The notes under the pieces were generated by a model. That model was given only the letters and a program-made list of their open reading frames with translations. It was not told the origin of the DNA and did no database searches. Shown one piece after another: positions 1 through 64,000 of a stretch of 64,000 bases of DNA. The stretch lies in contig JAGTXO010000085.1 of assembly GCA_019448385.1 (NCBI GenBank), positions 1 to 64,000 on the forward strand. The letters are read 5' to 3'. Each line of letters opens with the position of its first letter. The first letter of the stretch is position 1. The DNA comes from Diacronema lutheri. Taxonomy: Eukaryota > Haptophyta > Pavlovophyceae > Pavlovales > Pavlovaceae. Made by a program: the position numbers and the translations under genes.

Positions 1-118
1 CCGCAGCAAGGATAGCGAGCTTGGCCGCCTCATCGGTGACGAGCGGCACTGTTGCCCAGCTCTGTACCTCGAAGCCCTGGATGTGCAGGCGTCGGGGAAG
101 TTCCCGGCAGCGTCGCCT
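1..118 (-). CDS. possible C-terminal exon of a RAP-domain-like protein, partial (runs off left edge)
   Basis: Read on the minus strand, one frame stays open from about 118 down to base 1 and gives RRLHIQGFEVQSW followed by TDEAAKLAILAA. This resembles the end of the RAP domain (a putative RNA-binding, organelle RNA-processing domain), where an Arg-Leu rich helix is followed by G-[YF]-x-V and then a helix that ends the protein. A GGACGCAG acceptor-like site lies just upstream on that strand. The fragment is too short to prove a gene and lacks the usual DGP..H core, which would have to lie in an upstream exon. It may equally be chance coding in GC-rich DNA. Confidence 0.2.
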
Positions 119-1464
119 GCGTCCGTCGAGAGGCGGACCGAAGTCGCGCCCGTGCCCCCGTTGGCGACACCGAGCTCTCGCTCGTTCACAACCGGCCCGC
201 CGACGCGGGCGCGTGGTGCGCGCGCGTTGGGTGCGTGTCTGCCTCGAGCAGCGTGCCCAGTCGCAGTGTGGGCGCGTGTCCGTCTGCCTCAAAACGCCAC
301 GTGGAGGGGAAGGCGCGGGGCGGGCTCGCCGAGGAGGTGCCGCCGCTCGCTGCCACCCGGCGCGGGCTCGGGGCAGCCGTCTTCGGGTGCCGCGCTCTTC
401 GCGCCATGCACGAACGTTCCGCCGCGCTCGCAGCGCGCGAGCGCACACACAGAGCGCGCGGCGACCCCGGCGGGGGCAGTGCGTTCCCGGTGGCACTCGC
501 GGGCGCGCGCCTGGCCTGGGCGCAGCTGGGCGCGTTGCCGCCCGCGCAGCGAGCCGCCCGCGCGCCTCGCCGCGCGCGCGCTTCGTCGCACGCGTGCGCC
601 CTGCATGCACGCGCACAGCGCGCGGCGGCTCGGCGCAGTGCAAGGCAGAGCGTGCTGCAACGGTTGCGAGGGCGCGCACGCGCGGCGCGGCGCGCCCCTG
701 TGTGGTCGCCTGCGCGCGGCGCGTGGTCCGGACGCAGCTCGGTGGCGTGATGCCGTTCGTGCAACACAGTGCGCGTGAGAGCCGCACGTGCACACCTGCA
801 GTGCAACGCGGCATTGCGCGCGTTGCGTGGGCGGAGCGCGGCTGGATGTGCTTGAGGTCGCGCAGCATGCCGCGCGCCGCGCGCTGTGCGGCGCAGCGAG
901 TCGGCCATGCCCCTGGTCCTCGTCTCCGGGGGGGGGGGGGGGGGGTGGTGGTGGCAACCAGGATCCGCCAGCGCGTGGTGGGCGCCGTCCAACTCCCAGC
1001 CAGGATGCGCCCCGTTCTTCCCCGACACTCTCCGTCCAAACCCGCCGCCCAGCCTGCCGCCGCACCCGCCGCCAACGCCGCCGCGCACCCATCCGCCGAG
1101 CTCGCCTCGCGCGCGCTCGCGCTCACGCTGCGCGACGAGGCTGCGCAGGCCGGCGCGCGGCCGTGCAGAGCAGCGCAGGCCGGCGCGCGGCCGCGCGCGC
1201 GCGCTCACGTTGCGGCCGCGCAGCGAGCTTTCGCCGCGTCGCAGCCCCTCCGAGCAGCCACGATGCACGCCCCCGGAGGACGTTGGCCGCGCTCGGAGGC
1301 CGCGCTCGGGCGCGCAAAGAGAGGCGGCGCGGGCAAACGAGTAGGCTCGGCGCGCTGGCGGGTCCTGGTTGTGGGAGAGCGGGGCATTCTCCAGGGCATC
1401 ATGTAAATTCTCCCAAGTATCATCCGGGCCGCCATCCGGACACTGACGTGCCCACAGTCTGCAG
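119..1464. other. no gene recognised; GC-rich spacer with an 18-G run
   Basis: Several frames are open on both strands here because stop codons are rare at this base composition, but none shows a domain or a plausible composition (all are Arg/Ala shadows). A homopolymer of 18 G lies at 928-945. A short AT-richer stretch around 1400-1420 and a CTGCAG directly in front of the ATG at 1465 may mark a promoter or a 5'-UTR intron acceptor for the large gene that follows. If that gene is a mobile element, its left end should lie in this stretch; I saw no obvious terminal repeat. Confidence 0.5.
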
Positions 1465-4400
1465 ATGGAGGACTCCGTGAAGGACGCTTTGCCCGGCGGG
1501 CGGGGCGGCTCGGACAGTTTCTCGCTGGCCCTCAGCACCATTCTGTCGCCGGGAGATACCCACCCCCACGTGGTCCCATCCACTTGCCTCATCGCCCTGC
1601 TGCGTTACGCGGATTTCGGCACGAGCAGGGTTAGGGTGGGCGACACGGGGTGCTCGCAGCATGCGCTCAAGGTGGCGCTGCGCAACCTGCGCAAAGCATG
1701 CGCGGATGCGGACCGGTTTGGGCAGGTGCTCGTGGTCGTGCTACCGCTCTGCCTCCGCGCGTCCAGCGGCCTCGTGCACTGGACGGCGGCGTACCTGCTC
1801 CTCGCGCCGCCCGCGCAGCGCGGCGCGCCGCCCGGCGCCGCGCTCGCCCTGCTCGCCGATTCGCGCACCTTGGGCAACGGCGAATCGGCGTACGCCACGG
1901 CGGCCGGCGTGCTCATCAAGAAGCTTGCGCAGCGCATCGGCAGAACAGCGCCGCCCATCGATGCCTTCAAGGCGCCCCCGCAGAGTGGGGCCGCGTGTTG
2001 CTTCGCCGCGGCAACAGTCGCGGCCGAGGTCGTGGCGAGCGCATCGACGCTCTACGGCCGCCGCGCGAGTGTCCTTGTCGACATCAAGAAGGCTTTGGAC
2101 GCGCGCCTCGCGCGCCTCACGACGGCCGCGTACGAGGAGACCCGCGCGCGCACGCTCCGCGCCGCCATCGGCGCTCTGCTCGGCGACCGCGCCAGGCGCT
2201 TCGGCCCGTTCACCCGCGAGGCCGCGCGGCTCGCCGAGGCCGCGCGGCTCGCCGAGGCGTGCGATGCCAGTGTCGGCGGATCCGCGCCCGACGGGCTGCT
2301 GCAGGCCGTCGAGGCGGCGCTGCGCGCGCCCGACGACCGCATCGCACGCACGGCCGCGCTCGACGCGCTCACGGGCGCTGCAGGCCGCGCGCTGTCGACG
2401 GCGGCCAGGCCGCGCGGCGCGGCGGCGCCAAGGCCGCCGTCGCGAGCGCCACCGCCGCGTGCGCCGCAGCGGCGCGCCGCCTCGGCGTGGGGGCCCCGAC
2501 CATTCAGCAGCCTCGGCGGGGGCGAGGGCGACGGGGACGATGGCGACGCCACCACCGCTGACGACGGGGAGGGCGCGGAGGACGGGGACGACGACCCCGC
2601 GGGCGCGGCGGCTGCGGCGGTGGCGACGGGCACGGCGGCGACGAGCGCGGTGGCGGCGGGCGCGGCGCCAACCTCGCCGGCGGCGGCGGACGGCGGTGGC
2701 TCGGCGCCGCTCGAACGCCGCTGCGTCTACACTGCGCCTGATGAGGGCGACGCGGACGCGCGCGTGTACGACGCCAAGGACCCCGAGCAGCTAAAAGCGG
2801 GCAGGGCGCGGCTACGGGCGAACAGCGGGCGCGCGCCCGCCGTGGTCGACACGCTTTTCGCGCACGCGACGGGCACGATCGTCACGCGGCAGCGCACGGA
2901 GGGCGTGACCGGCGCGGGCATGCACCACCTCGCCGCCCCGACGCAGGGCGCGGGGTACGGTGCCGTCGTGCGGGCCGAGCTGGGCGAGCCCGGCTTCGCG
3001 GGGACGACATGGCACATGACGTCGGGCGTGGAGAACCAGCCGCGCGCGGTACGAGCGGCCGCGCGCGCGTACGCGCACGACGGCTGGGGCGGCGTGTACA
3101 ATGCGCACGAGGACTTTGCCGCCTTCGAGGGCTTGCCGCGGCTCGCCGCGCCCGAATCGCTCGCGGCCATCGCCGGCGGGTCGGCGGACGCGGTGTTCTG
3201 CTGGCGGTCCGGCCGGTCCGTCATCGGCGAGGTGACGACGGTTCACTTCAATGGCGACCGCGCCGCCGCCATCGACCACGCGCGGGCGCTGCGCGTCAGG
3301 CCCGATTGGCGCTCGCAGCCCAGGATCTACGAGGCGGCGTGCGGCGCGGAGGGCACGGTGCTGCTCGTGTGGGTCGTGCCCGACCGTCACAAGAACCCGC
3401 GGCTGGACTGGGCGCCGATTCTCGTCGTGATCCACCTGCCCGCCGACCCCGACTGGCTCGCGCGCGCCACGCCGGCGATCGCGAAGGCGCGGCGCGAGGT
3501 CGAGGACGGACGCGCGCGCGCGGAGGCGCGCGGCGTGCCGCAGCACCTCGCCTACACGCTGAGCCCACGCTTCCGAGGCACCGCGCCGCGCGGAGCCGCG
3601 CGCGTGCCGCCGCGCCTCGGCGCGAGCGACGCGCGCGAGGCGCGCGCGCTCGCGGCGCTCGAGCCGGCGCTCATGTTCGCGCCGGCCTGGCGGCGCGCGG
3701 TGCGCGCGGCGAGCCGCGCCCCCGGCAGTGGCGCCGCGGCCGTCGAGCGCGCGCTCGCGCGCCTGCACAACGCGCTCGAGCCCGATGACGAGAGCGCGCC
3801 CGAGTCGACGCGCGTCGCGCCGCTCGCCGCCGCGCTCGAGCAGTCGGCGGGCTGGCCGGCGGGCACGGCGCGCATGGCGGCAAGCGTGACCAAGGGCCCC
3901 GGCGTCGGAGATGGCGCAGGTGGCGACGAAGTGACCAAAGTGGAGGAAACGGCGAAGACGAGCGGCGACGGCTGCACCGGCACGCCTCCTCTGCGCCCGG
4001 CCGCGCGCGCGGCCGGCGCGGCGGACGACGGAGGGGCGGCGGTCGTGGCGGGCGTCGAGGGCGAGCGCGACGCACTCGCCAAGACGGGTGCCGGCGGCTG
4101 CGACGACGACGCTCGCGAGCCGCTGTCGGCCGGCAAGCCCGGCGCACTCGCCGCCGCGGCGACCGTCGGGGGTCTCGGCGAGCTCGTCGGCAGCCTATGC
4201 GCGTGGCTGGCGCGCGGCGCGGCTGGCGGCGCCATCGCGGCCATCTCCCCCGGGACGGCCGCGCGCGGAGCAAACGGCACGCCGCAGCGCGCCGAGCCGC
4301 CGGCCGCCGGCGATCCCGTCGCTCCGCACGCGCGCGTCGCCGCTGCGGCGCCCTTGGCGGGCAGCGCGGCGGCGCCGTCGTCGGCCGCGCGCGACGCGCA

Positions 4401-7400
4401 GCGCGGCGTCGCGGGATTCGACGCGGCCGCGCACGCGCACGCGCGCGACGGCAGGCGGGCGGCACGGCGGATGCGCGAGCAGGAGGGGGCGGTGCACAGG
4501 GCCTTCCGCATGTCCCTCTGGCGCGACGCGACGTTTGTCGAGTTCGTTGAGAAGCTGCGCCCCGACGGCGGCGCGCAGCTGCTCGCGCGCGAGCCCACGC
4601 GGCGCGCGGCGGCGGTGCTGTGCGAGCTCGCGCGCGGCCGCGACGGCGCGAGCGGCGCGGCCGGGCTGCTGCACGAGATGAGAGCCGCCGATGCGCGCGC
4701 GCGCGAGGCCGCCAAAGCGGCGGAGGCAGCGCGGCTTGCGCACGGGACGCTGCGCATCGTGGCAACCGTGGCGCTGGGCGGTGCGGTCTTCGCCGGCATG
4801 TCAGCGCTGGTCGTTGCTTGCGCGGCGCGCACGGCGACCGGTGCGCTTTTTGGGGCCCGCCGCCCGCGGGCGGCCGCGCGCGGAGCCGACGACGCGCTCG
4901 GCACGCTGCAGCGCGCCAAGCCGCCGCCCGCCGACAAGGGCAAGCGCAGGCGCGCCAGAGCCAACGACGACCCCGTCGACGCGGCGCGCAAGGCCGTGGG
5001 CAAGGCGGAGGGCAACTGCCGCAAGGCAGCCCGCCGGCTGCACCTCGCTGCACTGGGCGAGGAGGAGGCGCAGCAGCGCGTGCTCGACGCCGAGGCGGCG
5101 GAGCAGCTGGCGCGCTCGCGCGAGCCGGCCGGCGGCTGGGTAGGCAGCGCGCGCGCGCGCGCGCGCGCGCGCCCCGCCGCGCGCGCGCCCGTCGATTGGC
5201 GTGCGCGCAGCGCAGAACGGCGCGCCAGCTCCGTCACCTGCGCGCCGCCGCGCCCGTGCCCCTCGCGCGCAGGGGCGCCCTGCGGACCTGCGGCTGCAAC
5301 AGGCGCACTTTGGCATGCGCGAAGATGCCGACGCGGATGTGCGCCGCGCGCACGAGGCGCTGCGCCGGGCGAGACAGGGTGTGGCGTGCGCCAAGGCCAG
5401 CGTGCGGCAGATGGAGGCGGCGTTGCTCAACGCGACGCGCTGCGCCACCGCGGTGCTCGCGCCGCGTGGCGTGCCGGAGGGTGACGAGCAGGCCGCGGCG
5501 AGAGAGCAGGCGGCGCTGGACCGGGAGGCGCCGCCGGCCGCGCAACGCGCGGCGCCGACGGCGCGCTCGCCCTCGGAGCCGCCGTCCGAGTGGGGCCCGC
5601 CAGCGGTCGGCCGGCGCCCGACGCCGCGTGCACTGTCGCACGCCGCGGGTCGCGGGGACGACAACCCGTTTGCGCCGCTCGCAACCGTCAGCGGCGATTG
5701 GTCGCCCACGCCGAGCTCGCGCTCGCCGTCCTCGCCGCCGCGGCAGCCGCCGTCCGACCGCCGCAGCGCGCAGCGTCGCAGCGCGCGCGCGCGGCCGCCG
5801 AGGCCGACCGTTTCGCCCGAGGACGCGCTCGCAGCCGAGCGCCAGGCGCGCGCGCTGTCGGAGCAGGCGGAGCAGAGGCGCGCCAAAAAGGCCGCCGCCA
5901 AGGCCGCGCGCCGCGCCGCGCGCGCCGCCGACAAGCGGACGGCGCGCGTCGTCCACGCGTGCGTAAGCGCCGCCTTGCGGCGCGTCTGCACGAGCGTCGC
6001 CACGGGCACGCCGCTCGCCGTGCTCCGCGAGCGCGCCGAGGGGCCGCGCGCGCCGAAGCCCGCGCCCGCGCCGCCACGCCGCGCAGCGGACGGCGGCCGC
6101 GCGCTCCGCCACGCGCGCCGTGCGGCCGCCGCGGCGGCGGAGCGCGAGGCGGCGGTGGCGGCCGACGCCGACGAGCGGTTCGAGCGGCAGCCCTCCGCCG
6201 CCCGGTTCGACGGCGGCGATGGCGGCGGAGGCGGCCACGTCGAAGCGAGCGCGCGACCGCGCGCCGGCGAGGCCGGCGAGGCTGGCGCGCACGGCGCGCC
6301 TGGCGCAGCGGGGACCCCGGCGGCGTCGCTCGCGTCGCGCAGCCCGTGTGATGCGCGCCGCACGGCACGCCTCCCGCACGCACGCGCCGCAGCCACCTGC
6401 GCACGCAACGGCGGCTGGGGTGGCAACGTCGGCGGCGACGTGTGCGGCGGTTGTTTCGGCGGCGGCGGCGTCCGTCGCGACGCCTGCGGCGGCGGCGACG
6501 CCACCTGCGGCTGCGGCGATGGCGGCGTCGGTGCTGGCGCTGGCGAGGCCCCTGCACACGGTGCGCCGGCGCGCGCGACGGCGTCGCGCTTGCTGCGCTT
6601 GCTCGGCGCGCCACGCGCCGTGCTCGGTGCGATGGCGCACGCCGCGGCCGTGTTGGCGCGCGGCGTGGCCGCAGCCGTCGCTGGCGTGCGCGCCGCCGCG
6701 CGCGCCGTGCGGCGCGCGCGCCGCCGAGCGCCTCGCGCGCGCCGCACGGCTGCGCGGCGGGCTCGCGGCCCGCCGATGCGCGACGTCGACGGCGCCCTGC
6801 GGCCCTCGCCGTCCTGGTTGCGCACACGCCTCGTCTGCGGCCGGCGCCTCGCGCCTCTGCGCCGCGCGGGCGCGCGCCCGCCGCCCGCACACGCCGCGCC
6901 GAGTTCCCGCGCGCGCGCTGCGCAACCCGACAGCGACGCGCCGGCGTGCGCGCCGCGGCGCTCGGCGCCTGTCGGTGCGCCGCCGCGCGCGCGTGGCCTG
7001 CGCGCGGCGCGCGCACGGCGCTTCCTCGACGTCGCCGGCCGCGCGGCGCGGAGCGCGCGCCTCGGCGCGCGCATCACGCGCCAGCGCACGCCGGGTTCGC
7101 CATCGGAGCCCTGCACGGCCGAGAGCGGCGACGGCGCGGGCGCCGGCGGCGTCGGCGCGGCGGCGCCTGGCGCGGCGACGATGCGCGCCACCGGCGCGCG
7201 CGCAGCGCGCGCTGCGGCGGCGGCGGTCGGTGGCGCCTCGCGTCTCGCGCGCCGCGCGATGGCAAGCGCCGCCGCCGCTGCCACCTCCATCGCCGGCGCT
7301 GCCGCCTCCACCGTCGCCGCCGCCGCCGTTGCCATCGGCGCGGCCGTCACGTCACCGGCGTTCGCCGCGGCGCGCGGCATGGCGGCCGCATGCGTCGCTG

Positions 7401-9720
7401 CCTGCGCCCGCCCCACCGCCGCGCAGGCGGCCGCGTCGCGCGCGCTCGGCGCGCTCTTCGTGCTCGTCGACGCGGCCGACGCGGCGGGCGACAGCGACGC
7501 CGCGCTCGGCGCGCTCGCGGCCGCGGTCGACGCGACGGAGCTGCGCCCGCCGCCGGCCTTTTGGCGCGCGGGCCGCGCCGCGGCGTACGCACCGCGTCCG
7601 CCGCCCCTCGACTCGGCGCGGCCGCGCTACAACCGGCGCGCGCGCGCACCTAGCCCTCCCGTCGCGGCCGCGCGGCGCAATCTCGCGCGCGCGGTGCGCG
7701 AGCTCACGCGCGCCGCGCGCGCTGAGCGCGAGCGCGCGCCGGCGCCGCGCGGCGCGCGCGGCGGCGTGCTCCACGCGCTGCGCGCGTCGCTCCCCGTGCA
7801 CGCGCGTGCCGCGCTCGGCACGGACGCGGAGCTGCGCGCGGACATCGCCGCGTTCGCGCGCGCGCGCCGCGAGCTGCACAGCCTCACCGACGCCGAGGTG
7901 GCGGCGCTCGCGCGCCCGGACGGGCCGCCGCTGCCCGTGCGGCTCGCGTGCACGGCGGTCGCGCGCGCGCGCGGCGTGACCGTGCTGCTCGACATCGTGC
8001 CGCGCGGCGGCGGCGCGCCCGAGCGGCTCGTGTGCCGCGCCCGTCGCCGCGGCGCCGCCACGCGCACGCCACGGCCGACAGCCGCCGTTATCGCGCGCGC
8101 GCCTTGCATAGCGGCGCGCGTTGGCCACACTGAGCCGGCGCGCGCGTGCGCGGGCGGATCGATCGGGGTCGCGCGCCTCCGTTCAGCGCGCCGCCGCTCT
8201 TGGCGTGGGGCGCGGCTCGACGTGCACACCCGCGAGCGGCTGGCCACACCGGTGCCAGGCCACGTCGTGGCCTGCGCCGCCGCCTCGGCCATCGGCGCGT
8301 GCGTCGCTCGCGCGCGGCTTGGGCTTGCACGGCTGGCGCGCGCGTGGCCCTGCGCCTCCGCTCCACTGGCCGCTGCTGCTGTCGCCTTCGCGCCTGCCGC
8401 CGACGGTGTTTTCTGCGCCCCGCTGGGCGCTCCTGCATCCGCCTTCGCGCCTGCCGCCGACGGTGTTTTCCCCGCCGCACTAGCCGCTGCTGCATCCGCC
8501 TTCGCGCCTGCCGCCGATTTTCCCGCCCCACTAGTTGCTCCTGCATTCGCCTCCGCGCCTGCCACCGACGGCGTTTTCCCCGCCCCACTAGCCGCTGCCG
8601 CTGCCGCGTCCGCGCCCGCCGCCGCGGGCGCGTCTTCCGCCCCACCAGCCATCGCCGCCGCGCCCGCCGCCAACGCGCGCACCGCCAACGTGCCCGTTGC
8701 CAACGAGGCTACCGCCACCGAACCAGCCGCCCTTGAGCTTCCCCTCCAACCCGCCAACTCGGCGCTGCTTGCGTGGGCGGGCGACGCGGCTGCGCGCCGG
8801 CTGGCCGCCGCCGCCGCGAGCGCCGGCCTCCCGCAGGCAGAGGTGGAGCGCATCGCCAGCGGCGACATGCTCGCCTCAACCGTCGACGCGTGCTGCGAGG
8901 TCGTGCTGCGCGTGCACGGGCAGGCCGGCGGCGGGCATGTCTGCCACGTGCCGCTCGCCGCGCAACCCGCGGTGTTTCAGGACGACGCCGAGCGCGCCGC
9001 GCTGCTGCACCGCCTGCGCAGCGAGGCGACAACGCAGGCTGTCATCGGCGTGTGGAGCCCGTCGGACGAGCGCGGCGGCGCGGGCGGTGACGACGGCGCG
9101 CAGCTCGCCTCCGGCCATTTCACCGCGTTGCGCCTTGTGCGCGTCGCGCGCGCGGGCGAGCATCGCTACGACGCGGTGCTCGTCGACACGCTCGCGTCGC
9201 CCTGCAGGCAGGCGCTCATGCTCGCCAAGGCGATAACTGCCACGCTGCACGCGGCGGGTCTCGACATTTCGCGCGTGCGCCGCGCGCTGCTGCTCAACGA
9301 GGCGGCGCAGCGTGGCGCGACGTGCGGCCTCGCGATAGTGGGCGCGCTCAACGACGCGCTCGCCGCGGCGGGCTGCTCGTCCGCGCCGCGCACGTTCAGC
9401 GTGGCGGACATGTACGCTGTCGGCGAGCGCCTCCGCGTCGCGCTGACCGGCGCGGCCAGCGATCGTGCGCCGGGCGGCGTCTGCGCGGTCACGAGCGCGG
9501 TGCGCGGCGGGGGCAGCCCCGATGGCGCCGAAACGCCGCCGCAGACGCGCGGCGCCAAGGCCGCCGCTGGCGTCACCGCCGCCGCCACCGCCGCCGCCAC
9601 GCCGCCGCCGCCCGCGCTGGGCGCCGCCGCCGCCGCCACCGCCGCCGCCGCCGCTGCTGCCGCCGCCGTGGCCGCGCCGCCACCGCCGCCACCGCCGCCG
9701 CCGGCCGGCGACGCGGGCGA

Positions 9721-9787
<67 letters not shown>

Positions 9788-12700
9788 GCCGCGCGCACGT
9801 TCTTGAAGCTCGCGCCCAGGGCGCGCGCGGCCGCCTCGGCGCGTGAGGCGTTGCGCGCCGCGTGTGCGCGCGCGGACGCGGCGGCGTCGTCACACGCGTC
9901 GGCGCCGCACGCGCCCGCCGGTGCGCGCCGCCGGCGGCGCGCGGGCGCAGGCGAGCTGGCGCTCGCGGCTGCGCGCGCGCTCGCCTCGACGGAGCACGGC
10001 GATTTGACGGACGACGCGCTCGAGGCCGCCGTCGAGCAGGAGCTGGGCGACGAGCGCGGCCAACTGCTGCTGTGCACGCGGGGCGCAGCGGCGCAAAGGC
10101 CCGCGCTTTGCCGGCTCCTGAAGCACGCGTGCGCGTCGGCGCGCGCGGCGAAGCGCGCGCAATTCACGGTATTCGTCGTGCGCGCGGCCACGCGCGGCGA
10201 GCGGGGGGGCGCCGCCGCGAGGCGCGTGGACTCGGTGGTCGAGCTGTCGTGCGCGCTGCACGAGAAGGCGGGCGCGCTCGGCGGCCTCCAGAGCGTCTGT
10301 GTGCGTGGCTTTGCCCTCGAGCGCCGCCGGACACTCGACGCTGGCGCCGAGGCCGGCGCGTCCGCCATCGGCCAGGACGAGCAGGTCGAGGCAGAGGCGG
10401 GCGAGGCGTCCGTCGCCGGCGTGACGATGGCCAAGCAGCTGCGTCAGTTTGCCGAGCAAGCTGCCCGCGACGACGTGCTCTTCCACGTCGCCGTGTCCGA
10501 GGCCGACGCCCACGCCCGGCTGGCGCGCGTTGCGGGTGACGATGTCGGCGCGTACAGCGTCGTGCTCGCAGTCGCCGGGCTCGTCTGGCTGGCCAAGGCC
10601 GACGAGGTTGCGCCGGCGGCCGCCCAGTCCGCCGCCGTGCCGCCCGCCGCCCCGCCTGCTGCCGCCACGTCCGCCGACGCCGAGCGCGACGCCTCGCCTT
10701 CCGACCGCCTGCGCGCGCTGACGCTCGCCGTGCGAGTCGCGCTCGCGCGCGGCGTGCTGCGCCACCTCCTCGCCGACGCGTCGCCGGGCGCGTCCGCGAC
10801 CGCTGGCGGTAGTTGCGCGACGCCCGTCGAGGCGGCCGCGTCCGACGCCGCGCCGCCCGCCACGGGCGTCGTGACGAGTGGCGTTGCGGCGGGCGCTGTG
10901 GCGGCCGCACCGGCTGCTGCGGGCGGCGCGATGGCGGGTGCATCGCCCATCGCGCGGCCGGCGAAGCGCGCGCGGCGCACGCTCACCGCCGCTCCAGCCG
11001 CCTCGGCCGTTGCGGCCGCTGGAGGCGCACGCGCGGGCGCACGCGGCGCGGCCGGCGCGCCTCGCGCGCGCGCCGCGCGCGCGCCGGCCGAGTACGTCTG
11101 GCTTGCCATCGCGCGCCGGATGCTGGCGGCGCGACACGCGGCGGCCGCGGGCGGCGACTTTGTCGCGTCGTGCGTCGCCGCGATGCAGGCCGAGTACGGC
11201 GACGGCTGTGCCGTCGTCGTCGGCGACGCGCCTGGTGACGCCTTGGTCGAGGCTGCGGCGGCGGCGCTGCTCGAGGGCAAGCACGCGGCGGTGAGCCTCG
11301 GCTGCGTCGACCGGCCGGCGGTGCTCGTCGTGCAGCGCGCCGTGGACGCGCCCACGTCGCGCGTGCACGGGTGGTGCGCGCACGCGGCGGGCGCCGCCGA
11401 GTTTGACGAGGGCGCCGCGCGCGACGTGTTCAACGCGATCGTCGAGCGCGCGTGGGCGCTGCGTCCGGACCCGGCCGACGGCAGCCCGCCGCCCACGCGC
11501 ACGTGGGAGGTCGAGCAAATCGCTGACGACGCGCCCGACCAGGCGGGCGTGGCCGCGCTGCGCGTGCTCTACGCGCTCGTCGCGGCGCACGGCCGCTACC
11601 GCTCGGCCGCCGCGCTCTTTGGCGCGATCGCGCAGCTGCACGCGCCCGACGCCGCCGGCGCGCGCGCGGAGGTCGTCGCGGCGGCGTGCGCGGTGCCGCC
11701 CGGCGCGCGGCCGGGCGCCGCGCCGGCGGCCGCGCGGGACGACGCGAGGGAGCGCGCATGGGAGGGCGCTCAGATCGCCGCGCTCGCCGTCGGCGCGGAC
11801 GCTGCGCGCAGGCGTGTCGCGCCCGTGCGCGCGCTCGTCGACGCGCTCGGCACGCCGCCGACCTCGGCGATCACGGGCGGGCCGGCGGTGCGGCTCGCGG
11901 GCGCGGGCGACGGCGGCCACGGTGCACGGTGGGTGGGCGGGCAGGCGGCGACGCCCGCCGAGCAGCTGCCGAGGGAGCTGCTGCGCGCCTACCACGAGGC
12001 GGTGCTGTGCGTCACGCCCGGCAGCCTCCAGCTCGGCCCGGCGGCGCTCGACGCGGTCACGCGGCCGCGCGAAAACGACACGCTGGAAGGCCTCCTCGCG
12101 CGCGTCAGCTGGCAGTGCGGCGCGAGGGCGAGCACGTGCGCCATGCTCGCCACGTTTTCCGAGCAGGCGGGCACCGGCTCGCGCGTCGCGCTCAAGGCCC
12201 TCCGCACGAGCTCCGACCTGGCCGGGCTGACGGCGGCTGCGGTCGGGCAGCAGGCGCCGCAGACGCCGCCGCCGCCGCTGCTCGTGATGCTCGGCCGCTG
12301 CCCCAGCCCGCTCGTCGGCGGTGGCCTCTTCCCGCCCGACCGCGCGACGGGCGAGCCGGCGGTGCACGCGGCGACGTCCGAGCTCGCCGTCGAGCTGCTG
12401 CGCGACGCGCGCGCGCTGGCCGGCACGGACGGGCGGCTCGTCGTGCTGTGCCTCGAGGCGTCCAACCCGCTCTGGTTCTGCCCCAAGGTGCGCGAGCTCG
12501 AGCTGCCGCGGACGCGGTCGGACGGCGTGCGCGCGTCCGGCTGCACCTGCCCTGCGACGTGCAGCGATGCGCGCGGCGCGGCGGGTGGCGCTGCCCGCGG
12601 CGCATCGACGCGGCCGGCGGCGCGCGCGATCAACAAGGCGGTGCTCGACCACTTCGTCGCGCTTTTCGGCCGCGAGGGCTTCGCGACCTTTGAGTTTGCG

Positions 12701-15700
12701 GGCGGCGGCGAGGCGAGCTGGCTGTGCGACAGCGCGGCCGGCACGACGACCGTCGCGGCGTGCGCGTCGCTGCCGCCGCGCATGGGCGATGGGCAGCTGG
12801 CCATCCGGCGGCACACGCTCGGCACGGGCGCCGACGCGCCGGCGCACGCCGTCGTCTCGCTCCGCGTCGCGCACGTGAGCCACGCCATCCGCCGCGCGGC
12901 GGACGACGGCGGCGCGCGCGCCGAGCGGATGGCGCGCGCCGCGCGCGCGTTTTGCGATGTGGCGGCCGCGCTGCGCGTCGACGCGATCCTGGCGGAGGTG
13001 CCCGAGGACCGCCCGACGGGCACGCCCTTCCTTGGCGGGCTGCTCAAATTTTGGGACAAAGACCACGGGAGCTCGACGGCGCCAGCCACGCTCGCGCTCG
13101 GAGACGTGCGCGAGGTGGCCAAGCGGACGGCCGACGCAGCGGCCGGCCGAGCGGACGAGGTCCCTGCGGCTGGCCGTCCGCAGGTCGCGGCGCGCGCGTG
13201 CGCTGGCGCGATTGGCGGCGGCGCGGGCGCGGCGGGCGCCTCGGACGCTGCGCCGCGTGCACTGGCGGGCGCGTCGGGTGCGCGCACGGACGGCGGCCCT
13301 GCCGACGCACCGCGCCAGCTGGAGAGCCGCTACGGCGAGGCGAGCAAGCTCGACCTACCCCAAGATTCCACTACGGGCCGCGTCCTCGACGCTCGCGAGG
13401 CCCAGGACCGCGCGCGCGTGCCTGCTGCGCCCGACGGCACAGCGCTGCGCCGCGTGCTCGACGCCGTCGGCGCGGGCGCGCCCGCGCAGCGCAGCCCGCG
13501 CTGGCACGACGAGCGATGGGAGGAGGTCACGGGCAGCAAGGTTGGCGACGTCGTGAACGACAACGCCGGCGTCGCGCACGAGACGCTCACCGACGAGTAC
13601 GTGCACCGGCGGCGGCGCGAGGTGCGGACCAAGGCGACGACCGCGGGCATCCTCGGCGAGGCCGTCGCGCTGCGCAAGCTGGCGGCCGCGTACGGCATCA
13701 CCGTCGTGTGCAACCTGCCGATGGTGCGTGCGGACCCGCACGACAAGAGCGCGCCGTTCGCCTTCTCGCCGGACGGGCTCGCCATCCTCCCCGAAAACAA
13801 CGAGCAGGTCCTCGTCGAGGTGAAGACGCTCACCAAGGCGGGCGCCACGGCGCACGAGGACGGGCCGCCGCAGCCGCACCGCGATCAGCTGCAGCTCGGC
13901 ATGCACGTCCTCGGCGTGAGCAAAGCGCTCTACGTGCAGTACCTCAGGCACGAGGACCGGATCGTCGTGCACGTCGTGACGCGCGGCGCCGGCTGGCTTG
14001 CATTCGCGCAGCCGAGGGTGCAGGCCTTCTGGGCGCGCGTCGTCGAGCGGCGCGCGCGGCTCGAGCGCGCGCGCGCCGACCACCCGGCTGCGAGCCGGCG
14101 GCACCGGCGGCAGCAGACGCCGGCCGGGCCGCCGCTCGTGCTCGCGCTGGACGGGCGCATCCCCGCCGCGCGCGCCGCCGCGCTGCACGCCGTCGCGCAC
14201 GGCACCGCGAGCGCGGCGGCGGTGGCGGCGACGGCGGCGACGGGCGACGCGACGGCGTTGCAAGACGCGATCGCGGCGCTGCGCGCGCCCGTCGGCAATG
14301 CGGCGATCGACAGCGCAGCGCGTGCGGAGCGCGCGGCCGTCGAGCGGGCGATCGCGTACCTCGGGCAGCCGGCAGGCGACGCCGCCGCCCGCGGCACGGC
14401 CGAGGCGGCCGAGGAGGAGAGGACGGTCGACGCCGACATCTGCGCGTTGCTGCACCAGCTCGGCGCGAGCGTGGCGCACGTGCACGTCGAGGACGCGGAT
14501 TGCGTCACGCGTGAGCACTGGGGCGAGGCGGTGCTCGCTGCAGCGGGCGACCCGTCGAGCGCCCCCGCCATTTCGAGCGTCATCGTCGCGCACATCGTGC
14601 GGCTCGCCGGCTTTGGCGTCGAGCTCCCGCAGTCGATTCGCGTCGCCCCCAGCACGGCCGACTGGCACGAGGGCTGGCTCGACGTGCAGTGCGTGCTGCT
14701 GCGCACGCGCCGGCGCGGGCGGCGCGACGACGACTTTGTGGCCGTCGTCAGGCGCGGTGGGCGCTGGTTTGCGTGCGAGCCCGGCCGCGCGCGGCGGCTG
14801 CAGTGGCGGTCGGTCCTGCGCCGCGCGCGCGGCGGCGTCGACGGGACCGGCGAGGAGGCGTTCGCGGTCGTCTACGTGCGGCGCGGCGACGCGGCCGGCG
14901 ACGCGGCTGGCGACGCGCAGGCCGAACGGGCGCGCGGCGGGCGCGCGCGCAGGCGCACGCGCGGCGGCACGCGCAAGCGCAAGCGCGGCGCCTCCGCCGG
15001 GCTCGAGGCGGCCGCGCCCGCCGGCGCGCCGGCGGGCGCTGCTCACCGCCCGCCCGCCAGGCGTGCCACGGTCGCCGCGCGCACCACGCGCTCTGTGACC
15101 GACGCGCGGCACTCGGCGCCTGCCGCCACGGTTGCACCTGTCTTCGACTGGCGCGCCGGCCGCCCGCCCCCTGCCGCCGCCGCCGCCGCCAAGCGCGGCC
15201 AGGCGCTCGAGCCGGGGCAGTTCGCGCGGCCGCGTGGGCGCGCGCCATGGGGCAAGGTCTGGGACAGAGTCTCGGGTGCGTGGGCGGACAAGCCGACTGG
15301 TGCTGCCGTCGCCGCCGCGCCGCCGCCGCTGCCGCCCGCCGCCGCGCCGCCGCCCGCCGCCGCGCCGCCGCCCACCGCCGCGCCGCCGCCCGCCGCCGCG
15401 CCGCCGCCCGCCGTCGCGCCGCCGCCCGCCGCCGCGCCGCCGCCGCCGCCGCCACCGGCGGCGCTCGGCCGCCGGCAGCACGTCGGCGCGGGCGGCAGCG
15501 CGGCGGGCCGGCGGCTCGCGGCCATCGCACGGCGGCAGCGCGGCGTGCGCGCGCCGCCGCCCGCCGCGCGCTTCCTCGCCACGCTGCCGCCACCGCCACG
15601 CGACGGCCTCGCGCGCACGAGCAAGCAGGCGCGCGCGAGGCGCAACGCGGACGGACGGCCGGCGCACGCGCGCGCGGCCAACGCGCGCGCCTTCTACCGC

Positions 15701-18700
15701 GGCGTGGAGCTCGGCGTGCACGCGACGCGCGCCATCGTCGACGCGCGCCACGCCGACCTGCCGCAGGCCGTCTTCGTGGCGGAGGCGCGGGCGATCGTCG
15801 CGCGCTCCGCCGGCGGCGGCGCGCTGCTCGCGCCGGACGACGTGCGCGACCTGTGCGACGCGCAGACGGACGCCGATCGCGCTGCGATCTGGGCGTCGGT
15901 GGGCGCGCACGAGGCGACGCGCATCTTCGCGCTCGTCACGCGCAACGCGAGCTTGGCGGGCGCGGCGCTGCTCGTGCTGCACACGCCGGCGGGCGCGCCG
16001 GCGCGCGCGCTCGGGCTCCTGGCGACGCGCTCGCGCGCGCCGTCGACGGGCGCGCCGCGCGACGCGCACAGGGCGCTGGTGCAGCGGTTGGACGTGCTGA
16101 TGGACGCGATCGCCGCGGCGCGAGGCGCGTCGCCGCTCGAGCTCGAGCTCGCGCTCGCGCCCGAGCCGCAGAGCGCGTGCAACGCGCGTGCGGCCGCGCT
16201 GCTCTGCCTGCAGGCCGTCGCGGACGCGAGCGGCCGTCCCGCCGCTGAGGACGCGCTGGCCGCGCTCGACGACGCGCGCGGCATCGACCGGCACTGCCAC
16301 GCCGTCCGGCAGCAGATCGAGGCGAAGCTCGCGTGGCGGCGCGCCGACGGCGCCGTCGGCGTTGACGGCGCCGACGGCGCGCCCGCGCTCGCGCCTGCCG
16401 CCGCACCGCCGGCGTGCGCGCCGGCGCACGCTGCCGGCGAGGCGGCGGTCGACCAGGCGATCGTCACGCGGGTGCGCGACGCGCTGCGCGCGTGGGCGAC
16501 GACTGGCACCGCGCCCAGCGCGGCGGTGCTCGACGACGCCTGCGCCGCGTACACGGCCCGCGCACGCGCGCGCAAGGACGCGCGCACGGCGCTGGGCCCG
16601 ACGCGCGCGGCCGAGCTGCTCGCCGCGGCCGCGCGCGGCGGAGCCGACGGGGCGGATGCCGCGCGCGCGCTGCTCGGCGGCACGCCGCGCCTGCTCGTCG
16701 TGCTCCTCTGCGTGCCCGTCGCCGCGCCGTCCGGCGAGCCGCCGCGCCCGGTCGGGCTGCTCGTCGCCGACCGGCCGACGGACGACTCGCGCCCGGCCGC
16801 GCTCGTGCGCTACGACTTTGCGCCGCTCGACGCGGACGTGGCCGTCGCGGTCGGCGCGCATGCCGTCGCGCTGGCCAGTGCGATCTGGCCGCTGCTCGCG
16901 GCCGAGGGGGAGCCGCGGCCATCGCCCGTCGTGCGCTCGCAGCCGCGCGGCGGCGACGATGGCGCGCGTGCGCTCGCAACGTTCGCGTGCCTCGACGCGC
17001 TGATGACCGCCAGCGTCGGCGCGCACGGCCTCGCGGGCGGCGCGGGCATGCTGCCCGCGCTGGTCGCGCGAGGCGCCGCGGCCGCCCAGCGCGAGCGGCA
17101 GCTGCGCGCGGCCGCCGAGAGGCTGGGCGGCACGGTCGCTGGGTGGCCGGACACGGGCGCGAGCGCGGCGGGCGCGAGCGTCGACGAGGAGGCGCGCACG
17201 TACGAGGTCGAGGCGGTCGTCGACGAGCGCCGCAAGGCGGGCAAGAGGGTGACGTTCCAGTTCCGGATCAGGTGGCGGGGCTACGACGAGAGCGCCGACA
17301 CGTGGGAGCCTGAGGCCAACGTGAGCAGCGACCTCGTCGCCCAGTTCCGCAAGACGCGCGACGAGCAGAAGCGGCGCGCGGGCGGATCGGGCAGCAGCAG
17401 CGGCGGCGCGGGCGCGGCGTCGGCATTGGCGTCGGCGCCGCTTCGCGCGCACGGCGTGTCGGGCGCCGCGGGCAAGCGCGCCGTGGCGGGTGCCGCCGCG
17501 AGCGCGCGCGACGCCGCGGGCGCGCGCGCGCCGAGCGTTCCCCGCGCGCGCGGCGTCGAGCGCGCGCGCGTGGACGAGCCCGCTGCGCCGAGCGCGCGCG
17601 CCGCCGGCGGCGCGACGGCGCGCACGCGCGTCAGCGTGCTCCCGGGCTTCGTGGTCAAGCGCTCGACGCTCAACGCGGGGCCGCAGGCGGTGACGGCGCA
17701 GCCCGGTGCGCGGAAGGAGCTGCGGCGCATCGCGGCGGCCGTGCACAGGCTCACGACACAGGCGTACCGCGTCATCAACAAGGTGGTGCGCGACGAGGCT
17801 GCGGTGGCGAGCGCGCAGGCCGTCGGCGCGGCGTCGGGCGGCCCGTCGACCAGCGTGCACACGTCGACCACGATGGACAAGGGAACCGTCCGTGCGATCT
17901 TCTCGGCCATCGGCTGGCACAAGGACGAGAGCACGTACGGTGCAGCGCCCCGAGGCAAGCCCGCCGAGCAAGCCGCCGCGCAGACCAAGGCGGCGACGGC
18001 GCGCGCCGTCGGCGAGATGGCCGAGGGCGTCCAGCCCGTCTGCGCGGTGGGCCTCACGGAGATCCTCGAGGCGGAGGCGACGCAGGTGTCCACCGCGTGC
18101 CTGATGCATCCATCGCGCGTCGTGAACGGGCTGCTCCGCGACGTCGTCCGCGCGGCAGTCGAGCGCGACGAGGCGCTCGTCGCGCTGCCCGAGATGCAGC
18201 GAAACGCGCGCGTGCGCGAGCTGTGCGAGCGGCTGCTGCGCGGCGACGTGGAGGGCGCGCGCGTCGGCTGCCCCGCCGCGCTCGACCGCCACCTGCCCGA
18301 CATGGTCCTCCACAAGATCGACTACAAGTGCACGCCCACGAAAAGGTGGAACTACGACCGGCACACGACGCGCTACTTCCTCGTGCAGATCCGCACCCTG
18401 CAGCACGTGGCCGAGGGGCAGGCGCTGCTCTGCCGGCTCGCGCACATCCACACGCAGCTGACCGGACGGCCGCCGCGGTACAATGTGGCGCCGCTGCGCA
18501 CGCACAATGTGCGCGCGAGGCGTGGCTGCCGCTGCCGCCGCCGAGCGCCCAAGCGCGCGCGCCGCCGCCGTGCGCGCCGCCCCGCGGCCAGGTTGGTCAC
18601 GCGCCCGCGCGCTCGCGCGCCGCGCGCTGCGCGCAGGTGCCGCGCAACGTGCGCCTCACCGCGAACGCCATCTGGGAGACGCTCCCGGACGACGAGCGCA

Positions 18701-20361
18701 AGGAGCTGCGCGCGCGGCTCAAGGCGCTGGACCTGCGCGACCACGATGGCGAGCCGATCAAATGGACAGGCACAAACGGCAACACCCCGCCGATGTCGGA
18801 CGTGCGTGTCAGGTACGCGGTCTTTGCGACGCGCTTCGACATCTCCAACCGCGTCTTCGACTACGCCGGGCGCGAGCGGCCGCCGGCCGATCTGCCGTGG
18901 CACGCGCGGCGCTCGTGGGTTGGCCTCGCGCCGCTGCCGCGCGTGCCGCTTCCGGGCCGGCAGCCCGTCAAGTCGGTGGTGACAGATGGCGTCGCCGTGC
19001 ACGCCGTCGGGACCGTCCTCGTGCCGAAGGCGCAGGCGCCGGCCGGCGGCTCGGGCGTCCTGCACCGCTGGCGCCGGCCGGACGGGCGCATCGCCGTCGC
19101 GCTCGGCTCCGAGCTGCGGCGGGCGATCGACGTCGAGGCGGCGGTCGTCGTCGCGGCCGACCCGAACATGGGCAACATCACCACCTACTCTGCGCACGTC
19201 GGGCGGGCGGCCGTCTGGCGGCAGTTCACGCAGCGCGCGCGCGCGCGCGCCGCGGGCTTTGCGCGCGAGACGGCCAAGACCAACGCGGCGCGGCGGCGCG
19301 TGCGCAAGGACGGGCGCGGCGGTGAGTTCAGCGTGGAGGCGGACGAGGCGCGGCTTGGCGAGGCGCACAGCGCCAAGGTGCTCGACGCGGGCAAATACAT
19401 CGCCTTCCACCGCGAGAGCGCGCGGGTGCGCGAGCGCGCCGCCGAGCACGTGTACGACGCGCCGGCGCGCCGGAAGGAGCGCTGGCGGCGCGACAGCGGC
19501 GGGCGGTCCAACGCGGCGCGCGTCGCCGAGGCGCTCATCGCGGCGCACTGCGTCGACGGCGTGACGCGCGACCGGCTGCTCGTGTGCGTGGGCAAGTGGC
19601 TGCGCGACCACAAGGGCGCGCAGCCCAAGGGCGCGCCGCCCGCCTTCCAGGTGGGGCTGCTGCGCGAGCTGCGGCGGCGCGGCGTCGCGGCCGTCTTCGT
19701 GCCCGAGCCGTACACGTCGATGCACTGCTCGATGCCGCGGCTCGCCAAGGGCGGCAGGCTGCAGCGCTGCGGCGCGGAGCTCGCGCAGAACCCGCGCCTG
19801 CCCGTGGCAAAGGGCGGCACGCGCACGGTGCACGCGCTCGTCATCTGCCCGGCGTGCAACGGCGGCAAGAAGCCCGTGCACCGCGACTACAACGCCGCGC
19901 GCAACATCTTCTACGACGTGCACGACATGGCGGCGCACGCGGCCGGGCGCGACACCACGTCGACGCCTGAGCGCTTTGCCCTCGTGCTCGCCTGGTGGGC
20001 GCGCGGCGAGGTGTGGGAGCGTGAGGAGCGCATGGTGCACGGCGAGGGCGACGACTGCGACGACGAGTGCGACGGCGACGACGAGGGCGACGACGAGGGC
20101 GACGACGACGACGACGACGATGGCAGCGGCGACGGCGGCGGCGGCGACGGCGAGGGCGACGGCGACGGCGACGGAGGCGGCGGCGGCGACGACGACGATG
20201 ACGGCGGGGGAGGCGGCGGCGGCGACGGCGGTGGCGACGACGGCGGCGGGCGCGGCGGCGGTGGCGGCGGCGGCTCTCGCGCCCGCACCCCCGCCCGCGG
20301 AGCTGCCAGCGCCAGTGCCGGCGGCGGCAGCGCGCGCGGGCCGAAGCGCGGCCGGCGTTGA
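1465..20361 (+). CDS. giant C48 peptidase / YqaJ nuclease / chromodomain / Fanzor polyprotein (three exons)
   Basis: Three exons join in frame: 1465-5139, 5273-18508 and 18637-20361, about 6,211 residues. The first intron (133 bp, GTAGGC..GCGCAG) and the second (128 bp, GTGCGC..GCGCAG) are both phase 0, and each restores a continuous domain: a coiled-coil-like Ala/Glu/Arg stretch at the first and the Fanzor N-terminal motif at the second. Order: C48-like peptidase (1.52-2.06 kb), low-complexity linker, an unassigned domain (2.7-3.57 kb), one hydrophobic segment that could be a membrane helix (4.75-4.83 kb), helical region, Arg/Ala-rich stretch of doubtful coding quality (5.8-8.7 kb, could hide more introns), second C48-like peptidase (8.75-9.46 kb), Ala/Pro tracts, decayed C48-like modules, YqaJ nuclease (13.47-14.01 kb), chromodomain (17.2-17.37 kb), Fanzor (17.64-19.96 kb), an acidic Asp/Gly tail and a terminal basic KRGRR. 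No transposase, integrase, polymerase or capsid domain is visible. Alternatively several adjacent genes happen to be in frame. The Fanzor and YqaJ parts are firm; the single-polypeptide model is less sure. Confidence 0.65.
1522..2060 (+). other. domain: N-terminal Ulp1/C48-like cysteine peptidase, catalytic set complete
   Basis: Within the large protein, residues about 20-195. The order of the Ulp1/adenain clan active site is present: a hydrophobic strand then His105-Trp106 (codon 1777-1779), Asp132-Ser133 (codon 1858-1860), the oxyanion Gln173 (1981-1983) and Cys179 (1999-2001), with Gln to Cys spacing of six as in Ulp1. Ulp1-type peptidases cleave SUMO/ubiquitin-like tails or process polyproteins, and they recur in eukaryotic DNA transposons. 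The Cys is followed by Phe rather than the usual Gly, so activity is not certain. Confidence 0.6.
2700..3570 (+). other. domain: unassigned globular region in exon 1
   Basis: This stretch has a balanced, globular-looking composition (Trp, Tyr, His, Phe all present), unlike the Ala/Gly/Pro linkers around it. It contains GTTWHMTSGVENQPRAVRA, a GGVYNAHEDFAAFEG segment, and the strand-like SVIGEVTTVHFNGDRAAAID followed by hydrophobic strands LLVWVV and ILVVIHL. I do not recognise the family. The alternation of strands and charged turns would suit an alpha/beta fold, possibly nuclease-like, but no catalytic set can be named. Confidence 0.35.
8750..9460 (+). other. domain: second Ulp1/C48-like cysteine peptidase, catalytic set complete
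   Basis: The pattern repeats that of the N-terminal module: a strand ending in SGHFTALRLVRV with the His codon at 9116-9118, then YDAVLVDTL with Asp at 9185-9187, then AAQRGATCGLAIVGALN with Gln at 9308-9310 and Cys at 9323-9325, followed by the Gly typical of the DCG motif region. It is preceded by a helix containing LLAWAGDAAARRL, as expected for the Ulp1 fold. Two complete peptidase modules in one protein suggest self-processing or removal of SUMO/ubiquitin-like modifiers (inference). Confidence 0.65.
9555..9800 (+). repeat. GCC/GCG trinucleotide tract coding Ala and Pro runs
   Basis: An almost pure trinucleotide stretch inside exon 2, with the longest (GCC)n run at about 9719-9783. It is read as long Ala runs separated by Pro runs. 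It acts as a linker between the second peptidase module and the next part of the protein and is a likely length-variable site. Confidence 0.8.
11230..11690 (+). other. domain: decayed Ulp1-like module
   Basis: The segment keeps the outline of the peptidase modules: a strand AVLVVQRAVDAP, a His-containing turn VHGWCAH, a helix, a second strand TWEVEQIADD, then the DQAGVAALRVLYALV block in the place of the Gln..Cys helix. The nucleophile position carries no Cys. It looks like an inactive copy of the same fold. This is a pattern judgement by eye, not a profile match. Confidence 0.3.
13470..14010 (+). other. domain: YqaJ-type PD-(D/E)XK exonuclease
   Basis: The signature order of the YqaJ/lambda-exonuclease family is complete: QRSPRWHDERWEEVTGSKVG (the Q-S-x-x-W..R..T-x-S start), a helix with ALRKLAAAYG, then FSPDGLAIL with the metal-binding Asp at 13772-13774, LVEVKTL with Glu at 13817-13819 and Lys at 13823-13825, and a final helix with HRDQLQLGMHVLGV supplying the Gln. 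These enzymes digest or process double-stranded DNA ends during recombination, and family members occur in phages, large DNA viruses and mobile elements. All catalytic residues are present, so it is predicted active. Confidence 0.8.
14640..14880 (+). other. domain: possible USP/C19-like C-terminal half lacking its catalytic His
   Basis: DDDFVAVVRRGGRWFACEPG followed by RRLQWRSVL and, after a loop, AFAVVYVRRGD resembles the end of ubiquitin-specific peptidases (GHY-x-A-x-V-R..g-x-W-x..D..V..AY-x-L-x-Y-x-R). The His of GHY is replaced by Asp, so if homologous it is inactive. Weak evidence; the match covers only strands. Confidence 0.25.
15310..15450 (+). repeat. Pro/Ala minisatellite in exon 2
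   Basis: A tandem array read as PPPAAA repeats (unit 18-21 bp, about six copies), flanked by globular sequence on both sides. It separates the YqaJ part from the downstream decayed peptidase-like modules. Confidence 0.7.
15930..17030 (+). other. domain: two further decayed Ulp1-like modules in tandem
   Basis: First module, about 15,930-16,250: a strand RIFALVTRNASLAG, a loop, LGLLATRSR, a helix, then PEPQSACNARAAALLCLQAV, which keeps the Gln..Cys helix but lacks a clear His and Asp. Second module, about 16,685-17,030: LLVVLLCVPVAAP, VGLLVADRP, ALVRYDFAPLD, a helix and RSQPRGGDDGARALATFACL, again with Gln but Asp in place of Cys. Both look like remnants of the fold seen at 1.5 and 8.8 kb. Judged by eye only. 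Confidence 0.3.
17198..17370 (+). other. domain: chromodomain
   Basis: YEVEAVVDERRKAGKRVTF, then FRIRWRGYDESADTWEPEAN, then DLVAQFRKTRD gives the full chromodomain pattern: Y-x-V-E-x-[IV], the aromatic-cage WRGY and TWEPE, and the C-terminal helix. Chromodomains bind methylated histone tails and in transposable elements steer insertion into heterochromatin. Its place just before the Fanzor suggests chromatin tethering of the nuclease (inference). Confidence 0.85.
17640..19960 (+). other. domain: Fanzor (TnpB-like RNA-guided nuclease), spanning the second intron
   Basis: Family markers in order: the RYNVAPLRTHN/VPRNVRLTANAIW block (the F-x-x-x-P-L..I-x-I-D-like motif), interrupted exactly by the 128-bp intron at 18,509-18,636; FDISNRVFDYAG and VVTDGVAVHAVG (the TDG motif); RuvC-I VVVAADPNMGNITT with Asp at 19,159-19,161; the canonical RuvC-II position is Gly (LLVCVGKW, 19,591); the alternative Glu in FVPEPYTSMHC is at 19,705; zinc-ribbon Cys codons at 19,726, 19,768, 19,846 and 19,855; RuvC-III HRDYNAARNI with Asp at 19,885. 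From the first Asp to the TS pair there are about 184 residues, within the published Fanzor rule (D-X(125,275)-[TS][TS]-XX-C4 finger-X(5,50)-RD). Fanzor1 proteins lie inside diverse eukaryotic transposons and cut DNA guided by an omega RNA. All nuclease residues look intact. Confidence 0.88.
20040..20300 (+). repeat. GAC/GGC tract coding an acidic Asp/Gly tail
   Basis: Trinucleotide-rich end of exon 3, coding Asp runs then Gly/Asp runs, followed by a Ser/Ala/Gly linker and the terminal GPKRGRR, which could act as a nuclear localisation signal. It follows directly on the Fanzor RuvC-III motif. Confidence 0.75.
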
Positions 20362-20740
20362 CGCACGGCCGAGCCGCGCAGCGGTCGACGCTTTGCGGGC
20401 TCTGCCCAGGTCGCGCGCGGCTGGCGACGCGTGCCGCGCGCGGCACGACCGTGCACGCCGCCACCCGTGGCCGAGCGCGCCGCACCAGCCGGCCCGCTCC
20501 AACCGCCGTGCGGATCACGGACGCTCGCTACGGCTCGTCGGCGCGCGTCACCTGCGCCAGCGGCCACGGCGCCGTCTGCTCCGGCCTCGTCGCGAGCAGC
20601 CCGACCGCTGCTCGCCGCCCGCACGCCGCCGCAGCAACGCTGCGCGTCGTGCTCCCCCGCTCGCCAAACGCGAAGAGCTCCCTCACAAGGACGTCCTTCC
20701 GAACGGCCCGCGCTGCACTCGGGGCGCGATCGTGCCCCTG
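20362..20740. other. 3' flank of the Fanzor gene with two strong palindromes
   Basis: No gene seen. An 18-bp perfect palindrome CGTGCCGCGCGCGGCACG lies at 20,430-20,447, about 70 bp after the stop. A second hairpin has a 9-bp perfect stem, GCGAGCAGC at 20,592-20,600 and GCTGCTCGC at 20,607-20,615, with a 6-base loop. In TnpB/Fanzor loci the guide (omega) RNA is read from the 3' end of the gene into this flank, so the hairpins are candidates for a structured RNA, a terminator or an element end. GC-rich DNA yields palindromes by chance more often than average. Confidence 0.4.
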
Positions 20741-20858
20741 ATCGGATTTGGCTTGACCATCTATACATGTACTCATACGGAACATGTTGAGCGCCGGCGC
20801 CCGCACTGCTCACCTTCTAGACCTCCGTTATTTGAACGCATCTCTCGAACGGCACATC
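20741..20858 (+). promoter_or_regulatory. AT-richer promoter of the hemerythrin gene
   Basis: Base composition drops sharply in GC here. A TATA-like TATACAT sits at about 20,762 and the palindrome AACATGTT at 20,781-20,788, followed about 70 bp later by the ATG at 20,859. It is the clearest TATA-like promoter in the window. Confidence 0.45.
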
Positions 20859-21717
20859 ATGGGCAGCGGCGCCGACGGGGGGAGCAAGGACACCAAGGCG
20901 AGCAAGGACGCGAAGGGCTGCGAAGGGCTGGGTGGGCGTGGCTGACTCGGGCTGGTTCTACGCGCACGAGGCGATCCGCGTGGATATCTCGGACGCGCTG
21001 CAGATCCTCGAACGCCTCGCGGCGACGCCCTCGCCTGCGCCGTGGGAGTCGGCCGCGCTCGCCAAGTGGTGGCACTTTGTCTACGAGTTCATCGAGCACC
21101 ACCACGACAACGAGGAGCAGCTCTTCTTTCCGCGGATCGCCGAGCGCGTCGAGCTGCCGCCGCGCCTCACCGCCGACCACAAAACTATGCTCGCGGCGCT
21201 CAAGGAGACCGACGCGATCGTGAAGGCCGAGACGGCCAAGCCGCCGGGCACGGCCGACTGGGCCAAGGCCGCGACGAGCCTGCGGCACGTCGAGGCGATC
21301 ATACTGCCGCACCTGCTTGAGGAGGAGCATGACACGCTCCCTGCGATGATGGCCAACTTCACCGCCAAGGAGCTCGAGCCCACCGAGCGCGCGATGATCA
21401 AGGCGCAGCCATGGTGGTCGCTCGGCCATCTGTACCGCCGCTTCCGCGACGACATGGTGGTCAAGCAACGGCACGCGGTGGGCAGCCTTGGCGTGCCCAG
21501 CGTCGTCTTCGGCGCGCTGATCCGCCCCAAGATCGAGAAGTACCAGGCCGAGGTCGGCTGGCTGGTCGAAGAGCTCAAGCAACCGCAGAGCCACGCCTTC
21601 TGGGAGGAGCAGCGCGCGCTCTGGCACGCACGCTCGGGCTTTGGCGGCTGCTGCGGACCCAAGCCGCGCGGCTCGTTTGCGCTGGCGCAGGAGGTGGGGA
21701 GCGGCACGCGCAAGTGA
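20859..21717 (+). CDS. hemerythrin HHE-domain protein (5' frame broken by a 10-bp tandem duplication)
   Basis: The body, from 20,932 on, is a clear HHE cation-binding four-helix protein of about 261 residues: FYAHEAIRVD (first His), FIEHHHDNEEQLFFP (H..H-x-x-x-E), LTADHKTMLAAL, and ILPHLLEEEHDTLP, the His/Glu ligands of a di-iron site. Such proteins bind oxygen or iron or respond to redox stress; cellular role unknown here. The body has no in-frame ATG upstream. The only good ATG (20,859) is out of frame by one base, and between them lies an exact 10-bp tandem duplication (CGAAGGGCTG twice, 20,911-20,930). With one copy the start would read MGSGADGGSKDTKASKDAKG and run into WVGVADSG. So this is a real frameshift allele or an assembly error, or the protein starts elsewhere. 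C-terminus is a Cys-containing tail (GFGGCCGPKPRG). Confidence 0.85.
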
Positions 21718-21749
21718 GGCCGTGTGAAAGTCGCGCAAACCGCCAACTT

Positions 21750-21751
<2 letters not shown>

Positions 21752-21787
<36 letters not shown>

Positions 21788-21792
21788 CCTCC

Positions 21793-21823
<31 letters not shown>

Positions 21824-21850
21824 AACACACACACACACACACACACACAC

Positions 21851-21907
<57 letters not shown>

Positions 21908-21915
21908 ACACACAC
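21752..21915. repeat. poly-C tracts and (CA)n microsatellite
   Basis: Behind the hemerythrin stop lie C runs at 21,752-21,784 and 21,791-21,809 (broken by two T), an ACA microsatellite at 21,810-21,851, and a C run of more than 50 at 21,852-21,907, ending in a short CA tract. Such tracts are error-prone in sequencing, so their lengths are uncertain. The rest of 21,718-22,054 holds no gene; the last part is AT-richer and probably promoter for the next gene. Confidence 0.9.
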
Positions 21916-22054
21916 CACTTGGGACCTGGTCACTCTTGCCGTCGAGCCTTTTTTGGACGTCGACCTCACTCTCGGCTCCTGCGACGCACGCCAGGACGAG
22001 CGAGACTGGAGACGTGTCGCGGACAGTGCCGCCCGACTGTAAAGTGAAAGAGAA

Positions 22055-22591
22055 ATGTATTCCCGCTCTCGTAAGATGGCGCAGTGCCAACCGCTTGTAG
22101 GAGACGAGCCGCAAGCACGCTGCGAGCTTGACGAGCACGCGGTGCGCCTCGCCGGCGCCAAAGCCGCACTGGCCCAGCCGTGCGCGCGCGAGGGCTGCGA
22201 GGGCAACGTGGCCTGCATCGGCGAACCCGCTTGCGCGCACATTGACGCGGGACGCGGCGCCGAGCGTGCGCCGGCGGTCGACGCTGCCGCACACTCGCGT
22301 GAGCTGCCGCTTGCCGCGTCCGTCGCCGCGGCGGGCGTGCCATCCGGGCTGATGAGCGCAATCCCCCTCGGGCTCAAGCGGCAGCGCACGGCTTTGGCGG
22401 CCGCCGAGCTGAGCGCTCGCGCAGGCGCGCAGGCGCAGCTCGCGCAGGATCGGTCAGCAGCGTGCGCAAGCAGGGCGGACGCGCAACTGGCGCAGGCGCT
22501 CATGCACGCGGCGCAGGTAAGCAACCAGCGCGCGCACGGCGCGTTGCAGCTGCTCGCAGCGTCGGTGCGGCCGCACGCGGCCGCGTCGTGG

Positions 22592-22627
<36 letters not shown>

Positions 22628-25600
22628 GCCACCGCGGGTGAGAGCGGCCCGTCGAATGCCCAAGGGGCGGACGCGCTCGCCGGCGTGGCTGGCGGGCGCG
22701 GGCGCGGGCGGGGACGCGGGCGCGGGCGTGGGCGCGGGCGCGACTACGCGGGCTACGGCGCTGGCCTGACTCAGCCCGGCGAGCTGGTCCCGGATCGCGA
22801 TGCGCTCGCCGCGGCCATCTCCCGCGGAATCGTCGCCGCCGTGCCGCTCGAGCCGGGCCGCGTCGGCTTGCGCGTCGTGCAGCCCGTGTTGCTCCCACCC
22901 GACAGCTGGCCGAGCGCGTGCGCCGCCAGCGCCGGGCGCATTACCGCCGCCGTGCAGCAAGGTGCCCTGGGTGCACCCTATGCGCAGCAGGGTGCCCTGG
23001 GTGCACCCTATGCGCAGCAGGGTGCCCTGGGTGCACCCTCGGTGCAGCAAGGTGCCCTGGGTGCACCCTATGCGCAGCAGGGTGCCCTGGATGCACCCTC
23101 GGTGCAGCAGGGTGCTCTGGGTGCACCCTATGCGCAGCAGGGTGCCCTGGGTGCACCCTCGGTGCAGCACGGTGCCCTGGGTGCACCCTATGCGCAGCAG
23201 GGTGCTCTGGGTGCACCCTATGCGCAGCACGGTGCCCTGGGTGCACCCTATGCGCAGCAGGGTGCCCTGGGTGCACCCTCGGTGCAGCAAGGTGCCCTGG
23301 GTGCACCCTATGCGCAGCAGGGTGCCCTGGGTGCACCCTATGCGCAGCACGGTGCCCTGGGTGCACCCTATGCGCAGCAGGGTGCCCTGGGTGCACCCTA
23401 TGAGCAGCACGGTGCCCTGGGTGCACCCTATGCGCAGCAGGGTGCCCTGGGTGCACCCTATGAGCAGCACGGTGCCCTGGGTGCACCCTATGAGCAGCAG
23501 GGTGCCCTGGGTGCACCCTCGGTGCAGCACGGTGCTCTGGGTGCACCCTATGCGCAGCAGGGTGCCCTGGGTGCACCCTCGGTGCAGCAAGGTGCCCTGG
23601 GTGCACCCTATGCGCAGCAGGGTGCCCTGGGTGCACCCTCGGTGCAGCACGGTGCCCTGGGTGCACCCTATGCGCAGCAGGGTGCCCTGGGTGCACCCTA
23701 TGCGCAGCAGGGTGCTCTGGGTGCACCCTCGGTGCAGCAAGGTGCCCTGGATGCACCCTATGCGCAGCAGGGTGCCCTGGGTGCACCCTCGGTGCAGCAC
23801 GGTGCCCTGGGTGCACCCTCGGTGCAGCAGGGTGCCCTGGGTGCACCCTATGCGCAGCACGGTGCCCTGGGTGCACCCTATGCGCAGCAGGGTGCCCTGG
23901 GTGCACCCTCGGTGCAGCACGGTGCCCTGGGTGCACCCTCGGTGCAGCACGGTGCCCTGGGTGCACCCTATGCGCAGCAGGGTGCCCTGGGTGCACCCTA
24001 TGCGCAGCAGGGTGCCCTGGGTGCACCCTCGGTGCAGCACGGTGCCCTGGGTGCACCCTCGGTGCAGCACGGTGCCCTGGGTGCACCCTATGCGCAGCAG
24101 GGTGCCCTGGGTGCACCCTCGGTGCAGCACGGTGCCCTGGGTGCACCCTCGATGCAGCACGGTGCCCTGGGTGCACCCTCGGTGCAGCACGGTGCCTTGG
24201 GTGCACCCTATGCGCAGCAGGGTGCCCTGGGTGCACCCTCGGTGCAGCACGGTGCCCTGGGTGCACCCTCGGTGCAGCACGGTGCCCTGGGTGCACCCTC
24301 GGTGCAGCACGGTGCCCTGGATGCACCCTATGCGCAGCAGGGTGCCCTGGGTGCACCGTCGCCTGCCCCTCCCTGCGCTACGCAGCCATTTGTGCGTGCG
24401 CTGCCGGGCGACCTGCCGCCGACGGCGCAGGCGGCCGCGCCGGCGCACGGGCCGATCGCGGCCGCGCCGCGTGACGCGCCCAAGAGCAGCGGACGCGGCG
24501 GCGGCAAGCGGCGACGGTTATCGGCTGCGCCCTCCGCGACGGGCGTAACGGCTGCGGCGGCGGCTGAGGGGTGGCAGGCCGGCGAGGACGGCCAGGTGGG
24601 CGCGGTCGTCTCGGCGGCGTGCCTCGGCGAGCAGGTCACGTCGAAGAAAGCGCGCGAGACCGCACGCGACCGCGCGCTCAGCGAGCTGCAGGCCGGCAAG
24701 ACACACGAGGTGCGGCAGCGCGCGCGCGGCGCGCGACCGCCGCCGCGCACGCGGCCGACGCCTCGCCGCTGCGCGCCCGCTCGCGCCAGGTGGACGGCGT
24801 GACGCTGCCGCGCTTCTTTGCCGAATCCGTCGGCCTCTTCCAGCGCAGACTGGACAACGTTGCGCCAAGTCGCTTCCACGCCTATTGCGTGCTCCTGCGG
24901 CCTGATGCTGAGGCTGCGCGCTTCGGCTGCTCGGGTGTGCGGTGCGACCGGTGAGGGCCAACGCACACGCGCGCAGCGGCTGCTTCTCTCGCCGCGCGCA
25001 GCGGCTGCTTCTCTCGCCGCGCGCAGCGGCTGCTTCTCTCGCCGCGCGCAGCGGCTGCTTCTCTCGCCGCGCGCAGCGGCTGCTTCTCTCGCCGCGCGCA
25101 GCGGCTGCTTCTCTCGCCGCGCGCAGCGGCTGCTTCTCTCGCCGCGCGCAGCGGCTGCCTCTTTCGCCGCGCGCAGCGGCTGCCTCTTTCGCCGCGCGCA
25201 GCGGCTGCCTCTTTCGCCTCACGGAACCCAAACCCTGCCCCCCCCCGCCCTCCCCTTTCCCATCTCTCATAGGCATGCCGCGTGCTACAAGTGCTACGCA
25301 CACGTCGCGCGCTCGCTGCCAGAGGCGCTGAAGCACCTCGAGCAGGGCGCGTGCGCGCGCGCCGACGCCGAGCTCGACCCGCTGCGCGTGCGGCAGAGCT
25401 GCGCGCCCTCCATCCTCGCGCCGCTTTCCAATTTTGTCCAAACGCCGCCGCTTTCCAATTTTGTCCAAACGCCGCCGGACGGAGCGACCACTGACGATGG
25501 CGGCGGCGGCGCAGGCGGCGGCGGCGCGGGCGGCGGCGGCGCGGGCGGCGGCGGCGCGGGCGGCGGCGGCGCGGGCGGCGGCGGCGGCGGCGGCGGAGGC

Positions 25601-27541
25601 GGACCGTGCAGCGAGGTCGAGAGCGTGCTGCGCGCGCTCGTGCTCGCTGTCGAGCGCCTGCAGTCCGGCCCGCCGCTGCGTGCTCGGCGGGCCGCGGCAC
25701 TCGGCGCGCGCGCGCTCTTGCCCGGCGTCAAGCCGCGCGCGCAGCGCTTCCGCGCCGCGCCCCATTATCGGTTGCAGGTGCACTGCACGCTGCCCGACGT
25801 GCCCGCGGCGGGCGAGGCCGCGCGCGGCGCGTCGCGCAGCCGGTGTGGCGCGCCAGCGGCCGAGGCGGCCGAGGCGGCCGAGGCGGCCGAGGCGACCGTC
25901 GCCGGAGCCGAGGAGGCGGGGCCGTGCGCGCTGCTCGGCACGGGCGCGACGAGCGGCTGGTTGGACGCGATCTACAGCGTGGCCGAGCAGACAGTCATGT
26001 ACATGGACGGCGGCATGACGCGCGCGCTGCTCGAGGGCGCGGACGGCGGCGGCGCGGCCGACAGCGGCGCGGGGGGGCCTTCGGCGCCGCAGCTTTTTGA
26101 ATACGACCGCCATGCTGACGCCTTCCGCGCGTGCGAGACGCGCGCGCTGCGGCCCATCCTCTCGCAGCTCGAGGCCGACAGCGCGCTCGAGCAGCTGCGC
26201 GCGGCTGCGGCTGAGCCAGTGCGTTGGGCGCACCTCGCGCCGCCGCCTGGCCGCGAGTGGGCCAAGCCGCCGCCCGCCGGCGTGCCGCGCACGCGCGCGC
26301 TGCTCGCGCCGGCGGCGGGTGGGCGCGTGCGGCTGCATCTCGCAATCTGCCGCGCGACGCCCGCCGCGCTACGCGGCGAGGCGCCTTCGCTCGCCGACCC
26401 GCCCGCCGCCGACGCGCCGCTGCCGCCGCCGCTCGGCGGGCCGTCGTCGGCGCTGGTCGCGGGCTCGGACGGGGAGAAGGTGCGGGGCACGCTGCTGCGC
26501 TGTGTGCCGTATGGACGGCAGGTGCGGCGCGAGGCGGAGGCGCTGGGCAAGAAGGTGCGAACACGTCGGCAGACGGAGGCCGCCGCCGAGAAGGCGAGGC
26601 GCCGCGACGAGCGCGAGCGCGCGGAGGTGGGCGCGGCGCTCGCGGCGCTCGTGCGCGCGGTCGAGCGGCACGCGGCGGACGAGGTGGTCGCGGCGCGCGC
26701 GCGCAGGGCGGGCGAGGCACAAATCGCGTCGGTGCTGCAGCACTGCATCGAGCGCGTCGCGGTCGCGCATGGCGAGCATCGGCCGCGCGCGAGGCCGCTC
26801 GTGCCGCACGCGCCCGCGGCGGTGGGCGGCAGCGCGCCGCCGCAGCCGCCGCTGCGGCCGCCGCTCGCGGCCGCGTGCGCGGCCGGCGGCGGCGCGGCGG
26901 CGGGTGCGACCTTGGACGCGCCCCACGCGATCCCTGGGTATGCGGGCGCGTACGGCGCGCCCGCTTTGGGCTGCTACGGCTGCTACGGCTGCGGCTGCGT
27001 CGACGCGCCACCGGCGGCGCTTGCGGGCGCGGCCGGCGGCGCGGCCGGCGGCGCGGCCGGCGGCGCGGCCGGCGGTGCGACGGGCGGCGCGGCGGGCGGC
27101 GTGGCCGGCGGCGCGACGGGCGGCGCGGCGGGCGGCGTGGCCGGCGGCGCGGCCGGCGGCGCGGCCGGCGGCGGCGGCGGCGGGCAGCGGCGGCGGCGGG
27201 CAGCGCGCGCCGCGCCGGTGAGGTCCGGCCAGCAGCGGCCGCCGCCACAGCGGCAGTCGGGCACAGCGGGCGGCGGCGCCGGCGCCAGCGCCGGCAGCGC
27301 CAGCGCTGGCGCCGGCGCCGGCGCGCGGCGCGCGCTCGGCTCGGCGGCGCCCACCGCACCGACGGCCGGCGCCGCGGCGCTCGCGCACGGGACTTGCGTG
27401 ACGGCAGCGCGAGGTGTGGGCGGGGGCAACGGTGTGGTCGCGCGCGCGGCGGGGTGCGGCGCGGCCAGCGCGGGCTGGCAGCGGGCGGGCGGCGCGCGCA
27501 CGGAGGCGCTGCGCGCGATCGGCGGCAAGGGTGCGCGTGCG

Positions 27542-27589
<48 letters not shown>

Positions 27590-29230
27590 GGGCTGCAGGA
27601 GGTGGAGCACGGGGTGGAGGAGGAGGAGGAGGCGGAGGAGGAGGAGATGATTGAGGACGTGGACAGCACCGATGACGAGCGCGAGGGCGACGCGAGCGCG
27701 CGCACGCGTATATACGGCTGCGTGTTTGCAGGCGGCGCGTCGCCCAACCACTGGCAGCCATCGCAGCTTCACTGTGGGCAGCCATCGCAGCTTCACTGTG
27801 GGCAGCCATCGCAGCTTCACCGCGGGCAGCCATCGCAGCATGATGCGGAGGCGGCGGCGGCAGCGCTTCTTCGCTCGCGCAAGCGCGCCCGCCGCTCCGA
27901 TGTCGCTCTCACGCCGAGCGCAGCGGACCGCGCGCCCGTTGCGACTGGCGCGAGCGCGCCCGACGGGTGGGTGCGGCCGTGCGCGCGCGCGCCGCACGGC
28001 ACGCGGCCGCCGGCCGCGGCTGGCCGCCCGACGGGCACCCAGCGCGCAGCGCACGCGCCGAGCCCGCGCACGTCGCCCATCGAGCGCGGGCGCAGCGTCG
28101 GCGGATGGTCGCCGCCCACGTATGGCGTGGCGTCCGCGCGCGCCGCGCACGCGCAGCCGCCGCTGTCTCCACCGGCCGCGCCGCTGCCGCGCTCGCCCCA
28201 CTCGCACGTGCCCGCGCCCGCCACGCCGTGCGCGCGCGCAAACTCGCGCGCGGGCGCGGACGCGCTGCGCGCGCGCGTGTGTGAGCTCGAGGCGCAGCTC
28301 GACGAGTGGCGCGCGCGCGCGCGCGAGCTCGAGGCGCAGCTGGTGCTCGCGGAGGAGGGCGCGGCGGCAGCCGGACGCGGCGGCGAGGGCGAAGGCGCCA
28401 CGCCCTTGGCACTCCTGCGCGCGCGCTGCGCCGAGCTGGTGCGGCAGGCGAGCGCGCCGACCGCCACCGAGCCGCTCGAGCGCGAGCTCGCGCAGTACCG
28501 CGCCGTCCTCGATGGAGCGTCGCTGCCGGACGGGCTGCGCGAGGGCTGGCGCGCGGCGCTTGAGGAGGCGGCGGCGCACCGACTGCGCACGATGGCGGCC
28601 GAGGCGGCGCGGGTTGAGGAGAGGGCGCGCTGGCGGGCGGAGGAGGCCGAGCTGCGTCGGCAGCTCGGCGAGGAGCGTGCGGCGCGCGCGGCCCTCGTGG
28701 AGCAGCGCGCGCGGCGCAACGAGAGCGCGCGCGCACGCAGGGCGAGCGCGGCGCTTGCCGCCGCGCAGCCGCAGTCGCGACCGCAGCCGCAGCGGCCGCC
28801 GCCATCGCGGCCGCGGCCGCGGCCGCCGCACGCTGCGAAGTCGCGGCCGGCGACGGCTGGGGCAGGCGGCGGCGCGGCAGCCGCGCGCGTGCACGCGAGC
28901 GGGGGCGTGGGTGCGCGCGCGGGCGCGGGCGCGGGCACGAACGACGGGGTCGTCCGCGCAACCCAGCCGCAGCCACCGCCCGCCCCAGCCGGCGCATGTG
29001 CTGCGCTTGCACGCGCGGCTGCGGCTGCTGTTCCCGCCGCGGCGGAGAGTATGCCGCGGCCGGCCGGTGTGCACGGCGGCATTGCGTTGAGACTCGGCAT
29101 GGTTGAGGCGAGCGGCGCGGGCGCGCGTGCGGCCAACGTTGTCGCGGGCGCGGCCACCGCGCAGCAGCCGCAGCATGGCGCTGAGAGGGCGTTCGAGGAG
29201 GTGGAGGTTGAGGACGTTGACGACACGTAA
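22055..29230 (+). CDS. low-complexity repeat protein with Cys cluster and coiled coil; function unknown
   Basis: Three exons, 22,055-24,709, 24,790-24,950 and 25,273-29,230, give about 2,257 residues. Intron 1 is 80 bp, phase 0 (GTGCGG..CCAG); intron 2 is 322 bp, phase 2 (GTGAGG..ATAG) and carries a 25-bp minisatellite. The N-terminus is Ala-rich. Then come about 46 decapeptide repeats of the form GALGAPYAQQ/GALGAPSVQH, a basic GGGKRRR patch, and VDGVTLPRFFAESVGLFQRR. A Cys cluster, C-x4-C-x5-C-x2-C, crosses intron 2 (SGVRC/DRHAACYKCYAHV) and may bind zinc. LSNFVQTPP occurs twice in tandem (27-bp duplication near 25,424-25,475). A globular part follows with SGWLDAIYSVAEQTVMYMDG; then Gly/Ala tracts, an Asp/Glu-rich stretch, a 24-bp repeat (QPSQLHCG), a coiled coil at about 28,260-28,740 (CELEAQLDEWRARARELEAQ) and an acidic end. 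No known family recognised. The start could be 22,055 or Met8 at 22,076. Confidence 0.6.
22961..24358 (+). repeat. 30-bp coding minisatellite, about 46 copies
   Basis: Unit begins GGTGCCCTGGGTGCACCC and ends in one of a few variants (TATGCGCAGCAG, TCGGTGCAGCAC and similar). Period is exactly 30, so the frame is kept and the protein repeat is ten residues. Copies are nearly identical at all codon positions, which points to recent expansion or gene conversion rather than purifying selection on the protein. Confidence 0.95.
24968..25222 (+). repeat. 25-bp minisatellite inside intron 2, ten copies
   Basis: Unit AGCGGCTGCTTCTCTCGCCG plus five bases, starting every 25 bp from about 24,974 to 25,199; the last three copies carry a CCTCTTTCG variant. 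It lies wholly inside the intron 24,951-25,272, directly upstream of the C-rich tract and the ATAG acceptor. Confidence 0.9.
27540..27838 (+). repeat. acidic codon tracts and a 24-bp repeat in exon 3
   Basis: A (GAC)n run at about 27,542-27,587 coding Asp is followed by GAG-rich sequence coding Glu, then about 3.5 copies of a 24-bp unit (CAGCCATCGCAGCTTCACTG core) at about 27,757-27,838 read as QPSQLHCG. Confidence 0.8.
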
Positions 29231-29372
29231 AGCGCGACTCGGCGAGGGGCCGAGGGATGGGGCAGGACCGCAGGAAGCGTTCAAATGCACGCATTCAGGC
29301 GTTTCACGCTGCTAGAATCACGCTCCGCCCTTCGTACAGCGCCGCCGTTGAAAGCGCCAACCTGCGTCGCCG

Positions 29373-31447
29373 TCACGCGGCGAGCAAGCTGCGCGCGGGC
29401 GCGGCGCCGCCAGCGCCGCCGCTGCCCGCGCGGCTGAGCGCCTGCCGCTCGAGCTGCGCGGCCGCCGCCTGCGCGCGCGCCGCCTCCGCGCAGTGCGCGG
29501 GCAGCGCGCGCGCGCGCGCGAGCGCGGCCATCGCGTCGTCGTGCGCGCCGAGGGCGATGCACGCCTTGGCGAGCCAGAGCAGCGCGGTCGCGAGCGGCGC
29601 GCCGCCGTCGGCAGCGGGCGCCGCGCGGCCGTCCTGCGCGCACAAGCCGCACGCCGTTTCAAAATGGGCGCGCGCGTCCGCGAGCGGTGTGCGCACGTGG
29701 GAGGGCAGCTCGGCCATGCTGCTCGCCGCCATGCCGCTGCGCTGGTCGGCACCAAAGCGCGGGAGGCCCTTGGGCGAGAGCGGCGAAGGCTGGCGCGAAA
29801 AGGCGGCGCTCATTGGCCGGCGCAGGGCATGGCCGCCCGGCACGTCGCCGCGCGCGGCGGGCGCGGGCGCATTGGCCTGGTCGACGAGCGCCGCGCGCAG
29901 CCGCGTCTCGGCCCACGAGAGCTGCGCGGCGCGCATCGCCGCGGCGCCGAGGGCGAGGCGCGGCTGCGGCGCGGTGGGCAGCAGCGCGGCGGCACGTCGC
30001 GCGTGCCGTTCTGCGTCGAGAGCGTCCTCCCTGCGGCGCGGGTTGGGAAGGCATGGGTCGGGGGGTCACGGGGTTAGGGGTCAAAGGCATTGGGCGATGA
30101 GGTCGCGCCAGGCGCGGGCGCATAGGACGCGCGAGGGCAGCACGCGGCGCGCCAGCGCGCGCGCCCTGGCTGGCGCGGCGCCCGCCGTGTGCGCGCGCAC
30201 ATCTGCTCGCGCGCGCCCGCCGCGGCTGCGGGAGCTGCGCCACTGGGCGCGAGGAGGGTGGCGGCAGCGAGGTGGGCCCATGCCTTCGCCACGTGCGCTT
30301 CGGCGGAGAGCGGCTCGAGGGCAACGGCAGCCGCGGCTGCGCGCGTGGCCTCTGTCACGTGTTGTACGCGCGCCGCGTGCTGCTGCTGCTGCTGCTGCGT
30401 GTCGCCGTGCGCGCCGCCGCCGTTGCCCGCGGCGTCGCGCGCGCGCGTGAGCGTGGCGAGGGAGGGCGCCTCTGCCGTTGCCGAGCGCGGCGCGCGCGCG
30501 CCCTCCGGCGCACGGCCCGCCGCTGCCGGCGCGGCCGGCGGCGCGCTGGACGCAGCGGGCGGGGACGGCTGGGGGGGTGCACCAGCCGCCACGAGCAGCC
30601 GGCTGCGCGACACGCGCGTCAACGCGGCGCACGTGACGACGCGCAGCGCGTCAATCTCTGCGACGCCCGCGGCGTCTGTGCTCGCCCGACGGCTGCCCAG
30701 GCGCGACCACTCTCCACCGCTGCCGCCGTGAACACCGCTTATCATGCCGGCTGCGGCTGTGGCACCGCCGAGGCTGCCGGCGCCGAGCGTGGCGAGTGTC
30801 GCGGTGTGGGCCGGGTCGTTGGCAAGGCGTACGGGCATCACGCTGCCGAGCAGCGCGAGCACGCGCTGCGGCGGCTGCCCGTCCGCGAGCAGCGCGTCGG
30901 CCTCGGCGCACGCCGCACGGATGCGCGCGCTGTCCGCGCGCGCGCCTGCGCCGTCGAGCAGCAGCAGCTCGCGCATCGACTCGTCGTCGGCAACGCCATT
31001 GAAGCGCGCGGGGAAGAGCCCGCCGCCCTCGGGCGGCGTCTCGAAGGCGCTCAGGTCGACGAGCGATTCGGTCGAGCCGATGCGCAACACCTGTGCGCGC
31101 GGCAGCGGCGCCGCGCCTGCCGCGGCGGCGGGCCAGGTGGCGCGCGAGCTGCCGGCGCTAGCCGAGAGCGGCGGACCGCCGGAGAGCGTCGCGTGCGCGT
31201 CGACGAACGCGTCCGCTGTGCCTAGCTGCCGGCCGAGCGCGTCGAGCGCGATTTCGCGCTCGCGCGCGTCCGCGAGCGCCGCGTGCGCCGCGTCGACGAG
31301 CGCGTCGGCGTCACGGCTGAGGCTGACGACGGCGTCGGCGGCGGCGGCCGCCGCCGCGAGCCGTCGACGGCGCAGCGCGAGCAGCGCGAGCGCTCCGACA
31401 GCGACGCCGGCCGCTAAGGCCGCCGAGACGCGCGGCGACGATGGCAT
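29373..31447 (-). CDS. RMDN (regulator of microtubule dynamics/FAM82)-like TPR protein
   Basis: Two exons on the minus strand: 31,447-30,201 and 30,030-29,373, intron 170 bp (GTGCGC..CGCAG), phase 2 so that AT|G codes Met. About 634 residues. The N-terminus MPSSPRVSAALAAGVAVGALALLALRRRR is a single membrane anchor with a following Arg patch, as in RMDN proteins tethered to mitochondria or ER. Then an ADALLADGQPPQRVLALLG helix, a long Ser/Ala/Pro linker, and the family-like VTEATRAAAAAVALEPLSAE..HVAKAWAHLA repeat. Exon 2 gives ALDAERHARRAAALLP, PRLALGAAAMRAAQLSWAET and ALLWLAKACIALGAHDDAM, matching the h..A..L-x-P / LG-x-W / L-S-W-x-E / LAK-x-Y-x-x-LG pattern of the C-terminal TPRs. The linker is longer than in animal members. 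Assignment by motif order, not by alignment. Confidence 0.62.
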
Positions 31448-31578
31448 TCGCTCGCGGATGCGCGGACGAGAAGCAAACTTGTTGCGCGAGTGTGGATCCC
31501 GTACTCGCAAGAGGTGCCATAACGCCATACTTGGTAAGGACACACATCGGAGGGACTTCGTAAAAGTACCGTAAGAAA
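31448..31578. promoter_or_regulatory. bidirectional promoter between RMDN-like and ARMT1 genes
   Basis: The 131 bp between two divergent start codons are clearly less GC-rich than the genes on either side, with short A runs (GTAAAAGTACCGTAAGAAAA just before the ARMT1 ATG). No TATA box is obvious. It must serve both genes. Confidence 0.5.
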
Positions 31579-33160
31579 ATGCGGCCATCGCTCCTCCTCG
31601 CGTGCGCGGCGATGCGCACGCTAGGGTCGGGTGTAGCGGCGAGCGCGACGATGGCGCGCAGCCCGCCGGCCCACCTTCCGCCGCCACTTCGAGGTGTGCG
31701 CATGCCCCCGTGCGCCGCGCACCGCGCGCCGCGCCGCGTGCCGCCACGCGCGCGTGCGCGCGCGCGCGCGCGGGCCTCACGCGTGTTTTTGCGCGTGTAC
31801 GCGCTCGTTGGCCGCAGGGAGCGACGGCTCGCACACGTTCACCTTTGACACGGTGAGCCGCAGGCTGCCGGCGATTGTCCGCTCGACCATCGCCGCGAAC
31901 GGCTACGCCGGCGCGCTCGCCGCCGACCTCGAGCGCCTCGCGGCCGAAATTGCGGCGGGCGCGCCGCTCGTTGCGCTCACCGCGCCCGCGCTGCTGCCGT
32001 GGAATGCGCACGCGCCGATGGCGGATGCGCTGGCGCGGCGCGAGACGTGGATCAGCGCGCCGTGGTTCCTCGTCGAGAACTATATGTACAAGCGCATCTG
32101 GCAGCTCACCAACGTCGAGCACGCGGCGGCGACGGGCGCGCGCCGGCCGGGCAGCGCCGAGCCGCACGACCCGTTCTTGCTGCAGAAGGAGGCGGCGCTG
32201 CATGCGAGCGATGGCGCGCTTCTCGAGAGCATTTTGCCGCTCTTTGGCTCGACCACCTCCGCCTCGCCTGACTCGCCCCCTCCCGCCTCCATCGCTCATT
32301 TCGTCTACCGATCGCTCTGGGGCAACCGCGCGGATTTGTCCATCTCCGCAGGGGATGGCGCGCGCGCCGTCGGCGACGCGCTGCACGCCGAGCGAGGCGG
32401 TGGTGGCGGCAGCGCAGGTGGCGCGGCGAGGGGCGCGCAGGTGGCCGCGCCGCCGTTGGGCGCGCGCGTGTCCCTCGAGCAGGTGCGCGACGGCGCACGG
32501 CTGCTCTGCGACGACGCGCCGCTCCTCGTCGCCGCGCTCGCCGCGCCGCCGCCCACCGGCGCGCCGGGCGGCGCTCGGCTTGTCGTCGTGTGCTTGGACA
32601 ACGCTGGGCTCGAGCTGCTCACCGACCTCGCCCTCGCCGCCGCGCTGCTGGTGGGCGGCCAGTGCGACGTTGTCGAGCTCGTCGCCAAGGACGCGCCCAC
32701 GTTCGTCTCGGATGCGCTGCCCGCGGACGTTGCGGAGACCGTCGGCTACTTGCGCGCGCACGCGAGCGGAGACGCGCGCGCGCTCGCGCGCACGCTCGAC
32801 ACGATGGCGGCCGACGGTCGACTGCTCGTGAGCGGCGGCGCCGAGCCCTTCTGCACGTCGCCGTGCGGCTTCTGGCAGATGCCGCGAGGTATGGCCGAGC
32901 GGTGGTGCGGCGCGTCGGCCGTGCTGCTCAAGGGCGACGCAAACTACCGGCGGCTGCTCGGCGACGCGCACTGGCCCCACGCCACGCCGCCCGCCGCCGC
33001 GCTCTCGGCCGAGTGGCCCGCGGCCGGCCGGACATTCTGCTTGCGCACGTGCAAGTCGGAGGTGCTCGTCGGCGTGAGTGCTGAACGCGCGGCGGCGGCG
33101 GCGGCCGAATCGGCCGCGTGGCTGACGGCCGGCACGTACGGCGTCGTGCAGCGCTTCTAG
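31579..33160 (+). CDS. ARMT1: ARMT1 / DUF89 metal-dependent phosphatase-carboxyl methyltransferase family protein
   Basis: Two exons, 31,579-31,693 and 31,818-33,160 (intron 124 bp, GTGTGC..CGCAG, phase 1), about 485 residues, the usual length for the family. The splice restores the family N-terminus LPPPLRG/SDGSHTF followed by RRLPAIV. Later motifs are VVVCLDNAGLELLTDLALAA (metal-binding Asp and Asn), DAPTFVSDALPADVAETVGY, FCTSPCGFWQMP, AVLLKGDANYRRLLGD (KGD-x-NYRKL-x-GD) and FCLRTCKSEVLVG (LRT-x-K). Members dephosphorylate reactive phospho-metabolites (damage control) or, as claimed for human ARMT1, methylate glutamate side chains. All metal ligands are present. A Gly/Ala insertion sits near 32,395. 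The first 24 residues are leader-like; Met25 may be the true start. Confidence 0.88.
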
Positions 33161-33219
33161 TGTCGTCCGCTTAAGCGAGATGTTTCAAAAGCGGTGCGCT
33201 TCTCCTCCTTCTCGGAGCG

Positions 33220-33847
33220 ATGCTTGCCCTTCGCCGAGCCAGCGGCCTGCGTTTTGCGCCACTCGGCGCGCGCAGCCTGCGGCCGCTCGCGACCGAGTCG
33301 TACACGGAGCGCATGGACAAGACGGGCCGCCCCGTTTCGCCCCACGTGACCATCTACAAATTCCCCGCCGCCGCGCTCTCGTCCATCACGACGCGCATCA
33401 CGGGCGTGATGCTCACCGTCGGCACGAGCGCGATCGGCGCGGCCTCGCTCGCGGGCGCGGACGTGCCTGCGCTCGTCTCGTCCTGCCAGCTCGCCGCGCC
33501 GGCGCTCGTGCCGGTGGCCAAGGTGGCGATCACCTACCCGCTCACCTACCACTGGCTGTCCGCGATGCGGCACGCGGTGCGCCGCGCCGCTCGGCGCGGC
33601 AGCGGCGCGTGGCGACCAATTGCGCAGCACCGCGCACGCGCGCGCTTGTCCGTGCTCACTTGCGCGCAATGCCCTCTCATCTCGCGCCGTGTTTGCTCCT
33701 CGGCCATGCCGTCCCCGCCGCGCGCGTGCGCGCGCGCAGTACTGGGACTGGACGGCCTCGGGCCTGCACATCAAGACGGTGCGCACCACCTCGCTCGCGC
33801 TCTTCGCGGGTGCTGGCCTTCTCTCGCTCGGCTTCGCGGCCATCTAG
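33220..33847 (+). CDS. SDHC: succinate dehydrogenase cytochrome b subunit (complex II, SDHC)
   Basis: Two exons, 33,220-33,576 and 33,740-33,847 (intron 163 bp, GTGCGC..GCGCAG, phase 0), 154 residues. An Arg-rich mitochondrial leader (MLALRRASGLRFAPLGARSL) precedes RPVSPHVTIYKFPAAALSSI and TTRITGVMLTVG, the SDHC signature with the quinone-site Ser and Arg. Three membrane helices follow: around TGVMLTVGTSAIGAASLAGA, LVPVAKVAITYPLTYHWLSA (with the haem His region YHWLSAMRH) and, after the intron, TTSLALFAGAGLLSLGFAAI. The splice restores MRHA/YWDWTASGLHIKTV, equal to the RHL-x-WD-x-G..L motif. The subunit anchors complex II in the inner mitochondrial membrane. It starts only 59 bp after the ARMT1 stop on the same strand; a CGCTTAAGCG palindrome near 33,170 lies in that gap. 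Confidence 0.93.
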
Positions 33848-33967
33848 AGCGTCACAGGGACGAAGTCGGCACAGCTGGCGCGTGGCGTGCGGGCGGAGGC
33901 TGCAGGCCGAGCTTGCGCCGTGAGTGGCGATCCGTGACTCGTGACTGACGCGCGCGCCACTCAAGTC

Positions 33968-35020
33968 CTACGTAGGGCCCCCAGTTGGAGTTGGAGTGGC
34001 AAGCGCACCGTCGCCCTCGTCGCCCTCGTGCGCGAGCCCCGAGTCCGACCCGCATAGCGCGGCCTCGGGCGCGTCTGCGAGCGTCGAGGAGGCGCGCACG
34101 AGCGTCGAGCGGCTGCGTGAGAGCCGCCACCAGCCGGAGAAATGGCGGCTGAGCCCAGGTGAGCGAAGGAGGCTGGCCCCCTCGCTCGCCGGCGCGCTCT
34201 CCGCCGCGGCCGTCAACTCGCTGCCGTGCGCCGCGACCACGTGCTTGAGCGCGCAGACAACGTCAAACCCGACGTTGCCGGCGAAGAGCGTGACACGCAT
34301 CGCTCGGCCGTGTCGGTGGACGCCGACGCGGATCGTCACGCCGATGCCGACGCCGGAGGCGACCGTGCCCTCGACGCCCACCGCGTAGTACCCGTCCGCG
34401 TCGGGCCAGCAGCCGAGGTTCAGACCGGCAGTGACGCCGAGGCCGGCGTAGAGGACGACGAGGCCGGACACGCGGTGCGACGCCGCCTCGATGTCGATGC
34501 CCGTCGCGTCGAGCACGGCGCCGAGCACGCGAGGCAGCAGCGCGAGGAGCACGCCGAGTAGCGGCAGCGCATCCGCCGACCGCGCATTCTCAAGGAAGCT
34601 GCCGATCGAGTCGCCCTCGCTCTGCACGCCGACGTAGACCATCGCGAACGCCTCGGCCGCGATCGAGGCGCCACGCACGTCGCGCAGCCCGACGACAGCG
34701 TAGATGGCGGGGCCCTGCACGCCAAAGTTGAGCTTGGGCTTGAGCTGCACGCCGTCGCAGCTCAGCTCGAGAGGCCCGACATGCAGCCGCGCCTTGAGTC
34801 GCTGATCCGCGACGAGCTCGTCGCCCATCTCGAGCAGCCGCTCCCGGCCGCTGCGCGCGCCGCGCCCGCGCCAGAGCAGCCGCAGGCGCGCGAGCACGGC
34901 CCCACAGCACGGCGTGGCGCCACCGCGCGCGGGCGCCGCGTCCTCGCGCCGGCGCGCGGGCGCCGCTCGCCCGCTCGTCTTCGCGCCTCCGGGTCTCAAA
35001 ATCGCGGCGAACGGCGCCAT
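33968..35020 (-). CDS. unrecognised protein with Gly/Val-rich beta-like core
   Basis: One open frame of 350 residues. The first 60 residues are Arg/Ala-rich; an alternative start is the Met of MGDELVADQRLKARLHVG. The core has conserved-looking strands: GPLELSCDGVQLKPKLNFGV, GPAIYAVVGLRDVRGASIAA, AFAMVYVGVQSEGDSIGSFL, a hydrophobic helix LPLLGVLLALLPRVLGAVLD, LVVLYAGLGVTAGLNLGCWP and YYAVGVEGTVASGVGIGVTI. The repeated small-residue strands suggest a beta-barrel or lipid-binding beta fold. I do not recognise the family. The last 80 residues are low complexity. It starts 63 bp downstream of the HAD gene stop on the same strand and ends 120 bp from the SDHC stop (convergent). Confidence 0.6.
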   Translation of the reverse strand: MAPFAAILRPGGAKTSGRAAPARRREDAAPARGGATPCCGAVLARLRLLWRGRGARSGRERLLEMGDELVADQRLKARLHVGPLELSCDGVQLKPKLNFGVQGPAIYAVVGLRDVRGASIAAEAFAMVYVGVQSEGDSIGSFLENARSADALPLLGVLLALLPRVLGAVLDATGIDIEAASHRVSGLVVLYAGLGVTAGLNLGCWPDADGYYAVGVEGTVASGVGIGVTIRVGVHRHGRAMRVTLFAGNVGFDVVCALKHVVAAHGSELTAAAESAPASEGASLLRSPGLSRHFSGWWRLSRSRSTLVRASSTLADAPEAALCGSDSGLAHEGDEGDGALATPTPTGGPT

Positions 35021-35083
35021 CGTCCGCGGTCACTTCTCAGTCATCAACCGGTCATGCACTCCTCTCACAGTCTCACTACTGTC

Positions 35084-36523
35084 TCACACCACCCCGCCCG
35101 CGCTGCGCCGCGCGTCAACCCGGCCCGCCAGGCGTTCGAGCGCCGTCTCCGCCGCCTCGCAGTCGAGGCGCGCGAGCTCCGCCTCAACGGCCGCGAGGAG
35201 GTCGGCATGCACGCCGCCGCCGACCGGCGCGCCCGAATCGAAGGCCGGCGCGCCGCACGCGGCCGTGCGCGCCGCGCGAACGAGCTCTGCGGCCGCGGCC
35301 TCGCCGTGCGCCGAGCTCGTGACGAGGGCAAATCGCACGCCGCACGCGGCGGCTGCCTCGGCGTCCGTGCGCGCGTCGCCCACCATGAGCGCGCGCTCGG
35401 CCGCGCAGCCGAGCGCGGCGAGCGCGTCGACGAGCAGGTCTGGCTGCGGCTTGGGCTGAGGACGCACCCCGTCTTCGCCATACGAGACGAGGATGGGGCC
35501 GAGCTCGGCGCGGCTGTCGGCGAGGCGCAGCGCGGCGCGCAGGCGCGCGTGCGTCGCATCGATGTGCGCGCTGCTCGTCAGCCCGGCGCCCACACTCTTC
35601 TGATTCGTCACAACGCACAGAGCATGGCCGCGCTCGCACACGCGACCGACCGCGCGCGCGGCGCCCGGGAGGAGCGCGAGCTGCGCAGGCTCGAGCACGC
35701 CGGGGTAGCCCACGTCCTCGTTGAGCACGCCGTCGCGGTCGAGGAGGAAGGCGACAGCCGATGGCGGCGCGCCGTCCGCGCCCGCGAGGAGCGCTGCGTC
35801 CAGCTCCGCCTCCGTCGCGCAGAGCGCGTCGAAGTGGGCGCACGCGGCGAGGGAGGCGGCGGGGTGCGAGCCCCAGCAAACGCCAAGCGTGGCGAGGCCC
35901 GCGCGCCGCGCCGCCTCGCCGTCCGACGGCGAATCGCCAATGTAGACGCCCGCACACGAGCCAGCCGGAGCGCGCAGCAGCCCGGCGTCGCGCAGCTCGC
36001 GCACGCACTGCGCGAGGCCGTCGGGGCGGGGCTTGGGTGCGCGCACGCTGTCCGCGCCGTGCACGACGGCGAACAGCTCGCGCAGCCCGTGCGCCGCGAG
36101 CACCGCCTCGGCATACGCGACGGCGGCGTTGGTGAGCACCGCCTGCGGCACGCCGGCCGCGCCGAGCCGGCGCGCCACGTCGGCCGCGCCCGCGAAGAGC
36201 GGCGCGGTGGTGCGGCTCACCTTGGAGATGTAGAGCGCGTCAAACGCGCCGCCCAGTTCCGCGCCAACCCGCTCGAACGCCGCGTCACCCGGCCGCAGCC
36301 CCACGTGCCGCGCGAGGCGCTCGGGCGTCGCGTATCGCGTGCACGCGTGGTACTCGGCCTCGCTCACGCCCGCGTGGCCGCGCGCGGCGAGCACATCCTG
36401 CGTCGCGTCAAAGGCGAGGCGAAACGAGTCGCACAGCGTGCCGTCCAGGTCCCACAGCACCGCGCGCGTCGCGACGCGCATGGCCGAGGCGACGTGGAGC
36501 AGCGCGAACGCCGCGCCGCGCAT
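35084..36523 (-). CDS. fused double HAD phosphatase: Gph-like domain plus GmhB/HisB-like domain
   Basis: A 479-residue protein with two complete haloacid dehalogenase domains. Domain 1 (about residues 18-250) has VLWDLDGTLCDS (nucleophile Asp and acid Asp), a helical cap, VPQAVLTNAAVAYAEAVLAA (motif II Thr), KPRPDGLAQ (motif III Lys) and AGVYIGDSPSDGEAARRAG (motif IV), as in phosphoglycolate phosphatases. Domain 2 (about 255-420) has AFLLDRDGVLNEDVGYPG, HALCVVTNQKSVGAG, KPQPDLLVDALAALG and ALMVGDARTDAEAAAACG, the pattern of the D,D-heptose bisphosphate phosphatase / histidinol-phosphatase (HAD IIIA) group, though without the usual Cys zinc loop. Both active sites look intact. Start Met1 at 36,523 or Met15 at 36,481. 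Substrates are not predictable. Confidence 0.88.
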   Translation of the reverse strand: MRGAAFALLHVASAMRVATRAVLWDLDGTLCDSFRLAFDATQDVLAARGHAGVSEAEYHACTRYATPERLARHVGLRPGDAAFERVGAELGGAFDALYISKVSRTTAPLFAGAADVARRLGAAGVPQAVLTNAAVAYAEAVLAAHGLRELFAVVHGADSVRAPKPRPDGLAQCVRELRDAGLLRAPAGSCAGVYIGDSPSDGEAARRAGLATLGVCWGSHPAASLAACAHFDALCATEAELDAALLAGADGAPPSAVAFLLDRDGVLNEDVGYPGVLEPAQLALLPGAARAVGRVCERGHALCVVTNQKSVGAGLTSSAHIDATHARLRAALRLADSRAELGPILVSYGEDGVRPQPKPQPDLLVDALAALGCAAERALMVGDARTDAEAAAACGVRFALVTSSAHGEAAAAELVRAARTAACGAPAFDSGAPVGGGVHADLLAAVEAELARLDCEAAETALERLAGRVDARRSAGGVV

Positions 36524-36602
36524 ACGAAATATGCCGCGGTTACGCCGCCGCTCAGCAAGTATTTCGTATTTGAGCCGCCGCCGCCACCGGCTCCAAACGG
36601 GC
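36524..36602. promoter_or_regulatory. 79-bp divergent promoter with a 10-bp inverted repeat
   Basis: Between the HAD start and the LRR start. ATACGAAATA (36,522-36,531) is repeated as its exact reverse complement TATTTCGTAT (36,560-36,569), 28 bp apart, in DNA that is otherwise GC-rich. The left arm overlaps the HAD start codon. It looks like a paired factor-binding site serving both genes (inference). Confidence 0.45.
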
Positions 36603-39600
36603 ATGGGGAACGCCTGCGCGGCGCCGCTGCGCGACGAGGGCGGCGAGGAGCGCGAGCCGTCGCCGCGGCGTTGGGGCGCGCGCCGGCGGCGGTCGAGCCG
36701 AATCGCCCGCTCGACGGCGCGCGTTGACGGCGGCGCGACGGGCGTCACCGCTGATCCGCGCGCCGAGCGCAAGCCGCCGGCCGAACTGCCGAGCGCGGGC
36801 GCGCCGCTCGGCGCCGACGCGACCGGCCGCGCGAGGCCGGCGAGAGGCGGCGGCGGCGGCGGCGGCGGCGGCGTGGGCGTGAGCATCGGTCGGGCGAGCG
36901 GTGGCGTTGGCACCGCGCGCGCCGGCTCCGCCGGCGACGCCACGGCTGCCGAGGACGGCGACGAGGTCGAGGACCTGCCGCCGCCGGCAGGGCCGAGCGG
37001 CGCCGCGCGGGGCGGCGCGCGCGAGGAGGCCGACGCGCTGCTCGCAGCGTCGCTCGCGCTCGCGCTGCGCGACGAGGAGGAAGACGCGGGACTGCCCGAG
37101 GTGCACCTCCTTCCCGCCGCCTTCTCGCCGCCCAGACCGCCGCCGGCCGTGGGCGGCGCGCGCCGTGGGACGCGCGCCGACGGCGCGCGCGAGCTCGCGG
37201 CGTGCGCGCCGGGCCTGGCGCTGCTGTGGGCGTGCGAGGCGCTCGGCGTGGCGCAGGCAGCGCTGCTCATCGGCCACGGCATGCACGCGCTCGGTTGGCT
37301 CTGCGCCGCGTGCGCGCTCGGCCATCTGCTGCCGGCGTGGGCGCTGCTCGCCGCGCACCGCCACGCGGTCGCCGAGCGCGCGCGCGCCGGCGCGGCAGCG
37401 GGCGGCGGCTTGCCCGTCGCTGGCGCAGCGCGCGAGCCGGGCGGGCGGGCGATCGAGATCGCCAGCGCGGGCGGCATTGCCGGCGCGCTCTGCCTCGACG
37501 CACTCTCTCTGGGCGCGAGCGTGGCCTTGTTGCTCCTCCGCATCCTGCCCGGCCGGGCCGTCGCCCATGGCATCAACAACGCCGGCTGCTGCTGCCGCCC
37601 GACGGGCGGCCGCGCGTCGCCGCTCGCGCTCGCGGCGGGCGCGACGGGCAGCAGCAGCGACGACGGCGCGGGCGTCGACGCGGCGTACGCTCGCAGCGCA
37701 CTCCACCCGGACCTTGTCGCTGCACTCCACCCGGACCTTGTCGCTGCACTCCACCCGGACCTTGTCGCTGCTCTCTGCGCGTACGCGCGCGCGCGGCTCG
37801 TCGCGCACGCGCTCAGCGCCGCGCTGCCGCAGCTGTGCGTGCAGACGGCGGCCATCATGGCGGCACTCGGCCGAGCGGCGCGCGCGCGCACGGCGAGCGC
37901 GCCGGCCGACGCGCGCGACGCCGAGCTCGTCCTCGGCCGCGCCGCCGTCCTCGCCGCCCTCTGCGCGCTCGCCGCCGTCGCCCATGCGCTGCCCGGCGCG
38001 GCGCGCGCGCGGTGTGGCGTCGCCGGCGTCGTGCGCGCGTGGGCGGGCGCGCTGACGCTCGGCGGGAACCTTCCGCTCGCCGAGCTGCGCGCCGACGCGC
38101 TCGGCGAGGTGCGCCTGGCCGCGCTGCCCGCCGGCCACGCCCTCGACCTGCTCATCGCGGCGGTGGAGATGAACGTGTCGGTACGCAGCCTCGAGCTGCG
38201 CGGTCGGCTGCTTGCGCGCGTCGGCGCGGATGAGGGCGAGGGCGGGGGCGAGGCGGGCGGCGAGGCGGGTGGCGAGGTGGCCGTCGTGCTGTGCGACGGG
38301 CTCGCGCCGGACGAGATGGCCGCTGGCGCGCTGCTCGGCGTCGCGCTCGCGCACGGCCGCGCGGCACTCGAGCGTCTCGAGCTGCGCGGCGCTGTGCTCG
38401 GCGGCCGCGCCGAGTCGGCGGCGGTGTGCGACGCGCTGCTCCGCGCCGCGCACGCCTCGCCGCGCCTGCGCGCGCTCGGCGTCGGCCTGTGCGGCACGAG
38501 CCTGCACCCCGCCGCTGCCGCGGAGCTGTGCGCGGAGATGGGCGCGTCCCTGCCGCGCGTCACAACGCTCTGCGCGCTCCGCGCTGGCGCGGCGGTTGCG
38601 CCGGCGGGCGCCGTCCGCGCAGGCGCCCATCGCCCGCGCCGGCCGTCGGCCGCGCGCCGGCCGCGCGTCGGCTCGCTGGCGCGCGGCGGCGGCGGCGGCG
38701 AGGGCGAGGGCGGGGGCGAGGGCGAGGGCGAGGGCGGGGGCGAGGGCGAGGGCGGGGCGGAACGCGAGGCCCCGCAGCAGCGGGCGCGGGTGGAGGCGGA
38801 GACGGAGGCGGAGGCGGAGGATGCAAGGACGGTGGTCGTCATCTCGACCGAGTATGACGAGGACACGCTCCGCTTCGTGCCGCTCACCCTCCCGCCGCCA
38901 TCGCCGGCCGCACCAACCGCTGCCAATGCCTTGGCCGGCGACGGCGCGCCCGCGGCCGTGAGCGTGTCGGACGGCGTCGTGCTCGGCTGCGAGCTGGCGA
39001 GGCCGGACTGCGCCGTGCAAGCGCTGCTCATCGACGCGCGCGAGCTGCCGCGCCGCGCCGCGGCCGGCGCGCGCGGCCTCGGCGCGGCCGGCGCGCTGCC
39101 GCTCGCAACCGGCGTCCGCGCCGCGCGCCGGCTTGCGGAGCTGCGCGTGCGCGCGTGCGCCCTGACGGACGCGGGCGCGGCGGCGCTCTGCGCGGCGGCG
39201 GCGGGCGCGCCCGAGCTGCGCTCGCTCGCGCTGGTACACGATGCGACGCTCGGCGATGCGACCGCGCGCGCCGCCGCGTCGCTGCTGCGCTGTGCGAGCG
39301 GGCTCGAGATGCTCGAGATGAGCGGCTGCGCGCTGCTCGGGCCCGACGGTGCGGCCGCCCTCGCCGCCGCGCTTGACGCGGGCTGTGCGCTGCGCTCGCT
39401 CCGCCTCGACGGCACGCGCGTGGGCGAGGGCGGCGTCGTGCGCCTCGCCGCCGCGCTGCGCGAGGCGCGCTCTCTCGCGCACCTCTCCCTCGCGCACTGC
39501 GCGCTGCCCGACGGCGCGGCGGCCGCGCTCGCCGCGTCGCTGCCTCTCACCGAGCGGCTGCGTGGCCTCGACCTGCGCGCCAATCGGCTCGGCCGCGCGA

Positions 39601-41257
39601 CGGCGGAGGCTTTTGCGCGCGCTCTCGCGCACGATGGCTGCGCGCTCTGCGGCCTCGACCTCGGCGCCAACGGCTCGATCGGCGACTCGGGCGGAGCGGC
39701 GCTCGGCGAGGCGCTCGCGTCGTGCGGCATCCTCGCCTTCCTCGGCCTCGCGGCGTGCGGGCTGGGCGAAGGCGGCGCGGCGGCGCTCGCGCACGGCGCC
39801 TCCTCGCCCGACAGCGCCCTCGTCCATCTCGACCTCTCCGACAACGAGCGCATTGGCGACGCGGGCGCGGGCGCGCTCGCGCGCGCGCTCGGCAGCGGCG
39901 CGGCGCTGCGCGCGCTCGCGCTCGACGGCTGCGCGCTCGGCGCGGAGGGCGCGGCGGCGATGGGTGCAGTGATCGAGTCGGCGCGCCGCCTGCGCGAGCT
40001 CTCTCTCTCGCGCAACCCGCGCATCGGCTCGGCGGGCGGCGCGTTGCTCGCGCGCTCGCTCGCGCGCAACGGCTCGCTCGCCGAGCTGCGCCTCGACGGC
40101 TGCGCGATCGGCGCGGACACGGTCGGCGCGTGGGCGGAGGCGCTCGAGCGCAACGGCGCGCTCGCCGAGCTGCACCTGCGGTGCGCGCGCGCGCGCGCGC
40201 GCGCACCGCCCTTCCCTGCGCTTCTGCCCTTCCCCCTTCTCCTCCTCCCCTGCCCCCTTGCCCCCTGTTCCCTCCCCTGGCCCCCTCCCCTCCGCCCCCT
40301 TCCCTGCGCGTCTGCCCTTCCCCCTTCTCCTCCTCCCCTGCCCCCTTGCCCCCTGTTCCCTCCCCTGCCCCCTCCGCTCCGCCCCCTTCCCTGCGCGTCT
40401 GCCCTTCCCCCTTCTCCTCCTCCCCTGCCCCCTTGCCCCCTGTTCCCTCCCCTGCCCCCTCCCCTCCGCCCCCTTCCCTGCGCGTCTGCCCTTCCCCCTT
40501 CTCCTCCTCCCCTGCCCCCTTGCCCCCTGTTCCCTCCCCTGCCCCCTCCCCTCCGCCCCCTTCCCTGCGCTTCTGCCCTTCCCCCTTCTCCTCCTCCCCT
40601 GCCCCCTTCCCTGCGCGTCTGCCCTTCCCCCTTCTCCTCCTCCCCTGGCCCCTTGCCCCCTGCTCCCTCCCCTGCCCCCTCCCCTCCGCCCCCTTCCCTG
40701 CGCTTCTGCCCTTCCCCCTTCTCCTCCTCCCCTGCCCCCTTGCCCCCTGTTCCCTCCCCTGCCCCCTCCCCTCCGCCCCCTTCCCTGCGCTTCTGCCCTT
40801 CCCCCTTCTCCTCCTCCCCTGCCCCCTTGCCCCCTGTTCCGTCCCCTGCCCCCTCCCCTCCGCCCCCTTCCCTGCGCTTGTGCCCTTCCCCCTTCTCCTC
40901 CTCCCCTGCCCCCTTCCCTGCGCTTCTGCCCCTCCCCCTTCTCCTCCTCCCCTGGCCCCTTGCCCCCTGTTCCCTCCCCTGCCCCCTCCCCTCCGCCCCC
41001 TTCCCTGCGCTTCTGCCCTTCCCCCTTCTCCTCCTCCCCTGCCCCCTTGTCCCCTGTTCCCTCCCCTGCCCCCTCCCCTCCCACCCCTCCCCTCTCCCCT
41101 GCCCTCATACCTTTCCTCTCATGCACTCGCGCTGCGCCTTGCCTCGCCGCGCGCGCGCGCTGCGCGCAGGCGCAACGCGCTGCCGATCGCCTCGCAGGAG
41201 CTGCTGCGCGCCGCGTGGGTCAGTTCGCACCGCGCTCCCGCGGAGCTGCTCCTCTGA
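36603..41257 (+). CDS. membrane-anchored leucine-rich-repeat protein with N-myristoylation motif
   Basis: Two exons, 36,603-40,180 and 41,170-41,257, joined through a 989-bp intron (GTGCGC..GCGCAG, phase 2); 1,221 residues. MGNACAAPLR is a classic Gly2 myristoylation plus Cys5 palmitoylation start. Residues about 200-480 hold four hydrophobic segments, including ALLWACEALGVAQAALLIGH, IAGALCLDALSLGASVALLL and LVAHALSAALPQLCVQTAAI; the last recalls the E-S-x-PQL-x-LQ helix of XK-related scramblases, but weakly. A Gly/Glu-rich linker leads to about twelve LRRs of the RNI/NLR type (LRSLRLDGTRVGEGGVVRLA, LRGLDLRANRLGRATAEAFA, LVHLDLSDNERIGDAGAGAL, LRELSLSRNPRIGSAGGALL), 28 residues each, from about 39,130 to 40,180. 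Exon 2 caps the last repeat (NALPIASQELLRAAW). Likely a cytoplasmic-face membrane scaffold or sensor (inference). A 24-bp repeat (three copies, about 37,700-37,770) codes ALHPDLVA. Confidence 0.72.
40200..41110 (+). repeat. 87-bp pyrimidine-rich minisatellite filling the LRR gene intron
   Basis: About ten copies of an 87-bp C/T-only-like unit (contains CTGCGCTTCTGCCCTTCCCC and CTTGCCCCCTGTTCCCTCCC), with a shortened copy near 40,600 and 40,910. It lies entirely within the intron 40,181-41,169. The strand asymmetry (almost no A, few G) favours H-DNA/triplex structure. The frames are open through it, giving Pro/Leu-rich translations that should not be taken as protein. Confidence 0.9.
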
Positions 41258-41768
41258 GCGGGCGGGGTGAGCACTTGTATGCACGACAAATCAGGATGAA
41301 CATTGAACTCCACTGTGACTCCGTTAAAGGGCAGCATCTGATTGCGGCGGTTCGCCCACGGCCTGGCGCCGCCCTCTGCAGACGGGCGCCGCCCACAGCC
41401 GCTCGTGCCCGGCCGCCCGTCGTCTCCCGACGCAAGCCCGGGCTGAAGCAGTGGACGGCGGGGTGTGAGCGGCAGCCCGCAAGGTGGAAGTCGGAACGCG
41501 CTCTGCGAGCCGGGGATTCCCAGCTGCGGCTCGCCGCCGCGTCCCGCGCCGACGGGCAGGCGCGTGGCGCTCAGCGGCACGCGCCAAGCCGGTGGCCGAG
41601 CGCGGGAGCGCGCTGGCGTGTGGCCAACCGCGCGCGGGACCGCGCCGTCAAACGCCACTGCGGGCGCGTCGATAACGCCGTGCGCGGCGCCCGCGTGTAA
41701 AAGCCGCGCGTACGGCCCGCGTGCGTCGTCGATGGGGCCGAAGTCGGCGGCACAACGCACGGCGGCAA
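41258..41768. other. intergenic stretch, no gene recognised
   Basis: Begins with an AT-richer 3'-UTR-like segment after the LRR stop (TATGCACGACAAATCAGGAT near 41,279). Open frames exist on both strands but show no domain and unstable composition. It ends at the satellite array. Confidence 0.5.
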
Positions 41769-44700
41769 GCGTCGACCGTGCAGCGTGCACTCGCCAGCTG
41801 GGCAAAGCTACGGACCGCGCAGGCCAAACGCGTCGACTGTGCGGCGTGCACTCGCCAGCTGGGCAAAGCTACGGACCGCGCAGGCCAAACGCGTCGACTG
41901 TGCAGCGTGCACTCGCCAGCTGGGCAAAGCTACGGACCACGCAGGCCAAACGCGTCGACTGTGCAGCGTGCACTCGCCAGCTGGGCAAAGCTACGGACCG
42001 CGCAGGCCAAACGCGTCGACTGTGCAGCGTGCACTCGCCAGCTGGGCAAAGCTACGGACCACGCAGGCTAAACGCGTCGACTGTGCTGCGTGCACTCGCC
42101 AGCTGGGCAAAGCTACGGACCGCGCAGGCCAAACGCGTCGACTGTGCAGCGTGCACTCGCCAGCTGGGCAAAGCTACGGACCGCGCAGGCCAAACGCGTC
42201 GACTGTGCAGCGTGCACTCGCCAGCTGGGCAAAGCTACGGACCGCGCAGGCCAAACGCGTCGACTGTGCTGCGTGCACTCGCCAGGACCGCGCAGGCCAA
42301 ACGCGTCGACTGTGCAGCGTGCACTCGCCAGCTGGGCAAAGCTACGGACCACGCAGGCCAAACGCGTCGACTGTGCAGCGTGCACTCGCCAGCTGGGCAA
42401 AGCTACGGACCACGCAGGCCAAACGCGTCGACTGTGCAGCGTGCACTCGCCAGCTGGGCAAAGCTACGGACCGCGCAGGCCAAACGCGTCGACTGTGCAG
42501 CGTGCACTCGCCAGCTGGGCAAAGCTACGGACCGCGCAGGCCAAACGCGTCGACTGTGCAGCGTGCACTCGCCAGCTGGGCAAAGCTACGGACCACGCAG
42601 GCCAAACGCGTCGACTGTGCAGCGTGCACTCGCCAGCTGGGCAAAGCTACGGACCGCGCAGGCCAAACGCGTCGACTGTGCAGCGTGCACTCGCCAGCTG
42701 GGCAAAGCTACGGACCACGCAGGCCAAACGCGTCGACTGTGCTGCGTGCACTCGCCAGCTGGGCAAAGCTACGGACCACGCAGGCCAAACGCGTCGACTG
42801 TGCAGCGTGCACTCGCCAGCTGGGCAAAGCTACGGACCACGCAGGCCAAACGCGTCGACCGTGCAGCGTGCACTCGCCAGCTGGGCAAAGCTACGGACCG
42901 CGCAGGCCAAACGCGTCGACTGTGCAGCGTGCACTCGCCAGCTGGGCAAAGCTACGGACCACGCAGGCCAAACGCGTCGACTGTGCAGCGTGCACTCGCC
43001 AGCTGGGCAAAGCTACGGACCACGCAGGCCAAACGCGTCGACTGTGCAGCGTGCACTCGCCAGCTGGGCAAAGCTACGGACCACGCAGGCCAAACGCGTC
43101 GACTGTGCAGCGTTCCCTCGCCAGCTGGGCAAAGCTACGGACCACGCAGGCCAAACGCGTCGACTGTGCAGCGTGCACTCGCCAGCTGGGCAAAGCTACG
43201 GACCGCGCAGGCCAAACGCGTCGACTGTGCAGCGTGCACTCGCCAGCTGGGCAAAGCTACGGACCGCGCAGGCCAAACGCGTCGACTGTGCAGCGTGCAC
43301 TCGCCAGCTGGGCAAAGCTACGGACCGCGCAGGCCAAACGCGTCGACTGTGCTGCGTGCACTCGCCAGGACCGCGCAGGCCAAACGCGTCGACTGTGCAG
43401 CGTGCACTCGCCAGCTGGGCAAAGCTACGGACCACGCAGGCCAAACGCGTCGACTGTGCAGCGTGCACTCGCCAGCTGGGCAAAGCTACGGACCACGCAG
43501 GCCAAACGCGTCGACTGTGCAGCGTGCACTCGCCAGCTGGGCAAAGCTACGGACCACGCAGGCCAAACGCGTCGACTGTGCAGCGTGCACTCGCCAGCTG
43601 GGCAAAGCTACGGACCACGCAGGCCAAACGCGTCGACTGTGCAGCGTGCACTCGCCAGCTGGGCAAAGCTACGGACCACGCAGGCCAAACGCGTCGACTG
43701 TGCAGCGTGCACTCGCCAGCTGGGCAAAGCTACGGACCACGCAGGCCAAACGCGTCGACTGTGCAGCGTGCACTCGCCAGCTGGGCAAAGCTACGGACCG
43801 CGCAGGCCAAACGCGTCGACTGTGCAGCGTGCACTCGCCAGCTGGGCAAAGCTACGGACCACGCAGGCCAAACGCGTCGACTGTGCTGCGTGCACTCGCC
43901 AGCTGGGCAAAGCTACGGACCACGCAGGCCAAACGCGTCGACTGTGCAGCGTGCACTCGCCAGCTGGGCAAAGCTACGGACCGCGCAGGCCAAACGCGTC
44001 GACTGTGCAGCGTGCACTCGCCAGCTGGGCAAAGCTACGGACCGCGCAGGCCAAACGCGTCGACTGTGCAGCGTGCACTCGCCAGCTGGGCAAAGCTGCG
44101 GACCGCGCAGGCCAAACGTGTCGACTGTGCAGCGTGCACTCGCCAGCTGGGCAAAGCTACGGACCGCGCAGGCCAAACGCGTCGACTGTGCAGCGTGCAC
44201 TCGCCAGCTGGGCAAAGCTGCGGACCGCGCAGGCCAAATGCGTCGACTGTGCAGCGTGCACTCGCCAGCTGGGCAAAGCTGCGGACCGCGCAGGCCAAAC
44301 GCGTCGACTGTGCAGCGTGCACTCGCCAGCTGGGCAAAGCTGCGGACCGCGCAGGCCAAATGCGTCGACTGTGCAGCGTTCCCTCGCCAGCTGGGCAAAG
44401 CTACGGACCACGCAGGCCAAACGCGTCGACTGTGCAGCGTGCACTCGCCAGCTGGGCAAAGCTACGGACCACGCAGGCCAAACGCGTCGACTGTGCAGCG
44501 TGCACTCGCCAGCTGGGCAAAGCTACGGACCGCGCAGGCCAAACGCGTTGACTGTGCAGCGTGCACTCGCCAGCTGGGCAAAGCTACGGACCGCGCAGGC
44601 CAAACGCGTCGACTGTGCTGCGTGCACTCGCCAGGACCGCGCAGGCCAAACGCGTCGACTGTGCAGCGTGCACTCGCCAGCTGGGCAAAGCTACGGACCA

Positions 44701-44851
44701 CGCAGGCCAAACGCGTCGACTGTGCAGCGTGCACTCGCTAGCTGGGCAAAGCTACGGACCGCGCAGGCCAAACGCGTCGACTGTGCAGCGTGCACTCGCC
44801 AGCTGGGCAAAGCTACGGACCGCGCAGGCCAAACGCGTCGACTGTGCAGCG
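41769..44851. repeat. 61-bp satellite array, about 50 units, with higher-order structure
   Basis: Unit of 61 bp containing TGCACTCGCCAGCTGGGCAA and CAGGCCAAACGCGTCGACTG. Units differ at few sites, mainly G or A in CGGACCGCGCA/CGGACCACGCA. Three units lack the same 15 bp (junction GCCAGGACC at about 42,281, 43,364 and 44,630), 1,083 and 1,266 bp apart, exactly 17 and 20 full units plus one 46-bp unit. A CGTTCCCTCG variant recurs at 43,111 and 44,377, again 1,266 bp apart. So blocks of about 18-21 units were duplicated. SalI-like GTCGAC occurs in nearly every unit. Confidence 0.95.
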
Positions 44852-44893
44852 CGCGCGTGCCGCCCGTTTCGCCGCGCTAAGGTCGCCGCCGCT

Positions 44894-47800
44894 TCACGGC
44901 GCGGTATGGCCCGCCTCGTCGAGCTCCGCGTTGAGCGCCTCATCTGCGTCGTGCTGGTAGCGCGCGGCCACGCTCGCAATGTACGGCATCCACGCGGCGC
45001 AGTCGAAGCCGGCCGCTGGGTCGACGAGCAGCGCCACGCTCAGCTCGAGCGGCGCGTGCGCGAGCCGAAGCGCGCGCTCCTGCGGCGCGCGCGTCAGGGC
45101 GGGACGAGGCGCGCGTCAGGGCGGGACGAGGCGCGCGTCAGGGCGGGACGAGGCGCGCGTTAGGGCGGGACGGGGCGCGCGTCAGGGCGGGACGAGGCGC
45201 GCGTTAGGGCGGGACGAGGCGCGCGTTAGGGCGGGACGAGGCGCGCGTCAGGGCGGGACGAGGCGCGCGTTAGGGCGGGACGAGGCGCGCGTCAGGGCGG
45301 GACGAGGCGCGCGTCAGGGCGGGACGAGGCGCGCGTTAGGGCGGGACGAGGCGCGCGTCAGGGCGGGACGAGGCGCGCGTCAGGGCGGGACGAGGCGCGC
45401 GTCAGGGCGGGACGAGGCGCGCGTTAGGGCGGGACGGGGCGCGCGTCAGGGCGGGACGAGGCGCGCGTTAGGGCGGGACGAGGCGCGCGTTAGGGCGGGA
45501 CGGGGCGCGCGTCAGGGCGGGACGAGGCGCGCGTCAGGGCGGGACGAGGCGCGCGTCAGGGCGGGACGAGGCGCGCGTCAGGGCGGGACGAGGCGCGCGT
45601 CAGGGCGGGACGGGGCGCGCGTCAGGGCCTGGCGGCAGCAGGCGCGGCGCGCGCGCGCGCGGGCGGCTGCGTGTCGCACCTGCGCGTGCGCGAGCAGCGC
45701 GAGGCAGAAGGCGAAGGGGCCGGCCGCACCGAGCGCGGGCGCAATCACCGCATACGCGCAGGCCACCCTCGGCAGCAGCACGGCGGCGAAGGAGCAGCGC
45801 ACCCAGCCGCACGCGAGCGCGCGCGCACAGACGCCCGCGCGCGCGAGCGCGGCGTGCAGCTCGGGCAGCTCGGTGTGCAGGTGCCGCTCGACGAGGTCAG
45901 CGCACAGCGCGCACGCGTCGACGCAGCCGCCGGCCGCCGAGTGGCCGCGCGCACGCCACGCGGCGCCCGCCGGGCGCAGCGCGCGCACGTCGCGCGCGAG
46001 TGCGGCGGCGGCGGCGGCCCACTCAGTGGGCGAGCGCTCGCCGCCGAGCCGTCCGGCGCACAGGCCAAGGAGCGCGGCGCCATGCCACTCGACGCCAACG
46101 TCGGCGGGATCGAGCGCGCGCAGCTGCGCGGCCACGTCGAGCAGCGCGCGCTCGACGGCCACGCCACCGCCGAGGCGTGCGTTGCGCGCGCAGGGCGCGC
46201 TCGCCCACAGCAGCGCGACGGCGCGCTCGAGCCCTGACTCGAGCCCCGACTCGAGGTCTGGCTCGAGGCCGGGCGGCGGCGGAGCGCGCGCCACGTCGCC
46301 GGCGGCGCGCGGCGGCGGCGCGTCCACCGCCGCCGCCACCGCGCCGAGCACGCGCGCGCGCCCGAGCGCGCGCGTGCACAGCGCAAGCTCGTCGTCGGCG
46401 CCGCCGGCGGCAACGGCGGGCAGCGACGGCAGCGCGCGCGCAAGCGCCGTGCCAAACGGCTCGTCGCCGACGGGCAGATGCTGCGCAACGGGCGCGGCCA
46501 GCGGCGCGCGCACGGCCAGCGGGTGCGGCGAGCCGATGGCGGCGGCGGCGCGCAGCTCGAGCGCGGCGGCGGCGCGCGCGCACAGCTCGGCGGCATGGCT
46601 GCGCCCGGCGGCGCCGTTGTCGGCCTCGGCCTCGGCGCGCAGCGCCGCGACGAGCCGCGGCGCGACGGTGGGCGCAGCGACCGCCGCGGGCGCGTGCGCG
46701 AGCAGCGCGCCGCTCAGCAGCAGCGCCGCTTCGCCGAGCGGCGCGCCGGCCGTCCTGGCGGCCGTTGCCGCGTCGTCGAGCGCGCGCAGCGCGCCGCGTG
46801 CCGCGGACGGCGCGCGCGCGAGCGCGAGCGCCGCGCAGAGGCGCGCGTCGCGCGCGGCCGTCGCGTCCGCCGCCTCGACGAGCGGGTGGTGCGCGCGCGC
46901 GCGCCGACGGGCCGGCCGCGCGAGCGCGCGCTGTGGCGGGTACCCGCAGTCCACCGCCGCCCGCTCGTCGAGGCGGCGCGCGGCCACATCGGGCGCGGCG
47001 GCGCGCGCAAACACGTCGCGCGCGGCCGCGCCGATCGCCGCGCGGTCGGCGTCGTCGCCCGCGTCGGCCGCGTGGGCAAGCTGCGCGAGCGCGAGGTGCG
47101 CGGGCGCAGCGGCGCTCGCCCACTCGCCCGCCGCGCCGCGCCGCGCGAGCGCGAGCGCGCCGCGCAGCGCGCCGGCCGCGGCGAGCGCGCGCGCGCCGTC
47201 CGCGGTTGCGGCGACGGCGATGACGAGCGCGCGCAGCGCGGACGCGGCGCGGCGCGAGCGCGCCGCGTGCGCGAGCTCGACGAACGCGCCGCAGAGCGCG
47301 CCGCGCCGCGCACCGTCGGGCGTCGCGGCGCGAAGCGCGCGCGGCGCGCCCAGCACGCGCGCGAGCGCGCGTGCGCAAATGGCGTCGTGTCGCGCGCCAC
47401 CGGGCGCGGCGAGGCGCGCGCAGCCGGCGCTCAGCGCGGCAACGCAACCGGGCGCGCACGCGAGCGCGAGGGCGCCGCGTCGCGTCGCGGCGAGCGCGAG
47501 CGCGGCCGACGCCGCGCCGTCGACCGCGCCGCCGACCGCGCGCGCGAGCGCGGCGCACACGTCGCCGTCGGCGTCCGGCGGCGCAACGAGCGGCCATTCG
47601 GCGCACAGCTCGCGCAGCAGGCGCGCCACCTCCTCGCGCGCGCAGTCGGCCGCGCCCGCGCGCGCGCCGGGCGGCGCCGGGCCGAGCCAGCGCAGCGCGG
47701 CGGCGGCGAGCGCGCCGAGCGGCGCGGCGGCGCGCGCGCCGCCGGCCGCGCCGTGCGCGCCGAGGATCGCTCGCTCGAGGTGCGGGCGGAGCGTGCGCAG

Positions 47801-49345
47801 CCGCGCGGCGTGCAGCGCCGTGCAGAGCGCGGCCGCGTCCGCGCACGCGCACAGCGCAGCGGCGGGCGCGCGCGGGCCGTCGTGAGCGCCTTCTTCGCCG
47901 CCGTCGCCCTGCCGCTCGACCGCCGCCGCCGCCGCCGCCGCCTGCAGCGACGCCGGCGGCGCGTCGGCCGCCGGCGGCGGCTCGGCCGGCGACGGCGGCT
48001 CGGCGGCGAGGCGCGCTGCGCGCGCGAAGGCGGCCGTGAGCAGCGCGCCATCTCGCATCATCTCCGCCCAGCCAGGCACGCGCAGCAGGGCGCGCACGCA
48101 CCGCGCGGTTGGGTCGAGAAGCGCGCACAGCGCGGCGCCGCTGAGCGCGCGCACGCGCACCGGCGCGCGCCTGTCCGCGCTGCGCTCGGCCGCCTCGACG
48201 CCTGCGTTGGCGCCGAGCGCCTCGTCGAGCGCCGCGAGCAGAGCGCGCGCGCTCGGCTGCGGCACGTGCATGCCGCCGCCGCCCTCGCCGAGCGCCGCGC
48301 CAGCGCGCAGCAGCAGCCGCAGCCGCGCGACGCGCCAGCGCGCCGCGTCGCGCGCGTCGGCGGCGGAAGCCGCGGATGCCGCGTCGGCGGCGGCGGCGTC
48401 GGCAGCGTCGGCGGCGGCGAGCTGCGCCTCGGCGTGCGCGAGCGCGGCGAGCAGCTCGACAGCGGCGAGCTCGTCGGCGCGCGCGCACAGCTTTGCGCAG
48501 AGCGCATGCGCGCCCATCGTGACGCGCGCGAGACCGCGCGCGGCGAGCGGCCGCTCCGCGCGCAGCACGGCACGCAGCGCGGGTGGGACGAGTGGCCACG
48601 CCTCGACACTGAGAAGCTCGGCGGGCGAGAAGGGCGCGAGCGCATCCCACGCATCGCCGAGCGCGGCCGCGTCTGCGCCCGCGCGCGCGAGCGCGCCGAG
48701 CGCCTCAGGTAGCGCGTCCATGCTCGGCAGCTGCGAGAGCGAGCCGCCGCTCGACGACGCGAGGAGCAGCTCGGCCCAGCACGCGCCAAACGGTCGCGTG
48801 ACTCCGCCCGCGCCGCCCGTCGCGTCCGCACTGTCCGCCGCAAGGTCAAGCGCGTGGTCCGAGCGGCGCAGCGCGACCGCGCCACCGTCACCGTTGCCGC
48901 TGCCGTCCGCGTGCTCGCCAACGCCGTCGTCGCCGCCGCCGCCGTCATCGCCGTCGCCGCCGCCGTTGCCGTCGCCGGTGCCGCCGGCGCACGCGGCGCG
49001 CGCGGCCGCGTCGGCCCACGCAGCGGCGGCATGCGGCGGTGCGAGCGCGGCGCACACCATGGCGTGCGCTTGCGCCGCCGCCGCGCTCAGCGCCTCCTCC
49101 TCGGCCCGCGCGCCGCCGCCTGCGGCATCGGCGCGCGCGAGCGCGGCGGCGGCGAGCGCGCGCGCGCACGCGCGCGCGCCGAGAAGGTGCGCGCGCTCGT
49201 CGACCGCCGGCAGCTGCTCGGCGATGTGGTGCAGGCTTGAGGCGGCCGCCTCCACCGACGGCGCGCCACCGACGCGTAGGCCCGCGCCGAGCGCGCCGAG
49301 CCGCGCGCCGAGCTCGAGCAGCGCGTCCAGATCGGCGGCGGCCAT
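44894..49345 (-). CDS. TBC1D32: BROMI / TBC1D32-like protein
   Basis: Two exons on the minus strand, 49,345-45,680 and 45,079-44,894, intron 600 bp (GTGCGA..CGCAG, phase 0) holding a 22-bp minisatellite; 1,283 residues, close to vertebrate TBC1D32 (about 1,260). The bulk is an Ala/Leu-rich armadillo-like helical solenoid starting MAAADLDALLELGARLGALG. The C-terminus is a TBC-like domain without the Arg/Gln fingers: VEWHGAALLGLCAGRLGG, LVERHLHTELPELHAALARA, LACGWVRCSFAAVLLPRVAC, GPFAFCLALLAHAQ. The last exon adds LELSVALLVDPAAGFDCAAW and MPYIASVAARYQHDADE, matching the conserved BROMI tail (L-x-x-FL..GF..YL-x-YM..L-x-x-x-YR). BROMI works with CCRK/ICK kinases in cilium assembly. It implies a flagellated host. 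Gene order along the protein and length support the call; low similarity in the solenoid is expected. Confidence 0.72.
45085..45628. repeat. 22-bp G-rich minisatellite in the last TBC1D32 intron, about 24 copies
   Basis: Unit GCGCGCGTCAGGGCGGGACG plus AG, with interchange of GTCAGGG and GTTAGGG and of GACGAG and GACGGG between copies. Exact 22-bp period from about 45,085 to 45,628. The repeated GGG groups can form G-quadruplexes, and the TTAGGG variant imitates the telomere repeat within a longer unit. Confidence 0.92.
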
Positions 49346-49394
49346 CGCCAGGCGCGGCGCGCGCGCGCGCGCGGAGTTCGAGTGGCGGCGCACG
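49346..49394. promoter_or_regulatory. 49-bp head-to-head gap between TBC1D32-like and SET genes
   Basis: Only 49 bp separate the two divergent start codons, and they consist of a GCGCGC run followed by GGAGTTCGAGTGGCGGCGCA. Either both genes share this minimal promoter or their transcripts overlap within each other's coding region. No TATA-like element is present. Confidence 0.4.
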
Positions 49395-50405
49395 ATGGGG
49401 AAGTGCGAGCCGAGGGGCTCTGTCGCGACGGCTGCGCCCGACGCGCTGGACGCGGCCGCGCCGGTGGGCGCTTGGCTGTGCAAGCGCGGGCTGCCGCTGC
49501 CGACGCGCCTGCGCGCCGCGATTGCCGACGCGGCCGCGGCGCGCGACGAGCCGTCGCGCGCGTCGGCCGCGCGCGCGGCCGCGTCGCACGCCGAGGCGCT
49601 CGGCGCGGGCCTGCGCGAGCGCGACCGGCGCGGGCTGCTTCGGCTCGTCGCGCGCGCCGTCGACGCGCGCCGTCGCCCGCCCGCCGCCGCCGACGTCGCC
49701 GCGACCGCCGAAGGCGGCTGGGGCGCGGGCGGCGCGGGCGCGTCGTCTTCATCCGACGACGACGCTGACGACCGCGCCGCGCTGGCGGTGCCGTGCGTGC
49801 GCGGCGGCGAGTGGCCCGCGCGCGTGCGCTTCGCCGTCGACCTCGAGTGGCCCGCGGGCCCGGACGGCGCCGCGCTGCGCGCCCAATATGAGCCGCGCGG
49901 CCCGCGCGTGCGCAAGCGGCGGCCGTGCGCGCGCGTGCGCGTGGAGCGCATCGACGAGCCGGCGCACCCGGCGTGCGGTCAGTGCGGCCTCTTCGCCGCC
50001 GTGCCGCTGCCGTGCGGCGCGCGTGCGTGTGACTACGTCGGCACCGTGCGCGCGCCGCCGCCGGACGGGCCGCCGGTGGCATGTGCACCGGCGGCGGCCG
50101 ACAAGTCGGACTACGAGCTCGACTTTGGCGCGCACTCGGAGCTGTCGCTCGACGCGCACATCGTGGGCAACGAGGGCCGCTTCCTCAACGACTTTCGGAA
50201 CACGGGCCGCCCGCCCAACGTCGAGTTCCGCCTGCGCGCTGACCGAGCGGGCGCGCTGCGGCAGGGCATCTTTGTGAGCGCAAAGCGCGGCGTCGAGGCG
50301 GGCGATGAGCTGCTCGTGAGCTACGGCAAGCCATACTGGCGTGCGCGTGTCGGCTCGCTCGACGCGTTCGTCACGCGCAGGCCTGCGCGGGAGGCTGCCG
50401 GGTGA
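49395..50405 (+). CDS. SET-domain protein
   Basis: Single exon, 336 residues. The first half is Ala/Arg-rich helix and an acidic SSSSDDDADD patch. The SET fold occupies about residues 130-320: VRFAVDLEWPAGPDG, CGQCGLFAAVPLPCGARACD, YELDFGAHSELSLDAHIVGN, EGRFLNDFRNTGRPPNVEFR and GIFVSAKRGVEAGDELLVSY followed by GKPYW. The N-x-G-R-F-x-N and GDELLVSYG blocks form the AdoMet and substrate-Lys site. The usual R-F-I-N-H-S-C is changed to R-F-L-N-D-F-R, so the His is missing, as seen in several protist SET proteins. No pre-SET or post-SET Cys cluster. Probably a protein lysine methyltransferase; target unknown. Confidence 0.82.
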   Translation: MGKCEPRGSVATAAPDALDAAAPVGAWLCKRGLPLPTRLRAAIADAAAARDEPSRASAARAAASHAEALGAGLRERDRRGLLRLVARAVDARRRPPAAADVAATAEGGWGAGGAGASSSSDDDADDRAALAVPCVRGGEWPARVRFAVDLEWPAGPDGAALRAQYEPRGPRVRKRRPCARVRVERIDEPAHPACGQCGLFAAVPLPCGARACDYVGTVRAPPPDGPPVACAPAAADKSDYELDFGAHSELSLDAHIVGNEGRFLNDFRNTGRPPNVEFRLRADRAGALRQGIFVSAKRGVEAGDELLVSYGKPYWRARVGSLDAFVTRRPAREAAG

Positions 50406-50747
50406 CGCCCACTCGTCGCGCACAGCGCACCCCGTTCTGCGCACCTTGGGCGGCGTGGGCGCGGCCTTGGGTGCCGTGCGAGCGCCATCGGCGTCGTTGC
50501 CGACACGGCGACCCTGTCCCAACTTTAGATGCGCACGGCCGTTGAACGTGGCGCACATGGGCGCGTCCTCGCGCGACGTCACCCAGGCGGCGCTCGAGCG
50601 GCACACGCCTCAGCTCGCCTCCTGCGTCGTGGGAGCAAGCGTTGTTCGCACATGGCATACATTTCAAGTTGCGTGCGCCCATTCGCTCGCTCCCTCCGAC
50701 ACGCCTCGGCCCCGTGCGCGGTACGCGTCGTTAGTATATATTTCAAG
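50406..50747. other. convergent 3' intergenic region
   Basis: Lies between the SET stop and the stop of the minus-strand CINP-like gene. No gene seen. Two related AT-richer segments, CATACATTTCAAGTTGCGTG near 50,650 and TATATATTTCAAGTCACGAG near 50,735, may be polyadenylation-region signals of the two convergent genes. Confidence 0.5.
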
Positions 50748-51464
50748 TCACGAGAGCTCCTCGCGCAGTGCGCGCGCGCAGTGCTCGGCCGAGTCGTCGC
50801 CGTGGCCGGAGCGACCGGGCTGCATGATCCACGAGGCGAGGTAGAGCGCGCGCAACCGGTTGCGCTCGTCGGCCTCATGCGGCGCGCACACGCAGCCGAG
50901 CGCGCGCAGGTGTGCAACAATGGCAGTCTTGAGCTCGAGCTCGCGCGCGTGCTCGCGCGCGACCACGTCGGCAAGCGCGCACAGCCGCGCGCCAGACGCC
51001 GTCCGCGCGATCACTTCAGAGCGCGCCCACTCGTCGCCCAGCACGCCGGCAGCCGCGGCAACCGCGGCGCGCGCCTCGCGCGCCGCGCCCTGCATGCCGT
51101 CGTTGGCGTCGCCCAGCCGCGCGAGCTCGCGCTGCAGCGCCTCCATCCGCAGCTCGCATTCGCGCGCGCTCGCGTCAGCCAAGCGCGCGCTGAGAACGGC
51201 GTGCGCACCGAGCGCGTCGGGCGCGTGACAGGTCACGTACTCGTGCTCCGTGCGCGCGTTGGCGAGCCGCTCGAGCGTGCGCGCGCTCTCGGCCGCGTAC
51301 GCCTCCCACCGGCGCTGGTGCTGCAGCAACGCGGACAGGCTGTGCAGCGCGGCGCGGCGGGCCGTGGCGACCTGCCCTGCCCACTTCAGGCTGCCCCGCG
51401 GCGTCGGCGGCGTCCCGAAGGGGCTGCCGTGCCCGGGCGACCCGAACGCGAATCCGGCAGCCAT
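50748..51464 (-). CDS. CINP: CINP-like (CDK2-interacting protein) coiled-coil protein
   Basis: 238 residues, single exon. After a short Gly/Pro N-terminus come helices LHSLSALLQHQRRWEAYAAE and ECELRMEALQRELARLGDAN, then the diagnostic C-terminal block: ARELELKTAIVAHLRALG, then RLRALYLASWIMQPG and HCARALREELS. This matches the CINP tail (E-L-x-L-K-x-x-V..L..L-x-x-Y-L-x-x-W-x-x-Q-P-Y..L..E) and the length (human 212). CINP links CDKs, Cdc7 and ATRIP at replication origins and checkpoints and is also implicated in ribosome assembly. The loop before the tail differs from animals. Confidence 0.6.
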   Translation of the reverse strand: MAAGFAFGSPGHGSPFGTPPTPRGSLKWAGQVATARRAALHSLSALLQHQRRWEAYAAESARTLERLANARTEHEYVTCHAPDALGAHAVLSARLADASARECELRMEALQRELARLGDANDGMQGAAREARAAVAAAAGVLGDEWARSEVIARTASGARLCALADVVAREHARELELKTAIVAHLRALGCVCAPHEADERNRLRALYLASWIMQPGRSGHGDDSAEHCARALREELS

Positions 51465-51581
51465 CGTGTGGTCAACCTTGGCATCACACTGACAATAAAT
51501 GTGTGTTTGAACACTGATGACAGACCCGCGTAGTTTGTCGAGACTCGGGCGTTCCCGCTCGGCAGTGGCGGCGGCGATCCC

Positions 51582-52490
51582 TCAGCGCGTCATCGGCACA
51601 TAGTACGGCCGCACGCCGCGGCGCGCGCCCGCGCCCTCGCCGCCCGCGCCGCGCGGCGCAGCAAGCGCCGTTTCCCTGCGCGCTGTCCCAAACGTGCGCG
51701 CGCCGCTGGCGGGCGGCGCGCGCGGCGCGCGCCCTGCCGCGGGCGCGATGCCGGCGCGGATCGGCCGCACGTGCATGAGCGGGTACGGCACATATTCGGG
51801 CTCGGCGCCGCCCTCGCCCTCGCGCTCGGCCGCGCGGTGCCGAAAGTGGCCGACGGGCAGCGGCGGCTGCCGGCGCGCGCCCGCCGTGCCCGCGCTGCCG
51901 CGCGCGCCGCAGCCGCCGGCGCCGAGCGCGTGCATCCGCAGGACGCCCGACGCGTGCTCGGCGGGCCCCGGCTCGTCGCGCCCGCGCTCGGCCGCCTGCA
52001 CCCACGGCGCGACGCGTGGTGCCGTCGTGAACCGCGCCGACGCGGCGTTCGCGCGGTGCGACGAGGCCTGCGCGCCGAACGCGGACGGCCCTGCGCGCGC
52101 GCTCGACGACCGCCACGCCGCGCCGTCCGGCGGCGCGAGGTCGACGCGCGCGTGCTCGAGAAGCGTCGCGCGTCGCCCCATGCCAAACGGCCACGCAGGC
52201 GCGGACGGGTGCAGCGGGTGGTCGAGCACCTTTCGCACCGGCCGGTTCTCGACAAGCGGAGCGCCTATGCGCATCGCGCCGGTGCCCACGCGCGCGCCGC
52301 CAGGCGCGCTCGCCGGCCGGGCCGCAACGGTCTCAAAGCGGACGGTGCGCGCCTCGGGGTCGGGCGCGTCGGGAGCGGGCGCGGGCGCGCCCGCCCCCGC
52401 CGACGCGCGCTGCGCGTCGAGCGACGCCCACGGATCCGCCGCCCTGATGAGCGCCATCGTTTGAAAAATGGCCCCTTCCCCCGCTTGCAC
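51582..52490 (-). CDS. hypothetical basic, Pro/Gly-rich protein
   Basis: 302 residues if started at 52,490, or 291 from Met12 (52,457; MALIRAADPWASLDAQ), which I prefer because the extra residues reach into the promoter. Readable stretches include RIGAPLVENRPVRKVLDHPL, HPSAPAWPFGMGRRATLLEH and PEYVPYPLMHVRPIRAGIAP, separated by Ala/Arg/Gly runs; ends RPYYVPMTR. The short proline-hinged peptides recall axonemal filament proteins, but I see no named repeat. Function unknown. Its stop lies 117 bp from the CINP-like start on the same strand. Confidence 0.5.
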   Translation of the reverse strand: MQAGEGAIFQTMALIRAADPWASLDAQRASAGAGAPAPAPDAPDPEARTVRFETVAARPASAPGGARVGTGAMRIGAPLVENRPVRKVLDHPLHPSAPAWPFGMGRRATLLEHARVDLAPPDGAAWRSSSARAGPSAFGAQASSHRANAASARFTTAPRVAPWVQAAERGRDEPGPAEHASGVLRMHALGAGGCGARGSAGTAGARRQPPLPVGHFRHRAAEREGEGGAEPEYVPYPLMHVRPIRAGIAPAAGRAPRAPPASGARTFGTARRETALAAPRGAGGEGAGARRGVRPYYVPMTR

Positions 52491-52548
52491 GAGAGAGCGC
52501 GCAGGCCTCCATCATCAGCCGGGCGCACGGCGGTGGGCAACTCCGCCG
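52458..52548. promoter_or_regulatory. short divergent promoter in front of the TMEM131-like gene
   Basis: 91 bp between Met12 of the minus-strand hypothetical gene and the TMEM131-like ATG, including a less GC-rich TTTGAAAAATGGCCCCTTCC near 52,460. Likely shared by both genes. Confidence 0.4.
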
Positions 52549-55500
52549 ATGCGGAGCGGCGTTGCGCTGCGTTGCGCGTTCGCGCTGAGCGCGCTTGGCG
52601 CGCTTGGCCCGCTGCACGCCGATACCTCGCGCGCGAGCGCCGCTTTGCACGGTGGATCGGCCTTTGCGCCCGCAACCGTAGCCTTGGCCGCGGCAGCCGG
52701 CAGTGCGCACGGCGGCGCGGCAGACGTGGCGCCACCTTCGCCGCCGCCCGCGCCGCGGCCCAACGTGTCGCCGGATGGCGAGCACGAGGCCTCACCGCGG
52801 GCAGGCGCGCACATCGGCCGCGCGGCGGATACGCACGTTGACAAGCGTGCGCCGCCGCCGCCCGCCTCGTCCGAGCGCTTGCCCGAGCCGCAACTGCCGC
52901 CGGCCGAGCCAGTGCAGTGCCACGCGCTCGACGACGGTGCGACGGACAACACATGCGGCGCCATGCCTGGCGTCGTCCGCTCGCCGCTCACCGATCCGCC
53001 GCCCCGCTCCACGCTGCCGGCCGACGCGTCGTCGGCCGCCGAGCCGCGGGCGCCGCTCGCGCGCAGCTCGCTGACGCTCGTGCCGCCATCGATCGAGTGG
53101 CGCGACGTGCCGCTGTGCATGCCATCGCTCGCGCAGGCGGCGCTGCTCAACACGGGCGCAACACCGCTCACGATCGTCGCGCTCAACGTCAGCTCTGAGG
53201 TGGTGCACGTGTCGCCCCTCGACGCAGCCGCGCAGCTGCCGTCCGGAGCGAGGCTCGCGGTGCAGCTCGTCTTCCTGCCGCGCGCAGTGGGCTGCGCGCA
53301 GCTGCGCCTCGTCGCGACGACGCTCGACGGCGGCGAGCACACGTGCGCGCGCGCGCGCGCGCGCCGCGCCCTCGCGCGCGCACCGCGCGGCCGCGCGGCT
53401 CCGCCCGCCCGCCCGCCCGCCCGCCCGCCCGCCCGCCCGCCCGCCCGCCCGCCCGCCCGCCCGCCCGCCCGCCCACGGCAGCGGCGCAGCTCCGCTCCGG
53501 CCTGCGTGCCAACGGCGTCGCGCGCCTCGCCACGCGCCGGGCCGCAGGTTCCACCTCAAGGCGTGCGGCTCGGCGAACCCTCTCGGCTTCGCGCCCATCG
53601 GCCCTCTGCGCATGCGAATTGGCCAGTCCGTGTCGCGGGCCGTGCGGCTGGCGGTGCCCGTTGACTGGGCGGCGTCGCTCAGAGTGCGCCGGGTGCACAC
53701 CACCGGCGCCTTCCTCTTCGTACGCGCGCGCGCGCGCGGCTTCGCACGCGCGCGCGCCCCCTCCGCCCTCGCCGCGCCTGCGCGTACCCACGTCCGCCAT
53801 GCTGTGCCATGCTGTGCCCTGGCCCGCCATTGCTGTGCCTTGGTGCGGTGCACGGCGTAGGCGCAGCAACCGCTTCACCAGGGCGGAGGCACAGGCACAG
53901 GCACGGGCATAGGCACAGGCACAGGCGAACACCCCCAGCAGCATGGCGAGCCGGACGTGTGGGCGGGCAGAGGGACTGCCGCGCGCGCGCTGCCCGCCGC
54001 GAACGACGCGGGCGCGGTCGCCGCGCCGAGCCCCGCTCCGGCGGGCGCGTCGCCGCGCGGCGCGTTCGAGGGCAGCGGCGCGGACGGCGCCGATCCGACG
54101 GACGAGTGGCCGAGCGCTTGGCCGCTCGCGCCGGGCGACGGCTCGCGCACGGCCGCGCTGGCCACGTTCGTTGGCGCGGCCATGGGCTCGTTCGTCGGGC
54201 ACATACACGTCGCGCTGCAGGTTTGTCCGCCGCCGCGCGGCGACGGCGACGACGCGCGCGCACACGACGAGGGCACGGCGGCTCTGCGCGGTTTGCCAGC
54301 GGCGCTCGTCGGATGGCGCAGCGGTTGGGACGAGCGCGGCGAGGGCGCAGACGCTCCGCCGGGGGTGATTGTTGGGCTGGCGGGTGCAGTCGCGACGCCC
54401 CTGCCCGCCGAGGACGCGCACGTCGCCGCCGCGGGCGCGCTGCTCGAGGCTGTGCTGCCCGTGAGTGTCGACGTGGCGAGGGGTGGCGTGCGGCTCAGTG
54501 GCTCGGCAACGCTCGACTTTGGTGCGCGCCATGCGCACAGCTCGCGCGCAGCCACCCCCTTCGCCGCGCTCGTCTCAGCCTCGCCGCCTCCGCCTGCGTT
54601 GCGCACCGTGCGCGCAGGGACAATCACCTCGCCGCACCTGACGGCGTCGCGTGCCGTGCTGCTGCGCAACGACGGCGTGCGCGACGTGCGGCTGCTCGGC
54701 GCGCGCGCCGTGCCGCGCTCGGGCGCGGCGCGCGACGGCACGGGCGCGCCGGCCGGCGCGGGCGGCGGCGCAAGCGTGGGCGGCGCGGCGTTGCGGCTCG
54801 CGCCGCGCGTCGGCGCCATGCTGCGGGCGGGCGGCGCGCCCGAGCTCGCGGGTAGCGCGAGCGTTAGTGGCCACGTGCAGGGCGTGCACTCGGGCACGCT
54901 CGTCTTCGAGATCGATGATCACGATGGCGGCGGCGGCGCACGCGCGCGTGTGCGCGCGCGTTTGCGTGTGCGCGTGCCGTGGCGTGTGCGTGTGCTGTGG
55001 GGAGCGCTGCAGCCCCTTGGTGGGCGCGCGAGCCTCGTGTGGCGGCTGGCGGACATGCACGGTAGGACGGACGGCGCGGACGGCTCCGAGCGCTCCGAGC
55101 GGGTGCTCTCGTTCAACAGCAGCTTCCCGCTCCCCCTCACCCTCACCGCCGTCCGACTCGCGCAGATCCCGCACGCCGATGGCGGCGACGGCGACGGCGG
55201 CGGCGGCGGCGACGGCGGCGCGTGCGCGTCCGGCCGCAGCGGCTGGCACGCGCGGCTGCTCAGCGACGGCGAGCCGCGCGTGCTGCTGCCGCCGGGCGCA
55301 TCCACCGCAGCGGTCGGCGTCCGTTTCGACGCGCGGTTACAAAACGATGGCGGACAGCATCTGCTCGCGTGCGCGCTGCTGCTGCACGGCACCATAGGGG
55401 GCGGCGCCGTGACGCTCTCGCTGCCCCTCGTTGCGACGGCGGCGCACGCGAGCTCGGCGGCGCTCCGCGCGCCGACCGTGTGGGCGTGGCGCGACGGGCG

Positions 55501-57749
55501 CGCCGCCGAGATGGGCGCAGGCGCCGACGGCGCCGCGCGCGAGCTGAACAGCTCGGCGGCGGGCGGTGCGGAGCTGCTCTTTGGGAGGTGCGCCGACGGC
55601 GATGGCGGCGACGAAGGCGCGCGCGCCGGCGCGCGCGACGGCGCGCCACCTCGCCGCCTTGCGTTCGGGCGCGTGGGCGGCGGCTCGGCGCGCGCGTGCC
55701 ATCTCGAGGTGCGCAACCCGACGCTCGAGTCCGTGCAGCTCAGCGCGCGCCTCGCACCGCTCGGCGGGGGCTCGCACGTGCAGCAGCTGCAGTTGAGCGT
55801 CGCGCAGCTCGCGCCCGCGCCCGAGTACGAGCGCCTCGCGGCCGCGTTCCGGCTCGCGTGGCTGCCGCTGCCAAGCGCGCCGCGCCTTTCGCCCAGCCCA
55901 CCGCTGCCGCTGCTCCAAGACTTGCGCCCGCCGCCGCCGGGCGGCGGCGCGGTCGGCGACGGCGGCGGCAGCGGCGGCGGCGGCTATGGCGGCGGCGGCG
56001 GCGGCTATGGCGGCGCGCTGCTGCGCGCGCTGACCGGCGGCGGCGGTGGCGGCGGCGGCAGCGGCGGCGGCGGCGGCGGCAGCAGCGGCGGCGGCGGCGG
56101 CGGCGGCGGCGCTGGCGCCGCGCGCGGCGCGTGCGCCGGACTGCCCGGCGCGCACGGCGGCGCAGACATTGCATGCGCGCAGCGTGGCGTTGTGCACGTC
56201 GAGCTGCCGCCGTTGCATGCGCTCACGCTGCGCGTGACGCTGCGCGCGCCGTCGGACGGCGAGGCGGAGGAGGCGGAGGAGGCGGAGGAGGCGGAGGAGG
56301 CGGAGGAGGCGGAGGTGGCGACGAGCAATGGCACCGACGGCGGCGCCGAGAAGACAGCGCGCGATGGCGGCGCGCTGCTCGTCGTCGCGCCCGCAGATGC
56401 GACAGCGGTCGGCTCGGACAGCCCCGCCGAGCGCGCGCTCTCCGTGCGCGTTGAATGGGGCGTGCTCTCGGGCAACGTCGCCTTCGAGCCGGCGCAGCTG
56501 GTGCTGCGCGGCGCCTTCCCCACGCGCACCGTCACGGCGACGGTCTCGGCGCGCTCGAGCTTTGGCGAGCCGCTCGCGCTCGCGGCGGCGCGCCCGCGCG
56601 ACGCTCGGCTCAGCTTCGCGCACGCCACACCGACGGGCGCGTCGGTCGGCGGCGTGCTGCTGCTGCCCGCCGTCGATAGCGGCGGCGCCGATGGGTTGGG
56701 CGAGAGCGCGCTGCTCGGCGCCGCGTCCTTCGACGCGGGTGCGGGCGGCGCCGCGTACGACTACCTGCGCGTCCTCGCACCGCCGCTCTCGCGCGCGCCG
56801 CCCGATGCGCGCACGCGCGCCTTCCCGCCGCAGCCGCTCAGCGGCGCGGACGGCGAGGCGGCAGCCATCGTGGATGTGGACGCGGCGGCCATCGTGGATG
56901 TGGACGCGGATGGCTCGGCCGACGGCGCGCTGCGCGGCCTGCGCGCACGCCGCTCGCGCTGGCTCGCCGTGCTCGGCGGGCCGGGCGGCGCGGCCGTGTG
57001 CGAGGTTGCGTTCGTGAGCGGCGTGGGGCACGTCGCGCGTCTGCCCGTGCTCGCGCCGCTCGTCTGGCCGCTGCTCTACACGCCGCGGCCGCCGGGCGGT
57101 GCGCCCGTCGCGGGCGAGGACGAGGACGCCACGCCGTCGCGCGTCGCGTCGCTTGGGATTGTGCAGGTGGGCGGGAAAGGGGCGGCGCGGCTGCGCGTGA
57201 CGAACCCGTCCGACCTGCCCGTCTGGGTGCAGCTCGCCATGCCGGCCTGGCTGGGCGAGCTGCCCGGCTGCGGTGCGGGCAGCGAGCGGGGCGGCTGCGC
57301 GCTGCGCCTCGCCGCGAGCGGCCTGCGCGGCGGGCCGCCGCACGAGGCCGACGCGGCGGCGCGCGCGCTCAGCGAGCAGCTCGCGGACGCGACGCGCAAC
57401 GCGACCTTCGTCGTCGGCGGCGGCTCGGCGCGCGACCCGTTCTCCCTCGGCGACGATGGCGGCGAGCGCGTGCTGCTTGCGCCGCGCGCGTCGGCGTGGG
57501 TCGGGCCGATCGTCTTCTCGCCCGGCGCGGTCGGGCGGTACGTGGGCCACGCGCTGCTGCACAACAACCTGACGGCGCTCGAGCCCATCCTCCTCACCGC
57601 GCGCGCGGGCAGCGCCGCCGTCGCCCTCCGGCAGCTGCGCGCGCCGCTCGCGCCGGGGGGCGACGGCGCAACGGCCGCCGAGCCGCTCGACGCGGTCGTG
57701 GTCGCGTCGCCCGCCTCGCTGCTGCACTGGTGCGCGCACGCGCGCGCGC

Positions 57750-57839
<90 letters not shown>

Positions 57840-60800
57840 GCGTCGGCGGCGGCGCGAACGGCAGTGCGCCGTCGTTGGTCGAGCCGCGGGGCGGCATGGG
57901 CTGGTGGGAGGAGGGCGCGCACAGCCTGTGGACCGCGGCGCCCGGCGCGCCCGGCTTGACCGCGCACGCCGCGGGTGTGGACGCGGACGCGCCGCTGTGC
58001 GCGGCGGTCGCGCACCTCGGCGTGCGCGCGCGCAACGCGGCCGCTGCGCGCGGCGGCGGGCTAATGCTGAGCGAGCCGCTCTGCCTGACCAACGATGGCG
58101 ACCTGCCGCTTCGCCACCCGCAGCTCGCGCTGCAGCTGCTCGACGGCGCGCGCGGCGGCGGCGACGGGCGCGGCGCACGCGACGGCGCGTGGCTCGCGGC
58201 GCGGCGCGTGTCGGGCGCAGGGCGCAGCGTGCTGCTGCGCGAGCGCGTGCAGGACGGGGCGGGCGGAGGCGAGGGCGAGGGTGGCGGCGGCTTGGGCGAG
58301 GCGCTCACGCTGCGGCCGGGAGAGCGCGAGCTTGTTGTGGTCGGCCTCGAGCCGAGCTTTGAGCGGCCGCTCAGCACCTTCGAGCTGCGCGCGACCACGA
58401 GCGCGTTGGCGCGCGGCGACGGCATGGCGACGCGTGCGTGCGTCGGCGTGCGCTTCCGCGTGCCCGCAGCGCAGCTGCGCCGCTGCCGCGCGCGCCGCAC
58501 GCTCGAGGAGCGCGCGGCGCACGCGCGCCGCGCCGGCCGCGCGGGCACGTGGCTGCCGCTGCTGTGCGCCGCGTGCGCGTGCGCGGTCGGCGCGGTCGCC
58601 GTCGCGGCTGCGCTGCGCGAGCTGCGCGCGGTGCTCGCGCCGTCGCCCGCCGCCGGCCTGTGCGTCCTCGCCGTGCGCACGCCGCGCGGCGGCTGGGCAC
58701 GCGCGGCGCGCGAACTGCGGCCGTACGCCGACGCTGCGTGCGACGCGAGCGGGCGCGGCGACGCGCTCGGCCACGTGGCGGGCGTCGTGTGCGCGCTCAT
58801 CGCGGCTGCGCTGCGCGGCGCGTGTGTCACGCTCGGCGCCGACGGGCAGCCGCGCGTGGAGGCGGCGGTGCTCGACGACGACGACGACGAGGCGGAGGCG
58901 GAGGAGACGCGCGCCGATGCGGGGGCCAACATGGACGCCGGCGAGGAGGCGGGTGCGCAGCCGAAGGCGGCCGCCGCCGCCGCGCCCGCCGCATCGGAGC
59001 GCGCATGCGCGCCGCCGGCGGTGGGCGCTGTCGCGGCCGCGGCCGCTGCGCCGCCGCACGCAAAGGCGGACGGCGATGGCGTGCCGCCAGCCGCCCACAA
59101 GGCCGCGGCCGCTGCGCGTGCCACCAGCTTGGACGGGCGCGTGCGCGCGAGCGCGCGCGCGGGCGCGGGCGCCGAGGCAGCCGTGGCCGGTCGCCGGTTT
59201 GGCGCGCACGCGCCCATGCACGCGGGTCGCGCCGTGACGCTCAGCGTCGCCACGCCCGCAGCCGCCGCGCGGCCTGCCGCGCCAATCCGCTCGTGCGTCG
59301 CGCTGAGCACCGGCGCGGCGACGTCCGCCGCGCTGCGGCCACCGGACACACGATCGCATGGCTCGGCCCGCACGGCGCGCGCCGGCGCGCCGGCCGCACC
59401 ACCGCCGCCGATCGCGCTGCCACCCGACGCGCCTCGTGCCGGTGGTATCGGGCTGGTTCAGGAATGGCTGCCGCCCGCGCCGCTCACGCCGCCCGCACCG
59501 TCCGCAGCCACGCGCTCGTCGCCGACCGCGCGGGCCGTGGCAGGCGCCGCGCGCTCACCGCCGTCGCCGCTCTCGCCGACGCCGGGCGCATCGGCGCACG
59601 CGTCGACCGCGGGCGGCGCTGCCGTGGGCACTGCACGCGTGAATGGGTCGCGCCGCCAAAGCCGTGCGACCTGCGCTGCGGCGGCCGCAGCCGCCGCCGC
59701 GCAGGAGCGCGCGGCGCTCGCTGCGGCTGTTGCGGCGGAGGCGGCGGCTGCGGCCGAGGCTGCGAACGCCGAGCTCGCCGCTGCCGCCGCAGCGGACGCG
59801 GCGGCGGCGGCGGCGGCGGCGACAGGTGCGGAGGAGGAGGTCAGCACGACGGTGCCGGCTGGCGACGTGCGCGTCGACGGTGATGATGCGGCGCGCGCGT
59901 GGGGCGGGGGCGCGGACGGGGGCGGTGGCGGCGAGAGTGAGGGCGAGGGCGAGGGCGGGGGTAAGGGCGAGCCGCCGAGCGGCACCTTGGCGAGGCCGCA
60001 GCCAAAGACGCGCTCGCGCTCGCTGCCGTCGCACGTGCAGCCGCACGCGCGCAGCCGCCCGCCCCACGGCTGCGGCCTCTTCGCGTCGTCGCGCCGCGCG
60101 GACGCGGCCGCGGACGCGCGCGCCGCGGCGCAACCGGAGAGGCGGCAAGGCGGCAAGGCGCCGGCGCGCGCGGCCGCGGCGCATCGGCAGCCGCCGCTGC
60201 AGCTGCAGCCGCCGCTGCTCGCGCAGCAGGTGCTCGCCGCCGCCGCCGCCGCCGCCACGTCGAGTGTGCGCGACCGGTGCGGCGCCGGCGCGCTCGGCGC
60301 GCGGCCCGCTGCGGCGGCGCCGTGCGCCGGCCCGCAGCCCGTTCCCCTGCTCGCTTGCGCGTGCGCGGCGCCGGCGGCCGACGCGCGGTGTGCAGGCAGC
60401 GTCGACGGCTGCTCGACGCGCGACGCGCCGGCGGACGGGGCGCAGACGCGCGTGGGCGCGTGCGGCCGCGCGCGCGCCATGTCAGCATCCGACGCCGACG
60501 CGGAGAGCGTGGACGCGCTTGCGCACATGCGCGCGTGCGCGCGCCCGCTGTGCGGCGGAAGCTGCGCCGACGATGGCGACGCGTCCGCCGCCGCTGCGGG
60601 CGCGAGCGCAGCGGGCGCGACGGCGGGTGCATCGGTCGGCGGTTCGCGCGCGACCAGCCGTCGCGGCTCGTGCGGCTCGGCGATGGGTGGCGCGCAGACG
60701 GGGCGGCGGCACGAGCGCCGGTCGGAGGCGGCGGCAGCAAAGCGCGCGGCAACGCGCGAGGCGGTGCTCGTCGCTCGTTCGACCGCGCGCTTTCTGGGCG

Positions 60801-61027
60801 TGTGCGGCGACAACGACGACGATGACGCGTCGATCGGTTTGTGCGACTCCTGCTACGCCTCGGGCAGCGCCACGCCCTCCGTCGTCGGCACTTCGGGGCA
60901 CCAGACGCCCGTGCCCTTCGTGCGAGGCGCCACACCGCTCGTATTCTCGCGTGTCGCCTCCGGGCTCGGTGGCTGTGCGAGCGGCGCGGGCGGCGGTGGC
61001 GGCGTGAGCGACACTGACGGCGGCGGC

Positions 61028-61105
<78 letters not shown>

Positions 61106-62605
61106 GGCACCGGCGGCGGTGGCGAGCTTGGCGCGGGCGGTGGCTGCGGCGGTGGCCTGTCCGGCTACGGTTCGGAGACATCGTCAGCGGACGTTGCGCA
61201 CTGGAGCTTGGCCGGATCAATGCCGCCATCGCGCGGGTCGCCCACGCGCGGGCGGCGGGCGGGCGATGGTGGGCGCTGCGGCGCAATGGGCGGCTGCAGC
61301 CGCTCCGCGCGTGCCTCGTGCGCAGGCGTGAGCGAGATGTGCGCCGCACACTTTGACGCGCAGGCGCAGGCCGAGGCGATCGCCGCCGCTGGCTTTTGCG
61401 CCGCCCTCGCCGCCGCCGGGGTGCCGCCCGCGCGCGCACACATTGGCGTGCGCGCGGGAAGGCCGTCGATGATGGAAGGCGGCGGTGGCGGTGGCGTTGG
61501 CGGTGGCGGTGGCGGTGGCGGTGGCGGACCCAAGCTGCGCGCGCACCCCTTCGATGCAGGCGCGGACGCGGCGGGTGTGGGGTGCGTTGGCATCGACGCG
61601 CTGTACGCGCAAACGCTCGGCCACGCGCACATGCACGCCGCCGCGTCGAGCGGCACCGGCGGTGGCGCGCCGCTGGACGGCTGCGTGCGGGCGGACGGCG
61701 GCTGCACGCGCGCCGTGCGCGCGAGCGGTGACCTTGACGTGTGGGGCGGCGGCGGCGGCGGCGGCTCGATCTGCGCGTTCGCTCGGCCGGCGCAGGGCGG
61801 GGCCGTCACTGCGCCGCTCTGGACCGCTCCGTGCGCAGCGTGCGGTGAGGGGCTCGGCGGCTGCCGCGCGGAATGCGGCCAATGCAACGCGCTGCTCTCC
61901 GTGCCAAACTTGTTTCAGGTGAGGGCAGACGGGCTGCCTGCCGCACTGGGCCCCACTCGCGCGGTCGACCGAGCGGGCAGCGCCAGCCGCAGCGCACGCG
62001 CGCCGCGCGAGCGCGCGGCCGACGCGCGCCGCGCGTCGCGCGCCGCGCGCTCAGCTCATGTGCCTTCCCCTTTCTCCTTCCCCTCCCCCCCCCCTCTTCC
62101 TCTCCCTCCCCTTCACTCCCGAGCGCAGCGCGATCCCGCGCAAACAGCAGGCGCACGCGGCCTGCCGCCCAACTGCGCGCCTCTCGCCTTCCACTCGGCG
62201 CTCTGGGCCGAACCCGCGCCACCGCCGCCCTTCGCAGGCGGCGCACCGTGCGGCGCGGGCGCGGCGTTGGCCGTCGGCGGCGTGGCGCATGGCGCAGGCG
62301 GCGGGCTGCGCGGCGACAGTGCGCAGCCGCCATCGCTGCCCATCGCGCACAATGGCTGCACGGCTGCGACCTCTGCCTGCTCCGATCATGATGGCCGCGC
62401 CCTGCCCGCCTTCTTCTGCGGCTCAGTCTTCTCCCCGCCGGGCGGGAGCGCGGCTGCGCTGTACGGTGCGCTCGAAGACGAGGATGACGCGATCATGCCA
62501 CATGCGGCCGGCACGCGTGACGACAGCACGCGCGACGACAGTGGTCCGCCGCGTGCGCCCTCGCGCCCCGCGCGCTCCGGCGGCACGCCTAGGCCGCACG
62601 TCTGA
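52549..62605 (+). CDS. TMEM131: TMEM131-like secretory-pathway membrane protein
   Basis: Four exons, 52,549-53,342, 53,548-53,719, 53,939-61,918 and 62,129-62,605, about 3,140 residues. Introns of 205, 219 and 210 bp have phases 2, 0 and 0. A signal peptide (MRSGVALRCAFALSALGALG) starts the protein. The PapD-like/ASH domain follows: LTLVPPSIEWRDVPLCMPSL, ALLNTGATPLTIVALNV, LAVQLVFLPRAVGCAQLRLV, and across intron 1 GGEHT/FHLKACGSANPLGFAPIG, equal to the TMEM131 F-L-x-R-x-x-G..Y-x-V-x-G-x-x-NPYRL block; then LRVRRVHTTGAFLF. More ASH-type repeats: VRLSGSATLDFGARHAHSS, RACHLEVRNPTLESVQLSAR, AARLRVTNPSDLPVWVQLAM. A membrane helix at 58,550-58,618 (WLPLLCAACACAVGAVAVAA) is followed by a long cytoplasmic low-complexity tail. 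TMEM131 recruits procollagen or other cargo for ER export in animals; here cargo is unknown. The tail is far longer than in animals (about 1,880 residues total) because of Gly/Ala tracts. Other tail introns cannot be excluded. Confidence 0.75.
53343..53547 (+). repeat. (CCCG)n tetranucleotide repeat in TMEM131-like intron 1
   Basis: The intron runs GTGCGC..CCGCAG; its centre (about 53,402-53,474) is about 18 copies of CCCG. The tract lies between a GCGCGC-rich 5' half and a normal acceptor, so it does not disturb the splice sites. Confidence 0.85.
53885..53930 (+). repeat. GGCACA hexamer repeat upstream of the exon 3 acceptor
   Basis: About seven imperfect copies of GGCACA, ending in ACACCCCCAG, the acceptor used for exon 3 at 53,939. 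It may replace a normal polypyrimidine tract. Confidence 0.7.
56258..56318 (+). repeat. 15-bp-type GAGGAGGCG repeat coding EEAEEA
   Basis: A short array of GAGGCGGAG units in exon 3, coding an acidic Glu/Ala run between two ASH-type regions of the TMEM131-like protein. Confidence 0.7.
57751..57830 (+). repeat. (GGC)n tract coding about 27 Gly
   Basis: An uninterrupted GGC run followed by GAC codons in the luminal part of the TMEM131-like protein. Likely length-variable. Confidence 0.9.
61019..61125 (+). repeat. GGC/GGT tract coding poly-Gly in the cytoplasmic tail
   Basis: About 30 Gly codons with periodic GGT, giving a 15-bp superperiod in its first half. A second, shorter GGT/GGC tract lies at 61,482-61,530. 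Confidence 0.85.
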
Positions 62606-62759
62606 CCAGCCCCCCTCCTGCCCCCTCGCGCCCAATCCCCTCCCTACCCCCCTTTCAACCCCCTCCGCCGCTGCTGGATGGGTTGCTCGGGCGCGGCGCG
62701 GCGCAGTACCCGGCGAGTTCGACTATGGCGAGGATGGGTATGAGTAAGCGCTCCACGTT
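62606..62759. other. 3' flank of the TMEM131-like gene
   Basis: C-rich 154-bp stretch (CCCCCCTCCTGCCCCCTCGC near 62,610) ending in a short less GC-rich part (GGCGAGGATGGGTATGAGTA near 62,730). No gene seen; probably 3' UTR and terminator of the gene before the tandem array begins. Confidence 0.4.
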
Positions 62760-64000
62760 GGGCTGTTCTCCCGCTGCCCTCTGCACGCAGCGAGCGGTAG
62801 TGCCTGCGTGACCCGGGGCCTTCTCCCTGCCAACAGTCCTCTGAGGGCTGCACTCCCGCTGCCCCCTTCACGCAGCGAGCGGTAGTGCCTGTATCACCCG
62901 GGGCCTCCTCCCTGCCAACAGTCCTCATGAGGGCTGCACTCCCGCTGCGTTCCGCACGCAGTGAGCGGTAGTGCCTGTGTCACCCGGGGCCTTCTCCCTG
63001 CCAACAGTCCTCATGAGGGCTGCACTCCCGCTGCCTTCTGCACGCAGTGAGCGGTAGTGCCTGTACCACCCGGGGCCTTCTCCCTGCCATTAGTCTCTTG
63101 AGGGCTGCACTCCCGCTGCCCCCTTCACGCAGCGAGCGCTAGTGCCTGTATCACCCGGGGCCTCCTCCCTGCCAACAGTCCTCATGAGGGCTGCATTCCC
63201 GCTGCCTTCTGCACGCAGTGAGCGGTAGTGCCTGTGTCACCCGGGGCCTTCTCCCTGCCAACAGTCCTCATGAGGGCTGCACTCTCGCTGCCTTCTGCAC
63301 GCAGTGAGCGGTAGTGCCTATATCACCCGGGGCCTTCTCCCTGCCAATAGTCCCTTGAGGGCTGCACTCCCGCTGCCCCCTGCGCGCAGCGAGCGGTAGT
63401 GCCTGTATCACCCGGGGCCTTCTCCCTGCCAATAGTCCCTTGAGGGCTGCACTCCCGCTGCCCCCTGCACGCAGCGAGCGGTAGTGCCTGTATCACCCGG
63501 GGCCTCCTCCCTGCCAACAGTCCTCATGAGGGCTGCACTCCCGCTGCCTTCTGCACGCAGTGAGCGGTAGTGCCTGTGTCACCCGGGGCCTTCTCCCTGC
63601 CAACAGTCCTCATGAGGGCTGCACTCCCGCTGCCCCCTGCACGCAGCGAGCGGTAGTGCCTGTATCACCCGGGGCCTTCTCCCTGCCAACAGTCCCTTGA
63701 GGGCTGCACTCCCGCTGCCCCCTTCACGCAGCGAGCGGTAGTGCCTGTATCACCCGGGGCCTCCTCCCTGCCAACAGTCCTCATGAGGGCTGCACTCCCG
63801 CTGCCTTCTGCACTCAGCGAGCGGTAGTGCCTGTATCACCCGGGGCCTTCTCCCTGCCAATAGTCCCTTGAGGGCTGCACTCCCGCTGCCCCCTGCACGC
63901 AGCGAGCGGTAGTGCCTGTATCACCCGGGGCCTTCTCCCTGCCAACAGTCCTCATGAGGGCTGCACTCCCGCTGCCTTCTGCACGCAGTGAGCGGTAGTG
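62760..64000. repeat. 86-bp tandem array, about 14 copies, running off the right edge
   Basis: Unit of 85-86 bp containing GAGGGCTGCACTCCCGCTGC, GAGCGGTAGTGCCTGTATCA and CCCGGGGCCTTCTCCCTGCC. Unit starts measured at 62,843, 62,929, 63,015, 63,100 and 63,186. Copies fall into two types that alternate in part: AACAGTCCTCATGAGGGC with GCCTTCTGCACGCAGTGAGC, and TAGTCCCTTGAGGGC with GCCCCCTGCACGCAGCGAGC. The unit is less GC-rich than the genes. It carries no open frame worth calling; array length beyond the window is unknown. Confidence 0.93.

Follow-up and report, generated by a model that had tools for sequence, protein, structure and literature searches.

Helitron1 transposons have 5′-TC and CTRR-3′ ends and insert between A and T. 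Helitron2 elements have hairpins at both ends together with asymmetric inverted repeats. Most DDE elements carry inverted repeats and make a target duplication, and Starships are giant eukaryotic transposons, tens of kilobases in length, that carry accessory enzymes.

Published work describes Helitrons that carry Fanzor1 and related Mariner elements in which a nuclease or methyltransferase gene adjoins the transposase (PMC3627910), Helitrons that encode an OTU peptidase, RPA, or an AP endonuclease and Helitrons that have captured fragments and reach 39 kb (PMC6431247), and Helitron copies located at contig edges (PMC5148889). The SpuFz1 locus is ∼2.1 kb in length, consists of a single frame, and has inverted repeats (PMC10432273). 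In the genome paper for Diacronema lutheri, 22.9% of the genome is given as repetitive, with LTR and LINE sequences making up 32.7% and 3.8% of the masked bases, respectively (PMC8379373).

The locus studied here lies at positions 1465 to 20361 (+ strand) of a 64-kb window that spans the opening stretch of contig C23 in the 103-contig D. lutheri assembly. In the literature searched (most subscription journals and preprints lie outside it), no combination of a Helitron with YqaJ was found, and the element was not described in what was found on Fanzor, Helitrons, haptophytes, algae, Ulp1, and chromodomains. The same holds for the accessible parts of individual papers retrieved by topic: PMC6338049 (Fanzor, YqaJ, chromodomain, and Ulp1), PMC5963040 (Helitrons and haptophytes), PMC10711439, PMC5148889, PMC3627910, and PMC10432273 (Helitrons, Fanzor, and algae), PMC6431247 (giant transposons, algae, Ulp1, and YqaJ), and PMC4289320 (Helitrons with a chromodomain or Ulp1 protease).

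Ends, copies, and sizes of the element

The locus corresponds to the right-hand two thirds of a ∼31.05-kb transposon with dispersed copies. Positions 1 to 20766 of the window (+ strand) hold the right ∼20.8 kb of one ∼31-kb copy, and the left ∼10.3 kb is absent because contig C23 begins inside the element; in other copies, homology runs left beyond the window to a sharp, common left end (C9:1127562). The element starts with CTATATACGG (the left end sequence being read as CTATATACGGCGCGG) and finishes with CATCTATAC. The right terminus, GATCGGATTTGGCTTGACCATCTATAC, occupies 20740 to 20766 (+ strand) and in the copies read is followed by unrelated DNA, often AT.

Genome searches allowing ≤2 mismatches placed the 27-base right end at 217 positions and the 30-base left end at 212, with 0 matches for reversed-pattern controls. 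From the 56 left ends on contigs up to C50, 35 could be matched to a right end among those listed; 21 stayed unpaired because the right ends came from 100 listed places, a contig stopped short, or an end was lacking. The paired copies (n = 35) had sizes of 30.96 to 31.08 kb (16 copies), 29.1 to 29.2 kb (6 copies), 26.0 to 26.5 kb (3 copies), 21.4 to 21.6 kb (9 copies), and 12.7 kb (1 copy). Their mean length of 27.35 kb multiplied by 212 gives, by extrapolation, 5.8 Mb, or ∼13% of the 43,492,796-base assembly.

For divergence, the 30 best-scoring copies from each search were compared (of 248 candidates in one and 595 in the other, 40 each were scored), and their identity is biased upwards by this choice. 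Within this set, all 29 other left-end loci had 0 to 4 mismatches in 3.9 kb, together with two or three short indels; the indels were all upstream of position 1465, and two of them distinguished the window copy from the other 29. The 29 right-end loci, again the best scoring, showed 5 to 19 differences over ∼2.07 kb, with indels only in L021. An earlier note, made from the window sequence, had proposed a mobile module, and mobility is borne out: each of the two fixed ends recurs at more than 200 dispersed positions, and the compared copies have diverged very little. The transposon family has probably been recently active, the compared, best-scoring copies being nearly identical. Two features of these alignments were set aside as evidence: the last 405 bp hold few substitutions, but copies were ranked by similarity there, and C is overrepresented ahead of the left end, which is biased by ranking in the same way.

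The outermost 150 bp of the two ends (minus the last base) share no exact inverted repeat of ≥7 bp, and the best asymmetric inverted repeat matched at 11 of 14 positions, a value equalled in 28 of 500 shuffles. Hairpins can be drawn at both ends, with folding no better than that of shuffles (z of approximately −0.9). The CTATAC at the right end resembles CTATATAC at the left end, in direct orientation. Both flanks were compared in four copies (C17, C4, C71, and C35), none of which has a target duplication of ≥3 bp; possible shared flank bases were GT in C4 and one A in C17. AT directly followed the right end in 11 of 29 flanks (duplicate flank L021 dropped), compared with a background of 2.5%. 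The right flanks compared had no common stretch of >80 bp. The ends differ from the 5′-TC/CTRR-3′ form of Helitron1, and an AT after the right end differs from the canonical A/T junction.

In L077 and L078 (C2:68590 and C5:121485), the left end keeps ∼21 and ∼4 bases and then skips ∼75 and ∼93, respectively, which removes most of a terminal palindrome (sizes counted by eye). The right flank of L033 and copies L073, L077, L081, and L087 adjoin the same short host sequence, CGTTAGT, which suggests insertion into or beside a dispersed sequence. Contigs start or stop 0 to 1 base from the right end of the element at C1:1, C12:1, C8:187138, C3:444900, C14:457505, and C32:562155, and the family seems to break the assembly.

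Gene content of the element and its neighborhood

The gene order in the 31-kb copies is left end, PIF1 helicase, USP-type deubiquitinase, a gene of 6.2 kilocodons, and right end. The PIF1 match lies ∼4.57 kb from the left end in these copies and ∼3.0 to 3.2 kb from it in most of the 21.5- and 29-kb copies (84.7 versus 89.7 bits); overall, the distance is 3.0 to 3.5 or 4.5 to 5.0 kb. Fanzor is found ∼0.9 to 1.1 kb from the right end in 35/35 paired copies. PIF1 and Fanzor occur together in 31/35, on the same strand in every case (opposite orientation, 0), and both are present in each of the five size classes. The absence of PIF1 from the other 4 may reflect the scoring of the best 150 of 414 PIF1 candidates. 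For PF07282, 150 of 306 candidates were scored, giving at least 148 places genome wide; 117 of these scored 30.5 to 31.5 bits (window copy, 31.3), and 31 scored higher. The deubiquitinase downstream of PIF1 matched PF00443 (UCH/USP) with 33.5 bits (cutoff, 23.9; L069) and occupies a separate frame on the same strand. Two frames in the left 1.4 kb (L070) had no Pfam family. The parts of the element that were read lie on either side of C9:1129001-1132999 (∼4.0 kb, 3.1 kb of which precedes the PIF1 match). The 12.7-kb copy (C28:71582-58928) retains both ends, Fanzor, and PIF1, the last within an open frame of 2,282 codons.

The Helitron N-terminal Rep profile (PF14214) matched one place in the genome, outside the 35 paired copies; introns split matches. 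The Phage_integrase model for tyrosine recombinases matched 16 places, with 0 inside the 35 paired copies, and a tyrosine recombinase was therefore rejected as the mobility gene. Two of the 16 matches (C69:95472-95945 and C17:194914-195378) are found 1.5 and 4.5 kb beyond left ends of the element, maybe by chance.

Beyond the element, the window holds a frame with a hemerythrin domain at 20932 to 21717 (Pfam, 1.8e−11), the listed start codon of which is 166 bases past the right end of the element, and a match to HAD-family hydrolases at 35087 to 40153 (− strand). Tandem arrays are located at 22954 to 24357 (30-bp units, 1.4 kb), 40209 to 41104 (pyrimidine-rich 87-bp units, 0.9 kb), 41769 to 44851 (61-bp units, 3.1 kb), and 62760 to 64000 (171/257-bp units, continuing off the window end).

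The 6,211-codon reading path

Three exons on the + strand splice in frame to give 6,211 codons and a stop: exon 1 (1465 to 5139; 1,225 codons), which begins at the first ATG past an in-frame stop, exon 2 (5273 to 18508; 4,412 stop-free codons), and exon 3 (18637 to 20361; 574 codons and the stop). The predicted introns at 5140 to 5272 and 18509 to 18636 both have the form GT...AG. This three-exon path of ∼6,211 residues had been claimed from the sequence and was confirmed, as no stops break it and both introns have the expected borders. Its length is in itself weak evidence because, at the 72 to 84% GC of the first 21 kb of the window, wrong frames stay open too, and long open frames also occur at the locus on the opposite strand and in wrong frames. 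GC content by codon position is more telling: along the path, position 2 has the lowest GC in all 21 windows and position 3 the highest in 19 (with one tie and one lower), whereas the values are flat upstream of the path, and neither intron has this order. With its frame, its two GT-AG introns, and a coding type of GC by codon position, the reading path is real; a single polypeptide from it is a prediction.

The coding signal is weakest at ∼6.2 to 8.9 kb, a stretch of low complexity with a tandem repeat at 8358 to 8624, and the path could be two genes meeting there. A gene for an N-terminal peptidase and another for the YqaJ, chromodomain, and Fanzor parts, instead of a polyprotein, would fit this dip, as well as the alternative in which exon 1 is left unspliced and its open frame extends to 5484. 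Against such a division stand the 13.2 kb of exon 2 that are stop free, the codon-position GC that holds to one frame, and the GT-AG borders at both junctions, and we regard separate genes as somewhat unlikely. This question is independent of that of mobility, and the probabilities attached to the two are not additive.

Domains along the reading path

Two Ulp1/C48-like catalytic motifs, assigned at the motif level, were identified at 1777 to 1998 (H105, D132, Q173, and C178) and 9116 to 9325 (H2507, D2530, Q2571, and C2576), both on the + strand. The His-Asp-Gln-Cys pattern had exactly two matches in the six frames of the 64-kb window, both within the giant protein and both with identical D-41-Q-5-C spacing; in shuffles, at least one match was seen in 5 of 2,000 and two matches in 0 of 2,000, for a pattern that was written post hoc. 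We take this order and spacing to be Ulp1-like. No C48 profile was matched in the giant protein by Pfam under relaxed limits, and a PDB sequence search with both regions returned nothing relevant. Genome wide, PF02902 gave 9 matches in 7 places, with 0 inside the 35 end-to-end copies, and AlphaFold2 run without an alignment on the two regions had a mean pLDDT of 42, too low to be useful. Of the two C48 peptidases that had been claimed, the catalytic motifs and their spacing stand, and recovery by Pfam profile or PDB sequence does not. Further peptidase-like repeats in exon 2 are by-eye candidates that we do not claim. In exon 1, a second nuclease-like stretch (VIGEVTT; 2950 to 3750) was noted by eye, without profile or PDB support, and a PDB sequence search with exon 1 regions yielded nothing relevant.

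A YqaJ/RecE-type PD-(D/E)XK exonuclease domain is located at 13478 to 14053 (+ strand; SPDG...VEVK...QLQLG), combining PD-(D/E)XK-type residues with a profile match. It matched the RecE-like exonuclease family phrog_434 of PHROG (E value, 2.2e−16), TIGR03033 (E value, 2.2e−6, under the cutoff of that model), and Pfam YqaJ (15.1 and 20.8 bits, under the cutoff of 22). A PDB sequence search with this region gave nothing relevant. The chromodomain, at 17201 to 17353 (+ strand), scored 44.8 bits with Pfam Chromo (cutoff, 25.1; 1.2e−11), and 46 PDB sequences, named chromodomain proteins, were matched at an E value of ≤1e−3, CDYL and HP1 chromodomains being among these neighbors.

Fanzor, spliced over intron 2, extends from 17642 to 20100 (+ strand; approximate borders). 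It matched PF07282 (Cas12f1-like_TNB; 19669 to 19908) with 28.5 bits, above the cutoff of 26.3, scored 14.4 bits with NCBIfam guided_TnpB, far under the cutoff of 100, and aligned weakly with Cas12f1 (E value, 0.25). The RuvC-like D, E, and D residues (at ∼19159, 19705, and 19885) and a C4 zinc finger were placed by eye. The YqaJ, chromodomain, and Fanzor parts named in the earlier note are therefore upheld: profile searches recovered both nucleases, the YqaJ domain through phrog_434 though under the Pfam and TIGR03033 cutoffs and Fanzor through PF07282 with its D-E-D residues and zinc finger seen by eye, and the chromodomain was well above its cutoff.

Among copies, the Fanzor exon (18700 to 20361) had 14 synonymous and 13 nonsynonymous distinct substitutions. 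The nonsynonymous share (13/27) compares with an expected 72% (P = 0.007; dN/dS of ∼0.36), the events not being independent, and it shows purifying selection on Fanzor. Exon 1 had 7 nonsynonymous substitutions among 8 and 1 synonymous, with no sign of selection.

Downstream of the stop, the noncoding right end of the element (20362 to 20766, + strand) would, judging by its position and by analogy with TnpB/Fanzor, be where to look for a guide RNA, with the flank past 20766 as the guide. Rfam had no match to this right end at the gathering score, and a fold of 20600 to 20766 was no better than those of shuffles. A tblastn search of phage records with Fanzor exon 3 found no relatives. A second Fanzor family is present in the D. 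lutheri genome, with the motif DRDFNAARN; the eight loci read (L001 to L008, on C11, C1, C4, C9, C25, and C69) share about 95 to 99% DNA identity among themselves and only ∼30% identity with the window Fanzor across ∼115 residues.

Proposed mechanism and alternative explanations

We consider it reasonably probable that the locus belongs to a family of giant Helitron-like DNA transposons in D. lutheri that has been active recently and works as outlined here. A Helitron fits on account of the PIF1 helicase, the lack of inverted repeats, and the lack of a target duplication; the family is called Helitron-like, rather than Helitron, because Rep was not found and the ends are noncanonical. The PIF1 helicase and a presumed rolling-circle initiator would peel off and copy one strand, which would insert without target duplication. 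Fanzor, guided by an RNA from the right end, may cut sister chromatids or target sites that are still empty; the exonuclease joined to it could resect the break, leading to repair from an element-bearing copy. The chromodomain may tether the machine to methylated chromatin, and the peptidases would process the long precursor and, together with the USP, remove SUMO or ubiquitin marks. These activities are inferred, as is the idea that the parts work together in a single machine. A stronger version, in which the transposon has its own RNA-guided recombination machine (Fanzor breaking DNA, a RecE-type exonuclease of the same polypeptide resecting it, the chromodomain picking chromatin, and the peptidases releasing the parts) and relies on both strand peeling and guided break repair for its copying, is speculative and quite unlikely. 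A self-contained module, as the earlier note had put it, is plausible to the extent that helicase and Fanzor are present in every size class, but it falls short in the mobility enzyme; the suggested role in defense found no support.

The same giant transposon may instead owe its movement to another enzyme, whose gene would lie in the ∼3.1 kb before PIF1 or whose fold went unrecognized, with PIF1 as an accessory. The Rep profile without a match in the 35 paired copies and termini unlike those of Helitrons point in this direction, as does the direct-orientation likeness of CTATAC and CTATATAC, which recalls site-specific recombinase elements such as Crypton (PMC3627910). This reading is unlikely but carries some weight, given that PIF1 is present in each size class, that tyrosine recombinases have 0 matches inside the paired copies, and that the inverted repeats or target duplication typical of DDE elements are lacking.

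RNA-guided copying could also be the main engine, with Fanzor cutting, the fused RecE-type exonuclease resecting, repair copying the element in, and the helicase assisting. The retention of Fanzor in all 35 paired copies, the purifying selection acting on it, and an open reading path shared by nuclease and exonuclease agree with such a role. The right flanks compared, however, have no common stretch of >80 bp, and spread has therefore mostly reached new sites, a pattern not accounted for by homing; we hold this version to be very doubtful. YqaJ also occurs in large DNA viruses. Fanzor is likewise known from them (PMC3627910), and an endogenous virus or host defense locus was considered on these grounds, but each fixed end has more than 200 dispersed places, two single-protein scans of IMG/VR contigs, which reach close relatives only, found no relatives, and no capsid, polymerase, or packaging family was among the Pfam matches in the parts searched. 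A viral or defense origin is extremely improbable, and the Helitron-like family is the reading we retain.

Approximately 200 copies of a 31-kb transposon in a compact alga of 43 Mb would be exceptional, and the element could account for much of the unassigned repeat fraction in the D. lutheri genome paper (PMC8379373). The predicted polypeptide would physically join Fanzor to an exonuclease that resects DNA ends and to a chromatin reader, and the role of Fanzor for its transposon becomes directly testable in a culturable alga.

Comparison with known systems

The D. lutheri element shares tens of kilobases of length and accessory enzymes with Mavericks, Teratorn, Terminons, and Starships. It differs from them in lacking polymerase, capsid, and reverse transcriptase families (by Pfam, in the parts searched) and in having no tyrosine recombinase match inside the paired copies. 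In Fanzor1 elements (Spu-1 and CRe-1 to 3), a RuvC/TNB nuclease is likewise found near the right end of the transposon, with the right flank as the presumed guide, whereas the Fanzor described here terminates a giant open reading path inside 31 kb. The exonuclease resembles RecE/YqaJ phage enzymes in its profile match and PD-(D/E)XK-type residues, but it is embedded in a eukaryotic transposon protein beside an RNA-guided nuclease.

The closest likeness is to Helitron, Helitron2, and Helentron elements, with which it has in common a PIF1 helicase, extra genes, and ends at which no inverted repeats or target duplication were found; its copies sit at contig edges, as Helitron copies do in PMC5148889. 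Unlike these elements, it has noncanonical ends and no Rep that was found, is 31 kb in length, carries a USP in a separate frame, and joins Ulp1-like motifs, a RecE-type exonuclease, a chromodomain, and Fanzor in one reading path.
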